This document shows positions 1 to 64,000 of a stretch of DNA of 64,000 nt, one piece after another. Both the position numbers and the translations under genes were made by a program. The notes below the pieces were generated by a model. The model saw nothing but the letters and a program-made list of their open reading frames with translations, made no database searches and had not been told where the DNA came from. Source of the stretch: Vibrio taketomensis (GTDB lineage Bacteria > Pseudomonadota > Gammaproteobacteria > Enterobacterales > Vibrionaceae). The DNA is taken from positions 1,240,001-1,304,000 of the forward strand of contig NZ_AP019650.1 in NCBI RefSeq assembly GCF_009938165.1, in the 5' to 3' direction. The stretch's first letter is position 1, and each line of letters begins with the position of its first letter.

Positions 1-2
1 CT

Positions 3-935
3 TTACTTGGTGCCCGTCGACATCGATTGGAAGAGATGGCACTTGAAAGTGCCTCAGCACGCGCTGCATTACGTGGCATGAACGATCTAACCTTAATGCT
101 TGCAGGTGCTCAATTAGGTATTACTTTCTGTACGTTTGCACTTGGTGCAGTCACTAAGCCTGCCGTCGACCAATGGCTTGGCCCAGTGCTCCTTGCGGTC
201 GGATTACCTGATTGGCTGGCCGATGGTGCCGCATTTGGTCTGGCGCTATTTTTTGTCACCTTCCTGCATCTGGTTGTCGGTGAAATGGCGCCAAAATCAT
301 GGGCAATTGCCCACCCAGAAAAATCGGCGTTGGCGATTGGTGTTATTGCTCGTGCGTATGTGTGGCCGCTTCGCCCGCTGCTAAACTGGATCAACCGCAT
401 TGCCAACCGCTTGGTAAAAGCATCGGGAGTCGAGCCAGTTGAGAGTGCCGCTGTCGGCGGACAAGACATCAACACGATTAAGCAGTTAGTCGAGCACTCC
501 GGTGCCGTTGGCACGCTCAAACCAGACACTCAACGCCAGCTATCAAGTCTGATTGACCTCAGCTCGATTGCGGTAGAAAGCCTAGTAACTGAAGGGCAAG
601 TGATGGCGCATGTTGATCAAAATGCCACGATTGCCGAAGTTCGTGCGATTGCGATGGAATCTGGACACTTACGCATTTTGCTATTTGGCTCAAAAGGGCT
701 AAAACCACTGGTGGTTCACGTACGAGATACTCTGCTTGAACCAGTCGACAAAGCGGCAAAAGAAGTGGCGCGCAATGCGTATATTCTCGATGCTGAGACT
801 CCGGTTTACGAAGCGCTAGCACTAATGCGTAAAGCGAGCGTGCAGCTCGCAGTGGTGCGCAAAAATGGCGCCATGATTGGTGTCGTCACACTGGCCGATA
901 TTCTCAAACGAGTATTACCAACCAGCCAACAATAA
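3..935 (+). CDS. CNNM/CBS-domain membrane protein (HlyC/CorC family), 5' truncated
   Basis: The reading frame is open to the left edge, so the N-terminus lies outside the window; the TTG at 27 is internal, because the codons before it already encode family sequence (LLGARRHRLEE). The visible part starts inside the CNNM membrane domain (hydrophobic segments with the typical LMLAGAQLGIT motif, then a VVGEMAPKSWA motif) and ends with a cytoplasmic CBS pair (roughly residues 175-300, ending GVVTLADILKRVLP). Family members are linked to Mg2+/Co2+ efflux or are annotated as hemolysin-like; the substrate cannot be told here. A strong terminator follows directly. Confidence 0.85.
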   Translation, partial: LLGARRHRLEEMALESASARAALRGMNDLTLMLAGAQLGITFCTFALGAVTKPAVDQWLGPVLLAVGLPDWLADGAAFGLALFFVTFLHLVVGEMAPKSWAIAHPEKSALAIGVIARAYVWPLRPLLNWINRIANRLVKASGVEPVESAAVGGQDINTIKQLVEHSGAVGTLKPDTQRQLSSLIDLSSIAVESLVTEGQVMAHVDQNATIAEVRAIAMESGHLRILLFGSKGLKPLVVHVRDTLLEPVDKAAKEVARNAYILDAETPVYEALALMRKASVQLAVVRKNGAMIGVVTLADILKRVLPTSQQ

Positions 936-947
936 TCACCACGATTA

Positions 948-975
948 AGCCTCAGAGTCATTCTGAGGCTTTTTT
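948..975 (+). terminator. Rho-independent terminator of the CNNM/CBS gene
   Basis: Perfect 9-bp stem AGCCTCAGA / TCTGAGGCT with a 5-nt loop, followed by a run of T, 12 bases after the stop codon. Confidence 0.85.
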
Positions 976-1103
976 ATCGCCTTTCAGCGCTCCAACACGC
1001 TTTTTCGCTCTCAGTTAAAAAATCTTTCAAAAAACGCTTTACCTCAAGTTAAGTTGAGGTTTTAAAGTGCGTTCCAGTCGTCTTTACCCGCAAGGAAATT
1101 AAC

Positions 1104-1661
1104 ATGCAGACACTGGTTTTATTCTCCAGCGCCAATCCACAAGGCAATACCGCGAAAGTGGTTGAAAATGTGGCTAAGTACAGCGAAATTGAAGTGATTA
1201 ACATCGATAAGCTAACTATCTCTGCCTACAACTATCAAAATCAATATCCGGTGGATGATTTTTATCCTTTAGTTGAAAAAATGCTGCAAGCTGACAATAT
1301 TGTGTTTGCCTCACCGGTTTATTGGTCAGCGATGACGGCACCGATGAAACAACTGTTTGACCGCATTACTGAGCTAACCGATGTCAGCCACCTTAAACCG
1401 AAAGGACGTGCTTTAGCGGGCAAGTGTGGCTTTGTGATCGCCAGTTCGGCATCACCGCAAATGTGTGAAGTGTTTGAGCAAATGTTTGCTAAGTTTTTCC
1501 GATATTTTGATATGCACTACGCTGGCAAGTTGCATGCAAGTGGTGGTGACAAGGTCGTGATTGAACCCGGTGAATTGAGTGCATTTATTGCGGCTCTGAC
1601 AACAACAAAACCATCAAAACTACCAAAACCAGAACAAGCTTTGGCACCAGCCAACGCATAA
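1104..1661 (+). CDS. Flavodoxin-like NAD(P)H-dependent FMN oxidoreductase
   Basis: 185 aa. The N-terminus LVLFSSANPQGNTAKVV is the FMN phosphate-binding loop of the flavodoxin-like fold, and FASPVYWSAMTAPMKQLFDR (about residues 70-89) is the second flavin-contact loop of NADPH-dependent FMN reductases. No signal peptide, so cytoplasmic. AAGGAAATTAAC before the ATG is a good ribosome binding site. It lies 11 bases before the arylamine acetyltransferase, so the two are probably co-transcribed; together they suggest xenobiotic or quinone/aromatic detoxification (inference). The physiological substrate is unknown. Confidence 0.8.
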   Translation: MQTLVLFSSANPQGNTAKVVENVAKYSEIEVINIDKLTISAYNYQNQYPVDDFYPLVEKMLQADNIVFASPVYWSAMTAPMKQLFDRITELTDVSHLKPKGRALAGKCGFVIASSASPQMCEVFEQMFAKFFRYFDMHYAGKLHASGGDKVVIEPGELSAFIAALTTTKPSKLPKPEQALAPANA

Positions 1662-1672
1662 CCACTGAAATA

Positions 1673-2506
1673 ATGGACTTACAGTTAGCCATGAATACCC
1701 CAATTAAGCACTACCTAGCCGCGCTCGATATTCCAAACCCGCTGACGGGCTTAGAACGCGTCAACTATATGATTGCCAAACATCAAAGCTTGTTTGCGTT
1801 TAGCAGTGTCAATGTCGTACTCGAACGAGATCTGCCACTGGATATTGAATCGATTGTGGATCGCCTCGTAACCAAGCGCCAAGGCGGGTACTGCTTTGAA
1901 CATAACAAGCTGATGCAACTCGCACTTGAGGAGCTTGGGTACGAGGTACGCCCTATCCTTGCCCGTGTACTGTTAGATGGCAATGAGTTGAACCGCCGCT
2001 CACATCGCTTTACGCTGCTCACCATAAATAGCAAACAATATGTGGTTGATGTCGGCTTTGGTGTCGATACCCCACGAGAAGCACTGGCGCTCGAAAACCA
2101 AACCTATAGTTGGCATCAAAACCAAGTAAGAGTGGTTGTTCAGCAAGAACAACACTATCGCATTGAACAGTGGTATGAACAAAACTGGCGTACGTTGTAT
2201 CGCTTCGATTTAAGTGAAACCACCGAAAGTGACTGCGATGCGAGCCATTTCGTCACCCATCAGTTCCCGCAAAGCAACTTTGTGAACAACTTAGTTGTGT
2301 CAAACATTGCTGCTAAAAGTAGAAATTTGGTACGTAGATTAGAGTATTTTGCATATAACGATCAAAATGGCAGTGAAGAACAGCTGGTGATTACCTCAGC
2401 CGAACTGCTATACCAAATCCTCACAGAGAAAATGCAGTTAATACTTACCAAAGAAGACGCAGAACGCTTGTTTATCCATCAAACCGAGCGTGCCATCAAA
2501 GGCTAA
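1673..2506 (+). CDS. nat: Arylamine N-acetyltransferase
   Basis: 277 aa, the normal family length. The Cys-His-Asp triad is visible: Cys in KRQGGYCFEHN (about residue 72), His in SHRFTLL (about residue 112) and Asp in YVVDVGFG (about residue 127). The enzyme transfers acetyl from acetyl-CoA to arylamines and arylhydrazines in the cytoplasm. The start may be ATG 1673 or the in-frame ATG at 1691; neither has a strong Shine-Dalgarno, which fits translational coupling to the flavodoxin-like gene 11 bases upstream. Confidence 0.9.
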   Translation: MDLQLAMNTPIKHYLAALDIPNPLTGLERVNYMIAKHQSLFAFSSVNVVLERDLPLDIESIVDRLVTKRQGGYCFEHNKLMQLALEELGYEVRPILARVLLDGNELNRRSHRFTLLTINSKQYVVDVGFGVDTPREALALENQTYSWHQNQVRVVVQQEQHYRIEQWYEQNWRTLYRFDLSETTESDCDASHFVTHQFPQSNFVNNLVVSNIAAKSRNLVRRLEYFAYNDQNGSEEQLVITSAELLYQILTEKMQLILTKEDAERLFIHQTERAIKG

Positions 2507-2659
2507 ATGTGTGGTTATTGCACGGATGCAATAACCATATCTCACTATGAATACAGTTTTATAATTGGCAAAAATAATTAAATTTGGTGTAAAATTCGCT
2601 TTACACGCTGGGGTTTCCGTTCTAATTTAAATCATCTTTTATTAACAAGTGTATCAGTG

Positions 2660-2755
2660 ATGTTGCTAAATACTCATTACAATCAGATGCTTTCTGACAC
2701 TGCTCCCCACTCGGGTGCGGCTACACTTGTCTCTGTCGTTATCGTCATTATCTGA
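2660..2755 (+). CDS. Putative branched-chain amino acid leader peptide upstream of brnQ
   Basis: A 31-codon open frame (ATG 2660, TGA 2753-2755) ends with LVSVVIVII immediately before the stop. This is a Leu/Val/Ile-rich tail like those of ilv-type attenuator leader peptides. It sits about 110 bases before brnQ, a branched-chain amino acid transporter, in the same orientation, and a 9-bp perfect hairpin starts at its stop codon. Ribosome stalling on Val/Ile codons could therefore control brnQ expression. The codon bias and context are seen; the mechanism is inferred. Confidence 0.65.
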   Translation: MLLNTHYNQMLSDTAPHSGAATLVSVVIVII

Positions 2756-2782
2756 CGCTGACGACTTACTTATTCGTCAGCG
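2756..2782 (+). promoter_or_regulatory. Hairpin of the putative brnQ attenuator
   Basis: Perfect 9-bp stem CGCTGACGA / TCGTCAGCG with a 9-nt loop, beginning directly after the leader-peptide stop codon. No T-run follows, so it is not a classic intrinsic terminator. It could be a pause hairpin or half of a switch with the downstream CGGTGCTGGCGG segment. Confidence 0.5.
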
Positions 2783-2864
2783 GTGCTGGCGGATACGAAT
2801 ACAGAACTCACCCTCTTTCGACTCTTCCAGCAAACTGACCTAACACTCAAAGGGAGTAATTAGT

Positions 2865-4190
2865 TTGAACAGAAGAGAGCTTACCGCCATTGGTTTTATG
2901 ACCTTCGCCTTGTTTCTTGGCGCTGGTAACCTTATTTTTCCACCATTGATGGCGCAACAAGCCGGCGACAACTGGTTATTGGCAATCGCAGGTTTTCTGG
3001 TAACTGCGGTTGGTTTGCCTGCACTCGCACTACTGATTTTGTCGCGTCTACCAAGTGTTGAGCATCTTGCTGCTGGCCTACCAAAATGGATGGACCGTAG
3101 TTTCTGGATGCTGATTTTCATCACTATCGGCCCTGCATTTGCACTGCCTCGTGCAGTAACCGTGGCTTATGAAATGGGGATTAAACCGTTTTACTCCGGC
3201 AATGGCCTACTGCTGTTTTCTGCGATTTTCTGCGGTTTGACACTACTACTTGCACTTAAACCTGGTCAGTTGGTGCATTACATTGGCAAGGTAATGACGC
3301 CAGCGCTTATTCTTATGCTGACTGCACTCACTCTGTTTGCGCTGTTTAACCCGTTGGGTGATGCTTCTGAGGCCATCGACACTTACCAAAAAGCGCCAGT
3401 CATAAATGGTTTAACTCAAGGCTATATGACGCTCGACGCCCTTGCTGCCTTAGTATTTGGTTGGGTAATCATCAATGCTGTTCGCACGGCGAGCGCCTCT
3501 AAACCTGAATCAAGCCAACGTAATATCACTGTTATCATCGCAATTTATGCGCTGTTGATGTCGCTATGCTACCTATCGATGGGTTATTTAGGTGCGACGT
3601 CTTCTGATATCGCAGCCAATGCGAGCAACGGCGGTGCAATTCTAGCGGCGTATGCTGTGGGTCAGTTTGGTTTCGTTGGTAAAGTGATGTTAGCGGTGAT
3701 TACGCTGCTGGCCTGTTTAACAACCACGGTAGGCATCACAACGGCAAACGCCCACTATCTGAAAAACACGTATGGCGTGAAGTTTGCGCTCAGTGCAGCG
3801 GGTATTTCCCTATTAACGGCCATCATCTCAAATGTCGGCCTAGAAACACTGATTCAAGTGAGCTTACCGCTCATTCTGATTCTGTGCCCAATGGCGATTG
3901 CACTCGTGATGGTTGTGGTTTTGCTACCGAATAAATCGACTAACGGCAAACGTACTATCTCTAAAAGCCAAACCTTTACTGTTACCATCGCTGCACTGTT
4001 TGGCACCTTAGATGCATTTATGATCGTGGGTAAACTGCCTAGCTCAATCATGGCGTTTGGCCAACAATGGTTACCATTGTTTAATGAAAACTTATCGTGG
4101 TTGATGCCTGTGATCATCACCATGTTCGTATTCAAAGCTGCTCGTCAGCTCTCGCAAAATCAACAAGCCGAGACAGCAAGCGCTCAATGA
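2865..4190 (+). CDS. brnQ: Branched-chain amino acid:cation symporter BrnQ
   Basis: 441 aa with about 12 hydrophobic segments. The N-terminus (TAIGFMTFALFLGAGNLIFPP) is the hallmark of LIVCS-family Leu/Ile/Val importers of the inner membrane. The start is TTG 2865, preceded by AAAGGGAG. A leader peptide rich in Leu/Val/Ile lies upstream and a terminator downstream, so it is a single-gene unit whose expression probably follows branched-chain amino acid supply. Confidence 0.92.
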   Translation: MNRRELTAIGFMTFALFLGAGNLIFPPLMAQQAGDNWLLAIAGFLVTAVGLPALALLILSRLPSVEHLAAGLPKWMDRSFWMLIFITIGPAFALPRAVTVAYEMGIKPFYSGNGLLLFSAIFCGLTLLLALKPGQLVHYIGKVMTPALILMLTALTLFALFNPLGDASEAIDTYQKAPVINGLTQGYMTLDALAALVFGWVIINAVRTASASKPESSQRNITVIIAIYALLMSLCYLSMGYLGATSSDIAANASNGGAILAAYAVGQFGFVGKVMLAVITLLACLTTTVGITTANAHYLKNTYGVKFALSAAGISLLTAIISNVGLETLIQVSLPLILILCPMAIALVMVVVLLPNKSTNGKRTISKSQTFTVTIAALFGTLDAFMIVGKLPSSIMAFGQQWLPLFNENLSWLMPVIITMFVFKAARQLSQNQQAETASAQ

Positions 4191-4205
4191 TTGCTTGAAT
4201 AAACA

Positions 4206-4240
4206 AAAACCCCCAGCCTATTTGGGCTTGGGGGTTTGTT
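4206..4240. terminator. Bidirectional terminator between brnQ and the EF-G-like gene
   Basis: AAACCCCCA...TGGGGGTTT type hairpin lies between two convergent genes, with A/T runs on both sides. Confidence 0.75.
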
Positions 4241-4259
4241 ATTTGGAATCGTAGTCGAC

Positions 4260-6278
4260 CTATTCTACTGGTTGCTCACAGACTCGTTTTTGCACTAAAG
4301 GAGGTGCCGGCTCATAGTGACTCAACGACATGTTAAAACTGCCCTCTCCGCCCGTTATCGCGCGTAATCGCCGCGCATAATCTTGTAACTCGTTGGCCGG
4401 AGATTTCGCTCGTAATAGCGTAAAATTACCATCAACGGGTTCCGTTCCTTCAATTAAGCCTCGATTTGCAGAAAGATCACCAGACACGTCCCCTACATTA
4501 GTCGTTGGTATGCATAGTTCCAATTGTACTATCGGCTCAAGTACTATCGGATCGGCATTATGGATAGCGTCTAAGAATGCTTTTTTACCTGCAATCACGA
4601 ACGCAATTTCTTTTGAATCTACGGAATGGTACTTACCATCATAAACCGTAACCTCAACATCTTTGATCGGATTGCCTGAAATCGCCCCTTCCTCCAATGC
4701 TTGCAGTATGCCTTTTTCTACCGCAGGAATAAGAGAGGTTGGAATAGAGCCACCCACGACTTTATTGATAAATTGGAAGCCGCCTCCGCGCTCTAGTGGC
4801 TTAACCCGCAATTGCACTTCACCAAACTGCCCGGCGCCACCACTTTGTTTTTTATGACGGTAATGCCCTTCAGCCGGTTTGGTAATGGTTTCAAAGTACT
4901 CAACACTTGGGGTCGACGTTTCCACTTCAAGCTTATATACACTGGCCATTTTTTCTAAGGCAATTTTCAGATGGAACTCCCCTTGCCCACTTAAAATGGT
5001 TTCATTGGTACGCGCGCGATGTTCAACGCGAAGAGAAGGATCTTCACTGACGATTTTGTTGAGTACATCCCCCAGTTTTTGCTCATCACCACGTTTAATC
5101 GGTTTTAGACATAATGAATACATCGACGCTGGGAAATTCAATGTTTTTAGTTTTACGCCATCTTCTTCATGCGAGTCATGGACAATAGCGTCAAACTCCA
5201 GCTCATCTACTTTCGCTAATACACAGAAATCCCCGGCTAACGCCTTGCTAATCTCAGTGCGGTTCTTGCCTTGCAATTGATATAGATGCCCAACTTTAAA
5301 CGCTTTATTACTTTCTCCAACATAGAGTTGGCTACCCGCATGAATTTCGCCTTGATAGACACGCAAATAAGCGAGCTTACCCATATAAGGGTCAACACTC
5401 ACCTTGTAAACGTGCGCCACACTGTGCTCTAAGGTGTCACAGTTCACTTTAATCATTTTACCGTTTTTCTCTAGCAGTGGCGGGTTACCTTCATTTGGCA
5501 TGGGCATGATTTCAGCCATTGTTCTCAACAGTAACTCCACACCAGCCCCAGTTTGAGCTGAGACAAAACAAATTGGAATTACATGGCCTGTTCTCAGAGC
5601 TTCCTCAAATGGATCGTGCAGTTGTTCAGGTGTCAGCTCAGAGCCTTGCTCTAAATAAAGCTCCATTAATTCTTCATCAACCTCAATGACCTGATCAATC
5701 AAGGTTTCGTGTGTCGCTTCAACACTAGAGATCAGAGTCGCTTGCTCTGTCTGTGGTTCAAAATAGCAATCCACCACAGATTGAGCATCGGCCGATGGCA
5801 AGTTGATCGGCAAACAATTATCACCAAAATGTTCAAAAATGCTTTCCATCAGCGCTTCTAACTGACCGCCATGGTTATCCAGTTTGTTGATGATGATCAT
5901 TTGACACATCTGCCGATCTTTAGCAAAAGCAAAAATACGTTCAGAGGTTTGGTTGATGGGCAATTGTGGGTCAATGATTAATGCGGTGGTTTCTACAGCG
6001 GGAAAGACACTCAGCGTTCGTCCGAGTAATTCATTTTGCCCGGGAGTATCGATAATATTGAGACGGTGTTCCTGCCAACTGAGGGCGACGGGTGTCGCTT
6101 CGATACTGTGTTGATATTGAATAGATTGATCGTCAAAGTCGGTGACGGTATCGCCTTTTTCGACACAGCCTAAATGAGTGGTGGATTGGCAGGTAAACAG
6201 CAGCTTTTCGATTAAAGTCGTTTTACCCGTTCCCGTTTGGCCGACAAAAGCGATATTGCGGATTCTATTGATGGGCAT
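4260..6278 (-). CDS. Elongation factor G-like translational GTPase
   Basis: 672 aa. The G1 motif GQTGTGKTTL is near residue 13, G3 DTPGQ near 78 and G4 NKLD near 130; then come EF-G domains II-V, with the domain IV/V region rich in family motifs (GEFHLKIALE, GGAGQFGEV). It resembles the EF-G-like/EFG-II paralogs rather than the str-operon fusA: it stands alone here with no ribosomal protein genes, and the G1 loop differs from the canonical AHIDAGKTT. TAAGGAGGCTCTATG gives a strong ribosome binding site. A role in ribosome recycling, rescue or stress translation is likely but not shown. Confidence 0.85.
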   Translation of the reverse strand: MPINRIRNIAFVGQTGTGKTTLIEKLLFTCQSTTHLGCVEKGDTVTDFDDQSIQYQHSIEATPVALSWQEHRLNIIDTPGQNELLGRTLSVFPAVETTALIIDPQLPINQTSERIFAFAKDRQMCQMIIINKLDNHGGQLEALMESIFEHFGDNCLPINLPSADAQSVVDCYFEPQTEQATLISSVEATHETLIDQVIEVDEELMELYLEQGSELTPEQLHDPFEEALRTGHVIPICFVSAQTGAGVELLLRTMAEIMPMPNEGNPPLLEKNGKMIKVNCDTLEHSVAHVYKVSVDPYMGKLAYLRVYQGEIHAGSQLYVGESNKAFKVGHLYQLQGKNRTEISKALAGDFCVLAKVDELEFDAIVHDSHEEDGVKLKTLNFPASMYSLCLKPIKRGDEQKLGDVLNKIVSEDPSLRVEHRARTNETILSGQGEFHLKIALEKMASVYKLEVETSTPSVEYFETITKPAEGHYRHKKQSGGAGQFGEVQLRVKPLERGGGFQFINKVVGGSIPTSLIPAVEKGILQALEEGAISGNPIKDVEVTVYDGKYHSVDSKEIAFVIAGKKAFLDAIHNADPIVLEPIVQLELCIPTTNVGDVSGDLSANRGLIEGTEPVDGNFTLLRAKSPANELQDYARRLRAITGGEGSFNMSLSHYEPAPPLVQKRVCEQPVE

Positions 6279-6541
6279 AGAGCCTCCTTACAAATGACAC
6301 GTCGAACGGAGTTAACGCAGCAATGCGTACTCAGTTCTAAGGTAAACCTGAAGTCAGGTTACGAACGGCATTGAATCGGCGGGATTACCGCCCCATCGTC
6401 TGCCATGTCATTTTTCGGATCACTCCATGCATATCCCCACCAAATATAAGGTTGATGATAAGTCATCTAAGCATGGCTCAATATCCACACAATTTATGTG
6501 ACTAATTTCATTTTATTTGAGAGAGATATCTATCTTTCGGT

Positions 6542-7291
6542 TTATTCCGCGATTACAAATTCTATGTCGTTGTATTCGTAATAATTGCTTGGTAATTGAT
6601 TGGTGACAATTGAATTGATGCCTTTCAAATCCACAAAACATGAGAGTGATTTTTTATTGAATTTCTCGCCATCACAACATACTACCACGCGTGTCGCTTG
6701 CTCACACATCAAACGTTTAGTTTTACCCAGTGAGATATCGGCGGCAAATGCGCCTTGTGGGTTAATCGCGTTAACCCCGATAAATGCAATATCAACGTTA
6801 AGCGTTTTCAACACCGCATCATAATAATCGTGATAGGTGCAGTGGTATTGGTTCTTAACGAAACCACCTAAAAAGTAGAGCTTAATACCGTCGAACAGTT
6901 CCAAAATCTTGGCGATCTCAAAATCGTTGGTGATCACGGTAAGGTTTTTCTTGTCTTTTAAGGCACTGGCAATATGCACCGTGGTGGTTCCGGTATCGAG
7001 TAACACCACTTGATTGTGCTGAATTAAGGCCGCGCATTTTTTACCGATGCGAATCTTGTCGACTTTATTGGTATCACTGCGGGAATCAGAATTAACTTCA
7101 ACTTGAATTTTACTCTTCGACATCGCACCGCCATAGGTTCGGTCTAACAGCTCTTTGGCTTCAAGTTTTTTTAAATCGTTACGAATTGTCGCTTTGGTAA
7201 CAGAAAATTGGCTTGCGAGATCATCTACCGTCACTTTGCCAAACTGCTCAATTGCTTCAAGAATTAGTAGGTGTCGTTCTTCTGCAAACAT
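6542..7291 (-). CDS. DeoR-family transcriptional repressor of the adjacent sugar cluster
   Basis: About 249 aa from ATG 7291; a TTG four codons upstream is a weaker alternative, since GGATGG is well placed for the ATG. The N-terminal DeoR helix-turn-helix (EERHLLILEAIEQFGKVTVDD, then VTKATIRNDLKKL) is followed by a sugar-phosphate sensing domain with LLDTGTTTVHIA and the ending typical of GlpR/DeoR proteins. It lies last in a run of minus-strand sugar genes behind a hairpin terminator, so it is probably expressed by read-through or its own weak promoter. The effector is presumably a phosphorylated sugar made by the kinase of this cluster. Confidence 0.85.
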   Translation of the reverse strand: MFAEERHLLILEAIEQFGKVTVDDLASQFSVTKATIRNDLKKLEAKELLDRTYGGAMSKSKIQVEVNSDSRSDTNKVDKIRIGKKCAALIQHNQVVLLDTGTTTVHIASALKDKKNLTVITNDFEIAKILELFDGIKLYFLGGFVKNQYHCTYHDYYDAVLKTLNVDIAFIGVNAINPQGAFAADISLGKTKRLMCEQATRVVVCCDGEKFNKKSLSCFVDLKGINSIVTNQLPSNYYEYNDIEFVIAE

Positions 7292-7303
7292 GGTTCCATC
7301 CAA

Positions 7304-7327
7304 AAAAAAGTGGGCAAGCCCACTTTT
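7304..7327 (-). terminator. Terminator of the VOC-protein gene, overlapping the deoR-type leader
   Basis: On the minus strand AAGTGGGC-TT-GCCCACTT is followed by a run of T. It sits between the VOC gene and the regulator and ends just before the regulator's ribosome binding site, so it should reduce regulator expression from the upstream operon. Confidence 0.75.
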
Positions 7328-7338
7328 GTTTTCATTCG

Positions 7339-7734
7339 TTATTTGAACTGGTCAAATTCTATCATTTCACCATTTGGACCTTCAATCATAATGTAGGTCA
7401 CGCCGTTTTCACCAAACGGTAAATCAGTGTCTGGCACCGCGAGAGGAATGCCTTTGTCAGCAAGGTTAGCTTTTACTTCGGCCAGGTTTTCAACCCCAAT
7501 AGCAAAGTGATGAATCGCGCCCGCTTTACCTGCGACTGGCTCTTGATCCAATTGGTATAATTCAATCAATGTTTTGCCAAAGGCGAGAAAAGCAATGTGG
7601 TTGTTCCCCCCTTTACCCGATTCCAAACTATGACGCTCAACCACGCTAAAACCGACATCTTGGTAGAACTTCTCACTGGTGGCAATATTCGAAACAGGAA
7701 TACCAATATGGCCTGCAAAATCCGTTAATTTCAT
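7339..7734 (-). CDS. VOC-superfamily (glyoxalase I-like) protein
   Basis: 131 aa with two beta-alpha-beta-beta-beta modules. Candidate metal ligands are visible: His9 in AGHIGIPV, Glu in LIELYQL (about 58), His in IHHFAIGV (about 76) and Glu in EMIEFDQF (about 127). These are the ligand positions of lactoylglutathione lyase and related epimerases. The start codon lies 17 bases after the FGGY-kinase stop, so it belongs to the sugar operon, where it may act as an epimerase/isomerase or detoxify an aldehyde by-product. The substrate is not determinable. Confidence 0.75.
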   Translation of the reverse strand: MKLTDFAGHIGIPVSNIATSEKFYQDVGFSVVERHSLESGKGGNNHIAFLAFGKTLIELYQLDQEPVAGKAGAIHHFAIGVENLAEVKANLADKGIPLAVPDTDLPFGENGVTYIMIEGPNGEMIEFDQFK

Positions 7735-7751
7735 CTTCTTTTCCTTAAGAG

Positions 7752-9245
7752 TTATGCCAGAGAATCGAGATTATCGAGCGCATCGTAAAAGTTCTGCGAT
7801 TGCTCATACAGCGCGTTAAACAGTTCATATTCTTTGGCGTAGAACTCCACCCAAGCAGGGTTTGGTAAGATTTCACGCTCAAATTGCACGGTTTGCTCTA
7901 CCGCTTGTTCGATAGATTGGTACAAACCAACGCCCAAACCCGCGATCATTGCACAGCCTAATACGCCATTCTCTTCTGCTTTCGTTTTGACGATTGGTCG
8001 GTTGTAAATTGAGGCTTTAATCTCCAGCCAAAAATCGTCTTTCGCACCACCACCTGAAGCAATAAAGTAATCCACATTGCTGTTCATCAAGTCAATGTTG
8101 CGCTTAGCGGCAAAGGCTACGCCTTCCATCACCGCGCGATAGAGATCTTTTGCTCGATGCTTACGCGCTAAGCCAAAAAACTGAGCGCGAGAGTTGGTTT
8201 TATTGGAATTACGCTCGCCCGTTAGGTAAGGCAAGAAAATAAGCGAGTTAGCGCCAACCGGTGACTGTTTCGCTAATTCCACTAACTCTGCGTAAGAGAT
8301 AGCATTATCTTGCAGCGCCAATCTTGCCCAGCGCATTGCATCGCCACCCGCATCGAGAATGCTAAATGTTCCCCAAGCAGGGTTCGCAAGATGCAGGTTG
8401 TTGAGCAGTAGATTGTCTGAAGGCGTATCCGTTACCACGGTGATAAGTGTTGAAGTCCCTGTACTGTCCGAGGCTTGACCAACTTTATGTACACCCGAAC
8501 CAAGTAGCGTCGCGGCAAAATCTGAAGTGCCCGCAACCACAGGTGTGCCTTGTGGGATTAAGGTTTCTTGCGCAGCAGTTTCCGTCACTTCACCGATGAC
8601 ATCTGTTGCTAAGTAGATGTTTGGCAAAATCTCACGAGGAATACCAGTCAATTCCAACACGGCATCACTGTATTCGCGAGTGTGATGATCCATCAAGTAG
8701 AAGCAAGAGGCTTCGCTATAATCGGTCGCGATAGTGCCACTCAATTTGTAGTTGATGAAATCTTTCGGCATCACGACTTTGGCTATTTTGCTCCACACTT
8801 CAGGAAGGTTCTCACGCACCCACATGAGTTTGAAACCTGACCAAGCCGTCGTTGGAGGGTTGTTGACGATCTTCGCCAACTCTTCTGGCTGAGTACGAGC
8901 TTTGAATTCTTGAACAACGCTTTCGGTGCGTTTGTCATTCCATAAAATCGCACTGTCGATCGCCAATTCACCCTCAGCATCGAGTAATACCGTGCCATGC
9001 ATTTGACCGCATGAAGCGACTGCCGCGATACGCGCTAACTTATCTGCATGTTTTGAAAGTAATTCGCGAGTGCAGTTGGTGGCACCTTGCCACCAAGAGG
9101 AAGGGCTTTGCTCTGACCAACCAATGTGAGGGGTAATTTGATCATGTTCTTTTTGAACGATGTCGATAATGTGTCCAGTTTGATCAACAAGCGCAGCACG
9201 TACACTGCCTGTTCCGACATCAATCGCTAAAACGATATCTTTCAT
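7752..9245 (-). CDS. FGGY-family carbohydrate kinase (xylulokinase-like)
   Basis: 497 aa from ATG 9245 (MKDIVLAIDVGTGSVRAALVD), the start that matches the family N-terminus and has an upstream CAGGTC. The DVGTGSVRA phosphate-1 loop, the DSTGTSTL segment near residue 235 and the ASGGGAKDDFWLEI adenosine/signature motif near 410 are intact. FGGY kinases phosphorylate pentoses, pentitols or deoxysugars; the substrate cannot be assigned by reading. Context: DeoC-type aldolase upstream, VOC protein and DeoR repressor downstream, and FucP-type permease and aldo/keto reductase nearby, so it is the activating step of one sugar pathway. Confidence 0.85.
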   Translation of the reverse strand: MKDIVLAIDVGTGSVRAALVDQTGHIIDIVQKEHDQITPHIGWSEQSPSSWWQGATNCTRELLSKHADKLARIAAVASCGQMHGTVLLDAEGELAIDSAILWNDKRTESVVQEFKARTQPEELAKIVNNPPTTAWSGFKLMWVRENLPEVWSKIAKVVMPKDFINYKLSGTIATDYSEASCFYLMDHHTREYSDAVLELTGIPREILPNIYLATDVIGEVTETAAQETLIPQGTPVVAGTSDFAATLLGSGVHKVGQASDSTGTSTLITVVTDTPSDNLLLNNLHLANPAWGTFSILDAGGDAMRWARLALQDNAISYAELVELAKQSPVGANSLIFLPYLTGERNSNKTNSRAQFFGLARKHRAKDLYRAVMEGVAFAAKRNIDLMNSNVDYFIASGGGAKDDFWLEIKASIYNRPIVKTKAEENGVLGCAMIAGLGVGLYQSIEQAVEQTVQFEREILPNPAWVEFYAKEYELFNALYEQSQNFYDALDNLDSLA

Positions 9246-9273
9246 ATTGACCTGCCTTGTTTCGTTATTGTGT

Positions 9274-9296
9274 AAGGTGCGATTTGCTCGCACCTT
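9274..9296. repeat. Intra-operon hairpin between aldolase and kinase genes
   Basis: Perfect 9-bp stem AAGGTGCGA / TCGCACCTT with a 5-nt loop, in the 178-base gap between the aldolase and kinase genes. On the transcribed minus strand no T-run follows, so it looks like an mRNA processing or stability element or a partial terminator. Confidence 0.5.
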
Positions 9297-9423
9297 TTCA
9301 CCCGTACAACTTAAAGTCACTCAATAGCGGCGTTGAACAATCGTTTGGTATCATTCAGCGATACCGTAAGATTGCAGAGAGCCTACGCCGCAGCAACTTG
9401 AACCGTTGTGAGGATTTTTATTA

Positions 9424-10131
9424 TTAGTAATCAAGTTCAGCAAACAGTTCTGGGTTCGCTTCTAGCTGTTCTAGCACTTCTTGAGCGGTCTTTAAGCTCA
9501 AACCAAAACGACGTACACCCACTGAATAAAGTTGTTTCACAAGCTCAAGAGAACGAATACCACCTGAAGCTTTCACTTGCGTTGCTCGACCGTTGATTTG
9601 GTCAACAATCATTGCGCAGTTTTCAACCGTTGCACCTGTTGCCGTCCAGCCTGTCGCGGTCTTCACCCAAGACATGCCTGCATTGACCGCAAGCTCAGTC
9701 ACTTTGCGAATTTGCTCTTCATTTAGGTAATGCGTTTCTAGAATGGTTTTGATTGGCGTTGGGTAAGCGGCTTTTACCGCGGCATTCAGCTCTTGTTCTA
9801 CGTAATCGTAATCGCCAGATAATACACGACCTACGTTACATACCATGTCAATTTCGCTCGCACCATTGGCAATAGTTTGATGGATCTCAGCAATTTTAGT
9901 GCTCGTCGCTACGCCACCAGAAGGGTAACCAATTGGCGCACCAATTAGCACTTCAGGGTAGCCGACTAATTCTTCACGTAGCATTGGTACCCAGTTTGGT
10001 AGCACGTGTAGAGAGATGATGTTGTATTTCTTAGCAAGATCAGCACACGCGATAATGTCTGACTTAGTGTTTTGTGCTTGAACTGCACTCAAATCGATCA
10101 TTCTTGCTAGATTGCGGCAAACGTTGTTCAT
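9424..10131 (-). CDS. DeoC-type (deoxyribose-phosphate) aldolase
   Basis: 235 aa, the usual length. The Schiff-base lysine is in WVKTATGWTATGAT (about residue 152) and the second lysine in QVKASGGIRSLE (about 187), matching the paired lysines of class I DeoC aldolases. GGAAAATTCCA precedes ATG 10131. Known DeoC enzymes split deoxyribose-5-phosphate into glyceraldehyde-3-phosphate and acetaldehyde. Here the neighbouring kinase is FGGY and no nucleoside phosphorylase is present, so the true substrate may be another deoxy- or ketosugar phosphate. A CRP-like palindrome lies about 123 bases upstream. Confidence 0.85.
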   Translation of the reverse strand: MNNVCRNLARMIDLSAVQAQNTKSDIIACADLAKKYNIISLHVLPNWVPMLREELVGYPEVLIGAPIGYPSGGVATSTKIAEIHQTIANGASEIDMVCNVGRVLSGDYDYVEQELNAAVKAAYPTPIKTILETHYLNEEQIRKVTELAVNAGMSWVKTATGWTATGATVENCAMIVDQINGRATQVKASGGIRSLELVKQLYSVGVRRFGLSLKTAQEVLEQLEANPELFAELDY

Positions 10132-10253
10132 TGGAATTTTCCTGTCATGTTTTAACTGATGGAGCCATTACAATCGATTCCAACTTGCGATAAAACCGAC
10201 GAAAATATCCTTCGTGATGATGTCGCAGAAACACCGTTTAGATTGCACACTTA

Positions 10254-10269
10254 AGTGATCTTGATCACT
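10254..10269. promoter_or_regulatory. CRP-like palindrome upstream of the aldolase/kinase operon
   Basis: AGTGATC-TT-GATCACT is a perfect 16-base palindrome close to the CRP consensus core GTGATCT-AGATCAC. It lies in the 250-base gap upstream of the aldolase gene and suggests carbon catabolite control. Confidence 0.55.
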
Positions 10270-10339
10270 CAGATTTTTGATATCCAATTTCTAAAACAGA
10301 AAAGCGAAAGAAAAACGCCCTAAATAACACCAAAACGAA

Positions 10340-10366
10340 AAAGACCGCCTAATTTAGCGGCCTTTT
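10340..10366 (-). terminator. Terminator of the aldo/keto reductase gene
   Basis: On the minus strand an AGGCCGC / GGCGGTCT stem (one G-U pair) is followed by TTTTT, 20 bases after the reductase stop codon. The aldolase operon therefore needs its own promoter. Confidence 0.65.
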
Positions 10367-10383
10367 CACCATGATGCTGGGCG

Positions 10384-11367
10384 TTAATCAAGATTCCATT
10401 TTGTAACGATCGATTCCGCGCGAGTCAGTAGCTCTGAAGAACAGGCCGAATCAACAAAAGCGGCATTCTCACGCACTTGCTGTTCGGTGAAGGCACCGGC
10501 AATGATAGAGCCAATTTCTTGTTGCTCCACCAACCAATGCAGCGCCAAGTGTGCTAGAGGAATATTCGCCTCTTTTGCCAGCGCTTTCAGCTCTTCAACA
10601 CAATAGAAATAAGGCTCAAACGCCGGACCATTAAGCTTTGGATTCGCTGCACGCGAGTCATTTTTGTCCCAGTTCCCCTCAAGCTTAAGTGACCCCACCA
10701 ACAAGCCTTGCATTAATGGCGAGTACGGGAGGTACTTGATGTCGTGTTCGCGGCAAAATGGCAGCGCTTCATCTCGAGCTCGATATTCAAGAGGAATATT
10801 GTGGTAAGAGGTCGGATTCTGCTCTAACAAGTTGTACAACCCTTGGAACGTTGCCACCTCAACATATTGCTGCATTTCGCGCGTCATCTCTAATGAATAG
10901 TTCGAGACGCCAATATGGCGAATTTTTCCCGCTTGTTTTAACTCTGCTAATGCCAGGGCGGTTTCCTCAATCGAGGTGTTTGGATCTGGCCAATGCACTT
11001 GGTATAAGTCGATATAATCGGTACCCAAACGCGTCAGCGAGTCATCGACTTCCTTGATAATACTGGCTTTGGTTAAGTTATTTTGTGCAGGACGACTGAG
11101 ATCGTTCGCATCCCATAGTAAGCCACATTTGGTCGCGATATTAATGGCATCACGCTTTTCACCCTTAAGTGCTTTTCCCAGTACTTTCTCGGCGTTACCA
11201 AAGCCATAGATTGGCGCAATATCGAAAAAGTTAATCCCAACGTTAATCGCCTCTTTGATGGTGCGAATAGATTGTTCGTCGGTCACATTGTTCCAAGTAC
11301 CACCAATTGCCCAGCAGCCAAACCCCATTACTGAAGCGTTTAAATCTTTAATGCTTTTGTATTTCAT
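10384..11367 (-). CDS. Aldo/keto reductase
   Basis: 327 aa TIM-barrel oxidoreductase. The catalytic tetrad is visible: Asp and Tyr in FFDIAPIYGFG, Lys in IATKCG, His in LYQVHWPDP. The C-terminal LAHLALHWLVEQ and GSIIAGAFTEQQV segments form the NADP(H) site. It is transcribed divergently from the FucP-type permease across a 350-base regulatory region with a perfect palindrome, and probably oxidises or reduces the transported sugar or a cleavage aldehyde. GGGTGAAAACAA precedes ATG 11367. The substrate is unknown. Confidence 0.85.
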   Translation of the reverse strand: MKYKSIKDLNASVMGFGCWAIGGTWNNVTDEQSIRTIKEAINVGINFFDIAPIYGFGNAEKVLGKALKGEKRDAINIATKCGLLWDANDLSRPAQNNLTKASIIKEVDDSLTRLGTDYIDLYQVHWPDPNTSIEETALALAELKQAGKIRHIGVSNYSLEMTREMQQYVEVATFQGLYNLLEQNPTSYHNIPLEYRARDEALPFCREHDIKYLPYSPLMQGLLVGSLKLEGNWDKNDSRAANPKLNGPAFEPYFYCVEELKALAKEANIPLAHLALHWLVEQQEIGSIIAGAFTEQQVRENAAFVDSACSSELLTRAESIVTKWNLD

Positions 11368-11713
11368 TTGTTTTCACCCGAGTGCTTTGTTTGTCATACC
11401 GCGACGTTAAAGTCATCCAGTGCAAATAAAATGGGTCAAAATAGACAAATTGATGGCTATCACAGGGGATGAGGTTCGCGCTTAAACAAAGTGATTTTTG
11501 TCACTTTGTTTTCTCTTTTTTTCGGATTAAATACGTTTTCATGCTGTTTTCGGCACCAAAAGCACTGAAAATGTAAAATTTAGGATCAAAATCACATTTG
11601 ATTTTTTTGGATTACTTTTGGATAACACCGGTCACGTTCATTATTGACTCGAGTTTCTTTGCGTTCGCTTGTTCAAAAATCACAAAACAACATCACTTAA
11701 TAAAGGGTTGAAT
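11368..11713. promoter_or_regulatory. Divergent regulatory region between aldo/keto reductase and permease genes
   Basis: 346 bases without a gene. It contains the 26-base palindrome at 11485-11510 and AT-rich stretches. A TTG-initiated in-frame extension of the permease from 11669 was not accepted because ATG 11714 has a clear ribosome binding site (AAAGGG). Confidence 0.6.
11485..11510. promoter_or_regulatory. Perfect 10-bp inverted repeat, CRP-like operator
   Basis: AACAAAGTGA-N6-TCACTTTGTT: both 10-base arms match perfectly. The core GTGA-N6-TCAC fits the CRP half-site spacing; the longer symmetric arms could also bind the cluster's DeoR-type repressor. Confidence 0.6.
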
Positions 11714-13054
11714 ATGGCATCTGTTTCGATAAACAACACATCGTCGAATGACGTTGAAAACGTTGCAGCTGAGTTAGACACCAGCTGTTACCTTCCGAAA
11801 ACACCTTGGGTAAAATTCATTTTAGTTTGTCTTGTATTCTCTGTATGGGGCATTGCGGCGAGCTTGAATGACGTTTTGATTCCTCAATTCCGTAAGGGCT
11901 TTGAACTGTCTGATACGCAATCAGCTCTTGTGCAATCCGTGTTCTTCTTTGGTTACTTTGCATTTGCACTGCCAGCCGCAACCGTCGTAAAAAAATACTC
12001 ATACAAAACCGCTATCGTTGTGGGCTTAAGCCTCTACGCATTGGGCTGTTTCATGTTTATTCCAGCAGCAAACATGATGACTTACGCTGCATTCCTAGGT
12101 TGTTTGCTGGTTATCTCTTCTGGTTTAGCGTTCCTAGAAACCTCTTGTAATACCTACTCTACGCTAATGGGCAACATTGATACTTCTACCCAGCGTCTTA
12201 ACTTTTCACAAGTGTTCAACTCTGTTGGTGTCTTCCTAGGTATCTTTATCGGTCAGCAACTGGTATTCAGTGAGTCTGATGCATCACACGAAGAACTATT
12301 GGCAATGGCACCTGAAGCGGCTGATGCGATTCGTGCTGAAATGGTTGGCCAAGTGGTGTCGCCATACATCTACATGGGTATTTTCCTACTGATTTTGGCA
12401 GCTGTTTTCGCATTCCTTAAATTCCCTGCATGTCGCCCTGCGGAAGCTGCGACCAAAGAAGAAGAGAAAGTTGACGTTAAAGCCTCTATTGCGCGCCTAT
12501 TCCAAATCCCTCACTTCCGTAAAGGCTTGATGACTCAGTTCCTATACGTAGGTGCACAAGTTGGTATCTGGTCGTTCACTATTCGTTTTGCACAAATGAT
12601 CTACCAAGGTATGACGGAACACGCGGCGGCAAACTACCTGATGGCTGGTCTTGTGATCTATGCGGTGGGTAAAGCAATTGCAACGGCAATGATGAAACGC
12701 ATCGAGCCATCTAAGCTACTTGGCATCTACGGTATCATTAACTTCTCTTTGATTACCTTCGCTGCGCTAAACCCATCTGAGTTGTCATTGTTTGCCGTGA
12801 TCGCTTCTAACTTGTTCATGTCACCAATGTTCCCGACAACTTACGGTCTATGTGTAAAAGGCTTGGGTAAAGACACCTCATTCGCAGGTTCGCTAGTTGT
12901 TATGACTATCGGTGGTGGTGCTGTCGTTCCACCTCTAATGGGTATGATGTCTGACGCTCTAGGCGGCAACATGCAGCTAGCGTTTATCCTACCGGCACTA
13001 TGTTTTGCTTACATTGGTTACTACGGTCTGTACTGCAATAAACGTGGTCTGTAA
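11714..13054 (+). CDS. FucP-type MFS sugar:H+ symporter
   Basis: 446 aa from ATG 11714, preceded by AAAGGG. About 12 membrane segments; the segment FSVWGIAASLNDVLIPQF and the following FFFGYFAFALPAA are typical of the fucose permease (FucP) subfamily of MFS transporters. It imports a sugar by proton symport across the inner membrane. It is divergent from the aldo/keto reductase and is the only transporter of the kinase/aldolase cluster, so it presumably brings in that pathway's substrate. FucP homologs transport L-fucose but also deoxyribose and other sugars. Confidence 0.85.
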   Translation: MASVSINNTSSNDVENVAAELDTSCYLPKTPWVKFILVCLVFSVWGIAASLNDVLIPQFRKGFELSDTQSALVQSVFFFGYFAFALPAATVVKKYSYKTAIVVGLSLYALGCFMFIPAANMMTYAAFLGCLLVISSGLAFLETSCNTYSTLMGNIDTSTQRLNFSQVFNSVGVFLGIFIGQQLVFSESDASHEELLAMAPEAADAIRAEMVGQVVSPYIYMGIFLLILAAVFAFLKFPACRPAEAATKEEEKVDVKASIARLFQIPHFRKGLMTQFLYVGAQVGIWSFTIRFAQMIYQGMTEHAAANYLMAGLVIYAVGKAIATAMMKRIEPSKLLGIYGIINFSLITFAALNPSELSLFAVIASNLFMSPMFPTTYGLCVKGLGKDTSFAGSLVVMTIGGGAVVPPLMGMMSDALGGNMQLAFILPALCFAYIGYYGLYCNKRGL

Positions 13055-13100
13055 GACAAAGTGATTCCTTAAGCTAAACGCCCCCAAACTTTAGCTCCTC

Positions 13101-13135
13101 AATCCTGCCTTTGATGCAAAGGCAGGATTTTTTCG
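13101..13135 (+). terminator. Terminator of the permease gene
   Basis: Perfect 13-bp stem AATCCTGCCTTTG / CAAAGGCAGGATT with a 3-nt loop, followed by TTTTT. Confidence 0.9.
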
Positions 13136-13306
13136 TTTTTACGACAAATAATCTCTCACTTCCTCCTTGTGTTCATATGGATAAGGCCAAGTTTGAATGC
13201 TAGGCTATTGGTGAAATCATCGACTTATGTGATGCCTTTAAGCGCCTTAGAACATGAGTAGGTGAACCCACATCACTAAAGAGGGATAACTCGCGTCAAA
13301 CATCGT

Positions 13307-14325
13307 ATGGATTGCTACCCCAACAAAGTAAAACACTCAACAAAGCTGCCGATCTGGCTGACGATATTTTTGACTACTGCGAGTGTCACGAAACAAGTTC
13401 GTGCGGATGATTTAGATAGCGCCATCCAAAACATTCTTCAACAGCGCTTCGCCGCTGGTATTTTATTATCGGTTCTGATGCGGTTGAATTTGGTATTGGT
13501 AGTTTTGACCCAAATGAAATTTTTAATACCGATATCGATATCATCGGTAACGAACAATCTCTCGAAGAACGAAAAAGTAAATCCATCTATATCCTTCCTT
13601 TCAACAAAGAGTTTTCCATTCAAAATAGCGATAATAAACATAAACTCATGATGAAAGCTTACGCGATCTCTTCTGATATCGACGTAACACTTTTGAGCGA
13701 AGAATTACCCAAAGATGCTCTCAAAGAAACCACCATCGGACTCGCCCTCGGCTATGGGTATGTCTATAGCGTTAGCGAGCAGTTTTCGATTACTCCTCAA
13801 ATCTCCACCCACCTGATGTATTACGAAAACGATTTTAAGCCCAATAGCGATGTCTCGCGCTTAATCGAATTCTTTCTCGATGATCGTGTATTCAATGTTT
13901 CTGCGTGGGCCAATGTCTATGAGCCCAGCCTGAGTTTTAATTATCGGCAGGAAACAAACTGGGGACGCTGGGATTTAAAATCGAAATGGACCTATTTCTA
14001 CGGATATACATGGGGCGATGCCAACAATGGCAATATTGGTAACCCTGAAGGTGCGTATGTGACCAATGAAATCACCGGTTACTTTGACATACTTGCTCAA
14101 AAACAAACGCTCTTTTTAGGCACCAAACGGGTCGATCTCTCATCAACACTCAATGATGAACTCGATACCAGTCATTATTACGAAATATCTTTTGGTTGGC
14201 TTATCAACCGCCCGACAAAGTGGCAATGGTTGGACAATATAGGTATTGGTATCAATTTGAATATCGATTCATCAATCAATGGGGGAAGCATTTCCCTTTA
14301 TACAATAAAATATAGTGAAACATAA
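13307..14325 (+). pseudogene. Outer-membrane beta-barrel protein, one frameshift
   Basis: Two overlapping frames form one protein: the N-terminal part (to about 13460, ending DDLDSAIQNILQQRFAAG) continues in the other frame as FIIGSDAVEFGIGSFDPNEIF and runs on to 14325. It has an N-terminal hydrophobic signal-like segment and then alternating, aromatic-rich beta-strand sequence (for example GLALGYGYVYSVSEQFSITPQ). The C-terminus does not end in the usual aromatic residue. It may belong to the solitary outer-membrane autotransporter-like barrel family of vibrios, but this was not confirmed. The shift near 13460 is either a real mutation or a base-call error. Confidence 0.55.
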
Positions 14326-14330
14326 AGGTA

Positions 14331-14352
14331 AGGGAGACATCTCTGTCTCCCT
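14331..14352. terminator. Convergent terminator hairpin
   Basis: Perfect 9-bp stem AGGGAGACA / TGTCTCCCT with a TCTC loop, between the barrel gene (+) and the mannosidase gene (-). Confidence 0.6.
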
Positions 14353-14363
14353 CTCTATTTCAC

Positions 14364-16738
14364 CTACTGCATCAAATGGTAGACGCGTAAACTGCTTGCC
14401 ATTGCTTGCACATCCTCACCCAAGAACTCGATTGTCTTAGCTTGGTTGGCCAGCAAGGTCACGCTTGAATCACTAAAGCGGCCATCGCTGTCACATTCTA
14501 AATGTACGAAGAATGCTGGCTTATCGGCGGTCAATGTGATTTGATTGCCCTCAATACTCACCTCTATATTCGCTTTTTGCATTGGTAGAGATTTCAGTTC
14601 ATGAGTCGCAAACCACGTATTGCTGAAGGTCTCATTACCCACTTGAGCCGTGACATGGAAAAAGCCCGATTTTAGCGCCGCTTGATCGATGCCATCTTCT
14701 AATTGCCACACAACGGTATTGCTGTCATTCGCGACAGTTTGCTCTATGTGCCAGCTTTGCTGCACTTCACCAGACCAATTAACCCATTGCAAACAAGCAC
14801 TCACACATGTCGCGTCTTTGCCATCATTAAGTAAATGCAGGCTTAGCTTTCCGGTATGCTCTGAAAACACCAGATACTGCGGCGCAAAAAAGCGTTTCAC
14901 ATGGTAATGCAATTGCTTCCAACGTCCGCTGTATTCCAAGCTCGACCAAGAGCTGACCGGCCAAGTGTCATTGAGCTGCCAGTACAACATGCCACGACAA
15001 AGCGGTGAAATCGCTCGCCAATGGTCACACGCGGTTTTGATCGCCATCGCTTGCTGTACTTGACTGAGATACAGCATGTGCTCAAAGCCCGATGGGAAGC
15101 GGAAATAGCGGGTAAACATTTCAGTGATAATGCTATTGCCACGCGGGTTCTTCTGATGCTGCTCAAACGTTGGCGACGTGACATTCCAATCTTGCTCAGG
15201 CACGAAGGTTTTGGTTTCAGCAAATGATGGCCACGATTGGAAGCCAAATTCTGAACAAAAACGGGGATTGATATCAAGATAAGCATTGAAGGATTTGCCA
15301 GAATGCCAAACATCAAAAATGCATATCACCCTTGCTATCATCATGCCATGCATCACCAAAATCCAACTCGCCGTTACATGGAGAACTTGAAGCGGCGTGA
15401 ATCGTCTTGCTGCGCGATAACTTGTTCGATCATACGATTTAGGCGATCGTAGTTAACCGTATATTTGACTTTGTTGTGCTTAGATTCGTCATACCAACCA
15501 ATGGCACCAATTACTTCATTGTCACCACACCACAACGCAATCGATGGATGCTCTTTTAAGCGTGGAATTTGAAAGCGCAGCTCATGCTCCACTTCTTTAA
15601 GAAACGCGTCATTTGACGGGTAGAGCGAGCAAGCAAACATCATATCTTGCCAAACCAGCAGACCCAGTTCGTCACAAAGATTGTAGAAGGTGTCACTTTC
15701 ATACTGCCGCCTCCCCACACACGAATCATATTCATGTTGGCATCAACCGCACAGGCGATTGCGGTAACGCTGTTCACTCTACTTGGCATAGCATCGACAG
15801 GAATCAGTTTGCTCCTTTGGCGTTGATTGGCACACCATTAACCACAAACTCCATTGCCGAACCAATGTCATCCGCTTGAGTATTAAGACTGAGCTGGCGT
15901 AAACCTATCTTGCGAGTCAATTGCTGCTCGCCACAACTCACAGAATCGAATAAAGGTGTGCTTCGCCATAACCAGCCGGCCACCAGCGCAAAGGCTCTTG
16001 AATATCAAACTCAAACAATAGTAGCCACTCACTTCCGCTTCAATAACGTGGGCTCATCGGCAAGTTCTACCGTGACCAACTGAGGGCTATCCACCTCAAT
16101 TTCAACCACAATTTGCACCACCACGCTGCCGTCATCTTGCCACACTTGTTCGGTTGAGAAGTTTTTAAGCCATAGATCATCAATGACATCGACCTTCATC
16201 GGATCGTATATGCCTGACACCATCAAACAAATACCCCAATCCCAACCCGAATGACATTGAGTTTTGCGAATCAAATTCATGTGGGGGATTTGGTTATTAC
16301 CCATTGCAGAAGGAATAGCAAATGGCAGCTTTTTCGCGCGCTCTAAGCCCGCTAAATCAACTCGATCAAAGTGGATTTCAATCGTGTTGGAACCCAATGT
16401 TAAGAATGATTTTATGTCCAATCGATACTGATCGAACATATTGCCGCAGTTCAGTACTTGCTCACCGTTTGTAGAACGTCGCCAGTGTATCGACGCGAGT
16501 TAACGTCAACATAATTTGTTTGGCATTTAACGTGCGCATCAACTTCAAACTGGCGTGAAAGGTGCCATTCACTCTTCTATCCAGCGAGTCTGTTTTTCAT
16601 TATCGGCAAAGTAGGGTTGGGGATTAAATCTGCCTCCAGCAACGCTGTGACGTTATCTCCGGAAGTGACATAGGAATATTGATATCAGGGCGCTGTGGCA
16701 AGTGGCTACCACATTCCATTAAGTTCGAGGTAAGCCAT
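14364..16738 (-). pseudogene. Beta-mannosidase (glycoside hydrolase family 2), multiple frameshifts
   Basis: The gene can be followed through several frames. ATG 16738 begins MAYLELNGMW, the GH2 N-terminal beta-sandwich start. 16029-16439 continues the sandwich domain with HSGWDWG. 15374-15718 holds the start of the TIM barrel (YNLCDELGLLVWQDMMFACSLYP, then WCGDNEVI with the acid/base-type NE motif). 14364-15359 holds the rest, including ITEMFTRYFRFP and GMLYWQLNDTWPV. Total span of about 790 codons fits the family. At least four shifts break it. It would release mannose from beta-mannosides in the cytoplasm; an alpha-mannosidase operon lies 15 kb away. Confidence 0.8.
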
Positions 16739-16901
16739 TGGGTAAGACCTTTATTAGAATAAATTAGCTAAAACTCAATGTAATCTTGAGACTCAAGAGT
16801 AGAAATAAGATAAATGTCATTTGCATAAAATATGCGGTGCATTTCACAGAAGATTAAGGAGGCCGCCTATTCCCCCGCTTTGTCTCGGCCAGATAGCAAA
16901 A

Positions 16902-16930
16902 CGCCCAAAGTGAATCACTTTGGGCGCGGG
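16902..16930 (-). terminator. Terminator of the VC0807-family gene
   Basis: Perfect 11-bp stem CGCCCAAAGTG / CACTTTGGGCG, followed on the minus strand by TTTT; about 45 bases after the stop codon at 16973. Confidence 0.8.
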
Positions 16931-16972
16931 TAATTAAATTGGCATTCACTTTAATAAGTGCAATAAACCATA

Positions 16973-17662
16973 CTATTTGAGATGGAAAATTTGCTCCGTC
17001 TCTAGTGAAGTCATGGCACGAATTTGACGCCATACGTAGTAGAAAATACCTAACATCATAATCATGCTTGGAATCGCAATCATAGGGTAGCTGTATAGCG
17101 TAAGCTTACCGAGCTCTTCGTTAAAAGCGGCAGTGCCTGCTGGGCTAGTCACAATCCAAGTCGCTAGGAAGTAGTTCATCGCCGAAGAAAAAGCGAAAGT
17201 ACTGGCAAACATGTAGTTCGATGACATTAGACAACGATCGAACGCTTCTGACTTACCACTTTCTTTTAGGCGCTCAGTGATAAGCGCTAAATTCAGAACC
17301 GTATCGTTAAGAATCATCTTCTGCATCAATGGGTAGCGAGTAAACGTTGAGCCTAATACCGCTAAACCAATTAAACCGGGATCAACGCTTCTTTAAGTGC
17401 TAACCAACGGGTATCTAATTCTAACAGGCCAATACCACCGGTTAGTAACACTAACGAAACCCAGTATGGCGATAAAGTTAACCTTCTTGCTGCGGATAAG
17501 GTCCATACCACCGTAAACAACAGGAAAAAGCAGCGCAACCACCAAGGCCATTGCAGTACCAAGGTGTTCTTCGCCACTGAACTTCATCAAGATAAATGAT
17601 GGGATAAAGACGTTAAACAAGATTTCGAATAGAGTTCGACTTTTGGTTGTCGTGTTATTCAT
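16973..17662 (-). pseudogene. VC0807-family integral membrane protein, frameshifted
   Basis: Three frames combine: 17662 to about 17440 (RTLFEILFNVFIPSFILMKF, FPVVYGGMDLIRSKKVNF), a middle piece (VSLVLLTGGIGLLELDTRW, about 17375-17470) and 17329-16973 (membrane segments, YSYPMIAIPSMIMMLGIFYY). The rebuilt protein of about 230 aa with 5-6 membrane segments matches the VC0807-type family. Its function is not known. Two shifts are needed. Confidence 0.7.
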
Positions 17663-17808
17663 AATTTTTGAACTAATTCTACTTTAAAGGCTGATAATAC
17701 ATTCCGTGACGAAGTGTTCATCGCTCTGCTTCAGATGTAAAGGATTAAAGCACGGAGTTTGTAACGACATATGATATCGATCGACATTCCACATCAAATC
17801 AAACCCAG

Positions 17809-18479
17809 CTAACCTAATTTCCCAATACTATTGAGATGCCCTACTTTTACGTAAATCAACGCCCCTTCATTCAATGTATAAGGACAATGTTGGCTAAGGT
17901 GAGGACTACGTATCCATGTGCCTTGAGGATAAGAACCATATTCATCATATAAAGACAGCACAAAATTTCTTCTCCGCCCCAATGCTGATGGCTTTTGAAC
18001 TGGGTATTAGGCGCCCAGCTAACGAGTGATATGTGCTCAGAGCCAAAGCTATGCAGCGGCATCACTTGCAAACCATTCACCAGCCCCTGTTGCCAACACT
18101 GGCTGTTGGTATCGATATTGACCCGTTGTTGGTCATGTTGATCAAACTGATGCAATTTGACAAAAATTACCGCTCCATGAGAGCCAATTCTTGGTGTATG
18201 AGAAGTGCCTATTGGGTTACGTATAGCTGCCTGCAGGATAGTCACCATGCTCATCAGAAAACACTCCTCTAAAACATAAAACTCTTCGCCGCCGCCATGG
18301 ATATGAGAAGAAAATTCGCTATGGGCTGATAACGTACCAATGATGTGGCGCGAAACCTCACTGCCGACCCTATCCAGCATCATGCGCGTCACGCCTGGCA
18401 TCGGAGAATTGACCCATTGATAATCACTAGGTCTAATTACCACTCGTTGGCTAAAATCTGCATTTATTAAGGTCTCCAT
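17809..18479 (-). pseudogene. ChrR-like double-cupin protein, frameshifted
   Basis: ATG 18479 (METLINADFSQRVV) starts a protein with two cupin modules of the anti-sigma ChrR C-terminal type: HIHGGGEEFYVLE, then (after a shift) GVFSDEHGDYPAGSY, back in frame RNPIGTSHTP, and FKSHQHWGGEEI, then (after another shift) YDEYGSYPQGTWIRSPH ending at a stop at 17809. The metal-binding His and Glu residues remain. Two shifts inside the first cupin compensate each other, which is hard to explain by decay and easy by base-call errors. No zinc-binding N-terminal anti-sigma domain or partner sigma factor is adjacent. Confidence 0.65.
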
Positions 18480-18962
18480 ACCCGCGTCTCCATCTTCATC
18501 ACATCTACATTGATTAGTGTTACTAGCAAACTCGCTCACAAACCTGCACAAAATTCAACTAAACACAATTTCATCTTTTCAATTCCATTCTTTCTAATCG
18601 GAATTCAAACTATGAAATCAGGCACCCAAACGTTTGCTATTTCTCATTAAATGATAAAAGCCCCAAAATTCATAATGATGCAAATATTGCCGTCAAAGCC
18701 CGTTATCAGGACAATGTATCCGATTATTTACAAAATGTTACATATTCCAAACTAAATATCGCTGAGATTTCATGATAGTTTCGCCGCGATCTTTAACGTT
18801 AAGGACTTATTAACAGTAAAGATCATTCTCGCTCTGGTGGTTCCCTTTGGTAATTAAAACTATCACGGGAAAACAAAACAATACGAACGACCAAGAGTTG
18901 AGCAAGGAGATCCCCATTCGTTCTATTACTGATTTTAATAGAACCTCATATATGGGAAAAAT
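18480..18962. promoter_or_regulatory. Intergenic region between cupin and AGCS symporter genes
   Basis: 480 AT-rich bases between divergent genes. The only clear structure is the hairpin TTCTATTA-N7-TAATAGAA at 18921-18943, about 20 bases before the symporter start, close enough to its ribosome binding site to affect translation. No other gene seen. Confidence 0.4.
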
Positions 18963-20434
18963 ATGAATACTACCAATGAATCGTGGCTAGCTGCGTTAAA
19001 TACAGGGTTAAGCAGCGTAGTCAACGCCATCAACGGCGTACTTTGGGGTCAGGTACTGGTTTACCTTCTCGTGATTGTCGGTGTGTACTTCACCGTTCGT
19101 CTTGGCTTTATCCAGCTTCGTCAATTTAAACATGCGACACAAATCCTTAAAAGTGGTCGTGAAGTTGATAACGGATTAAGCTCTTACCAAGTTTTGTACT
19201 TCTATGGCTGCTCGCGTGGGCACAGGTAACATGGCAGGTGTGGCTGTAGCACTGACTGTCGGTGGCCCTGGCGCTATCTTCTGGATGTGGCTAATCGCGC
19301 TGTTTGGTATGGCAACGGCATTTGTTGAATCAACGCTAGCGCAAATCTACAAAGTAAAAGACATCGACGGTCAATACCGTGGTGGTCCAGCTTATTACAT
19401 GGAACAAGGCCTAGGCCAGCGCTGGATGGGCTCACTATTCTCAGTCTTTTTGATCATCGCTTTCGGTTTAGTGTTTAACGCGGTTCAAGCAAACACCATC
19501 ACTGACGCTCTCAGCCACTCATTCGGTTTTAATGAAACCATTACTGGTGTGGTGATTGTTGCCTTCTCAGCATTCATTATCATGGGCGGCCTACAAAAAG
19601 TAGCAAAAGCATCAACCAGCATCGTGCCAGTTATGGCGATGGGTTACCTACTGATTGCATTGATTATTGTGGTGATGAACATCACTGAACTTCCAGCTGT
19701 CCTAGCACTGATTGTTAAGAGTGCATTTGGCTGGGAAGAAGCAGCAGTTGGCGGTGTGGCTTACACCGTAGCACAAGCAATGCAAAGCGGTATCGCACGT
19801 GGTTTGTTCTCAAACGAAGCGGGTATGGGTTCTGCAGCAAACGTAGCAGCAAGCGCAACGCCAAACCCAAATCACCCAGCGTCACAAGGTTTTGTACAAA
19901 TGCTAGGCGTGTTTGTTGATACGCTAGTGATCTGTACGGCTTCAGCGGCAATGATCATGCTAAGCGGCGTGATGGACCAGCCAGATGCGGCATCGGGTAT
20001 CGGTCTACTGCAACAAGCCTAACTAATGAGCTAGGTTCATGGACCACTTACTTCATGGCTGCGGCGATCATTCTTTTCTGTTTCTCTTCAATCATTGCGA
20101 ACTACAGCTACGCAGAAACCAACGTTATGTTCCTAAACGGCAACAGCAAGAAAGGTTTAATGGCTTTCCGTGCTTGTGTACTAGGCATGGTAATGTTTGG
20201 CTCTGTGGCTTCTCTGCCTGTGGTTTGGAACCTAGCTGACGCGTCTATGGGTCTGATGGCGATTACTAACATTATCGCACTAGTTCTACTGTCAAAACTG
20301 GCAATCAAAGTGATCAGGGATTACGAAACGCAATTGAAAAAGGTAAAACACCAACTTTCGACCGTTCGAAGTTCCCTGAACTTGAAGGTCTAGAGCATGC
20401 GTGGCAAGAAAGCCATGCTCCAGCAAAGAAATAA
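18963..20434 (+). pseudogene. Alanine/glycine:cation symporter (AGCS family), three frameshifts
   Basis: The parts read 18963-19190 (NGVLWGQVLVYLLVIVGVYFT), 19204-20022 (AARVGTGNMAGVAVAL, the AGCS signature, through GVMDQPDAASGIGLL), 20023-20330 (GSWTTYFMAAAIILFCF, then SYAETNVMFLNG) and a tail ending in ESHAPAKK at 20434. The full length is about 490 codons, normal for sodium:alanine symporters. Shifts lie near 19190, 20020 and 20330. Residual sequence is otherwise well preserved. It imports alanine or glycine across the inner membrane. Confidence 0.8.
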
Positions 20435-20449
20435 TCTCTGACTGATTTC

Positions 20450-20474
20450 AATCCCCACCTAGCGTGGGATTTTA
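20450..20474 (+). terminator. Probable terminator after the AGCS gene
   Basis: AATCCCCA / TGGGATT stem (one bulged base) followed by TTTATTT, 16 bases after the stop codon. Confidence 0.5.
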
Positions 20475-20556
20475 TTTGCTGACTCCCTTTAAATCCGCCT
20501 TGAGTGAGATATTCGCGCCTATCTTGCGTACAACGAACAAACGCAAAAGGGTAACA

Positions 20557-22019
20557 ATGCAAACGATAAACATTGTATGGTTCAAACGAGATCTCAGACT
20601 CACGGATCACACACCACTAAAACACGCGGTTTCATCGAACATTCCCACCCTACTGGTGTACATATTCGAACCAATGCTACTTAATGATGCATTACAGTGA
20701 ACGTCATTGGCGCTTTGTGTGGCAATCATTGCAACACATCAACACCAAACTAAACACTCAACAACACCACATCGCTATTCTGTATGGCAATGCGCTTGAC
20801 GTATTTCGTACCCTTCACGCTCACTTCCATATCAACAGCGTGTTCTCCCATCAAGAAATCGGGCTTAAGTGCACCTTTGAGCGAGACCAAACCATGGCGG
20901 CATGGTTTAAAGCTAATGGTATTCGCTGGCAACAGACGCCTCAAGGCGCCGTCATTCGAGGCGCTAAAAATCGTATTGATTGGGATAAACATTGGCAAAA
21001 TATAATGCGAGCACCGATTGAACTGGTGGTACTCAAGAAAAAAACATTCATCAGCCTAGACGCCGCACAGCTTAACCTCGAATTTACACCACCAGACAGC
21101 TATCTAAATAAGCACCAAGGCATGCAGACTGGCGGCAGCGATGTGGCATGGAAAACACTGGAAGATTTCTTCCAACGACGTGGCAAAGATTATTACCGCT
21201 GTATCTCTAAGCCAGAAGCATCAAGAACCGCTTGTACTCGCCTCTCTCCTTATTTGGCATAGGGGAACATTTCGTTACGCGAGGTATACCAATTTTTGCT
21301 ACAAAACTGGAAGTTAGCGGGATTTCGTCGCAGTCTGATCGCGCTCTCATCGAGGCTCCATTGGCACTGCCATTTTATGCAGAAATTCGAATCTGAGTGC
21401 GAGATGGAACAACGTTGCGTCAATCAAGCCTATGATGCACTCCTCAGTCAAAACTGTGACAAAAATGCGCACACACTCAACGCGTGGAAAAACGGTACTA
21501 CTGGCATCCCGCTGGTTGATGCATGCATGCGTTGTTTACATCATACTGGCTACATCAATTTTCGTATGCGAGCGATGCTGGTGAGTTTTCTGACTCATCA
21601 TTTGAATATGAATTGGCGTGATGGCGTCACGCACCTAGCGCAGCTATTCCTCGATTTTGAGCCGGGCATTCATTATCCTCAATTTCAGATGCAAGCGAGT
21701 GTGACGGGGACCAACACGATTCGCATCTATAACCCCACAAAGCAAGCACAAGATCATGACGAAGAAGGGTTTTATCCGCAAATGGGTACCAGAATTGGCG
21801 CTCCTTCCTGCTCCATTAATCTTTGAACCCTGGAAGATAACGCCGATGGAAGCGGTAATGTATCAACTTCAACCTGATTCACCTTACCTCAATCCTGTGA
21901 TTGATATCGAAGCAAGCGCGAAAGGGGCTCGCGAACGATTGTGGTCTTGGCGAAAACGTGAGGATGTCAAACAAGAAGCTAAGCGCATTTTATCACGGCA
22001 TGTGCGTCCTTCCGGTTGA
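20557..22019 (+). pseudogene. Photolyase/cryptochrome family flavoprotein, three frameshifts
   Basis: ATG 20557 ([18 protein letters not shown]) is the photolyase N-terminal antenna-binding domain; it continues from 20684 in a second frame, 21296 in a third and 21756 in a fourth. The FAD-binding domain motifs are present: [30 protein letters not shown] and [15 protein letters not shown]. The IRIYNP...WVPEL arrangement occurs in blue-light sensory or single-strand-active members as well as in repair enzymes, so repair versus signalling cannot be decided. Total length of about 487 codons is normal. AAAGGGTAACA precedes the start. Confidence 0.78.
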
Positions 22020-22251
22020 TAACATTTACCGACAAAGCGTTCACATTTTTGACAACAAACATTCGCCTACTTTGTCTAATCGGGTAAGTTGTCGGCGAGC
22101 AGACCGACGTCTAAATAACAAAAATAGCATTTGACTAAACTCGGTCTTATCCACCACTCCTACACCATCTAGCTCACGACAAATTGCTTGTTACTTAGCG
22201 TTTGTTGTTGAGGTTTTCGTGTAATTTTGCTGCCAAATGCGAGGGTAAATC

Positions 22252-22763
22252 GTGAATAAGCAAAGAGGTTTTACATTAATTGAATTGGTTGTCGTGATCG
22301 TTGTTCTAGGTTTTAGCCGTCACCGCAGCACCAAGATTTTTAAACTTACAATCCGATGCTAAGCAATCGACATTACAAGGCGTCAAAGGGAGCATCGTCT
22401 CAGCCTTTACTTTGTTTCAATCCAAAATCCTTGTGCCGAGTGCCGATCTATCGCAATGCTCTGATGATGTGTGTTTGACGATAAATGGTGTCACCATTAA
22501 GCAAAACTCTGTTGATGGCAATCCATTTTTTACCAGTACTCCAGCTCAAGCCATTGACGAGTTAAGTGCGATCGCCAACATAGAGTTAGTCGAATTTGGA
22601 CAAGGCAACACATCCAACTTTGGGCTCAGAACCGACCCTAATAACCTTGGTGGATTTTGTATCCCGGTAATGTGAGCGATGAAAATACTCAATGCTACCT
22701 CATCTATACCCTGCTAGCACCGACAATACCATGGCGTTAGATGTGGTTCATTCTGGCTGCTGA
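22252..22763 (+). pseudogene. MshA-like type IV pilin, frameshifted
   Basis: GTG 22252 starts a class III signal, [19 protein letters not shown], cut by a frameshift right after this segment; the next frame gives [18 protein letters not shown], typical of MshA-like pilins, and then a cysteine-containing globular domain ([10 protein letters not shown]). A second shift near 22665 gives a C-terminus ending LDVVHSGC with the usual terminal Cys. The prepilin peptidase site G-F and Glu5 are present. No pilus assembly gene is adjacent. This is one of four orphan pilins in the window. Confidence 0.7.
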
Positions 22764-22817
22764 TACCATTTCTTCAGAAACTTAAGGCTCCACAATCGAG
22801 CCTTAAGTCCCTCTCCA

Positions 22818-24242
22818 TCACTGTTTATTGCTCATCCAAGAAGGTTTGCGATTTTGATAAATCCATATCGGAATCAGCAAAAACACCAAGGTCAACACCA
22901 CCAGAATGGCAATATAGGAAAATGCACTGCCGGTATTGATTTGTGAGGGTGGCTGAAAGCTCAAACTTAGTGCCACAAAGCTTGAAACTAGCCCCAGCAT
23001 ACCAATCACCCAAATCCCTAGATTGCCAAATGGTATTTTGTAAGGCCGATTCACTTGTGGCGATTTATAGCGTAAATAAATCGCTCCAGAGAACAGCATC
23101 AAATACATAATTAAATAAAGAATTGATGCCAACTGTCCAAGAATCTGAAACGCAGATTGCACCGAAGGCAACACAATCAACACCAACGACAGTATGCTAA
23201 CAATCAATCCCTGCACATACAAAATCGGCATTTGTACCCCGTTCTGATTACTGCCTTGCAACCTAGGAGGCAGATACCTCTTGACCGACTTGAAATAGCC
23301 CGGTTGATGGGCCAGCTACAATCACGGTAATTTGCCCGAACACACCAATCGCAATCGCGGCGGTGATGACTTGCTCATCCACGGCATATGGAAGAAACTA
23401 AATATGGTGTCGTAGGTAATGAGAGGCTTTCAACCAGATTAATTTTGGCGTGAGGAACCACTGCGCTGATGATGAGTGTACCCAACACTAAAAAGAGCAC
23501 TGTCATACCAGAGGCAATCCCAATCGCTATTGGGTAGTTTTTGGAAGGATTGTCCATGTTTTGCACGTGAACGGCATTTATCTCCATACCGGGTAAAACA
23601 GAAACACGCTTGAAGCGAGCACTAAACTGTGAAATTGATGGAAGTCTGGAAACAGACTGGCTGGTTGACACAGGAATTCAACATTGCCTTTACCATCACA
23701 TAAGCAATGCCGCTAACAAACAAAATAAGCAATGGAATAAGCGTACCGATAATCCCTGCAGCAGCACTTATTCTCGCCGCAGACTTGATCCCTTTAGAGG
23801 TGGTGTGTTGAAACCAGTAGATACCGAGCACCACAGACAGGATGTAATACTTATTGGCCGCAATTTGTTGGGGCTTTTATCGATAAAGGCTATCGATACC
23901 GCAATAAAGATCAACATGGTTGGGAAACAAATCGTTGTCGCCAGCCACTGTAGATAAATGGCAACAAAACCCGCTCGTTTTCCGTATGCCGCACTAATCC
24001 AATTAAATACCCCACCTTTTGTGGCCAACCGGTCGCGAGCTCTGCCGCCACTAAAGACACGGGTACTAAAAGCACACTGCCGCAAATAAGTAATAAAAAT
24101 CGATGTCAAACCGTACTCGGCTTCTGGCGCTAACCCTCTGGTGCTGGTACCGTGGTGATGTTCATTACGGCAAACGTCAACACGCTGATTTTGGCAACCG
24201 CACCTTTATTCAGTTGGGGCGAGCTTTTTTAACAGTATTCAT
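22818..24242 (-). pseudogene. GadC-like amino acid antiporter (APC superfamily), copy 1, many frameshifts
   Basis: The gene starts at ATG 24242 (GGAGAG upstream) and stops at 22818. Recognisable pieces in different frames include AVMNITTV, GGVFNWISAAYGKRAGF, GMEINAVHVQNMDNPSKNYPIA and the C-terminal LVFLLIPIWIYQNRKPSW. These match, segment by segment, the second copy that lies directly upstream. APC antiporters of this group exchange glutamate for GABA or similar acid/amine pairs. At least four shifts interrupt it. Confidence 0.75.
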
Positions 24243-24299
24243 TTCTACTCTCTCCAGTGATGAGGGCCTTAAACATAAAGCCCTCGTTATCACGACTCG

Positions 24300-25728
24300 T
24301 TAATCATTGGTTGAAGTTGCCCAACTTGGTTTACGGCAGGCATAAATAACAAATGGGATCACCGTAAAGGCGACGGTGCCAATCACCAAAATACCGACGT
24401 ATGAAGGCGAACCCGTAGAGATTTGAGATGGAGGAATAAAACTCAACACAAAGGCAAGAATCGACCCAATCAGACCTGTCCCTGCAATTGCCAAAGGCCA
24501 AATTTTCCGCCAGGAAGTTTGTATGGTCTTGGTGTGTCCGGTTCTTTGTAACGCAAGTGATCACGGAAAGGAACAGCATAATGTACATGCCAAGGTACAA
24601 AATTACCGCCAATTGGCTGATCATTTGATACGCAGCTTGTACTGAAGGTAATACGGTCATCACAATCACAAGGATGGTCACAATCGCACCTTGGCACATC
24701 AGAATATTTCTTTGCACGCCATTTTGTTCACTTTTTGCAGTGACAAAGGCAAATAGCCTTTTACCCACCTGCAGAATACCCGCAGAAGGCCAGAAATAAT
24801 CGCAATGATTTGACCAAGTACCCTAACGCAATGGCTGCAGCAGTTACATTACCTAGCCAACCTAAACCAAAGTGTGCAAACAGTTTGTCATAAGCGACCA
24901 ATAAGCTCTGCACTAAGTTAATATCATTTTTGGGATGATGGTGGCGATAGATAGAGTACCGAAAATAAAGATCAGCACGGTAAAGAGACTCGCGGAGATA
25001 ATCGCTAGCGGATAGTCTCTCGATGGGTTCTTAACCTCAGTGACGTGTACGGCGTTAATTTCCATACCGGCAAAGAACAAAAAGATACTCGCAGCTAAAA
25101 CCAAGTTATTGAAATTACTCAAATCAGGGAAAAAGTGCTGCATGGAGAAATCAAAGTGCACCGGATTGCCATTGGCTATGTAGATAGCAGCCAATGTGAC
25201 CAGCAGAATAGCAGGAATAATCGTACCGATAAGGCCCGCTAGAGAGCTGATTTTCGATGCTGTACTGACGCCTTTTAAGCTAATAAAGGTTGCAAACCAA
25301 TACACCACCAGCACCACGGCACCGCTATAAAACCGGTTAGCCGCCAAGGCTTGGTCAAAAAGTTTGATCAGGGCCGATAAATGCCAGCGCCACACCCGCA
25401 AAATTAACACAGTTGGAAACCAAATTGTGGTCGCCAGCCATTGAAGATAAATAGCCAAGCCCAAACGGTGACCAAATGCTTTACTGATCCAGTTAAACAC
25501 GCCACCTTTTTGCGGCCAACCGGTTGCAAGTTCTGCGGCGCACAAAGCCACAGGAATTAAAAAGAACAGAGCAGCGAAGATATAATAAAATGCAGCGGTG
25601 GTGCCATATTCCGCTTCTGAGGATAGCCCACGCAAGCTGACTACCGTAGTGACATTCATAACCGCAAGAGTTGCCACCGTTAGCTTAGTTTTGGTTGAGC
25701 TAGTCGTGGCTGAAGTACTTTCAGACAT
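24300..25728 (-). pseudogene. GadC-like amino acid antiporter (APC superfamily), copy 2, frameshifted
   Basis: ATG 25728 (MSESTSATTSSTKTKLTVAT) leads into about 12 membrane segments: VTTVVSLRGLSSEAEYG, ATGWPQKGGVFNWISKAFG, AGMEINAVHVTEVKNPSRDY. A pair of compensating shifts garbles the stretch near residue 110, and further shifts lie near 24910, 24770 and 24490. The last stretch ends at 24300 with ACRKPSW. It is a tandem paralog of copy 1, and both lie downstream of a group II decarboxylase on the same strand. This is the arrangement expected of a decarboxylase/antiporter acid-stress module. Confidence 0.78.
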
Positions 25729-25755
25729 AGGTTAACCCTTAAATCACAGTTAACA

Positions 25756-25872
25756 GCTATACCCATTCAGCTTCAAGTTGCGGTTAGGTTGATGAAGTGC
25801 CCATACCCACAAGAACTAGGCAGTGACAAACCACATCGCTGACTACGCAATCATAAAGTTGAATGGATACGT
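25756..25872. repeat. ERIC-like intergenic inverted-repeat element
   Basis: About 117 bases bounded by inverted ends, ACCCATTCAGCTTCAAG on the left and AAGTTGAATGGAT on the right, with an imperfect internal dyad. It lies between the antiporter and decarboxylase genes. Size and ends resemble the ERIC-type palindromic elements dispersed in Vibrio genomes; family assignment is from memory. Confidence 0.55.
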
Positions 25873-25924
25873 TACTCGTGCCAATAAGCGAGTTATTGGC
25901 ACGTTATTACCGATGAATTAGCGT

Positions 25925-27625
25925 TCAGAAGAACTTCATCTCTAACAACACACAATCAATTGCGTAGCGCATAATTTCAGGGGTGATATGCACATTCATT
26001 GGGAATATTTTCAGAGCGAAAATATAAGCGTCGGGATCGGTATCATCACATTATATTCAGCCACACGGAAGCCTGTGCTAAAGCTAATATATGGCGTGTA
26101 TCTACCGTTAATTTGTTTGCCTTCGGAACCAGTGATAAAGTTTGTCACCGATCGCTTTGGTCAACATGTTATTTTCAACCAACTGCTCTTTATAAGCAGG
26201 ATATAAAGTTCTTTTCTATATTGCTCCTCAGCAATAACACCGTCTGGGTATGCACGAAACAAAGTAACCAAACCATGATCTTCTGAGTTCACACACACGG
26301 TTTCTGTGTGGGAGCGATCACGTTACGTAGGAAGTATTGATTTTCTAAAATACCACCAAGAATCGCTTGGAAGCCTTCGTAACCGAAGTATTTTGGTTGC
26401 CCAACCCGCTAATGAGCCCGTTGCCGCACGAGAGACACTTCGAGGGTGTAATCCAATGGATTATATGGTGAGCGTGGTTGTAAATACGCAGAGCAGGACG
26501 TTTAAGTAGTGTCTCAAACTCTTCACTATCTTTATATACAAAACAGCTACTTGCATATGGAGACCAACCTACTTTGTGGAAGTCGACACCAATGGCATCT
26601 GCATATTGCACACCAGATAGCGCTTGCGCATTCGCTTTTAGTGATGGAATGATTTCTTTGGAGAATTGAAGTGGGTTTGCTTCAAAATCATACTCTTTGA
26701 ACGTCGCCCATGCCCAAACCACCACTGAGTCACAGTAAAGTAGCGCTTTACCATATTTTCAGGGTTATTTGGGTATTTGTCCATTTACGCACACCTTCAA
26801 CCGGATCAAATGCGTTTGCGTCAGTAGTACCCATAGTACAAACCACTGAGGCAACAGGAATATCGTTGTCACGACATTCTTTTAGAATTTCTTCTAAATG
26901 TTCCAGATCCATTGCGTTGGAATGAACATCAGTACGCACTTTAATGATGTTATCCATACCAAGACCCATCCAGTCGGTACTGTTAAGCATGGTATAGTGA
27001 GCTTGGTGAGAACGATCACTTTCGCGTCAGTACGCACCTTTTGACGTGAATCTCTAAGCACACGGCTAAGAGCGTATTTCACATGGTAAGTCCAACAACC
27101 TGAGCCACCATAAGTATACAAACAGCCCGTGTTTTCGAGTTCCAACCAAATAGGTTACCTAGCATGCCACTTTCTAGTTCTGCGCGGTTATGCGTTCCAT
27201 GAATATTCACCTTCAAGAATATTAGGCGAGATTTCGGATAGAACGGCGGCAACGATGGAGCAGTATTCGCTTGCGGAATAACGTTACATCGTCAATGGGT
27301 GAGTTTGGTAAACCTTCAAACAGCTCAATCGTCTCATCAATCACTTTGTCAGTGGTGCTCATAACCGCTGGCATACTGATTCGTTTAACATGATCGAAGT
27401 CGATAGTTAGTGCTGGGTTTTACCAAGAAAAGCAGGGCCTTCAGCATCTGGGCGAAGCTGGTCTAGCGCTTTAACGGCGCGATTAATGGCGTTGGCGAGA
27501 GGATCGGATTTCTCATTTTGGTAGGCAGGAAATGCACCGAGCATATCATTACGATATTGCGCCCAGTTACTTGCATCAGTTGTAATATTGTTTTCTAAGT
27601 CCCAGTTTTGTTCATATGTTTTCAT
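25925..27625 (-). pseudogene. Group II PLP-dependent decarboxylase (glutamate/aspartate type), many frameshifts
   Basis: ATG 27625 (MKTYEQNWDLENNITTD) to stop 25925, about 567 codons, the size of Vibrio group II decarboxylases such as PanP. The PLP-lysine segment is VDFHKVGWSPYASSCFVYKD (26530-26590). Upstream are PVASVVCTMGTTDANAFDPV and a cofactor-site segment; downstream, after shifts, are HGLVTLFRAYPDG, SFSTGFRVAEYN and FPMNVHITPEIMRYAIDCVLLE. At least five shifts. The neighbouring GadC-like antiporters favour glutamate to GABA conversion; PanP-type aspartate decarboxylation is the alternative. Confidence 0.72.
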
Positions 27626-28008
27626 TTCTTTAGTCCTTAAGTGAACAGGGCACCTAATCACCGAGAATAGTCTATGGTTGAAAATCGTAGGCTATTACAA
27701 TGATATTTCACAGCAGCATAAAGTATTAACGTGCTGACATAATTAAATTAACAGTGTTTGTGATATTGAAATGCGTTATTACAGGATGTTAAGTTGCAAT
27801 ATTGCTTGTATAAAACACAAGCTAAATGTGCGTGATTTAAATACGCATCACAATCGATACACTATTAAAACTTATTTCTACCAATCGATTGCTGATATTA
27901 GAACTATCAATAAATACCTTGACAACTGCGCCTTTATTATTTTGATGAGAAATAAATTAAGGCAATTTATACTCAAGTCACCATGACTCTACTTATTTTG
28001 AGACCATC
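27626..28008. other. AT-rich intergenic region
   Basis: 383 bases between the divergent decarboxylase and MazG-like genes. Very AT-rich; no convincing gene, hairpin or repeat seen. It presumably holds both promoters. Confidence 0.4.
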
Positions 28009-28331
28009 ATGCCAGAGCTAAAATCCTCCCCAACCTTAGCTGACTTTCAACACTATGTAGCGGTGGAGATAGAACGTGGCTTTGCCAATCAGCCTCCGTT
28101 GAAAAATGTTTATTGCTGGGTGAGAAGATTGGTGAGCTCTTTAAAGCGATTCGTAAAGCAGAAGGGATTGATCGACCCTCAATCAAAGGTGGGTGAAATC
28201 GGCGATGAACTATCCGATATATTTATCTATCTGTGCTCAATAGCAAATCGCTATGATATTGACCTTGAACAAGCATTTGTGGCCAAAGAGAGAACAAACG
28301 CCGCAAATGGCAAACAAGTCCATCATCATGA
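28009..28331 (+). pseudogene. MazG-like nucleotide pyrophosphohydrolase, frameshifted
   Basis: ATG 28009. The family sequence is restored only by switching frame: after ANQPPLK the correct frame reads CLLLGEKIGELFKAIRKAEGIDRPS, then returns to KVGEIGDELSDIFIYLCSIANRYDIDLEQAF; the last part reads NKRRKWQTSPSS with a stop at 28329-28331. The EE/ELxD metal-binding motifs (GEKIGELFKA, GDELSD) are those of MazG-fold NTP pyrophosphohydrolases. The rebuilt stop overlaps the next start as ATGA, showing translational coupling to the HAD gene. Three shifts. Confidence 0.65.
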
Positions 28332-28973
28332 ATCTCGCACTATTTGACTTCGATGGCACCATCACAAATCAAGACGCGTTCACCAGGTTTCTTTATTTTG
28401 CCACGCCTAAATCTCGCCTGATTATTGGAGGGATCATTGCCTCGCCCGTAGTTGCGCTGTACAAACTCGGATGGTTACCTGCGTTTTACTCGCCCGATTC
28501 TCTCACGCATCGCCTATGGGTATCGCCGTTGTGATGAGCTCGATGCGATAGCCCAGCGCTTTGTTGACCATTACTTACCATCGGTCATCCGCCCAGAAGC
28601 ACAACAGCAACTTGAATGGCATAAGCGCAATGGCGATGAGATCTATGTGGTCTCAGCCTCACTCAGCCCCTATCTGAACATTTGGTGCCAGCAACAAGGT
28701 ATTAAACTGGTGTGTAGCCAGCTGGCTATCAAACATAACCGCTACACGGGTGCTTATGTCGATGGTGACTGCAGCCTAGAGAACAAAGTCCGTTTGCTCA
28801 AACAATCTCTGGCTCAGCAAGGTCAAACGCTTGAAAGTTTTCGGCACATCTATGCCTATGGCGATACTTATGAAGATGTGCCAATGCTTGAGCTTGCCGA
28901 GCATAAATTCTTTGCTTGGCAACCCATCACCACGACTGGCGACATTGAGCGCTTAATCAAGCCCCACCGATAA
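28328..28973 (+). CDS. HAD-IB family phosphatase (PSPase-like), one frameshift
   Basis: ATG 28328 begins NLALFDFDGTITNQDAF, the HAD motif I with its catalytic Asp pair. A frameshift near 28500 joins to YGYRRCDELDAIAQRFVDHYL. Motif II is VVSASLSP and motif III/IV is K...YAYGDTYEDVPML. About 214 aa, typical of HAD-superfamily subfamily IB. It lies between a MazG-like and a cupin gene with overlapping or short-spaced starts. Substrate unknown (a small phosphomonoester). Confidence 0.75.
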
Positions 28974-28984
28974 GGAACATCAAC

Positions 28985-29306
28985 ATGCCGATGGACAATT
29001 TCTTTGCCAATATTGCCGACAAACTCGACCATGAAGAGTTTACCGACATACTCAAAGGCGGAAGCCTACGTATCGAGCGCATCGTTTCTTATGGACAAAG
29101 TTCTCCAGAGCAGGGTTGGTACGATCAAGAAGAACATGAATGGGTATTAGTTCTGAGTGGCTTTGGCGTGATTGAATATGACAATGGTGACGTCTTTACA
29201 CTTAACGCAGGTGATCATCTCAACATTCCAGCACATCAAAGCACCGAGTAAAGCGACATCACCTGATGAACCAACCGTGTGGCTGGCGGTGTTTTATCGA
29301 AGCTAA
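28985..29306 (+). CDS. Small cupin-domain protein, frameshift near the end
   Basis: ATG 28985, 11 bases after the HAD gene. The cupin core shows EEHEWVLVLSGFGVIEYDNG and LNAGDHLNIPAHQ, as in phosphomannose-isomerase-like single-domain cupins. One shift near 29245 converts a premature stop (HQSTE) into HQ-KHRVKATSPDEPTVWLAVFYRS ending at 29306, which completes the barrel. About 106 aa. Function unknown. Confidence 0.7.
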
Positions 29307-29310
29307 ACAC

Positions 29311-29342
29311 AAAGCCCCAAGGCATCAACCTTGGGGCTTTCT
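29311..29342. terminator. Bidirectional terminator between the cupin gene and manA
   Basis: Perfect 12-bp stem AAAGCCCCAAGG / CCTTGGGGCTTT with a 6-nt loop between convergent genes. Confidence 0.85.
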
Positions 29343-29427
29343 ACTTTAGGAGCGGTGACTAACGTTGGTACACAACCTAGGGGAAAATTGAGTAACGAGC
29401 TTTTAAGCCGCTGACTCGAGCTCAATA

Positions 29428-30601
29428 CTAGTTAAACGCGCGAGCTAACGTGCCGTTACCTTGATATTGATAGCGACGAGCGTTACTGCACACAAACAGT
29501 GATTCGCCCGATTTCAGCGTCATGCTCTGTTTACCATCGCTCACGCTAACTTCACCTTCAACACACAACAGAATTTCTGCGCCGCGTACATACTGAGATG
29601 TTACTTCCGTACTTGATTTCAGCACTTCAAAGCCAAAGTCATCCACGGGAATTGGATAACCAATTTTGTTTTCCATTTGGTAAGGTGTTAGCTTGATGTG
29701 CTGCGGGTCAATCGAGACAAACTTGGTGTTATCAATCAGCTCGGCGACGTCCATATGCTTTGGCGTCAAACCCGCAAACACATTGTCAGAGTTGGCCTGA
29801 TCTCCAAACCCGTACCTTTGACGTAGCATGTGGTGTTTCAGCATGCAGAACATCGCCTCACCGGCTCAAGCTCAACCATTAAGCATTAGTGGAAGACAAA
29901 CCGATATCATCGGCATACTCTTGGTTAAATTCAGCAATAAGCGCAAAGGCTTCACGAGCTTGAGCGGTTTAGCTCGTCCGGCAATGGCTGGTGCAGTTCC
30001 GCCAGCGCTTGTTGTTTACGCTCACCACTAAGATTCATCACTACTGCAAAGAACTGGCTTAAACCTTTTACTTAGCATATCTGCGAGGTGCGTCGATCTC
30101 ACTGCGCAGCGTTTCAATCCAGCGGTTAAATAGCGAGACGATTTCATTGATTGGTCGAAAGCCATTCATCGCTTTGTAAAATGTCAGCGCATACACCAAC
30201 TCTGGTTTATGGTTGGCATCTTTGTAGTTGCGATTACCCGCTGCGAGATCAATACCCTGCGAGTTTTCTTTTCATAGCCTGCGATAGCTTTACCACGGCG
30301 GATGCACCTGAACCGACAGTGGTTTGTCGGCCGCTAATACCTTAAACAGATAAGGCAATTCGCCAAAACGCTCTACCGTGTAATCACCCAGTACACCCAC
30401 TGGATCTTGAGCGATGAAGTCCGAAAGGAGCATGCCGTTATCAGCCAGCTTAGAGCAACCATTTGGATGTGCACCCATCCAAATCTCAGCTTGTGGCTGA
30501 TTACTTGGATTGGCAATGCCAAACAGTTCCGTAATCGCTGTTTGGCTACCCCAAACGTAATTCTGAATGACGTTATCAAGTTTGAATAATGCCTGATTCA
30601 T
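29428..30601 (-). pseudogene. manA: Mannose-6-phosphate isomerase, class I, frameshifted in the middle
   Basis: N-terminal part 30601-30290 reads FKLDNVIQNYVWGSQTAITELFG and ends LFKVLAADKPLSVQVHP, the Zn-site QVHP motif of type I PMI. The C-terminal part 29853-29428 gives RQRYGFGDQANSDNVFAGLTPKH and the terminal cupin domain (GEVSVSDGKQSMTLKSGESLFV). The stretch 29860-30290 needs at least two frame changes. The enzyme interconverts mannose-6-phosphate and fructose-6-phosphate; it lies downstream of mngB on the same strand, where it would route mannosylglycerate-derived mannose-6-phosphate into glycolysis. Confidence 0.85.
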
Positions 30602-30664
30602 AACGAGATTCTCTTTAAAGCTGCGGGCAAAGCAATTTATCGCCTTACCCTAAAATGAGAGCCT

Positions 30665-30695
30665 CTCAAGTGATGCTTAATCTGCATCACTTGAG
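30665..30695. repeat. Hairpin between mngB and manA
   Basis: Perfect 12-bp stem CTCAAGTGATGC / GCATCACTTGAG with a 7-nt loop. No T-run on the minus strand, so probably an mRNA stability or processing element inside the operon. Confidence 0.5.
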
Positions 30696-30721
30696 GCGGA
30701 TTTCTGAAAACAATGGTGAGA

Positions 30722-33361
30722 TTAGAACTTCACTAGGAATGACTTAGCTTGGCATGGTTTCAAAGTGCCAAAGCTTGTCTGGGTTTGAGATTCCGTTAGC
30801 GGCTTCTCATCCATGCTCACTTCTTGCCATGCGCTCACAGCTTGAGTAAAGCAAACGCCATCTTCTAGCTCGCCCGTTTCTGCTGGGTTGTAAACGCGAA
30901 TCACAAGACCTTGCTCATCTTCTGCTTTCTTCAGCACGCTCAACACTGCGCCACGTTGCTCTTTTTCAAGCAAGCTGTATGTGAGTGGCTTGTCTTGCTC
31001 ACCCACGTTTAGCTTCATCGCGTTGTATGGGATCTTGTTGTAGCATTGAATTTGCGTGACGTTGTCACGAGACTCAGCCATGATGTTTGCACTGATGTGA
31101 TCACCTTGGTAACCAAACAGGCTAAAGTTGCACACTAGCTTGCCACGCGTTTGCGAGTCAGGCGTTGGGATCTTAATGCCAGAAGGGCGACCCGGACGCA
31201 GCAGTAACTCTTCTTTACCCAGAGTGCCAACACCGCGCAGCAATGTCAGAGCGAAAGTATCGCGCTCTTCGTTGTTTTTGCTTGAAATGATTTCAAACTC
31301 ACGCAGACCGTTAGTCATCAGAGCCATGCCGCCAGCTGCGTTCTCAACCGCCGCAAAGTTCATTAGCTGGTATACAGGCACTGGCGCTTCTTTCCAGCCC
31401 TCTTGTTCCCAAACTTCCATCGCAGGATCGTTAGTTGGACGAGTGATCAAACCAAACTGGTTATCCGCCACCACAGTTTCAGAAACAAATGGCGTTGGGA
31501 TAAGCACACGCACACGGTGATCATCCGCTTGGTTATCCAGCTCCATGCGCACTTCAATGCGGCGGCTACCTTGTTTCAGTACCACTTGGCAATCCACATC
31601 TAGGAAGCCATTTTGGCCGCTACGCTCTTCACGCTCTTGCAAGTTCGCAGGTACTGCCATGCGCAGCTTGATGTTCGCAACTGACTGGAAACCTTCGTGT
31701 TTGATTTCGGTTTGCGCTGTAAACTCATCAGAATACAACAACCACTCTTTACGAGATGGTGAGTAGTCATATTCGTCACCGTCATCTGAACCATCTTCGA
31801 TGCGCAATGCTTGATCGTAAGTGTGTAACGTCTCTTTATCGAAAATCGTTAGGGTGCCGTTGTCGTTAACATTGATGCGGTAGAAATCGTTCTCTAGAAC
31901 GTATTCACCTTGCTCTGCAACTTTCTGCTTACCTTTGCTATGCGCTTCAATATGCAGCGTAGTGAAACCCATCGCTGGAACAGTAAGCTTGAACTGAATG
32001 TCATATTCGATGAACGGATCGTAGTTACCGTAGTGAACGATCTGACGGTCAATCTTGCCTGGGTCGATGACACGTTGGTCTTGAATGAAGTATTCAATCG
32101 CATTGCCGTTTTCATCAAACAGGTTAAATTCATTAGCACGTAGAGTAATGGTGGTATTGATCACCTCTTCACGTGCATATGGTGATAGGTTAAATAGTGC
32201 TAGCTTGTCACAGCCCTCACGCGCTGGCATATGGTCAACAATCTTACGCTTGTAGAAGTTGATTAGGTTGGTCGCCATATCATCGGCAAGGATGTAACGG
32301 TTTAGGATCTCAGCGTGTACTTTGTCTGAGCAGCAGCAACCAATCGAGTCATGAGCGTGGTTCTTCATGCTCTCTTTCCACATTTTCTCGATCAGGCCGT
32401 GGTGGTATTCAAAACCTAGGCTCCAAGCGATAGATGCTAGCGGCTCTAAAATGTTGACGATCTTATTCTCAACTTCTGCGTGGATCAGTTTGATGTCCAT
32501 ACGGGTTGATGAAATCGTGCGGTGAACACGCATGTATTTACCGTCGTTAAACTCACCTTTTACCGTATCAAGTTGGTCACGCATAGCTTCAATGCGCTCA
32601 AATACTTCTTCGTAACGACTCATTACAAACTCGCGATCAGGATAGATTTCACGTAGTTTGTCCATGACTTCAAAAATGTCTTTTTGAATTGGCATTTGGT
32701 CGTGACCGTTTGGCAACAGAATGTCTTTGGTCACCGATGGTTTTTCAAGTACTGGGAAGTATTTGTCTAGGCGGTCACGTAGACCTTTTTCATCCTGAGG
32801 TAAGTACTTACCAATGGCATAACCCAGTGGTAACACCTGTGCAGTCACTTCACTGCCATCGTTTGATTGCCATACGAATTCGGTTTTATCGGTACCATGG
32901 CGCTCTGAACAACCGCGCCAGAACATTGCACGATTGATACCAAAGCCGTTGTAAATCATAGGTAATTGCGAGCTCATTGAGAATGAATCTGGCAGGTAAC
33001 CAATCTTCATTGCATCACCAAACTCAAGACAGTCACGAATACCGTAAAGCATGTTACGTACAATCGACTCGCCAGACACTTGCATGGTATCGGTTTGTGA
33101 ATACCAAGGGCCGATAATCAACTTACCCGCTTCAACCAGCGCTTTCACGCGCTCTTTGTTCTCAGGTTTGATGGCGAAGTAATCTTCTAGCACTGCGGTT
33201 TGACCATCAAGTACGTAGTATTTGTATGCAGGGTCATTTTCTAGACGCTGCATGATCTCTTCCATGTTGTTTACCAAAAGAATGCGTGACTCTTCCGTTG
33301 TGAAATACCATTCACGATCCCAGTGCATGTGTGGAGTAATATGAACGCGTGATGTAGTCAT
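30722..33361 (-). CDS. mngB: Mannosylglycerate hydrolase (GH38 alpha-mannosidase)
   Basis: 879 aa, close to the size of E. coli MngB. N-terminal GH38 catalytic domain: [19 protein letters not shown] with the zinc-binding HxD motif, and the nucleophile region [15 protein letters not shown]. It is followed by the alpha-mannosidase middle helical domain and C-terminal beta domains. It is 154 bases downstream of the mannosylglycerate PTS transporter. It cleaves imported 2-O-(6-phospho-alpha-mannosyl)-D-glycerate to mannose-6-phosphate and glycerate in the cytoplasm. AGGTAATACAGTT precedes ATG 33361. Intact. Confidence 0.93.
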
Positions 33362-33449
33362 AACTGTATTACCTATTGAGCGATTTACTTGGTCAGTAAA
33401 GAGACTCGAAATTTGAAAACTTGAAATTTTTTGGGATTAAGTATGAAAA

Positions 33450-33503
33450 ATCTGCTGCCTTTAACAGCAGACCTTTCTGAGGCACGGCAGAGCCATGCCT
33501 CAT
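33450..33503. repeat. Two hairpins between mngA and mngB
   Basis: TCTGCTG-N7-CAGCAGA (about 33450-33470) and TGAGGCA-N11-TGCCTCA (about 33479-33503) lie in the gap between mngA and mngB. They could set differential transcript levels of the two genes. Confidence 0.45.
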
Positions 33504-33514
33504 GCTGTTAAGCG

Positions 33515-35455
33515 TTAGTTTGAAGTCGCAACCTGAGCGTTAAACTGACCCTTTTTTATCGCGTGAGCTCGCCATGCGATTAACATTGTGGTCGAGATTG
33601 CGGTACCCACTAGAGCGGCACCTAGCCAGATTGCACCAGCACCAAATGCACCGATCTCTGCGCTGTAATCCAGTAGGAATAGCGACACGATACCTGCGCC
33701 TGGCGCTTGTAGACCAATGCCTGCTGCACCCACGATGGCACCACAAACTGCAGAACCGACTAGGAATGAACCGATTACGCGTACTGGATCTTCAATAGCC
33801 ATTGGGATAGCACCCTCAGTGATACCTGCAAGGCCCAATAGCCAAGTTGACTTACCTGTTTCGATTTCAAAATCTTTAAACAGATGAGGACGAAGCATGG
33901 TTGAGAACGTCACCGTAAAGGCTGATACCATTTTTACTGATGCGAAGATTGCATATGGCGCGAAGTTACCGTTCGCCATTGCACCCACACAGAATAGGTA
34001 AGCAGCTTTGTTGATTGGACCACCTAAGTCAGATGAAACGAACAGACCAATGACTGCACCAAGAATGATGGCGTTAGTGCCAGACAAACCGTTTAGGAAA
34101 TCTGTCAGACCTTGGTTTAGCCATGCCACTGGTTTACCGACGACGAACAGCATCAATGAACCAACAACTAACGTGCCAAGTACTGGGTAGAGGTAGAAAG
34201 TCAGGAAGCCGTTAAACGCAGGGCTAACACGCACGTTCTCTTTCACCCAGCGCATGAAGTAACCAGCAAGCAAACCACCGGCAACGCCGCCTAAGAAACC
34301 GGCTCCGATTAGGTTAGCGGCAAGACCCGCTGCAAAGCCAGGACCCAATGCTGGCTTATCCGCCAATGAGTAAGCGGTGTATGCAGCCAGTACTGGTACC
34401 ATTAACGTACCCAGTAGACCGCCACCAAGTTTGCGGTACATGTTCAGCCAACTGCCCGCTTCGTTATAAAGCGCTAGCATGTCTGAGTTAATGCGAGAAA
34501 GCAGAACCGCAATCGCCAGCACCGTACCACCCGCCACAATCAATGGAACCGCAAACGAGATACCTGAAAGCAATGCTTGTTTCACATCGGTCTTCCAAGA
34601 GTTGCGTTTTTTCGGTGCATCAGTTGCGATTGCGCGCTCTGCGCCAGATCCGTTTTTCGCCGCTTCTAGCGCTTCGTTTAGAATGCGTTCAGCGTGTTTG
34701 ATTGGCTCGGCAACCGGTACTTCTACGCGAGGAATACCATCAAAACGCTCAAGCTCTTTAATCGCCACTTCAGCGGCAAAGACACAAGCATCCGCTTTGT
34801 TTAGCTGCTCAGCGGTTAAGCGATCTTCAATACCATTTGCCCCTTGTTTCTCAACATGAACATTGATACCCAGCTTTTTGCCTGCTTTTTCTAAATATTC
34901 AGCCGCCATATAGGTATGCGCAATACCAGCAGGACATGCGGTAACACATACAACTGTTGGTGCATTTGTATTTAAGTTGTCTTGTTTTTCTTCCACGTCA
35001 TCTGGACGGTCAAACAAGGCCAGTAACTCTTCTGCACTGGATGCTTTTAATACGGCTTCACGCACATCGTCATCAACCAAAGTGGTGGTCAACTCTGTCA
35101 ATAGATGCATATGAGTTGAACCCGCTTCAGCGTTTGGAATAGCAATAAGGAAGATAAGATTGACATCTTCATCTTCGTCTAAGCCTTTCCATTTCATATC
35201 TTGTTTTAGTGTTGCTACAGCGAAAGCGGCTTCTTTTACTGCATCAGTTTTACCGTGAGGTACAGCAAGACCTTCACCTAGCGCGGTTGGCCCTTGCTCT
35301 TCACGAGCAAAAACCGCTTCTAGATATTGGTGTTTATCATGCAGTTTGCCTTGTTGTTCTAATTGATCGGCAAGCGCGCGGATCGCTTCATCACGGCTAT
35401 TAAAAGTCGTTTGAAGATTAATCAGCGATGGGTTGGTTAGAGAGGTTAGGTTCAT
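33515..35455 (-). CDS. mngA: Mannosylglycerate-specific PTS transporter, EIIABC
   Basis: 646 aa with fructose-family PTS domains in order: EIIA (residues 1-150, phospho-His in AVPHGKTDAV), EIIB (about 165-265, phospho-Cys in VCVTACPAGIAHTYMAAEYL) and EIIC (about 290-640, multiple membrane segments, GVAGGLLAGYF). The A-B-C order and the pairing with mngB and a divergent GntR regulator match E. coli MngA, which imports and phosphorylates 2-O-alpha-mannosyl-D-glycerate, a compatible solute of marine algae and thermophiles. Intact, first gene of its operon. Confidence 0.92.
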   Translation of the reverse strand: MNLTSLTNPSLINLQTTFNSRDEAIRALADQLEQQGKLHDKHQYLEAVFAREEQGPTALGEGLAVPHGKTDAVKEAAFAVATLKQDMKWKGLDEDEDVNLIFLIAIPNAEAGSTHMHLLTELTTTLVDDDVREAVLKASSAEELLALFDRPDDVEEKQDNLNTNAPTVVCVTACPAGIAHTYMAAEYLEKAGKKLGINVHVEKQGANGIEDRLTAEQLNKADACVFAAEVAIKELERFDGIPRVEVPVAEPIKHAERILNEALEAAKNGSGAERAIATDAPKKRNSWKTDVKQALLSGISFAVPLIVAGGTVLAIAVLLSRINSDMLALYNEAGSWLNMYRKLGGGLLGTLMVPVLAAYTAYSLADKPALGPGFAAGLAANLIGAGFLGGVAGGLLAGYFMRWVKENVRVSPAFNGFLTFYLYPVLGTLVVGSLMLFVVGKPVAWLNQGLTDFLNGLSGTNAIILGAVIGLFVSSDLGGPINKAAYLFCVGAMANGNFAPYAIFASVKMVSAFTVTFSTMLRPHLFKDFEIETGKSTWLLGLAGITEGAIPMAIEDPVRVIGSFLVGSAVCGAIVGAAGIGLQAPGAGIVSLFLLDYSAEIGAFGAGAIWLGAALVGTAISTTMLIAWRAHAIKKGQFNAQVATSN

Positions 35456-35707
35456 AACGGTTGTCCCATTGTCACATTATTTATTATTGTCCCTACAACA
35501 ATGAGCAAATAATACCTATTACATACAAATGTTCCGCGATCCGGATCTCATTTATATCAATAAATGTATTATAGTTGTATTACTAAATTCAAAAATAGAC
35601 CAAACAACTACTTGTCATATTGAACCCAATTCGTATACGATTAAATATAGCTTAAAATGCTGCTCTCATGCGTGGTAAGCACGAGAGCCAGTACCATGAG
35701 GAAACGT
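35456..35707. promoter_or_regulatory. Divergent mngA-mngR promoter region
   Basis: About 250 AT-rich bases. TCGTATACGA at 35631-35640 is a perfect 10-bp palindrome just upstream of mngR, and the related GTATTATAGTTGTATTAC stretch (around 35567) is nearer mngA. These are candidate MngR (GntR/HutC) operators; the assignment is inference. Confidence 0.5.
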
Positions 35708-36427
35708 ATGGCAAGATTGCCAATGTATCGCCAAATCGCTGATGCAATTCGTGCAAAGATCAGTGCCGGAGACTATAAAGTCGGAAATGCTTTACCGACA
35801 GAAGCCCAATTAAGAGAAGAGTTTTCGGTCAGCCGAGTCACGGTTCGCCAAGCCATTAAGCTATTGGTGGAAAGCGGTGAACTTGAAAGTAAACAAGGCA
35901 GCGGTACATACGTTAAACAAAACAAAGTCAACTACGACATTTATCAGCAAAGTAGTTTTGCTGAAAAATGGTCACACCTCGACTCCGTCACTCGTAGTGA
36001 TGTATTAGCATTTGAGATCCGCAACGCATCTTTAACCCTCGCAGAACACCTCGATATCTCAGAAGGTGATAAAATTTTCTACGTTAAGCGCGTGCGTTAT
36101 GTCGATGATAATCCTATTACTGTTGAAGAAACTTGGCTGCCGATTGAGATGTTCCCTGACCTCACTTATCAAGTGATGCAAGGTTCAAAGTATGACTATA
36201 TCGAAAAACAAAAAGGCTTAGTCATCGATCGCAGTGAGCAAGAAATTGTCCCCATTCTTCCGCCTAGTGATATTGCTGCCTTGCTCGGTATTGACCCGGC
36301 GTTGCCGATTATTGAAAAGCGCACGCGTAGTCACTTAATTGATGACACCGTATTTGAATACAGCCGCAACTACGTGAAATCTAGCGACTATAAGTTTACT
36401 CTGGTTGCAAAACGTCATCGCTCGTAA
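35708..36427 (+). CDS. mngR: GntR/HutC-family repressor of mannosylglycerate genes
   Basis: 239 aa from ATG 35708, with GAGGAAACGT as ribosome binding site, so the in-frame upstream start at 35657 is not needed. N-terminal winged helix (YRQIADAIRAKISAGDYKVG, FSVSRVTVRQAIKLLVESGELE), then a UTRA effector domain (GDKIFYVKRVRYVDDNPITVEETWLP). Length and position match E. coli MngR (FarR), divergent from mngA. The effector is probably mannosylglycerate-6-phosphate or a fatty acid, as described for the E. coli protein. Confidence 0.88.
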   Translation: MARLPMYRQIADAIRAKISAGDYKVGNALPTEAQLREEFSVSRVTVRQAIKLLVESGELESKQGSGTYVKQNKVNYDIYQQSSFAEKWSHLDSVTRSDVLAFEIRNASLTLAEHLDISEGDKIFYVKRVRYVDDNPITVEETWLPIEMFPDLTYQVMQGSKYDYIEKQKGLVIDRSEQEIVPILPPSDIAALLGIDPALPIIEKRTRSHLIDDTVFEYSRNYVKSSDYKFTLVAKRHRS

Positions 36428-36486
36428 ACACATGTGCGCGAATGGGCATTGTGCCATGAGGTAACATTCGCAAGCAGGGAAGAAGA

Positions 36487-37121
36487 ATGAAAACAATATT
36501 ATGCTTTGGCGACTCCAATACCTGGGGCTATATCCCAGAACTTGGTGGTCGCTATGCGCCTGAACTGCTTTGGACTTCATTATTAGAAGCCATGCTACCA
36601 ACCAATTGGCAGGTGATTAACGAAGGCTTACCCGGGCGTACCACCGGTTTTCACGAATCGATTCATAATCCGCATTCTGGCCTGGGTTATTTTCTGCCTT
36701 GTTTGGAAAAATATCAGCCCGATATCGTGGTAATTATGCTCGGCACCAACGATTTGCAAGCCCACCTAAGCTTATCAGCTGAAGAGATCTCGCACGGTGC
36801 AGCGCAACTCATCAAGCAAGCGCAACATTTTGCCACTCACCACAATGGTGCCTTAAGCAGCACGGTCAGTGATATCGTATTTGTCTGCCCTCCTCCTATT
36901 TATGAAGTCGGTTTTGCCGCTCAAGGATTTAACGGCGGCGCAGAAAAATCACGTCAATTCCCTGCTCACTATCAAGCTCGCGCGCAGAACTTGGTTGTTA
37001 CTTTCTTAATGCTGGCGAGTATGTATCGAGTAGCCAAAACGAAGGGATTCATTGGGATAGTGCTCAACCGGTGAAATTTGCCAACGCACTTTATGATGTG
37101 ATTCGTCCGCTGATCAGCTAA
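36487..37121 (+). CDS. SGNH/GDSL-family hydrolase, frameshift near the end
   Basis: ATG 36487. Block I GDSNTWGY contains the catalytic Ser, followed by INEGLPGRTT (block II) and MLGTNDLQ (block III, Asn). A frameshift near 36990 hides block V; in the other frame it reads NEGIHWDSAQPVKFANALYDVIRPLIS, restoring the catalytic Asp/His pair, and stops at 37121. About 211 aa. It acts on acyl or acetyl esters, possibly carbohydrate deacetylation. It follows mngR by 59 bases. No signal peptide is visible. Confidence 0.75.
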
Positions 37122-37447
37122 TCCCACTTCTAGGTGGTATCAAGTGCCAAGATCCTTTCCGAACTTGGCCCAAATACCCGTTATCGGCAAAGCAATAGGT
37201 GATTAATTATGATGATCACCTGTCTGCATCCTCTCACACCAATGGTTACACACCGACCTTATTGGTTGCTCTTTTAGCCAAACGCTTTTAAGCCGTTTGC
37301 TTTTGGAAACATAAAACTTCAAAACAAACTCTTTTCACAAAGCGCAGGTTGTACTATAAAAACGCGGCAAATTTAGAGTATACGACCATCCAAGCTTAGC
37401 TGCTGCTCACTTCCTTTCGATATCAGCAGTTCGATTTAAAGTAATAC
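37122..37447. other. Intergenic region before the lipoprotein gene
   Basis: 326 bases with no credible gene. A weak dyad CAAACG...CGTTTG at 37279-37299 is the only structure noticed; the promoter of the lipoprotein gene is presumably here. Confidence 0.35.
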
Positions 37448-38446
37448 ATGAAGAAAATTATAACCTTAAGCCTTATTTCACTACTTAGTGGTTGTTCGGT
37501 GGTTCGCCAAATCGGTGAGATCCCAAGCTGTGACACCCGCGAGATTGATAGCACCAAACAACAACTGGAATTTATGCTCAGTGTCTCACCATCGAGCTGT
37601 TTTGATTCCGTCAATATTGACCTATCCAAGCATCGCTATACGGCAGCGCAGATTCAGCAACAAATAAACAGTTGTAATGTTGCAATGATGCCAATGCTGA
37701 CTTCACATGACCAAGATATTCTCGACCATGGGTTTATCGAGCAAATGAAGCAACTCGCGCATTTATATCAAACCCAATACCAAGAGCTGACTAAAGAGCA
37801 CCAAGATTGCGCAGAGCACGATATGCGTGCCTACCGAGATTTTAACGCTTGGATACCAAGCATTATTAAGCGAGCGGATAAATTAGAGCGACACAATCAG
37901 TTGGTGGAAGAAAAGCGCCTTGAATACAAAAATGAACTAGAAAAAGAAGCGAAAAAACAAAAGATTATCGAAGAAAACAAGCGCAGGGTATCAGCAGACA
38001 TCGCGGCTCGACAGCAGTACTACCAATCGTTACCACAGCTACATAAAACCAACGGCAACCTGCTTTATGCCATCACGGATGTTGAGCTTAACCATCACGT
38101 TGCTTCGTCATGCTTTACGTTACCAAGCATCGAAACCGTCATTGATGTGAAGGTCACAAACTTAAGCACGGATAAAGGAGAGTTGGTCAACTGGTCTAAC
38201 GTAAATAAATTTGGCTCGCAAAAAGAAGGCTATATGCATGTGTACGCAACACGTGCACGTTTAAGTGATGAGCAAGGTAAAAACCTAGACGTACGTGGCG
38301 GCGCTGAGTTTAAAAATCTCGCGCCAGGGCAATCCTTCACCACCTCTCTTCGCACCGACCAAGTGATCGATAGCTCAACGCTTAACCTATCGATCCCGGT
38401 AGGGTTCGCGCAATTTATCGACTTCAACATTCCACTTAAAAAATAA
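37448..38446 (+). CDS. Putative lipoprotein of unknown function
   Basis: 332 aa. The N-terminus MKKIITLSLISLLSGCSVV has a clear lipobox (LLSGC, Cys16), so it is probably lipid-anchored. The middle (about residues 150-190) is a charged, coiled-coil-like stretch rich in Glu/Lys (EEKRLEYKNELEKEAKKQK). The C-terminal half (from about 205) looks like a small beta-sandwich, with VDVKVTNLSTDKGELVNW and FKNLAPGQSF like a DUF4352-type fold. No recognised catalytic motif. Isolated transcription unit. Confidence 0.7.
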   Translation: MKKIITLSLISLLSGCSVVRQIGEIPSCDTREIDSTKQQLEFMLSVSPSSCFDSVNIDLSKHRYTAAQIQQQINSCNVAMMPMLTSHDQDILDHGFIEQMKQLAHLYQTQYQELTKEHQDCAEHDMRAYRDFNAWIPSIIKRADKLERHNQLVEEKRLEYKNELEKEAKKQKIIEENKRRVSADIAARQQYYQSLPQLHKTNGNLLYAITDVELNHHVASSCFTLPSIETVIDVKVTNLSTDKGELVNWSNVNKFGSQKEGYMHVYATRARLSDEQGKNLDVRGGAEFKNLAPGQSFTTSLRTDQVIDSSTLNLSIPVGFAQFIDFNIPLKK

Positions 38447-38547
38447 CCACATCTGCGCCTGCAACAAAACAAGCGGGCGCACTAATCAATCTCTTCAAAA
38501 CGCGTTTTACGCAAGGTTAAATAACTCAATGGCACTTCGGGATATCT

Positions 38548-38847
38548 TTATTTATCCCAATAAACGTTTGCTTTGTTACCAAATTCAACAAACTCGGTTT
38601 GCTTTGACTTAGCGTACTGTTGAGCGATTTTTTTACCGTGAGCGGTCAAGCAAACGCCACAAACACAATCAGGACATGTTAGCGCGACTACCTGATTTTC
38701 GGCCAACTCGGCATCAGTAGCTGAGTGTAGACGAAATAGATTCCTCTCAAAACTTGGAACCTGACCACTTCCCTGACATCGAGAACAAATCGTTGTGATG
38801 GGTTGGCTATCCAGTCCTTCAAGTCGGTGCTCAATTATCATCTTCAT
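38548..38847 (-). CDS. Small zinc-ribbon-like protein of unknown function
   Basis: 99 aa. Two cysteine clusters, CSRCQGSGQ (about residues 21-29, like a DnaJ CxxCxGxG repeat) and CPDCVCGVC (about 59-67), suggest zinc binding. The C-terminus is basic, then acidic (KKIAQQYAKSK...). Two ATGs are close together at the start. The single gene lies between the lipoprotein and sulfoquinovose isomerase genes. Function unknown. Confidence 0.6.
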   Translation of the reverse strand: MKMIIEHRLEGLDSQPITTICSRCQGSGQVPSFERNLFRLHSATDAELAENQVVALTCPDCVCGVCLTAHGKKIAQQYAKSKQTEFVEFGNKANVYWDK

Positions 38848-39033
38848 TCCTTAACCTAATTGCGGTCAGGTTTACATTGACTCATTGCTATGCTGAATGT
38901 CCATCTTGCTTACGCAAAAAGCCGACTGATGTCGGTTTAATCGCAATTGCATTTAATGAGATGCATCGCCAATCACTCTTCTGATCTAGGCGGAAAAGAT
39001 TGATGCAGTAACCCACGAATTTGGCGCATAAAA

Positions 39034-39060
39034 AAAGCCTCTCATTCGAGAGGCTTTGGA
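39034..39060 (-). terminator. Terminator of the sulfoquinovose operon
   Basis: Perfect 10-bp stem AAAGCCTCTC / GAGAGGCTTT with a 4-nt loop, followed on the minus strand by a T-run, about 25 bases after the isomerase stop codon. Confidence 0.88.
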
Positions 39061-39081
39061 CTACATCCATTTAAAACTTAA

Positions 39082-40328
39082 TTACTGCATGTTCTTATCT
39101 AGTAGACCCGCAGCTAGTGCTGGTGCTAGACCTGGAGTTAGCGGTAGACGTGGAATCACCAGACAGTGCATTAGGTGGTAAATGTCTTGTTTACCATCCC
39201 ATACAACGCTTGTGCCCGCTTGGTTATTTACATCAAGCTCTTGCCACCATGAACAACCTTCGTAGTCAATTAGGTAAGTACGGCAGTAATCCCACCATGT
39301 ACGGTACCAATCTTCGTATTTCTTCTCACCAGTAACCGCGAACAGCGCGTATGCAGTACCGATTGCTTCTACTGGAGCCCAACGGATACGCTCACGAACC
39401 ACTGGTTGACCTTCCCAGTCTACTGAGTAAACAAAGCCAGGTGCGCCGTCTACGTGCCATGCGTCACGTACTGTTGCGTCAAATAGACCAATCGCGTCTT
39501 CTAGTAACCATTCTGGGCACTCTGCACCGATTTCTAGTAGCGTTGCACGTAGATGACAGATTAGACGGCCCCACTCGATCCAGTGACCAGGTGTACCGCC
39601 GTACGCACGGAAGTGGCTCGCTGGTGTTTCTTTGTTGTAGTCTGGTAGTGGGTTCCAGTTTGAATCAAAGTGCTCGTTTACACGGTAGCTTAGGCTCTTC
39701 GCAGTCTTGTTGATCATGAATTCAGTGATGTTTAGAGCGCGATCTAGCCATTTCTTATCTTTAGTTACATCGTAAACGATTAGGAATGCTTCAACCGAGT
39801 GCATTGCCATGTTACCGCCACGGTAGTCTTCAGTTTCAGTCCAAGCCTGATCCCATGACTCGTAACACATTTGCTTTTCTTCAACCCAGAAGTGTTTTTC
39901 GTACACTGTGATTGCTTCATCTAGAAGCGCTTTAGCACGTGGGTGACCAGTGGTCACTGCACTTGCCGCACCTAGTAGTACGAAAGCGTGTTGGTAACCT
40001 TGCTTAGAAGAGTCAACAATACCTTCACCAGAGTTGTCGATCGTTGCGAACCAGCCACCGTGAGTGTGGTCTTTTAGTGGACCTTCAAGTGCAGCAATAC
40101 CGTGTTCTACTAGGTCGTAAGCACCTGGCGGCCCATATGTGCTAGTGCGTAACAGTGAAGCATACGTGCCGTGATCCATAGGCGTGTGCCCATCTCTTCA
40201 CGAATGTTACCGTTGTTACCCACCCAACCAAATCCGTTTGGCACGACAGAGCGACGGCCGAATTCAAAGATACGATCTGTTTCAGTATCAAGCCAAGAGG
40301 TATGAGATTTGGTGTTAATCCATTTCAT
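39082..40328 (-). CDS. yihS: Sulfoquinovose isomerase (AGE family, YihS type), one frameshift
   Basis: ATG 40328 with AGGAAAC upstream. The N-terminus [19 protein letters not shown] and the segments [65 protein letters not shown] and [21 protein letters not shown] follow E. coli YihS closely as recalled. The His residues in the last two segments are the AGE-family catalytic positions. One shift in a G/C run near 40130 separates residues 1-68 from the rest (HMGR then [10 protein letters not shown]). Converts sulfoquinovose to sulfofructose. Last gene of a six-gene operon. Confidence 0.85.
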
Positions 40329-40403
40329 ATTTGTTTCCTATGTATTTCTTTTACTAATGTAAATTTGGTTTTATCTTGGGCAGCAGAATGACTGTTTTGA
40401 TTA

Positions 40404-40670
40404 TCAGTTTGCTGCTTGAGTTCGTATTTCTTCAGCTAGGTTATGCACATCAAAGAAAACCACTTGAATTTGGTTTTCCGGCAAGCGAATAAAACCTAGT
40501 GCACCTTGACGACGTAGTAAGCCTTCATTAACGATTTCTAAATCTTTAACTTGGATACGTAGACGAGTTGCGCAGTTGTCGATTTTGCCCGCTACGATGT
40601 TCTCTACACCGCCCATCGCTTTAAGGATTTTTTGAGCTTTAGCTTGTAAATTGCCTTTATCGTTGATCAT
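40404..40670 (-). CDS. Stand-alone PTS EIIB domain (glucose family)
   Basis: 88 aa comprising only an EIIB domain of the glucose/GlcNAc family: AQKILKAMGGVENIVAGKIDN, then CATRLRIQVKD with the phosphorylatable Cys, then GALGFIRLPENQIQVVF. No EIIC or EIIA gene lies in this operon, whose transporter is a TRAP system. It could be a remnant of a PTS permease, a regulatory phospho-switch, or part of a kinase relay. 75 bases upstream of yihS and 57 bases after dctP, co-transcribed. Confidence 0.8.
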   Translation of the reverse strand: MINDKGNLQAKAQKILKAMGGVENIVAGKIDNCATRLRIQVKDLEIVNEGLLRRQGALGFIRLPENQIQVVFFDVHNLAEEIRTQAAN

Positions 40671-40727
40671 CGACTTTCTCCTGATGGTGAAAGTGCCAAG
40701 TGTTTCTTGACACTTATCAACCTGGTA

Positions 40728-41774
40728 TTACATGGTTAGCTTGTAAGAAGCTTCGATTTGAGCTTCACAAGATTTGATTTCGTTGTTGAAACGCTCCAAC
40801 CACTGCTTGCCTTCCGCATTCGCATTTGCAGCCCAGTCATCGATAACCGGTTGCGTTGCTTGAATGAACGCTTCTTTTTCTTTTTCAGTTGGGTTGTAAA
40901 TCTTACCGTTAGACGCTTTGAACGTTTCGTAAGACGCGTATTCGTTATGTTTAGGGTAAGCGTTTAGGTATTGCTGCTGACCTTTGATTGCGTCAAGAAC
41001 GATGCGTTTTAGCTCTGGAGATAGCGAATTGAATTTCGCATCAGACATTACCCAAGCGCCACCCATGTAACCGTGGCCATCAAGCGTTAGGTAATCCAAG
41101 CTTTCGTGTAGACGGCTTTGAATGATATCGACGATACCGTTCTTAGTGCCTTCTACTACGCCCGTTGAAAGCGCGGTGTAAACTTCAGGGAATGCCACCG
41201 GTGTTGGTGCGCCTTTTAGCTCACGAACAAGATCTTGCTGAATTTTCGCTGGTACAGTACGGATTTTTAATCCCGCTACGTCTGCTGGAGTACGGATTTC
41301 TTTATTGTTAGTCGCAAAGTTACGCCAGCCACCAGAGTTCGCAACCATCATCAAACGTACGTTTGGAGCTTTCTTCAGTACGTTATCACGCACTTCAGAC
41401 ATGAACTGATCGTTACCGTATACACACTCAGCTACACGGTCATTTGGCAGTAGGTATGGTAGGTCAAATGACTCTGCTGGGTTCCAGTAGTAAGCAATTT
41501 CCGAAACCGTCGTTGGGAAGTAATCAAACATACCCGCTTGGATTCCGGCAATACATTCTTTACCTGAACCACATAGCTGACCTGAACCGTAGATGTTTAC
41601 TTTTAGCTCGCCGTTAGAACGCGTTTCTAAGTGGTTCTTGAAAACAAGTAGAGACTGGTGGTTATAGCTCTCTGGAGACGTCAAGTGCACAACGTTGAAT
41701 TCAACCGCAGCGGTTGCTGCTGCACTTGCGAATAGACCTGCCGTGGTCATTAGAGCTAATAGTGTCTTTTTCAT
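40728..41774 (-). CDS. dctP: TRAP transporter solute-binding protein, DctP family
   Basis: 348 aa. Cleavable signal peptide (MKKTLLALMTTAGLFASAAATA), so periplasmic. Typical DctP body with VAGLKIRTVPAKI, whose conserved Arg usually binds an acidic group, and ALSTGVVEGTKNGIVDI. It binds an organic anion and delivers it to the DctQM membrane pair encoded immediately upstream. In this operon the ligand is probably a sulfonate such as sulfoquinovose or dihydroxypropanesulfonate (inference from neighbours). RBS AGGACAAAGTT. Confidence 0.9.
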   Translation of the reverse strand: MKKTLLALMTTAGLFASAAATAAVEFNVVHLTSPESYNHQSLLVFKNHLETRSNGELKVNIYGSGQLCGSGKECIAGIQAGMFDYFPTTVSEIAYYWNPAESFDLPYLLPNDRVAECVYGNDQFMSEVRDNVLKKAPNVRLMMVANSGGWRNFATNNKEIRTPADVAGLKIRTVPAKIQQDLVRELKGAPTPVAFPEVYTALSTGVVEGTKNGIVDIIQSRLHESLDYLTLDGHGYMGGAWVMSDAKFNSLSPELKRIVLDAIKGQQQYLNAYPKHNEYASYETFKASNGKIYNPTEKEKEAFIQATQPVIDDWAANANAEGKQWLERFNNEIKSCEAQIEASYKLTM

Positions 41775-41840
41775 AACTTTGTCCTAGATAGGTAATTTTT
41801 GTTAGCGGCACCAGACGCAGTGCCGCTAAAACTCAATCCG

Positions 41841-43130
41841 TTACATAATGCCAGCCAGTTTAGGTAGGCCGATTACCAGTGATGGGAAGAATGAAATCAG
41901 GAAGATGATTGCCATTTCAACGATTAGGAATGGAATGATTTTCTTAGAGATTTCTGACACTGAAATTTTCGATACACCTGATGCGACGAACAGTACTAGA
42001 CCCATTGGAGGAGTTGCCAAACCGATTGAAAGGTTTGCACACATCACCACACCAAAGTGAACTGGGTCGATACCCGCAGCCGTCATGATTGGCGCGAAAA
42101 TTGGAGCGAAGATCAGGATAGCTGGGCCCGCATCAAGGAACATGCCGATGATAAATAGCAGTACGTTGATGATGGCAAACAGCAAGTAAGGGTTACTCGT
42201 AATGCCAGCCATAAAGTCAGCAACCATGGTCGACACACCAGATAGACTGATCAGTGACGCAAAACCACTTGCTGCTGCTACGATGATCAGAATCGATGCT
42301 GCGTTTACTGCCACTTTGGCAAATAGTGCGTATGTCGCTTTAACGTTAGTTGCTTTGATGATGTATAGCGAAACGACGATTGCGTATGCTACTGCTACCG
42401 CTGCTGCTTCTGTTGGTGTGAAGATACCGCCGTAAATACCACCTAGAATAATTACTGGCGTCATTAATGGTACGATAGCAAGACGGAATGCTTGACGACG
42501 TTCCATTGCTGGCGCACGTTCCATTGGCTGTACTTGAGGGTACTTAGCGATTTGGAAACGGTTCATGATCATCAGACCGATACATAGAATGATGCCTGGA
42601 GTCACACCTGCCAAGAACATCGCAGCGACTGACGTGTTCATTACGAACGCGTAGATCAACATGATGCCTGATGGTGGAATGATGTTACCAAGTACAGTCG
42701 CCGCCGCTGTCAGTGCTGCTGAATAACCGGTATCGTATTTGTACTTTTGCATCTCAGGGATAAGCATGCCGCCGATCGCTGATGTTGCCGCTACTGCTGA
42801 GCCTGTTAGTGCGCCAAAGATTGTCGCCGCAAGGATAACTACGTGACCTAAACCACCGCGCAGATGCTGTACCATGGTTTGAGCAAACGCGATGATACGT
42901 GGTGTGATACCACCCGCTGTCATACACTCACCCGCTAACATGAAGAATGGCAGAGCAAGCAGCAGGAAGCTATCTAGACCAGAGTAAAGACGTTGGTACA
43001 GCATGTTCGCAAACAACATTTGGTCGTTTTGGAACAGCGTGATCATTGGAGATAAGCCCAATGTGAATAGTACTGGTACGCCGACAATAAGCAGTACTAA
43101 GAAATAAATTAGAAAGATTGGAGAAACCAT
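41841..43130 (-). CDS. dctM: TRAP transporter large permease, DctM family
   Basis: 429 aa, strongly hydrophobic with about 12 membrane segments. Family motifs include LALPFFMLAGECMTAGGIT, LTGSAVAATSAIGGMLIPEM, GNIIPPSGIMLIYA and PMGLVLFVASGVSKIS. Its ATG overlaps the dctQ stop by one base (TAATG), showing tight coupling. Na+-driven import of the DctP-bound solute across the inner membrane. Confidence 0.93.
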   Translation of the reverse strand: MVSPIFLIYFLVLLIVGVPVLFTLGLSPMITLFQNDQMLFANMLYQRLYSGLDSFLLLALPFFMLAGECMTAGGITPRIIAFAQTMVQHLRGGLGHVVILAATIFGALTGSAVAATSAIGGMLIPEMQKYKYDTGYSAALTAAATVLGNIIPPSGIMLIYAFVMNTSVAAMFLAGVTPGIILCIGLMIMNRFQIAKYPQVQPMERAPAMERRQAFRLAIVPLMTPVIILGGIYGGIFTPTEAAAVAVAYAIVVSLYIIKATNVKATYALFAKVAVNAASILIIVAAASGFASLISLSGVSTMVADFMAGITSNPYLLFAIINVLLFIIGMFLDAGPAILIFAPIFAPIMTAAGIDPVHFGVVMCANLSIGLATPPMGLVLFVASGVSKISVSEISKKIIPFLIVEMAIIFLISFFPSLVIGLPKLAGIM

Positions 43131-43765
43131 TATTTAACGCCCTCTAAAGATGCTACTGCAGGTTCAATTTGCGCGTCTTTGTCAGCCGCTTCAGAACTTG
43201 TATCTTGAATTGCTGATTGCTCATAAAGTGCAACCGTCGCTTGAGATTGAGAAACGTCAGTAAAGTCGCCTAGCGTGCCACGAATGCATTGAATGCTTTT
43301 CTGTAGCGCATAAACCATGGTGACTGCCATCATTACAGGTGGAATGATGTAGATTACGTACATTGGAATTGGCAGACTGTCAGCCATTACAGAACCGGTG
43401 TTGTAGAAGTTCCAGCCAAACTTAATCCAAACAGCAAATACGATGATTGCCGAGATATGACCAATTAGACCGAATAGTGAGAACAAGCGAGGTGCTTTCT
43501 TCTCTACAATTTCAGTCACGAACGTCATCGCAATGTTTTTGTCAGCCAAGTACACAAATGGAAGACATAGATAAGTCATGTAGATCATCAAGAAGCGCGC
43601 CGCTTCGTCTGTCCAGCTTAAAGGCACGTTAAACACGTAACGGAAGAGTACTTGAGCAACAACCATCGTTGTCATCACGAGAAGCAAAATACCTGCGACA
43701 TGGCGCAGTACTTTCGCGACGGGGGTAGTTACTGTATTCAATGCTTTTTCTAGGGTACGTAGCAT
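43130..43765 (-). CDS. dctQ: TRAP transporter small permease, DctQ family
   Basis: About 211 aa from ATG 43765 (MLRTLEKALNTVTTPVAKVL), chosen because GGTGATT precedes it; a longer in-frame start at 43825 adds a charged tail unlike the family. Four membrane segments, VAQVLFRYVFNVPLSWTDEAARF is the DctQ signature. The C-terminal 45 residues are an acidic, unusual extension (SSEAADKDAQIEPAVASLEG). One-base overlap with dctM. Confidence 0.88.
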   Translation of the reverse strand: MLRTLEKALNTVTTPVAKVLRHVAGILLLVMTTMVVAQVLFRYVFNVPLSWTDEAARFLMIYMTYLCLPFVYLADKNIAMTFVTEIVEKKAPRLFSLFGLIGHISAIIVFAVWIKFGWNFYNTGSVMADSLPIPMYVIYIIPPVMMAVTMVYALQKSIQCIRGTLGDFTDVSQSQATVALYEQSAIQDTSSEAADKDAQIEPAVASLEGVK

Positions 43766-43848
43766 AGAATCACCATCATTTTTATATAGGGCTTTCGGGA
43801 AAAAGGGTGCCGAGGTAAGCAGCACCCGTGTCTTGTATTACTTTTTAG

Positions 43849-44709
43849 TTATGCTTTGCCGTTTGAACCAAACAGGCGAATCTTGTGGCGAACCACTTCT
43901 TTCATCGAAGCGATACCAGTGTTCATTACGTCTGCAAGTACGTAGTCTTTTGCGTTTGCTTGCCAGTGCGCTTGAACACCATCGATGAAGCCTTGACGCA
44001 GTTCAGTGTCAACGTTGATTTTCGCTACGCCGCGTTTCACAGCTTCGATAACTTGGTCATCTGGAACACCTGAACCACCGTGAAGAACGATAGGTTTTTT
44101 CACTGCTTCTTTGATTTCTGACAGACGGTCAAATTTCAATTGCGGTGTTGTTTTGTAAACACCGTGAGCAGTACCGATTGAAACAGCTAGGTAGTGAACG
44201 CCAGTGCGCTCAGAGAAATCTAGTGCTTCGTCTACTGTTGTGATCATTGCGTCTTTCTCATCAACAGTGATGTCATCTTCTGTGCCGCCGATCTTACCGA
44301 TCTCACCTTCAGCACCTAGGCCTAGCGCATTCGCTACGTCTACAACGGCTTTAGTGATGCGTACGTTCTCTTCGAAATCAAGTGCAGAACCATCAAACAT
44401 AAGTGATTGGAAATCACATGTTGCCGCTTCCATGCATTGCTCAAACTTGCGGCTGTGGTCTAGGTGAACACACACTGGTACCGTGATTTGGTGGTATTCA
44501 ATCAATGAATCAATCGCGTTGCGAAGTGGCTTCATGCCCATTTCGTTAATTGCTTTTTGACCGATTTGAATCATGATTGGTGATTGCTCTTCTTGAGCGG
44601 CAAGTAGAACTGCTTTAATCGTTTCTAGGTTGTGAGCAGTGAAAGCGCCGATTGCATAGCCGTTTTTCCACGCTTCATTAATCATTGTGTTACCAGATAC
44701 GTAAGGCAT
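43849..44709 (-). CDS. Class II (zinc) aldolase, probable sulfofructose-phosphate aldolase
   Basis: 286 aa of the FBA/KbaY/GatY class II family. Zinc ligands are in VHLDHSRKFE, SIGTAHGVYKT and IVLHGGSG; acidic active-site segment GAEGEIGKIGGTEDD. The GGSG and INVDTE loops that hold the DHAP phosphate are intact, so a phosphorylated ketose such as 6-deoxy-6-sulfofructose-1-phosphate is expected, giving DHAP and sulfolactaldehyde. E. coli uses an unrelated class I aldolase (YihT) for this step; a zinc enzyme is used in the reported sulfo-EMP2 variants. First gene of the operon, AAGGAAG before ATG 44709. Confidence 0.82.
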   Translation of the reverse strand: MPYVSGNTMINEAWKNGYAIGAFTAHNLETIKAVLLAAQEEQSPIMIQIGQKAINEMGMKPLRNAIDSLIEYHQITVPVCVHLDHSRKFEQCMEAATCDFQSLMFDGSALDFEENVRITKAVVDVANALGLGAEGEIGKIGGTEDDITVDEKDAMITTVDEALDFSERTGVHYLAVSIGTAHGVYKTTPQLKFDRLSEIKEAVKKPIVLHGGSGVPDDQVIEAVKRGVAKINVDTELRQGFIDGVQAHWQANAKDYVLADVMNTGIASMKEVVRHKIRLFGSNGKA

Positions 44710-45216
44710 TGTTTTCTTCCTTAATTCTATTCGGTCATGAAGACCTTTATTTCGTTGTGGTCAAAGTTACCAAGCCAAGATGTCTATTTCTGTTAGCCGG
44801 ATAACACTTCCTGTCAGTTTGGTGACATCAATTGTCATAAATGCACTCGCAATCACAAAATGCTCAATAATTGATAAATTGCCATAGACTTCTGAATAAA
44901 TTTGCAAGGCAAGCCCTGTTCAATAACATATTTATACAAATGGCTATTGGCTGATTTCATTACCAAATTTCGCTCAACCCCTTTAAACATTAGGGGTTGG
45001 GGGCAAAATTTAGAGGTATCGATTGTGATGCTAAATGGACTTCTCTTATTTTGCTGACAGGCTTATTTGAGATTCTTTAACAGCCTTTTAGCGTCTAAAA
45101 AGACCTAAAAGGCTGGGTATTTAAGATGGTATTTGTAAGTAATTATCGTTCTTAACCTTGTCAAATAGTGTTCGATTTATGTCACTTAAGGCTAATAAAC
45201 TACCACTATCGGGCTA
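44710..45216. promoter_or_regulatory. Region between the aldolase operon and yihU
   Basis: 507 bases with no gene. Contents: a TGACA-N5-TGTCA dyad (about 44831-44845) in the aldolase promoter region; a weak TGTCTA/GGTCA match to the yihU/tauE element near 44759-44786; hairpin CAACCCCT-N9-AGGGGTTG near 44977-45001; and a terminator-like hairpin after yihU near 45082-45115. Confidence 0.5.
45080..45117 (-). terminator. Terminator of yihU
   Basis: CAGCCTTTTAG / CTAAAAGGCTG perfect 11-bp stem with an internal CGTC...GAC hairpin, about 100 bases after the yihU stop. The flanking T-run is weak, so efficiency is uncertain. Confidence 0.5.
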
Positions 45217-46110
45217 TTACTTAACTTTTGGCTCTAAACCTGAGCTCACGCGTAACTGCTCAAGTACTGCTGTCCAGTCTTGACGGCCGCGGCCTGCTGC
45301 ACGAGTAAGGTTGTACATTTCACGCGCAGCTGCACCACATGGCATTGGAACGTTAACTTGGTTTGCAAGGTCGAGTGCGATACCTAGATCTTTATGTGCA
45401 AGGTCAACCATGAATACTGGAGATAAATCGCCAGCTAGCACTTTGCCAGGCCATGTTGTTGTGAAGTGACCTTTACCTGCAGGGGTGCCACTCATCACTT
45501 TCATTGATGTTTCCCAATCTAGACCGATAGCTTCAGACAGGGTTGCCGCTTCTGCAGACAATGCGTTTAGTGCGATACTCATGTAGTTGTTGATGATCTT
45601 AACGCGAATACCTTTACCCGCACCGCCACAGTCAACAGTCTCGTTACCCATGCAATCAAATAGTGGCGCAGCACGTTCAACTTGCTCTTTCGTACCGCCA
45701 GCCATAATAAGAAGTTCACCGCGGACAGCATGCTCAGAAGTACGGCCAACTGGCGCTTCCATCATTGAAAAACCTAGCTCAGACATTTGTTTGATTAGGC
45801 TATCTGTTTCAAGCGGGTGGATAGTTGACATATCAATTAGAAGCGCGTTTTTGTCTAACGTCGTTGTTACGCCGTTCTCACCCAGAAGAACGTTTTTAAC
45901 CAGTGTGCCGTTTGGCAGCATCGTTACAACAAACTCAGCGTCTAGTGCCGCTTCAGCTGGTGATGTTGCCGCTGTTGCGCCTTGCTCAACCAGTTGTTGA
46001 ACCGCAGCTTGATTGATATCGAAAACTTTAAGAGTGTGACCACCTTTGATTAGATTTAGCGCCATTGGCGTGCCCATTTGACCTAAACCGATAAAACCAA
46101 TCGTAGACAT
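45217..46110 (-). CDS. yihU: 3-sulfolactaldehyde reductase (YihU type)
   Basis: 297 aa of the beta-hydroxyacid dehydrogenase family. Rossmann motif [16 protein letters not shown] at the N-terminus and catalytic Lys171 in VKIINNYMS. The residues reported to bind the sulfonate in E. coli YihU, Arg123 (PVGRTSEHA), Asn174 and Ser178, sit at exactly the same numbers, and long stretches ([30 protein letters not shown]) match YihU as recalled. It reduces sulfolactaldehyde with NADH to 2,3-dihydroxypropane-1-sulfonate. AAAGGA precedes ATG 46110; a 27-nt element shared with tauE lies 77 bases upstream. Confidence 0.93.
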
Positions 46111-46494
46111 TTTTAATTCCTTTCACGTTCGCGGATAAGTAAGTTGGGAGTAATATAAACATAAATGACATTCCCAACCATTACACCTGTCACATTTTGT
46201 TGTTTTATGTCTACTTCAGTAATTTTATGATTATAAATTGAGCTGAACTTCTTTTTGTAGTATTTGTAACAACAATATGATGCAACCTATCCATGCTTTA
46301 TCCAGAAAATGCGTCGCCACGGCCACAGCAAATCATGCTCAAGATAGACAAAGAGAGCATTGGTTATTTTGTTGTATGAAAATGAGAGTGAAAATAAAGA
46401 CTGAGTAAATGAGAAAGGTTATGGCTAAAGTGAAAGAGATGACGAACAGCCGTATTCGTCATCTAAACAAAACAAGAGAGTGATTTAAGCGTAA
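46111..46494. promoter_or_regulatory. Region between yihU and the glycyl-radical activase gene
   Basis: 384 bases without a gene. Holds the yihU promoter with the shared element at 46187-46213 and, 32 bases after the activase stop, the stem GATGACGAA / TTCGTCATC (46438-46463), a weak terminator candidate. Confidence 0.5.
46187..46213 (-). promoter_or_regulatory. 27-nt regulatory element, copy upstream of yihU
   Basis: Read on the minus strand it starts TAGACATAAAACAAC and ends AAAATGTGACAG. It differs at one base from the copy at 50257-50283 and has the same orientation and nearly the same distance to its downstream gene (77 versus 70 bases). Too specific for chance; a shared regulator site or extended promoter. 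Confidence 0.75.
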
Positions 46495-47449
46495 CTAAGC
46501 GGCGTCATGCTCTTTAGTGCCAACACAGCAATTAATACCACGCTGGTTGAAGTACTCGGCAATATCACTCACCTGCTTTTGGAACTCATGACGATCAAAT
46601 TTCAGGTCTTGCATTTTGTATGGCAAACCTAGCGACTGGTATTTTTCTTCGCCTAAGCGCATAAAACTCAGCAGCTGCAGCACATTGACTCGCCCGTTGA
46701 GCTCATTTTGAATGAAATCAGCGGTCGCGCTGATGTTCTCTTGATTATCATTGATACTCGGAATCACCGGAATACGTAAAATCAGCTCTTTGCCAAGCTC
46801 AGTCAGCGATTTAATATTTTTGTGAATCTTACGATTATCCACTCCGGTATAACGCTTATGAGTCTCACTATCCATTAACTTGAGATCAGAGATAAACAGA
46901 TCAGTGTAAGGCAATACCTTTTCTATCCGGTTCCAGTTTGCGTAAAAGCTTGATTCGAGACATGTGTGGATCCCCTCTTGTTTACAGGCTTTAAATAGCT
47001 CATAAACAAAATCGCTTTGCAGCAATGGCTCACCACCCGATACCGTCACGCCGCCACCCGAGCGGTCATAAAATCCTCGGTCTTTGCGAATCAGCTCCAT
47101 GCAGGCTTCAACCGACATATACTCGCCCCATTGCTTGATCGCTTCTGAAGGACACTCTTCGACACAACTCAAGCAGCCCGTACATTGATGACGGTCGATA
47201 CTCTTAAGCATCGAATCAGAGTAAATCAACATCTTGTTGTCCGGGCAAATCTCCAAACAAGAACCACAATGCTCGGTGGAGATACATTTATTGTGGTAAA
47301 CCCCAACCTCTATTCGACGCTTAAAACTCTCAGGGTTTCCGCACCAATCACAGCGCAGCGGGCACCCTTTGAGAAAGATTTCTGTGCGAATACCGGGCCA
47401 TCATGAAGGGTAAATCGCTGAATATTTAAAACAATTCTAGGTCTGACAC
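46495..47449 (-). CDS. Glycyl radical enzyme activating enzyme (radical SAM), N-terminal frameshift
   Basis: The reliable frame is 46495-47395. It contains two ferredoxin-type 4Fe-4S motifs (CISTEHCGSCLEICP and CTGCLSCVEECP), as in diol-dehydratase-type activases, and VTVSGGEPLLQ. The radical-SAM CxxxCxxC (KGCPLRCDWCGNPE) is present just upstream, but one base is missing in HDGP(G)IRTEIF near 47397, and the start around GTG 47449 is uncertain. Makes the glycyl radical on the adjacent large enzyme, using S-adenosylmethionine. Strictly anaerobic chemistry. Confidence 0.82.
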
Positions 47450-47544
47450 AATTAACCTCAACCGTTGTTTAAAAACACAAATACCCAAACCACCGATTCG
47501 TCCATAACGTGACAAATGGCAGCTTGGGTATCACAACTGGTTAA

Positions 47545-50076
47545 TTAAAACCTAAGTTCAGTACGTTGAATCAAATCATCTTGCAATGGTTTACCCAGTT
47601 CAACGAAGTAAGCGCTGTAACCGGCGACACGCACCAACATGTCTTTGTATAGCTCAGGATTTTTCTGCGCAGCGCGCATTTTCTCTGAGCTCATAATGTT
47701 GAATTGCACGTGCATACCTTGCTTACCAATGTACTCATCAACAAAGCTCAGCAAAATATCACGACCTTCTACGCCAGATACCGCATCTTCAGGGAAGCGT
47801 AAGTTAAGCAGCGTACCGTTAGTCGCCAAGCTATGGTCAACTTTGGTTACCGAGTTAATCACCGCCGTTGGGCCGCTAATATCGTGTGAACCACCTGCCG
47901 TATGCACTGGCCCCATGTTGTCAGAAATTGGCTCACCGTTCTTACGGCCATCGAGTGATGCGTTGGTGTATAAGCCCATACCCACGTTCGCGTTTACAGT
48001 GTAAACACCCGGGCTAAATTTGCCGCCACGCGGGTTTTCACGTCCTTTAATATGACGGCAGTAACATTCAAACATGAATGAGAACAGCTCATCTGCTTCA
48101 TCGATATCGTTACCGTAATGCGGGATCTTCGAGCTATTCACCAAAGCGTAGAGCTTCTGATGACCATCCCAGTTCTCTTTTACGGCATCAAGTAACTGTT
48201 TACCCGTGTATTTTTTGTCATCAAACATCAGCTTCTTGATCGTCGCTAATGAGTCAGCACAAGTTGCAATACCTGCTGCTTGCGGCGCGGTACCATTGTA
48301 TTTTGCGCCGCCGTAAGTCATATCTTTACCGGATTCAATACAGCCTTCAAAGAACGCAGAAATATATGGCGTTGGTTTGATCATGCGGTGCATTTTGTCA
48401 GTTACGTTCAAGCAACTGCACAACTGATCACACCAATAAGCAAACTGCTTATCAACACTCTCAAGCACTTCTTCAAACGATTGGTACGTTTCAAGACTAC
48501 CGGTATCAGGGCCAAGTTGCATGCCCGCATTCGGGCCAGATAGAATGCGACCACCGTTGATCACCATTTCCATCATCTTAACCGTATTCACGTAACCCGC
48601 ATCTAACCAGCCGTGCTCTTTACCAGGAATAGTTGGTTCAACGCAGCCCACTACCGCGTAATCACGCGCTTCTTCCTGAGTCACGCCTTTACCCAACATC
48701 GCTTTAATCGCTGGGCCATCGTTAAATAGTTTCGGGTGGCCGTAACCTGCGCGTACACATTCAATAGTTTTTAGTTTTAGCTCAATTGGCGTTTTGTCAT
48801 GCAGACGCACACACACCCAAGGGTTCATCATGCGAGTATGTGCTGACGCTTCCAGCATCAACATAGTCAGATCGTTGGTCGCATCGTTACCGTGAATATC
48901 CACACCACCAATCGTTAAGCTCTCACCACCAAAACCGCGACCGTTACGTACTTTTACCGTGCCTTTGTCTTTAAGCTTGGTTGGGTTGTTCATTTTCACG
49001 TAAAGCACTTCAAGTACTTCTAGAACAAACTCTTTTGATACGCCATTCTCTTGCACATCTTTGGTGTAGAACGGCAGCATCCATTGGTCCATACGACCGT
49101 AAGAAATCGAGTGACCATTGCCTTCAATTTGCGTCATGGTGACCGCAAAGTTGAAGAGCTGGGCAGCTTGCCAGAATGTTTGGGGCACACCACCCGCAAT
49201 TTGGTAACAGTTGGCTGACATCGCTTGCAGCTCGTTCTTACGCTTTTCATCGCTTTCATTAAACGCCATATCTTCAGCAAGCAGCGCATAACGAGTGATG
49301 TATTTGATTGCCGCTTCTAATGCAATAATGGTCGCTTTGTAGTAATCGCGCTTATCACAGTAATCTGGATCTTGTTTTGAAAGCTTGGCGAACGCTTCTT
49401 GCGCTTGGAGCAATACGCCGCCGTAGCCCAAAGTCATCAGTTTGTTAAAGTCCATCGCGAAGTGACCGATACCCGCGAAGTGGTAGTTATTGGTCTGAAA
49501 GACTTTCTCACCCATGTGAGAGCCTTTCTTCTGATCATCATCAAGATGCGCAGTAATGAACTCGTTGGCACTCTTACCTTTCCAGTAAGCACATAACTCT
49601 AAAATTTCTGCGCGATCTTGCTCATTACGAATATAAAACTGATCGTTAGAACGCTCTTCAAACGGCGAGTTAAGAATCTCATCGATGATCCAATCCACTG
49701 AAAACTCAGGGTAAATCGGTGATGCTTTTGCCGGTGCGGCAATCTCACCCAGAATCAAATCTTCATCATAGATGTTTAACGTCGAGTTAAGCAGGATGTT
49801 TTCAAACGCAATCGCACACTGAAGAATACGCGGCATCGCATCGTTATCACGGTATGCCTCGGTGACTAAACGTAATCTCTCTACGTCAATGTCGTATGGT
49901 CTATCTAAAAATGTTTGACGTAGGCGGTTAACACGCGGGAACGGAGACCAATCAGCATGACCTACTTCATAACCAAGGCCGTACACCTTATCTACGGCTT
50001 CAGTACCAATCGCATCGGTGTGCGCTGTCGTTTTTAGCTCAAACAAGCTCTCTTTGTCTGCTTGGAAGTTTTCCAT
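47545..50076 (-). CDS. Glycyl radical enzyme, candidate dihydroxypropanesulfonate sulfolyase (HpsG-like)
   Basis: 843 aa from ATG 50076, with AGGT six bases upstream. Thiyl-radical Cys and base Glu lie in AVVGCVEPTIPG (about residue 480), the glycyl radical in VRVAGYSAYFVELGKPLQ near the C-terminus. The GCVE motif is shared by diol dehydratases, choline TMA-lyase, isethionate lyase IslA and HpsG. No microcompartment shell, propanediol or choline genes are near, while yihU (which makes dihydroxypropanesulfonate) and tauE flank it. C-S cleavage to hydroxyacetone and sulfite is therefore the favoured role; 1,2-dehydration as in HpfG is the alternative. Confidence 0.8.
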   Translation of the reverse strand: MENFQADKESLFELKTTAHTDAIGTEAVDKVYGLGYEVGHADWSPFPRVNRLRQTFLDRPYDIDVERLRLVTEAYRDNDAMPRILQCAIAFENILLNSTLNIYDEDLILGEIAAPAKASPIYPEFSVDWIIDEILNSPFEERSNDQFYIRNEQDRAEILELCAYWKGKSANEFITAHLDDDQKKGSHMGEKVFQTNNYHFAGIGHFAMDFNKLMTLGYGGVLLQAQEAFAKLSKQDPDYCDKRDYYKATIIALEAAIKYITRYALLAEDMAFNESDEKRKNELQAMSANCYQIAGGVPQTFWQAAQLFNFAVTMTQIEGNGHSISYGRMDQWMLPFYTKDVQENGVSKEFVLEVLEVLYVKMNNPTKLKDKGTVKVRNGRGFGGESLTIGGVDIHGNDATNDLTMLMLEASAHTRMMNPWVCVRLHDKTPIELKLKTIECVRAGYGHPKLFNDGPAIKAMLGKGVTQEEARDYAVVGCVEPTIPGKEHGWLDAGYVNTVKMMEMVINGGRILSGPNAGMQLGPDTGSLETYQSFEEVLESVDKQFAYWCDQLCSCLNVTDKMHRMIKPTPYISAFFEGCIESGKDMTYGGAKYNGTAPQAAGIATCADSLATIKKLMFDDKKYTGKQLLDAVKENWDGHQKLYALVNSSKIPHYGNDIDEADELFSFMFECYCRHIKGRENPRGGKFSPGVYTVNANVGMGLYTNASLDGRKNGEPISDNMGPVHTAGGSHDISGPTAVINSVTKVDHSLATNGTLLNLRFPEDAVSGVEGRDILLSFVDEYIGKQGMHVQFNIMSSEKMRAAQKNPELYKDMLVRVAGYSAYFVELGKPLQDDLIQRTELRF

Positions 50077-50100
50077 AGCTAACCTCATGAAATATAGAAT

Positions 50101-50171
50101 CAAAATGCCAATGCTCGCGCCTACTCATTGGAGATTGGTCTTCTACGAGCGATTCAAACATTGGCATTTTG
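50101..50171. promoter_or_regulatory. 13-bp perfect inverted repeat upstream of the glycyl radical enzyme
   Basis: CAAAATGCCAATG (50101-50113) and CATTGGCATTTTG (50159-50171) pair perfectly across 45 bases that contain a further GCTCG...CGAGC match. It starts 25 bases upstream of the enzyme's start codon, so it could be a leader-mRNA stem controlling the enzyme or a paired operator. Confidence 0.6.
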
Positions 50172-50256
50172 ACGACGTATTAAGGCCTAAAACACCAAGC
50201 CATTATAAAAAACCGCTCAATTTTGTCTGGGGCGATGGTCACAAATCGAAACCATA

Positions 50257-50283
50257 TAGACAAAAAACAACAAAATGTGACAG
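50257..50283 (+). promoter_or_regulatory. 27-nt regulatory element, copy upstream of tauE
   Basis: TAGACAAAAAACAAC...AAAATGTGACAG; 26 of 27 bases equal the copy upstream of yihU. Also lies 181 bases upstream of the divergent glycyl radical enzyme gene. Confidence 0.75.
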
Positions 50284-50352
50284 ATGCAATGGTAATTAAT
50301 CCTAATAAATTTATAGTGACGCTTCATTCACTACGCTCTATCAAATGGATAT

Positions 50353-51093
50353 ATGGACACCACGATAATTCTCATCTCGTTGATCATAGCTCTGGCAGGC
50401 TTTACACAAGGTCTTACTGGGTTTGGGTCTGCACTTGTTTCCGTTCCCCTACTTTCTCTGATCGTAGGTGCACAAACGGCAGTGCCAATTGCGGGTATTT
50501 TTGGCTGGTTGGTAACACTACCAATCGTGTGGAAAATGCGACATTCAATTCAACGTCAAACCGGTTTGATCCTGTTTGCGGGTTCTGTACCAGCCTCTTT
50601 TGTTGGGGCAAAACTATTGGCAAGCATGCCGTCTCAATACATTTTGTTGACGATGGGTGCGGTGCTCATTATCTCAAGCATTCACTCGTTACGTGCAACT
50701 AAGCCTTTGTTTAAAGAGGCTTCTATGCCACTAACGATCGGTGCTGGTTTTACCTCAGGCGTACTTGGAGCAAGTGTTGGTGAGTCAGGTCCACCAGTTA
50801 TTGCTTACACATCAATGCAGCCTTGGACAGCGGACCAAACCAAATCAACGTTAGCGTTCTTCTTTATGCTACAAATGATTGGTGCCAACGTAAGCTTCTG
50901 GAATGAAGGCTTGATTACAGACGAAGTTGTTTCACACGTGATCTCTGCTCTACCTGCTTTCGCAATTGGTTTGGCAGGCGGTATGATCGGTTACCACTTC
51001 CTACAGAAGTACAAGATCGACTACCACAAGATTGTGCATAGCTTCCTACTCGTCATGGGCTTTATGCTTGTGTTCAAAAATGTAAGTTTTTAG
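50353..51093 (+). CDS. tauE: TauE/SafE-family sulfite or sulfonate exporter
   Basis: 246 aa with about 8 membrane segments. The N-terminal GFTQGLTGFGSALVSVPLLSL and the repeated half GAGFTSGVLGASVGESGPPVIAY are the TauE/SafE signature. Such exporters accompany sulfonate catabolism and remove sulfite or organosulfonate end products. Divergent from the glycyl radical enzyme across 276 bases. If the radical enzyme is a C-S lyase, sulfite is the expected cargo; otherwise dihydroxypropanesulfonate. Confidence 0.88.
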   Translation: MDTTIILISLIIALAGFTQGLTGFGSALVSVPLLSLIVGAQTAVPIAGIFGWLVTLPIVWKMRHSIQRQTGLILFAGSVPASFVGAKLLASMPSQYILLTMGAVLIISSIHSLRATKPLFKEASMPLTIGAGFTSGVLGASVGESGPPVIAYTSMQPWTADQTKSTLAFFFMLQMIGANVSFWNEGLITDEVVSHVISALPAFAIGLAGGMIGYHFLQKYKIDYHKIVHSFLLVMGFMLVFKNVSF

Positions 51094-51203
51094 ACATTTC
51101 GAAATTTTTGGTGGATTTTAAACAAACGGCAGTCATCACACTGCCGTTTTTGTTTAGGTACTCGTAGTCAATTAAGTCGACTTCATGGGAGACAGCGTCT
51201 CAC

Positions 51204-51971
51204 TTAGAAATTGAAGGCAAACCCTGCCCCTAAAGCACTCTCATCAAAATTGTAGTTGGAGATCGTTAAACCGTAACCCGTTTCAGCTTTGACATAGCCA
51301 TTCAAACCTTGATAAAGCGGAAAACGCCACGACACACGGTAAAACCCCTTCTCCCAGTCTTCGGTAAATAAGTTGGCAATGGTCAGCTTAATTTCCTGAT
51401 TAGAAGATGGCTGCCAACCGAGTTCAACCTCCCCATACCCTAAGAAATCGACAATATCTGGGTTATATTTTTTGCTACCCACATTGACCCAAGGCTTAAA
51501 GCGTAAAAAGCCTTGATCAAATTGCCACTTCGCATCGGCATAGGCTCGGTTCCAACTGACCTCTTCATCGCCACCCGCACCATTAGATTGGTGTTCAAAG
51601 CCCAGTGAGACTTGCCAAATGTCATACACCAATTGATAGAAGAGTTCGGGATTGTACTCATGATCTCGAAAGTAGGCGGAATCGTCATACGCTTCCCAGT
51701 TTGAACGCTGCGTATAGCCAACAAATAGACCGTGTTCATCCCATGTTAGCAGCTTGTATTTCACACTTAATTGAAATTGAACAAAGGTATCTTTTGCTGC
51801 GTGCCCATTTGGGTTGAGCGGTTCATAGCGGGCTTGATTTACTTTGCTTTCGTGGTAAACCGGCAATAAATAATTATCTCTATTGGCAGAAAAACGACTC
51901 TCTTCTGCATGGGAGGTAGAGAGGAACACCACAGGTAATATCGGCACTACCCATCCAACGTTTAACCTCAT
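51204..51971 (-). CDS. pldA: Outer-membrane phospholipase A (PldA/OMPLA)
   Basis: About 255 aa from ATG 51971 (MRLNVGWVVPILPVVFLSTSHA, a signal peptide; GGGGG just upstream). The adjacent ATG 51974 is equally possible, and a longer in-frame start at 52040 is unlikely. The catalytic His-Ser pair is in GFEHQSNGAGG and the Asn in SWNRAYADAKW, as in E. coli OMPLA; the rest is 12-strand barrel sequence ending GAGFAFNF with a terminal Phe. It hydrolyses mislocalised outer-leaflet phospholipids. Single-gene unit, convergent with tauE. Confidence 0.9.
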   Translation of the reverse strand: MRLNVGWVVPILPVVFLSTSHAEESRFSANRDNYLLPVYHESKVNQARYEPLNPNGHAAKDTFVQFQLSVKYKLLTWDEHGLFVGYTQRSNWEAYDDSAYFRDHEYNPELFYQLVYDIWQVSLGFEHQSNGAGGDEEVSWNRAYADAKWQFDQGFLRFKPWVNVGSKKYNPDIVDFLGYGEVELGWQPSSNQEIKLTIANLFTEDWEKGFYRVSWRFPLYQGLNGYVKAETGYGLTISNYNFDESALGAGFAFNF

Positions 51972-51974
51972 CAT

Positions 51975-52393
51975 CTTCCCCCTTTTCATTCGAATTATTT
52001 CGTTAATTGCCAAATACCCTATCGGAAGTTTAGCTCCCAATAGTCAATCGTTATCTCTTATTTTCATTCACTTAGCTTGTCAGATTGCAATACAAACGAG
52101 GGCTCTCCGGACTGCAAGTCAAAGGGGAACTCCCAAAATTGCTACATATTTAAGTTAAGTCATTGTTTTTATCATGCTAGATCAAACGCGACAGCATAAC
52201 AATAAACGCGAGACTCCATCATTGTGGGTATACACATCCTGATGCAAATGATGAGTGCATAAGAATAAAACGAAGGAAGATAACCTTTGTTAAACACCGT
52301 CCACTCTTGGCTTGTTACATAACCGCCATCAATGAAATTTTTTAATCGTCCTTTAGGTCTTTTCCTACACACAAACAATGAGGTACATAAATT
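51975..52393. other. Intergenic region between pldA and the DUF417 gene
   Basis: About 420 bases between divergent genes. No credible gene or strong hairpin seen; promoters for both genes are presumably here. Confidence 0.35.
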
Positions 52394-52858
52394 ATGCATG
52401 CTGTAGAAAACGACGTTAGAAGAGACGACACTAGAAGAGACAACATCGGATACCTAATCGGTGTTTTTGGCGTTTCACTGGTTCTCGCTTGGATTGGAAT
52501 TTACAAATTCACACCGACTGAAGCTAAACTCATTCAGCCGCTGGTTGAAAATCATTTCGCCATGGGGTGGTTGTATAACCTCATCTCCGTTCAAGCCGTA
52601 TCCAATCTTATTGGAGCCACTGAAATCATTGTTGCTATTGGTCTTATTATTGGTATCAAGTACACCAAAATAGCCTATTTCTCTGGTATTGCGGCCGCAC
52701 TTATCTTTGTCGTTACCTTAAGCTTTCTTCTGACAACGCCAAACACGTGGAAGGTCTCCGACGGCGTATTAGTGACCAATTTTTTCTTAGTGAAGGACAT
52801 TCTATTTCTAGCAATAGCGGTGAGCGTTATCGAACGAAATAAACCTAGTAGACAATAA
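52394..52858 (+). CDS. DUF417 (YkgB/RclC-type) inner-membrane protein
   Basis: 154 aa with four membrane segments (LVLAWIGIYKFTPTEAKLIQPLV near the N-terminus, then LIGATEIIVAIGLIIG and IAAALIFVVTLSFLLTTP). The FTPTEA and SPLV-like region is characteristic of DUF417. In E. coli, RclC belongs to a reactive-chlorine resistance operon; here the gene stands alone, so its role is open. Confidence 0.8.
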   Translation: MHAVENDVRRDDTRRDNIGYLIGVFGVSLVLAWIGIYKFTPTEAKLIQPLVENHFAMGWLYNLISVQAVSNLIGATEIIVAIGLIIGIKYTKIAYFSGIAAALIFVVTLSFLLTTPNTWKVSDGVLVTNFFLVKDILFLAIAVSVIERNKPSRQ

Positions 52859-52991
52859 TTACTGAGCCCATTTTCACACCTTCCAAACTCACTTTTCGGC
52901 ACGAGTGTTTTATGGAATCGCTCAATTAAAAAGTGTCTGCTTTAAATCGCTAGGTATACTCATACAAGGCATACCTAGCTTCAAGACTACT

Positions 52992-53999
52992 TTATGACAA
53001 ACTAATTTGATTATTGAAATGTAGTAAGTGCTGCTTTACCTCATCTGACGCAAAAGAGCTATTTACACTGTAGGTGTATATTTGTTGGTAATCTTCTTTG
53101 GTCAACTTGAAGGTTTCGATAACCTTTCTCACCTCATTTGTCATCGTGGTTTTAGAAACCGTTCTATTGTCAGTGTTGATCGTCACTACAATCCCATCTT
53201 GGTAAAATTCGCCAATTGGGTGATGCGAAAATGCCTCGATACATTTGGTGTGGACATTACTTGTTGGACAGATTTCTAGAGCAATCGCCTGATCTTTTAC
53301 AACTGAGTAGGCGTCGCTATGATCTTTCATATGAACGCCGTGTCCAATGCGCTCAGCATTCAAAGTAGTAACAGCATCATAAACGTTCTTTCCATACCAC
53401 TGTTCGCCAGCATGAACGGTCAATCGGTAGCCTTTATCTGCGGCATATTGAGTAAATTCTGGAAAATCAGCGCAGAAATCCGGCTTCTCACCACCAGCAA
53501 TATCAAATGCCACAACACCATTATTTAACCAAGCAGCACCAGCATCAATGACCGCTTTGATCTGATCTTGGGGCATACCTCTGAGTACAGACAAAATGTA
53601 GTTACCATGAATATCATACATTGCCTCCGCTCTTTTCATCCCGCTGACAACACTTTCAATGATGTCGGAAATGCTTAACCCCAAATTTTGATGCAGTAAT
53701 GGACCAAACCTAACTTCCAGATACTTTACATTTTCATTTGCGGCATCTTCGAATAACTCAAAAGAAATGCGCTCTAACGTGTCTTTCGTTTGCATAACCT
53801 TGATTGGTAAATCGAAGCAATCGATGTATTCATCGAGGTTCTGACAGTCTTCCGGAGCGGATAAAGCGCTTACTAGGGCGTCTTTATCCTCTTTTTTGGC
53901 CAAACCTTGCTTTACTGCGAGTTCAAAAATCGTTTCCGGTCTAACGCTGCCATCTAAATGGCAATGAAGATCAATTTTCGGCAGGGCTAAATAGTTCAT
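52992..53999 (-). CDS. add: Adenosine deaminase
   Basis: 335 aa, normal length. Zinc motif PKIDLHCHLDGSVRPET at the N-terminus, catalytic TVHAGEQW (about residue 200), RIGHGVHM (His/Glu proton shuttle) and TINTDNRTVS with the final metal ligand Asp. Deaminates adenosine and deoxyadenosine to inosine in the cytoplasm. Divergent from a LysR regulator 102 bases away, which probably controls it. Confidence 0.92.
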   Translation of the reverse strand: MNYLALPKIDLHCHLDGSVRPETIFELAVKQGLAKKEDKDALVSALSAPEDCQNLDEYIDCFDLPIKVMQTKDTLERISFELFEDAANENVKYLEVRFGPLLHQNLGLSISDIIESVVSGMKRAEAMYDIHGNYILSVLRGMPQDQIKAVIDAGAAWLNNGVVAFDIAGGEKPDFCADFPEFTQYAADKGYRLTVHAGEQWYGKNVYDAVTTLNAERIGHGVHMKDHSDAYSVVKDQAIALEICPTSNVHTKCIEAFSHHPIGEFYQDGIVVTINTDNRTVSKTTMTNEVRKVIETFKLTKEDYQQIYTYSVNSSFASDEVKQHLLHFNNQISLS

Positions 54000-54101
54000 A
54001 TCTCTGGTTCTAACTTGTGGATTTGACGGCTAATCTATCCAAAATAATGTATGATTTGAATTGACGATATTTCCATTAAACTATGAATCTGAGGAATAAT
54101 T

Positions 54102-55061
54102 GTGGTCAATATTAATACCCTCCTAAAGTGTGATATGAACTTATTGCTCTGTTTTCAAGTGCTAATGGAAGAGCAAAATGTCAGTCGTGCTGCGCAGCGG
54201 TTATGTCTATCTCAATCTGCTGTTAGCAAACAGCTCACTCGACTTCGAACATGGTTTGACGATCCTCTTTTCGAACGCTCAGCTAGGGGTTTGTTACCCA
54301 CGCCAAAAGCACTATTCATTGCGCCACAGATACAAAAAATTCTCGTCAACGTGGAAATGTTGAATTGGGAAAAGGCGTTCACACCTTTCGAAAGTACCCG
54401 ATCATTTCAACTAGAGTTAGTGGAAACGGCATACAACTCAATTTATCCAAACATCGCCGTAGAAGCATTAACCCAAGCACCAAAGGTTGCTTTAAAAACA
54501 AAAACATGGAATGAAGACACATTCGAGCGCTTATTAAAACGAGATATTGATTTTGGTATCGGTATGGTCGAATTTGACGAAAGAGCGAAACTCCAAGTTC
54601 ATCATCTCCCTAAAGAGCTAGAATGCGTCGAGGTAATGCGAGACCATGCGGTCTGCCTTATGCGTCCGGAGCATCCTGCATCCAAACTAGACTGGAATCT
54701 ACAGACATTTTTGCAATTTCGTCATATACATGTGATTACCGGAGGCGTGGGAAGTTGGCTTTTGTTTGACCTTCTCAACAATAAAGATATACAGCTTGAT
54801 GTCGCCTTGAATGTGCCGGATCTAGGCAGCGCCATTACCGTTTGCCAGAAAAGCGATCTCCTTATGTGCTATCCATACAGCGCGGTGAAGAAAATTATCG
54901 AGGATGGTATTTTGATTGCGAAGCCTATACCAATAAGCTTAGAGCCTGGAGCGTTATTTCTATTTTGGCACAAGTACTTTAATACCGATCCTAGCCATGT
55001 GTGGCTGAAAGAGCTAATCATTGAACGTTGCAGCGTTCTCGGCAACGTGAATACAGAATAG
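54102..55061 (+). CDS. LysR-family transcriptional regulator
   Basis: 319 aa from GTG 54102, with GAGGA upstream. N-terminal helix-turn-helix (FQVLMEEQNVSRAAQRLCLSQ, SAVSKQLTRLRTWFDDPLFER), then a LysR substrate-binding domain. Divergent from add, the classic arrangement for a LysR activator and its target, so it may respond to a purine nucleoside. Single-gene unit on the plus strand. Confidence 0.88.
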   Translation: MVNINTLLKCDMNLLLCFQVLMEEQNVSRAAQRLCLSQSAVSKQLTRLRTWFDDPLFERSARGLLPTPKALFIAPQIQKILVNVEMLNWEKAFTPFESTRSFQLELVETAYNSIYPNIAVEALTQAPKVALKTKTWNEDTFERLLKRDIDFGIGMVEFDERAKLQVHHLPKELECVEVMRDHAVCLMRPEHPASKLDWNLQTFLQFRHIHVITGGVGSWLLFDLLNNKDIQLDVALNVPDLGSAITVCQKSDLLMCYPYSAVKKIIEDGILIAKPIPISLEPGALFLFWHKYFNTDPSHVWLKELIIERCSVLGNVNTE

Positions 55062-55202
55062 ACCGGCACTGTGACGACAAAAATCTCGTCGAATAGGCTT
55101 GGCTTGAGGTGGCATTGTGTTACCGCATTTAGTCACTAAAACGTTACAACGTCCTCCCCTTATAGTGATAAAATCACCGCATCAGAATTATTGAGAGAAT
55201 CT

Positions 55203-55541
55203 ATGTTTATCCATCATGTAAATGGCATCGACTGGCTAGTGATTACCGCCTTTGAAGAATTCAAAACAATGTTTATCGAGGATGCGGGAACGATCCCCTC
55301 TTGCTTCTCTACGGCCAGTGAACTGAGCCTGATTGATCAAGCCAAGCGCACTTATGGATATTTACCTTCACTTGATGGAGGAATAACCGATACAGGTACG
55401 TTTCAAAGTAAGGATAACGAAGAAGATTTGAATCCACAGCTTGCTTGCCTTGTGGAGGGGCGTGGTCGAGTATTTATCTATCACGGCGGCTTTGTCGCGT
55501 TTGTCGATGACGAACAAACCTTTATTACGCGAATGAACTGA
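55203..55541 (+). CDS. Hypothetical protein
   Basis: 112 aa from ATG 55203, with GAGAG before it. No recognised domain; rather acidic, with one CLVEG cysteine and no membrane segment. Ends about 90 bases before a REP-like hairpin. Codon pattern looks coding. Function unknown. Confidence 0.55.
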   Translation: MFIHHVNGIDWLVITAFEEFKTMFIEDAGTIPSCFSTASELSLIDQAKRTYGYLPSLDGGITDTGTFQSKDNEEDLNPQLACLVEGRGRVFIYHGGFVAFVDDEQTFITRMN

Positions 55542-55630
55542 CCTGTACTCTGTCTTTGAGCTCGGCAAGTCAATATCCCTAGCCGATAGCAAATCTATCC
55601 AACCCAATATCATTCATACTACAAATCATG

Positions 55631-55650
55631 ATTCCCGCATTAGCGGGAAT
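55631..55650. repeat. REP-like palindrome, copy 1
   Basis: ATTCCCGC-ATTA-GCGGGAAT, perfect 8-bp stem. The same arms occur at 63845-63864 with another loop, both after the end of a short gene. Confidence 0.55.
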
Positions 55651-55820
55651 AAATACCTTTGAAACATTCGATTCACCAATTGGGTCGTCACCATCACGGT
55701 ACGCATACGTATTTCTAAGTTGTCAAAGTGTAACTCTTTGGTTAGTGTATTTACTTCACTGCAATACGGTTACATCTATTACTAATCAATAACATGCTCT
55801 CATTGTTTAGGAAAATGGCT

Positions 55821-56498
55821 ATGGCACACTCAAATACACTCCAGTTGTTACTTGTCGAAGACAATCTTGAATTGGCTGAAACGACTATCGAGCACTTTGA
55901 GTTAGAGGGTATTGGATGCGATCACGTCTCAAATGGTTCCGCTGCCCTCGATGTAATGGTGAAAGCTCACCCTGACGTGGTGATTCTCGATGTCAATTTA
56001 CCCCGTTTTTCAGGTTTGGAAGTGTGTAAAAAATTACGAGAACAAGGTAATGATGTACCCATCATTATGCTGACTGCTCGTGATTCATTGGATGACAAAA
56101 TTGCAGGATTTGAAGCAGGCGCTGATGATTATTTGACGAAGCCATTCGCCTTTGAAGAACTGTTAATGCGAGTCAGAGTGCTCTCTCGTCGTCGCAGTGG
56201 TGAAGTGAACGTCATCACACTCAAAGATCTGCAAATGAATGTCAAAGAGCGCAACGTAAAGCGTGGGATGGATGAAATTAAACTCTCACCGACGGGCTAC
56301 CGTATTCTCGAGGCGTTGCTGCGCTCAACACCCAACCCAATCAGTCGAGAAGATTTGATCCAAAAGGTGTGGGGGGACGAACAACCCGATACCAACAGCC
56401 TAAAAGTACACATGTTTAAATTGAGGCACGCACTTGATGCGAACTATGAGGAAAAGCTGCTTCACACAGTGAAAAGCTTTGGCTTTGTCCTCAGATAG
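55821..56498 (+). CDS. OmpR-family response regulator (orphan)
   Basis: 225 aa from ATG 55821, with AGGAAAA upstream; earlier in-frame ATGs at 55794 and 55815 are possible. Receiver domain with LLVEDNLELAE acidic pocket, phospho-Asp in VVILDVNLPRFSG and Lys in DDYLTKPFAF; winged-helix DNA-binding domain ending KSFGFVLR. No kinase gene adjacent on this strand; it closely resembles the second regulator at 58319-59002, so the two may share the histidine kinase. Convergent with the pilin at 56578. Confidence 0.9.
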   Translation: MAHSNTLQLLLVEDNLELAETTIEHFELEGIGCDHVSNGSAALDVMVKAHPDVVILDVNLPRFSGLEVCKKLREQGNDVPIIMLTARDSLDDKIAGFEAGADDYLTKPFAFEELLMRVRVLSRRRSGEVNVITLKDLQMNVKERNVKRGMDEIKLSPTGYRILEALLRSTPNPISREDLIQKVWGDEQPDTNSLKVHMFKLRHALDANYEEKLLHTVKSFGFVLR

Positions 56499-56577
56499 TG
56501 GCGGGTTTTAACATGCCGAGGTTTGAATACGCACTTCAGGCCAGTCACGTTTTGATACCTTACTTGGCATTGAAAGT

Positions 56578-57017
56578 TCACGCTTTTGCGTCTAAGTCTG
56601 AGGTAAAGAAAATATAAATATGATTGTTTGGTGTGCTTTTGTCGGTAAAAAACTCAGCCACACTCGGGTCTTTTTGCGCGGTGGTGAGTGACACAGCATC
56701 TAGATTTAACCACGCCAATACTTGTCGGTTTATCTCATCAAAAGAATCACTGCCATCGACTCTTGGGTAACCATTTCTTAGCGGAATCATTACGCCATTA
56801 ATGGCAATTTCCTGCTCACCATTCTCTAAACCTTCAACAAGTACACGCGCATGCTCCATTTCGAGCCCTGACTGCATTGTTGCCGCGACACTTTCCATGA
56901 TCGCAACTTTAGAATCGCGTTGGTAATTGAAAAACGAGGTGCGGCTAGCAGTGCCAAGATAGCCAGAATAACGAGCACAATGACGAGCCCGATGAGTGTA
57001 AAACCATTTTTCTTCAC
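56578..57017 (-). CDS. MshA-like type IV pilin lacking Glu5, one frameshift
   Basis: ATG 57017: MKKNGFTLIGLVIVLVILAILALLAAPRF is a prepilin leader plus N-terminal helix, but position 5 of the mature protein, normally Glu, is Gly (FTLIGL). A frameshift after about residue 29 is needed to reach SFFNYQRDSKVAIMESVAATMQ and the C-terminal globular domain ending at 56578. No C-terminal disulfide pair is visible. It is the last gene of the kinase/regulator operon, 15 bases after the histidine kinase. Confidence 0.7.
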
Positions 57018-57031
57018 ATTCGTTACCCACT

Positions 57032-58309
57032 TTACGCAAATATCACTTTAACCACGCGCCCATTTGTCAGTACTTGCTCTTGATAGTGCCAGAAGTACTT
57101 ATCGCAGATTTGTTTGATCAACATTAGCCCAAGGCCAAATCCAGTGGTTTCATGGGTCAGATCGTTACTCACATCTTGATTTATAACCTCAACCTGCATA
57201 TGACTTTGAGTGATGACCACCGTCCCCTCGATCGTATGCTGAAAAGCATTGCGAATTAGGTTAGTCAGCACAATTTTACACATATCAGAAAGATGCAAGC
57301 ACTCATAGCTATCAACGTGAATTTCCACTTCCACGGATTTTCCATCCAGCAGATAACGCTGCTCATTCACAACTTGTTCCACCAACATACCAAGACTTGT
57401 CATCGTCTCTTTCAGTTCGGTGGATTTTTCATGGTTGAGCCATAGTAAACTCTCGCATAAATTCGACATCGCCACACTGTTGTTTTCGATTCTTTGCAGA
57501 TTTTTCAACAATCGCTCTTTAGGCATATCGTTCGCGATCATTTTATTCATCAACTCAGCGTTTGATCGAATAACGGCAATCGGCGTGCGCAGTTCATGGC
57601 TTGCATATCGAATAAACTCTTTTTCTTTATTGACGCTTTTTTGCACCGCAGACAAGGAGTTATTAATGACTCGAGCCATCATATTCAATTCAGAGAACTT
57701 AAAGTCAGGCATCGTCGCTAAGTCGCTACTTTCTCGAATACCCATCGCCCAAGATTTTAGCTCTTCTACTGGCTTCGTCACTTTATGCAAAATGATGAAC
57801 AAACCAATTAAGAAAAATGCCAAAAGTACGGCAACAAACAACAAGATATAATCCAGTTGTGGCAATAAATTTATGTTGAGCGTATCGGTCAATTCATCAA
57901 ATTCATCTTTGTTTATCTTCACGGCCACATATTTGGTAGACCCTGCAACATCCGTTTTAATCAACAAATAGATAAACCGATTAGGTTCTAAATCTTCGCT
58001 GTAGGACACTTCCGTAGATTTACAAAGCTCACCCATCTTGATGCTATGTTCGTTGAACTTTAACTGGAAAATCAGTGGTAAGTCATTCCAACTTGACGTG
58101 ATCACGAAAGGAGAATTGATTATCGGTTTGCCATCTGTCGGGTGTTCGGTTTCGGCCTTAATGAGCATCACGCCCTTAACCACCAAATCAACACCAATGT
58201 AAAGATTATAAGTACTGTAAGAGCCTGCAACTGTCGCAAGTATCATCCCCAACGCGACAGAAACACTGATGACGTAAACTCTAAGGCTCTCTTTAATCTT
58301 CACTGGCAT
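57032..58309 (-). CDS. Sensor histidine kinase
   Basis: 425 aa. Two membrane segments (about residues 10-32 and 152-172) flank a periplasmic sensor of about 120 residues with one Cys (MGELCKSTE); then a HAMP-like linker, HisKA with the phospho-His in FIRYASHELRTPIAVIRS, N-box LTNLIRNAFQHT and G-box GFGLGLMLI. Starts nine bases after its response regulator's stop, and a pilin follows, so regulator, kinase and pilin form one operon. The stimulus is unknown; pilin contact is a speculative option. Confidence 0.9.
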   Translation of the reverse strand: MPVKIKESLRVYVISVSVALGMILATVAGSYSTYNLYIGVDLVVKGVMLIKAETEHPTDGKPIINSPFVITSSWNDLPLIFQLKFNEHSIKMGELCKSTEVSYSEDLEPNRFIYLLIKTDVAGSTKYVAVKINKDEFDELTDTLNINLLPQLDYILLFVAVLLAFFLIGLFIILHKVTKPVEELKSWAMGIRESSDLATMPDFKFSELNMMARVINNSLSAVQKSVNKEKEFIRYASHELRTPIAVIRSNAELMNKMIANDMPKERLLKNLQRIENNSVAMSNLCESLLWLNHEKSTELKETMTSLGMLVEQVVNEQRYLLDGKSVEVEIHVDSYECLHLSDMCKIVLTNLIRNAFQHTIEGTVVITQSHMQVEVINQDVSNDLTHETTGFGLGLMLIKQICDKYFWHYQEQVLTNGRVVKVIFA

Positions 58310-58318
58310 ATCCTATTT

Positions 58319-59002
58319 TTACTGCTCTGCGCGCAGCACATAACCGAAATTGGGTAGCGTATGAATCAATTTGGTGTCGCGATCTTTATCAACCGCTTGG
58401 CGAAGTTTGAACATGTGCACTTTCAAACTATTGCTCTCTGGTGATGCATCTCCCCATACCAAACGTATTATTTTGCTTTTACTTACCGGAGAGGGGCTCG
58501 CTCTCATCATCACTTTTAAAATGCCGTAGCAAGTGGGTGAAAGATTTAATTCTTGCCCACCTCGAAACACCGTTCGGCTCTCCAGATCCAGAACTAAATC
58601 ATCAACCACAAACTGTGCTTGAGCGCCATTTCTGCGCTTGAGTAGCACCTGAACCCTTGCCATTAGCTCTTCAAGCGCAAATGGCTTAATCATGTAATCA
58701 TCCGCGCCGACTTGGAAACCTGCGAGCTTATCATTCAGGCCGCTGCGCGCTGTGAGAATCAACACCGGAAGATCAATTCCATCTAGACGCATCTCTTCGC
58801 AGACTCTCAACCCTGATAGCTGCGGTAAATTCACATCGAGAATAACCAAATCGTATTCATCAGAGCGCGCGAGTTTTAAGGCCAACATGCCGTTAGATAC
58901 ATGGTCACAATTGATCCCCTGCATCTCAAAATATTCCATGATGGTCTTCGCTAGCTCAATATTATCATCGACCAACAATATATGTTTGTGTATTACATCC
59001 AT
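58319..59002 (-). CDS. OmpR-family response regulator, partner of the adjacent kinase
   Basis: 227 aa. Receiver with ILLVDDNIELAK, phospho-Asp in LVILDVNLPQLSG and Lys in DDYMIKPFALEEL; C-terminal winged helix (NSLKVHMFKLRQAVDKDRDTK, NFGYVLR). Shares its plan and many motifs with the orphan regulator at 55821. Immediately downstream of a pilin gene (17 bases) and upstream of the kinase. Confidence 0.92.
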   Translation of the reverse strand: MDVIHKHILLVDDNIELAKTIMEYFEMQGINCDHVSNGMLALKLARSDEYDLVILDVNLPQLSGLRVCEEMRLDGIDLPVLILTARSGLNDKLAGFQVGADDYMIKPFALEELMARVQVLLKRRNGAQAQFVVDDLVLDLESRTVFRGGQELNLSPTCYGILKVMMRASPSPVSKSKIIRLVWGDASPESNSLKVHMFKLRQAVDKDRDTKLIHTLPNFGYVLRAEQ

Positions 59003-59018
59003 TTACTTTATTCCATCA

Positions 59019-59561
59019 CTAACAATCTTCAGTCTCTAGGGTTGTTGTACTTTTACCTGTTCTCGTAGCGGTTGCAGGAGTGTAGTGAATCCGGCAATGA
59101 AACTCCGTTAGTTCATTCCAATCACCATCAAATGGAGGAAAAATCCAAAAACCACCGTCGTAGTCAGTTTCAAAATTCAGGGCAGCAACGCCATGATAAT
59201 CTTCATTAAGCGGCGCGACATCGGCATCAACCAGTTGCTTAAATTGCGCAAATGCTTCATCGGGAAAGATGACAAACCAAGGGTAATTATCTTCGTTAGT
59301 TAGGCGAATTTGTTGACCGTTTACGACCAAGCAACGCATTTGGCTGTGATATCGGCATGGTTGAATATCCGCTGATGGTAGCTGTGACTTCATCGCAGCC
59401 GAAGCAAATGCTGAGTCGATTGCACCTTGAGTTGCCTTGAGTGTGGCGATTCTGGCTTCTGATTGTAATCCCATAAATTTAGGCACGGCAATCACTGCCA
59501 AGACGCCCAAAATTACAATCACTAGAACCATCTCAAACAGCGTAAAACCTTTACTGTTCAT
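59019..59561 (-). CDS. MshA-like type IV pilin
   Basis: 180 aa. MNSKGFTLFEMVLVIVILGV leader and N-terminal helix with Glu5 present; APKF-type AVPKFMGLQSEARIATLKA continues the helix; the globular part has a QPCRYHSQMRCLV loop and a late TEFHCRI plus C-terminal EDC cysteines. Intact. It lies between the EAL-GGDEF gene and the response regulator. No pilus motor, pilotin or secretin genes are nearby, so it must use an assembly system encoded elsewhere. Confidence 0.85.
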   Translation of the reverse strand: MNSKGFTLFEMVLVIVILGVLAVIAVPKFMGLQSEARIATLKATQGAIDSAFASAAMKSQLPSADIQPCRYHSQMRCLVVNGQQIRLTNEDNYPWFVIFPDEAFAQFKQLVDADVAPLNEDYHGVAALNFETDYDGGFWIFPPFDGDWNELTEFHCRIHYTPATATRTGKSTTTLETEDC

Positions 59562-59599
59562 AAAACCTCTAGAAATTTGAGACGTCCCTGTCTAATCAC

Positions 59600-61296
59600 T
59601 TAAATTACAAAATCAACGCTTCGCTGGCGTTTGATCTGACGCTTCGCCGCGTACATATTTCTGTCAGCAATTTCTATTGCCGTATGGATATCGTGATTAC
59701 TCACTTTGGCGAGACCATAAGCAAACGATAAGTCGTAACCTTTTTTCGCAAAGTAAGACGCCATCTTGGCATTCAGTGAATTCAGTCTGTTTTCGATATC
59801 GTCATAGGCGGACGAATCAAAAATAATCACAAACTCATCACCACCATAGCGGATCACCAAGTCCTTCTCGCGCAGTGATGATTTCAGTAAACAAGCGAAA
59901 TCCACCAAACAGCCATCACCAACTCGATGCCCATAGGTATCATTCACCGCTTTAAAGCCATTCATATCTAAAAACGCAACGATACGGTCGTCATACGAGC
60001 TCAATTGGTATTTTAAAAACGATCGGGTGTAGCACTTGGTTAACTCGTCTTTGCTCACATCCATTAGCCCCACATTTGATGGGCACACGGTGGTAATGAT
60101 GAATTTCTTATCGTTGTAGACCATCTTCTCGCGAATGGTCTCGTACTCAACCCCATCAAAGAACTCTTTATCTTTGTGAAACATCAACTCGTCATCAAAC
60201 AAGATGAACTTATCTTTCTCTAAACACAGGCGATAGCTTTCGTTCTCACTGATGATGTCTTGCGGATCGACGCCGACAATACTCGTTCCCACCAATTCTC
60301 GGTGCGCTGTGTTGTCGTACATCACAACCCCTTGCTCGTTACGAATAATGACCAGCTTTTCGGTTGAATCAATCAAGGACATCACACCATTACCAATGAT
60401 GGTTGAATTATTGAAATAGATGTCGCGCAAGTTTTTCAGCGTCACGTTGATGTCTTGGTTATGCACCAAACCCAACAAATCGTTTTGCTCAATAAAACGG
60501 TTTACTGCCTCATCTCTGAGTGAGCCAACATCGTTTTCTACCAAGAAGCTATAGAGCTTGTAATCCAAGTCCAAGCCTAGACGTTGAGCTTCCTCTAAAT
60601 GCCTTTCTGGCGCCTGATTAACAAAGCTCTCTAACTGAACGATCTCTTCCAGCGGCATCGGTTTATAAAAGTAAAAACCTTGAATCACTGGGCTCTCAGC
60701 AAACAATTCAATCAACTCTTTCTGGCGCAGATTTTCTACGCCTTCAAAATCACTTTACGAGTACACAAGGTGATGATTTTTGAGTAAAGAAAAGATAAAT
60801 GTCTAAATTTGCTGTAATTGGTTTCGATGTCTTGAACCAAAGAACGGTCGAATTTCACTTCATCTGCGCCAATCGTTAAGGCGAGATCGGTGCGCGCAAA
60901 GTCTTTACCAAAGTCATCAATCGATATCTCGATGTTGTTTTGTTTAAGCAGAGATACGTTATTAATAAACTTATCATTCAAATCCACGTCTTGGTGTTCA
61001 ACCAATTCGAGAACAATGTGGTGATCTTTTAACTGCCTAATCGCACTGAAAACGAAATAATCGTTCAACAAAGATGTTGGGTGAATATTGATAGAAACAG
61101 GAATCTTGATGCCATGTTGCTCGACGTCTTTCAGACATAGCTTCATCACCATCAGATCCAACGCCACTGTATTGGTTACATTGGCTAAGTATTCTGGTAC
61201 GGATTGCATCGCGTTAACGGGTCTTAACAATGCTTCAAGACCAACAATAACGTTGTCGTTCATCTTTGGTTGGTATAACAAGTAAAAATCAGACAT
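59600..61296 (-). CDS. EAL-GGDEF c-di-GMP signalling protein, one frameshift
   Basis: ATG 61296. The N-terminal EAL domain has VIVGLEALLRP, VSINIHP, LELVEHQD and ISIDDFGKDFA, all needed for phosphodiesterase activity. One T is missing in the T-run of the KVIFEGVEN segment near 60751; in the other frame this restores EGVENLRQKELIELF and joins the rest. The second half (from about residue 370) has a diguanylate cyclase with YGGDEFVIIFD and a linker. The EAL-first order is unusual but known. Cytoplasmic; no transmembrane helix seen. In line with the pilin genes, it probably links pilin signalling to c-di-GMP. Confidence 0.82.
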
Positions 61297-61530
61297 TAGA
61301 AACCTTCATGCTTTAGTAACCGTTGGAATACGACCGTTGTCGCTCCAAGCCTGGGTTCACTCGCCTCTTGTTTCTTGTCATCCATCTAACAAGTTAAATT
61401 CCGTCTCAAAGCCTTTGCTTTAAGAGGCACAGTGTGTGATATGGTTCATATTTTAAGTTTTTGATGGTTAACGCTCAGTTAACGTTAAACCTTGTTTTGA
61501 TGATTTATTTTTATCGTTTCAATAAATCAT

Positions 61531-62064
61531 TCACAAACAAAACAAACGCATCCTTGCGGTAAAGCTTTGCTTGATTCTATTTTGATAGTTTGGCTGGATG
61601 AGGTCATGACACTCTGTTGAGTTATCAACAATGACAGCAACAGCGGCGCTCGATGTAGTCGCCTGTGAATACTTAAGACAAGATTGCTCATAACCTGACA
61701 AGCCAAAATAAATCACGCCGCTTATCGGCTCTGTTCGATACAGCCAATCTTGTTGTAAGCCACCAATCACTATCGAGAGGTCCTCCAGCGTCGCTTTTGG
61801 ATAACCATAAGCAATATCTAAATCTGCGCGACCATCCGCATCGGTATCGATACTGGTTTCACTCAAATGTTCAACGTCTAAGACAACCGCCTTGCTATAC
61901 ACTATCCCCATAGAACTGAGAAACGCCCCTTTCAAACCACTTATTGCCGCATCTCGCGCATCATCTTGCAGATTTAAAAAGCGCGGAGCCGCAGTAACGG
62001 ACAATATGCCAAGGATGACAATAACGATAACCAGTTCAATTAACGTAAACCCTTTTGCTTGCAT
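61531..62064 (-). CDS. MshA-like type IV pilin
   Basis: 177 aa from ATG 62064 (MQAKGFTLIELVIVIVILGI), with GGAAAACAG as ribosome binding site; the longer start at 62082 adds six residues before the leader. Glu5 and the [20 protein letters not shown] MshA-type continuation are present. A SCLKYSQATTSS...STECHDL Cys pair is near the C-terminus. Isolated 235 bases upstream of the EAL-GGDEF gene, same strand. Confidence 0.85.
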   Translation of the reverse strand: MQAKGFTLIELVIVIVILGILSVTAAPRFLNLQDDARDAAISGLKGAFLSSMGIVYSKAVVLDVEHLSETSIDTDADGRADLDIAYGYPKATLEDLSIVIGGLQQDWLYRTEPISGVIYFGLSGYEQSCLKYSQATTSSAAVAVIVDNSTECHDLIQPNYQNRIKQSFTARMRLFCL

Positions 62065-62345
62065 CTGTTTTCCAACATTCATTCATAAAGACGTGAGGAT
62101 GTACCGCAATTGGGTTGGGCACATCGGCAAATTTTGGCGACTATATGCGGTGGCGAGTTAACGCAGGGTTAAGAAAACACGAACGAAGAAAATATTTCGC
62201 TTTTGGTCGACAACCAAACCTAATCTTGAGGTTTACTTACCCCCAGAGAAACCTCGAACACTTACTTTGCTATGGTTCGACAGACAAGCATATGAACAAT
62301 CCATCAAAACGCTTGACAAGATCATTGACGATCCTTAAATTACAA

Positions 62346-62363
62346 ACCGACCGAACGGTCAGT
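62346..62363. promoter_or_regulatory. TetR operator, site 1
   Basis: ACCGACCG-AA-CGGTCAGT, a near-perfect 18-base dyad just upstream of the TetR gene (autoregulation). Matches the second site at 62978-62995 in most positions. Confidence 0.7.
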
Positions 62364-62385
62364 TAACTTTCAACAAGTGAACACT

Positions 62386-62925
62386 ATGGACAAAAGACAG
62401 AACATTATTGACGTTGCGACTCGCTTATTTGCAGAGCATGGGTTTGAAAAAACACCGATTTCATTGATCTGTGAAGAAGCAGAAGTATCCAAAGGGCTCG
62501 TCTTTCACCACTTCAAGAACAAGAATGATCTGCTCAGAGAAGTGTTTGTTCATATCACATCTGTCATCGAGGAAGCGGATCAACAAGATGCAAATGTTGA
62601 TGCCAATGAGATTCGAATGGAGTCATTAATCGACTCGATTTTCGAAGGCATGATGAAGCCAGAACATCGAAAGATGTACCAGTTTAACTTCAGTGTGATG
62701 GTGCATCCGACCACCAGAGCTATCGTGGTTGACTTGATCGAAGATAGATACCGAGGATTGCAGGTGTCGACAGAAGAGGTGTTTCACGCTTTAGGGTATG
62801 AAAACCCGGCGGTCATCACCAAAATGTTTATTGCCGAGATTGATGGCATTGCTATGAATTATCTGCTGAACGACGATTTCCCTATCAACGAAATCAAGCA
62901 AGAGTTTACGAAAAAATATTGCTAA
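62386..62925 (+). CDS. TetR-family transcriptional regulator
   Basis: 179 aa from ATG 62386; an upstream in-frame GTG at 62377 is possible. N-terminal helix-turn-helix: IDVATRLFAEHGFEKTPISL, then AEVSKGLVFHHFKNKNDLLREVF. A C-terminal ligand-binding helical domain follows. It lies between two matching 18-base palindromes, so it represses itself and the acetyltransferase-yjhX pair downstream. Effector unknown. Confidence 0.9.
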   Translation: MDKRQNIIDVATRLFAEHGFEKTPISLICEEAEVSKGLVFHHFKNKNDLLREVFVHITSVIEEADQQDANVDANEIRMESLIDSIFEGMMKPEHRKMYQFNFSVMVHPTTRAIVVDLIEDRYRGLQVSTEEVFHALGYENPAVITKMFIAEIDGIAMNYLLNDDFPINEIKQEFTKKYC

Positions 62926-62936
62926 CTTCGCTGATG

Positions 62937-62966
62937 ATCACGCATTTCTCAATGCGTGATTTTTTT
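62937..62966 (+). terminator. Terminator of the TetR gene
   Basis: Perfect 10-bp stem ATCACGCATT / AATGCGTGAT with a TCTC loop, followed by TTTTTT. Confidence 0.9.
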
Positions 62967-62977
62967 AAAGCAAAATC

Positions 62978-62995
62978 ACCGACTGACCAGTCGGT
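62978..62995. promoter_or_regulatory. TetR operator, site 2
   Basis: ACCGACTG-AC-CAGTCGGT, a perfect 8-bp inverted repeat 23 bases before the acetyltransferase start codon, overlapping its probable promoter. Confidence 0.75.
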
Positions 62996-63018
62996 TTATA
63001 ATTAGAGAGACAAATAGA

Positions 63019-63528
63019 ATGAGCACTCCCTATCAAATTCAATATGAGGCATTTGCAACAGCAGGCGGTCTTTATGATGAACGACATGCAAAACTGTATG
63101 CTGAATTTGCCGATGCGCTGATTGCCGACGGAAGCTATTCCATCGTGTATGAAGGTGTGGCGCACGCTTGCTATACACCAATCACGATTGATAAAGCACC
63201 GCACCTGAAATGTTATGTATTAGCGCCGCTTGCGGTACTTCCTCAGTTCCAAGGTAAAGGAATCGCAACACGACTAATGGAACAAGCCGAAAGCGAACTC
63301 GATGCTGATGTGATCTTTGTGATGGGTGAACCTTTCCATTACGGTAATCGCTATAACACGCCACATAACGTCTTACCGCCGGTTAAAACCCTTGCACCTC
63401 TTGAATGTTGGTTCGCAAGAGAGTTAACACCAGGTGCGCTAGATAATCTCGGTGAATCAACCTCATCAGTGACAGGCCCTTACGCCTCTCCTTTGATGTG
63501 GGGTCACCCAAGTGAACAAGTTGAATAA
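63019..63528 (+). CDS. GNAT-family N-acetyltransferase
   Basis: 169 aa from ATG 63019, with GAGACAAATAG upstream. Acetyl-CoA-binding motif A VLPQFQGKGIATRLMEQAE near residue 73; hydrophobic and aromatic substrate part (WFARELTPGAL). Preceded by a TetR operator and followed 55 bases later by a yjhX homolog. In E. coli the YjhX toxin (TopAI) is paired with YjhQ, a GNAT-family protein, so this gene may be the partner protein; gene order here is reversed. Confidence 0.82.
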   Translation: MSTPYQIQYEAFATAGGLYDERHAKLYAEFADALIADGSYSIVYEGVAHACYTPITIDKAPHLKCYVLAPLAVLPQFQGKGIATRLMEQAESELDADVIFVMGEPFHYGNRYNTPHNVLPPVKTLAPLECWFARELTPGALDNLGESTSSVTGPYASPLMWGHPSEQVE

Positions 63529-63583
63529 ATAAGCGAAGGGGCACAATGCTGCCCTTTCATCAACACAGTTAGAGATACATTCA

Positions 63584-63841
63584 ATGAATATTTCAAAACA
63601 CGAACAGAGAGTTCTACACGTACTCGCACTAGGTGGCGAAATCCAATACGTGCGCAGTGACAATAGTAAAATCAGTCAAATATTTTGTTATTCCCGCGAA
63701 GGGCATATCCTGACGGATTGCTCCATGGAGGTATTTAAGCGCTTAAAGAGTAAAAAACTCATCAGTTCGAAAAAAAGCGCGCCATATCGAATCACAACAT
63801 TAGGAGCGACGTCCGTCAGATCTCAAATGTTTCAGCGTTAA
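63584..63841 (+). CDS. yjhX: YjhX family protein (TopAI-like)
   Basis: 85 aa, the family length. NISKHEQRVLHVLALGGEI, CYSREGHILTDCSMEVFKRLK and APYRITTLGATSVRSQ are the YjhX/UPF0386 landmarks. E. coli YjhX (TopAI) inhibits topoisomerase I and is neutralised by the neighbouring YjhQ. Intact, co-oriented with the acetyltransferase, with a REP-like hairpin after the stop codon. Confidence 0.8.
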   Translation: MNISKHEQRVLHVLALGGEIQYVRSDNSKISQIFCYSREGHILTDCSMEVFKRLKSKKLISSKKSAPYRITTLGATSVRSQMFQR

Positions 63842-63844
63842 AAC

Positions 63845-63864
63845 ATTCCCGCCCTTGCGGGAAT
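63845..63864. repeat. REP-like palindrome, copy 2
   Basis: ATTCCCGC-CCTT-GCGGGAAT, perfect 8-bp stem with the same arms as the copy at 55631-55650. It starts four bases after the yjhX stop and lies between convergent genes, so it may also serve as terminator. Confidence 0.55.
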
Positions 63865-63893
63865 GACCCGTTATCGATGGGAAACAGCAGAAG

Positions 63894-64000
63894 CTAAACA
63901 TCCCAATAACACAAGGTCGAATCACTGGCATGTGTAAATTTCTCAGCGAGAAAATCAATCACCACTCTGACTTTAGCGGCAAGGTTATCAGTATCGAGAT
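63894..64000 (-). CDS. C-terminal end of a probable LysR-family regulator, truncated by the window edge
   Basis: The last 35 codons are visible on the minus strand: LDTDNLAAKVRVVIDFLAE, then KFTHASDSTLCYWDV and a stop at 63894-63896. The KVRVVIDFLAEKF segment is the typical final helix of LysR substrate-binding domains. The rest lies beyond position 64000. Confidence 0.6.
   Translation of the reverse strand, partial: LDTDNLAAKVRVVIDFLAEKFTHASDSTLCYWDV

Follow-up and report, generated by a model that had tools for sequence, protein, structure and literature searches.

Can a single Vibrio carry the fermentation of sulfoquinovose (SQ) beyond dihydroxypropanesulfonate (DHPS), and in what form would the sulfur then leave the cell? 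The general idea was published in 2022, as the accessible text of PMC9594981 sets it out, and the question is raised anew by a gene cluster on contig NZ_AP019650.1 of V. taketomensis (positions 1,240,001 to 1,304,000; this whole stretch of 64,000 nucleotides is referred to as the window). A first-pass annotation had read the cluster as a one-organism route from SQ to sulfite. The present analysis points to another product. Judged from its gene families, the stretch very probably holds the larger piece of an SQ fermentation set in which a hybrid sulfo-EMP/EMP2 pathway is continued by a DHPS dehydratase, with 3-hydroxypropanesulfonate as its product and no release of sulfite.

The glycyl radical enzyme belongs to the HpfG family

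The glycyl radical enzyme is encoded at 47545..50076 on the reverse strand. In a search of NCBIfam equivalogs, this 852-residue open reading frame scored 1598.7 bits against the model of HpfG, the (2S)-DHPS dehydratase (NF048009, cut-off 1000), with positions 1-824 of the 824 in the profile aligned, and 463.8 bits against that of the sulfolyase HpsG (NF048011), below the cut-off of 1000. The same pattern of a high HpfG and a low HpsG score was returned by three control HpfGs, from Klebsiella spallanzanii (1721.7 and 493.6 bits), Hungatella hathewayi (1720.3 and 510.6) and V. thalassae (1621.8 and 502.0). The GCVE motif named in the first-pass annotation is present at residue 486, as is RVAGYSA at 825, and identity to the HpfGs of Klebsiella, Hungatella and two Enterococcus is 71-74% (Klebsiella 74%). 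In a tree of 36 HpfGs chosen from 79 loci and the window, to which one remote, very long-branched radical enzyme but no HpsG, IslA or CutC was added, the enzyme groups with Vibrio HpfGs; its clade is called type A here, and 17 genomes of it were compared. The choline and hydroxyproline radical enzymes were rejected as candidates, their models staying below their cut-offs (505 of 1050 and 533 of 1100 bits), and neither an isethionate nor a propanediol model was among the NCBIfam matches. The broad subfamily TIGR01774 scored 690 bits, slightly above its cut-off of 678, and did likewise for the control HpfGs (684-713). PDB entries scored 626 bits for glycerol dehydratase, 565 for propanediol dehydratase and 329 for isethionate sulfite-lyase.

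By the standard of these family models, the enzyme is an HpfG and not an HpsG. HpfG leaves the C-S bond intact, converting DHPS to 3-sulfopropionaldehyde with the sulfonate retained, according to the accessible parts of PMC12890257, PMC11489063 and PMC12330013. Sulfite release is therefore unlikely for the window's enzyme, a member of this dehydratase family. The earlier reading, that a sulfolyase of the HpsG kind would yield DHAP, hydroxyacetone and sulfite from SQ, with TauE exporting the sulfite, can appeal to the GCVE motif, which is also common to other eliminases, and to a TauE/SafE family named after sulfite export, but it is highly improbable, being contradicted by curated models with HpfG controls: the HpfG score is well above its cut-off, the HpsG score is under half of its own, where control HpfGs reach 494-511, the isethionate sulfite-lyase falls behind glycerol dehydratase, and TauE-family proteins also adjoin HpfG in both of the loci with HpfD that were tested (PF01925, 75.8 and 74.0 bits).

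A sulfoglycolytic gene set adjoins hpfG

The window's genes described below lie on the reverse strand, save that for TauE. The isomerase is close to YihS, as first annotated (561-566 bits to the PDB chains 2afa, 2rgk, 2zbl and 7ag4, the last giving 561), and its nearest NCBIfam equivalog, D-mannose isomerase, scored 444 bits, below the cut-off of 600. Its gene, however, spans two frames: residues 67-416 are encoded at 39085..40134 (91.7% identity to the unbroken YihS of V. maerlii, L002), and the first 68 at 40128..40328 (94% identical to residues 1-68 of the same protein). The class II aldolase (43849..44709) is borne out by a match to PF01116 (325 bits), and of the 20 NCBIfam models the general cbbA subfamily alone exceeded its cut-off. 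The aldolase's best PDB matches are 8q58 and 8q57 (415 and 398 bits), which we take to be the SqiA structures of Sharma 2023, and it is probably a SqiA-type sulfofructose-1-phosphate aldolase. The predicted sulfolactaldehyde reductase YihU (45217..46110) scored 500 bits against NF012005 (cut-off 348) and 445 against PDB 6sm7; Arg123, Lys171, Asn174 and Ser178 stand at the positions first assigned to them, and all four recur in 20 of 20 loci.

The activase identified beforehand is supported by a radical-SAM family match, yet like the isomerase it is split. The main part of this HpfH lies in the stop-to-stop frame 46495..47400, its 253-residue piece scoring 444.7 bits from profile position 62 of NF048008, so that the cut-off of 500 is not reached in one frame; comparison by eye with intact activases places the start (NIQRFTLHDGP) in the frame 47310..47468 of the stop-to-stop list. 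The TauE/SafE-family protein (50353..51093, forward strand; PF01925, 85.5 bits) is probably a sulfonate exporter, and its gene is divergent from hpfG in 16 of 16 type-A loci. Absent from the first-pass list were a TRAP transporter (40728-43825), made up of the solute-binding protein DctP (40728..41774; PF03480, 200 bits), the large permease DctM (41841..43130; TIGR00786, 401 bits, above cut-off) and the small permease DctQ (43130..43825; PF04290, 83 bits), and a small open reading frame for a stand-alone PTS EIIB-like domain of the glucose family (40407..40670, 88 residues; TIGR00826 EIIB_glc, 45.3 bits, just below the cut-off of 45.75), also found in L001, L009 and L031.

The gene order, which the first-pass annotation had proposed to seek in related Vibrio, recurs in three of them: Vibrio sp. 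ES.051 (L031) holds the whole set in one colinear stretch of 22.5 kb, and V. fluminensis (L001) and V. sinensis (L009) are colinear up to EIIB, where their stretches end. The latter two species have a kinase, a mutarotase and a DeoR-type regulator between activase and reductase, and the window has none of the three there; just 154-155 of the 440 bases in this gap region, adjoining the reductase gene and running into it, align with these relatives. A whole-genome search overturned the view that the kinase is missing. The PfkB-family sulfofructose kinase expected of a sulfo-EMP pathway is represented by a YihV homologue in an open frame outside the window (G000:C2:1319195-1320046; 80.7% identical to YihV of V. 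fluminensis), 28 kb from tauE. Homologues of YihR (mutarotase, 73%) and YihW (regulator, 64%) lie on another part of this contig, C2, which also carries a homologue of the sulfoquinovosidase YihQ (93% to V. sinensis). The two halves thought to share one cluster do adjoin, and form a full set in L031, but in the window's strain the kinase, regulator and mutarotase homologues stand apart. Plain relocation of that block is doubtful: identity to V. fluminensis is 64-81% for these copies, against 82-98% for the cluster genes, and for the same reason they may serve another locus. The sulfo-EMP and HpfG halves are often unlinked, since 8 of 16 type-A loci lack any sulfo-EMP gene in the stretch around HpfG; in L008, a V. 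mediterranei isolate other than AbY-1905, the type-A HpfG is placed away from yihU.

With frame splits in both the isomerase and the activase gene of the assembly, this very strain may be unable to run the route. The locus might be decaying and non-functional here, with its kinase, mutarotase and regulator lost and its isomerase and activase broken, a possibility to be taken seriously even if we hold it to be somewhat improbable. It would account for the two split genes and the poorly aligning gap; a genome-wide search found no further YihS copy, the two isomerase pieces being the sole matches; and the same contig carries a PfkB gene broken in two (C2:293794 and 293990), an iron alcohol dehydrogenase match with two stops (C2:268755) and a short LysR match (C2:282532). 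Three observations speak against decay. Firstly, the remaining genes of the locus are full-length open frames, at the identities to V. fluminensis given above. Secondly, homologues of the missing genes are present elsewhere in the genome. Thirdly, both breaks look by eye like single frame changes in short one-base runs, where long-read assemblies also err.

Vibrionaceae with HpfG have either YihU or HpfD

HpfG has a partner reductase, HpfD, and none was found in the 17 type-A genomes, the window's own included: the best match was at most 39% identical in all 17, and at least 69% in 8 of 8 type-B genomes. YihU is present in 17 of 17. Among 247 Vibrionaceae genomes, HpfG occurs in 19, of which 15 have YihU without HpfD and four HpfD without YihU, with none having both or neither. 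At a threshold of at least 60% identity, 40 of the 63 loci outside type A, many of them incomplete, encode HpfD in the stretch, and 0 of the 16 within it do; a linked partner reductase is therefore the common state outside type A. This comparative part, the absence of HpfD from the window's HpfG clade and the mutual exclusion of YihU and HpfD, looks new. The accessible open literature yielded no statement of YihU reducing 3-sulfopropionaldehyde or of a Vibrio HpfG without HpfD, subscription papers (e.g. Liu 2020 PNAS, An 2021 on HpfD) falling outside its scope.

A conserved site, CAACAAAATGTGACA, lies upstream of both hpfG and yihU. Upstream of yihU it reads CAACAAAATGTGACAGGTGTAATGG (46178..46202, reverse strand; none in 100 shuffles), and its core recurs there with at most one mismatch in 15 of 17 type-A genomes. 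Between hpfG and tauE it reads CAACAAAATGTGACAGATGCAATGG (50268..50292, forward strand), and 14 of 17 type-A loci have the 25-mer in this gap with at most five mismatches. A YihW-type regulator perhaps binds it; the part of the CsqR paper that was available (PMC10991401) offered no operator sequence for comparison.

Because HpfD was not found in these HpfG-bearing genomes where YihU is present, and hpfG and yihU share this upstream site, YihU may reduce both sulfolactaldehyde and 3-sulfopropionaldehyde. We tentatively propose that YihU would work twice in a single HpfG clade of marine gammaproteobacteria, from sulfolactaldehyde to DHPS and from 3-sulfopropionaldehyde to 3-hydroxypropanesulfonate, replacing a lost HpfD, with the shared site, possibly under a regulator of the YihW type, tying both steps together. 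Against this double role, HpfD has been reported in the V. scophthalmi cluster, as far as the accessible text of PMC9594981 goes.

Two other sources of the last reduction were weighed. A general aldehyde reductase from elsewhere might act on 3-sulfopropionaldehyde, or the aldehyde might be oxidised, with no special substitute for HpfD, which we consider rather unlikely: 16 of 17 type-A genomes do have iron alcohol dehydrogenases with 34-39% identity to HpfD (E 1e-40), and L004 has one about 10 kb from HpfG, but a linked HpfD is, by the locus counts above, frequent outside type A and absent within it. Less likely still is that the aldehyde is reduced by the GldA-like iron alcohol dehydrogenase encoded near some clusters, instead of YihU. 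This protein shares its Pfam family with HpfD, is encoded between the YihQ and TauE genes in L031 and L075 and upstream of HpfG, in TauE's place, in one genome (L168), and could, at a guess, be what PMC9594981, in its accessible text, named HpfD in V. scophthalmi. However, it is only about 25% identical to HpfD (L096) and scores as a glycerol dehydrogenase (553.8 bits, cut-off 336), and of 30 fetched loci, 26 have a dihydroxyacetone kinase match next to it, fitting the use of glycerol from SQ-glycerol that has been proposed for Faecalicatena (PMC11659671, accessible part). Moreover, one of the 17 type-A genomes has no GldA match at E 1e-60 and another just 55%, in contrast to the universal presence of YihU. 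YihU is consequently retained below as the favoured candidate.

Discussion

Family membership, the places of the genes, the shared upstream site and the lack of a detected HpfD are read directly from the sequence. The reactions that we infer for this organism would begin with uptake of SQ or its glycerol glycoside, the supposed cargo of the TRAP transporter. YihS would convert SQ to sulfofructose, YihV, encoded elsewhere on the contig, would phosphorylate it, and the SqiA-type aldolase would release DHAP and sulfolactaldehyde, which YihU would reduce to DHPS. Under anoxia, HpfG, once activated by HpfH, would dehydrate DHPS to 3-sulfopropionaldehyde, and a reductase, most plausibly YihU itself, would form 3-hydroxypropanesulfonate, which the TauE-family protein would probably export. 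The route would provide an extra sink for NADH, leaving the C-S bond intact and forming no sulfite.

This arrangement resembles several known systems without matching any of them. The HpfG/HpfH/HpfD system of Klebsiella, Enterococcus gilvus and Hungatella likewise combines an HpfG above the curated cut-off with an HpfH-like activase and a TauE/SafE-family protein alongside, whereas the window's genome has sulfo-EMP genes and no detected HpfD, and its tauE is divergent and distinct from their HpfE, the two giving no cross match at the thresholds used. HpfG together with Vibrio sulfoglycolysis has already been published, as accessible parts of PMC9594981 and PMC11489063 indicate; the extended sulfo-EMP cluster of V. 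scophthalmi has HpfG inside it, with an NADH-consuming route to 3-sulfopropanol proposed, but differs in the HpfD reported there (PMC9594981), of which no counterpart was found in the window's genome or the other 16 of type A. In V. mediterranei AbY-1905, the available text of PMC13372026 describes a hybrid sulfo-EMP/EMP2 cluster that shares the YihS-type isomerase and a SqiA homologue, the class II aldolase; this strain grows on SQ with both genes induced, and mutation of the isomerase abolishes its SQ degradation. There, in contrast, DHPS is the reported end product and the main text does not contain the word HpfG. The stoichiometric formation of DHPS counts against the explanation preferred here, though the cultures were shaken. 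The HpsG sulfolyase of Bilophila and Desulfovibrio shares the glycyl radical superfamily and the substrate with the window's enzyme, which lies far below the curated HpsG cut-off and would cleave another bond.

Among organosulfur compounds SQ is very abundant, and what a Vibrio turns it into, be it DHPS, sulfite or 3-hydroxypropanesulfonate, decides how its neighbours can use the sulfur. The last of these is no electron acceptor for Bilophila, according to the accessible part of PMC11489063. Fermentation of SQ by the route favoured here is predicted to release a sulfonate that still holds its sulfur.

Results

The glycyl radical enzyme is of the HpfG type

The first-pass annotation proposed that sulfoquinovose (SQ) could be fermented within one Vibrio to DHAP, hydroxyacetone and sulfite, with C-S cleavage by an HpsG-type enzyme. 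This was not borne out, as the radical enzyme (47545-50076, minus strand) scored 1598.7 bits against the curated NCBIfam HpfG model and 463.8 against the HpsG model (cut-off 1000 for each). Three control HpfG proteins, run on both models, gave 1721.7 and 493.6 bits (Klebsiella spallanzanii), 1720.3 and 510.6 (Hungatella hathewayi), and 1621.8 and 502.0 (V. thalassae). In a tree of 36 HpfG proteins plus a single distant radical enzyme, it clustered with the HpfGs of V. fluminensis, V. sinensis and V. renipiscarius (SH-aLRT 97). Together, the model score, controls and grouping argue that the step is most likely a dehydration of dihydroxypropanesulfonate (DHPS), with the sulfonate retained. NCBI description lines read 'dehydratase' for both models, and the distinction between C-S cleavage by HpsG and C-O cleavage by HpfG is taken from the available portions of the literature (PMC12890257, PMC9594981, PMC12330013).

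Pathway genes are dispersed over three places

Running from 50 to 39 kb, the minus strand encodes hpfG, its activase (within 46495-47468), then a reductase of the YihU type (45217-46110), a class II aldolase (43849-44709) and the TRAP genes dctQ, dctM and dctP (43825 to 40728), followed by a small EIIB-like PTS ORF (40407-40670) and, last, a YihS-type isomerase (39085-40328); a TauE/SafE-family gene (50353-51093) runs opposite to the SQ genes. The reductase residues originally listed proved correct when their positions were checked. Activase and isomerase each occupy two frames, which could be assembly errors, because other genes of the same contig, C2, look frame-split or short, at least an Fe-ADH, a LysR and a PfkB gene (C2:268755, 282532, 293794-294655). 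A genome search found no second YihS, the split copy being the sole match. The tail of a GDSL hydrolase (36487-37074) also looks odd by eye.

The genome comprises two contigs (4.3 Mb), and C2 (1.34 Mb), which holds the window, is probably the second chromosome. A YihV kinase homologue (C2:1319195-1320046; 80.7% to V. fluminensis YihV) neighbours a LysR gene, a second dctP, YihQ, dhaK and gldA, 20-28 kb past tauE, and a YihW-YihR pair (64% and 73%, respectively) lies at C2:57626-60067. Homologues of all pathway genes except HpfD are present, spread over three places.

Several neighbouring features were also recorded. The EIIB-like domain, directly upstream of YihS, is stand-alone, glucose-type and 88 aa long, with the cysteine motif DNCATRLR; no EIIC was seen beside it, and the ORF recurs in V. 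fluminensis, V. sinensis and Vibrio sp. ES.051. The two TRAP solute-binding proteins (40728-41774, and 13290-14339 of L098, the stretch with the YihV homologue) share 62% identity, whereas a single DctQM set was seen; they perhaps serve different substrates, for example SQ and SQ-glycerol; ES.051 retains only the copy beside YihQ. A GH38 mannosidase, fructose-type PTS and GntR regulator (30722-36427) adjoin the SQ genes, in what we take to resemble a mannosylglycerate (mng) locus. The ~20 kb from tauE to gldA (51204-64000 plus L098:1-8145) encodes members of the phospholipase A1 (PF02253; 51204-52040), DUF417 and adenosine deaminase families, plus others without evident link to SQ.

Linkage varies between relatives

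An HpfG-based scan of species genomes retained 79 loci, one of which, in Chakrabartyella piscis (L045), gave two separate HpfG matches (68% at position 1, 71% at 10001) along a single stretch. The expectation that both halves share one Vibrio cluster held in part. Vibrio sp. ES.051 (L031) has, in a single stretch, LysR, a dctP, YihQ, dhaK, gldA, tauE divergent from hpfG, hpfH, YihR, then YihW and YihV reversed, YihU, aldolase, dctQ, dctM, EIIB and YihS. From tauE to EIIB, where both stretches end, V. fluminensis (L001) and V. sinensis (L009) share this order, with dctP preceding EIIB. The YihR-YihW-YihV block of these three is missing from the window; when 440 bases around the gap were aligned with L001 and L009, 154-155 aligned, adjoining and entering yihU. 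Linkage of the two halves is not universal. Among the 16 type-A loci (defined below), eight have no sulfo-EMP gene in their stretch (L003, L004, L005, L006, L008, L015, L053, L077), although two of the eight stretches are shorter than the others, and L007 has only YihQ. In these genomes, YihU lies elsewhere, in every case with YihV and YihW adjoining.

YihU and HpfD are complementary in Vibrionaceae

Comparison of 24 gammaproteobacterial loci and the window separated type A (17 genomes including this one), with divergent tauE and neither HpfE nor HpfD nearby, from type B (eight), with HpfE and HpfD in the same stretch as HpfG. Genome-wide, HpfD at ≥69% was found in 0/17 type-A genomes (best match 34-39%; no match at E 1e-40 in V. 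fluminensis) and in 8/8 of type B, one a fragment at a contig end. YihU at ≥76% was found in all 17 type-A genomes, and in none of five type-B Vibrionaceae at E 1e-60; the three type-B enterics hold HpfD together with YihU (64-68%, one copy with an internal stop codon). A second, overlapping set of 247 Vibrionaceae, again including this genome, contained HpfG (E 1e-250) in 19, YihU (E 1e-110) in 24 and HpfD (E 1e-120) in four. Fifteen of the 19 had YihU without HpfD, four had HpfD without YihU, and none had both or neither (Fisher's test of YihU against HpfD-less HpfG, p = 3e-18, kinship ignored); nine further genomes had YihU without HpfG. One of the 15 (G235, locus L168) has gldA instead of tauE upstream of HpfG.

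Type A forms one side of a single branch (SH-aLRT 84, not starred), and so the complementarity may reflect a single evolutionary event. If type A serves DHPS made in the cell, this by itself would predict the presence of YihU. What the pattern shows is the loss of HpfD rather than its replacement by YihU.

A shared upstream site

The window contains two copies of CAACAAAATGTGACAGNTGNAATGG, one upstream of yihU and the other in the hpfG-tauE gap, and 100 shuffles gave none. Its core, CAACAAAATGTGACA, lies upstream of yihU at a similar distance in 15 of the 17 type-A genomes when one mismatch is allowed, and in a further genome when two are; it was not found within two mismatches in the remaining genome or the three enterics. 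The longer pattern, allowing five mismatches, occupies the hpfG-tauE gap in 14/17, being missing from L006, L077 and L078. No copy lies near the YihV homologue in L098. As a core site separates yihW from yihR in this genome, our guess is that the YihW regulator is a candidate binder; alternatively, the site may be a CRP half-site.

Discussion

HpfG within a Vibrio sulfo-EMP cluster has already been published, as far as the consulted parts of PMC9594981 and PMC11489063 indicate, and the corresponding part of PMC13372026 describes SQ growth of V. mediterranei with YihS- and SqiA-type genes. The portions of the literature searched did not mention the clade-wide absence of HpfD, the shared site, or the complementarity of HpfD and YihU across Vibrionaceae. 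However, V. scophthalmi is named with both HpfG and HpfD in the relevant part of PMC9594981, which speaks against a general rule of HpfD absence; it could be a true exception, or its HpfD a GldA-like enzyme.

YihU is a candidate reductase for 3-sulfopropionaldehyde in type-A bacteria. E. coli YihU was reportedly described by Saito in 2009 as a hydroxybutyrate dehydrogenase acting on succinic semialdehyde, of which 3-sulfopropionaldehyde is the sulfonate analogue, and this counts in favour of YihU in that role. Counting against the argument, the E. coli enzyme shows a strong preference for its sulfonate substrate relative to the carboxylate.

Genes for glycerol dehydrogenase and for dihydroxyacetone kinase lie near YihQ in Vibrio and in two Firmicutes HpfG loci (L098:8146-10970; L031; L075; L033; L071). 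In Faecalicatena, the available text of PMC11659671 proposes that these enzymes handle the glycerol of SQ-glycerol. Judging from established reactions, SQ conversion to pyruvate by this route would gain one NADH and spend one at YihU, and HpfG followed by an aldehyde reductase would spend one more. This extra NADH use could balance the NADH of glycerol oxidation during consumption of SQ-glycerol.
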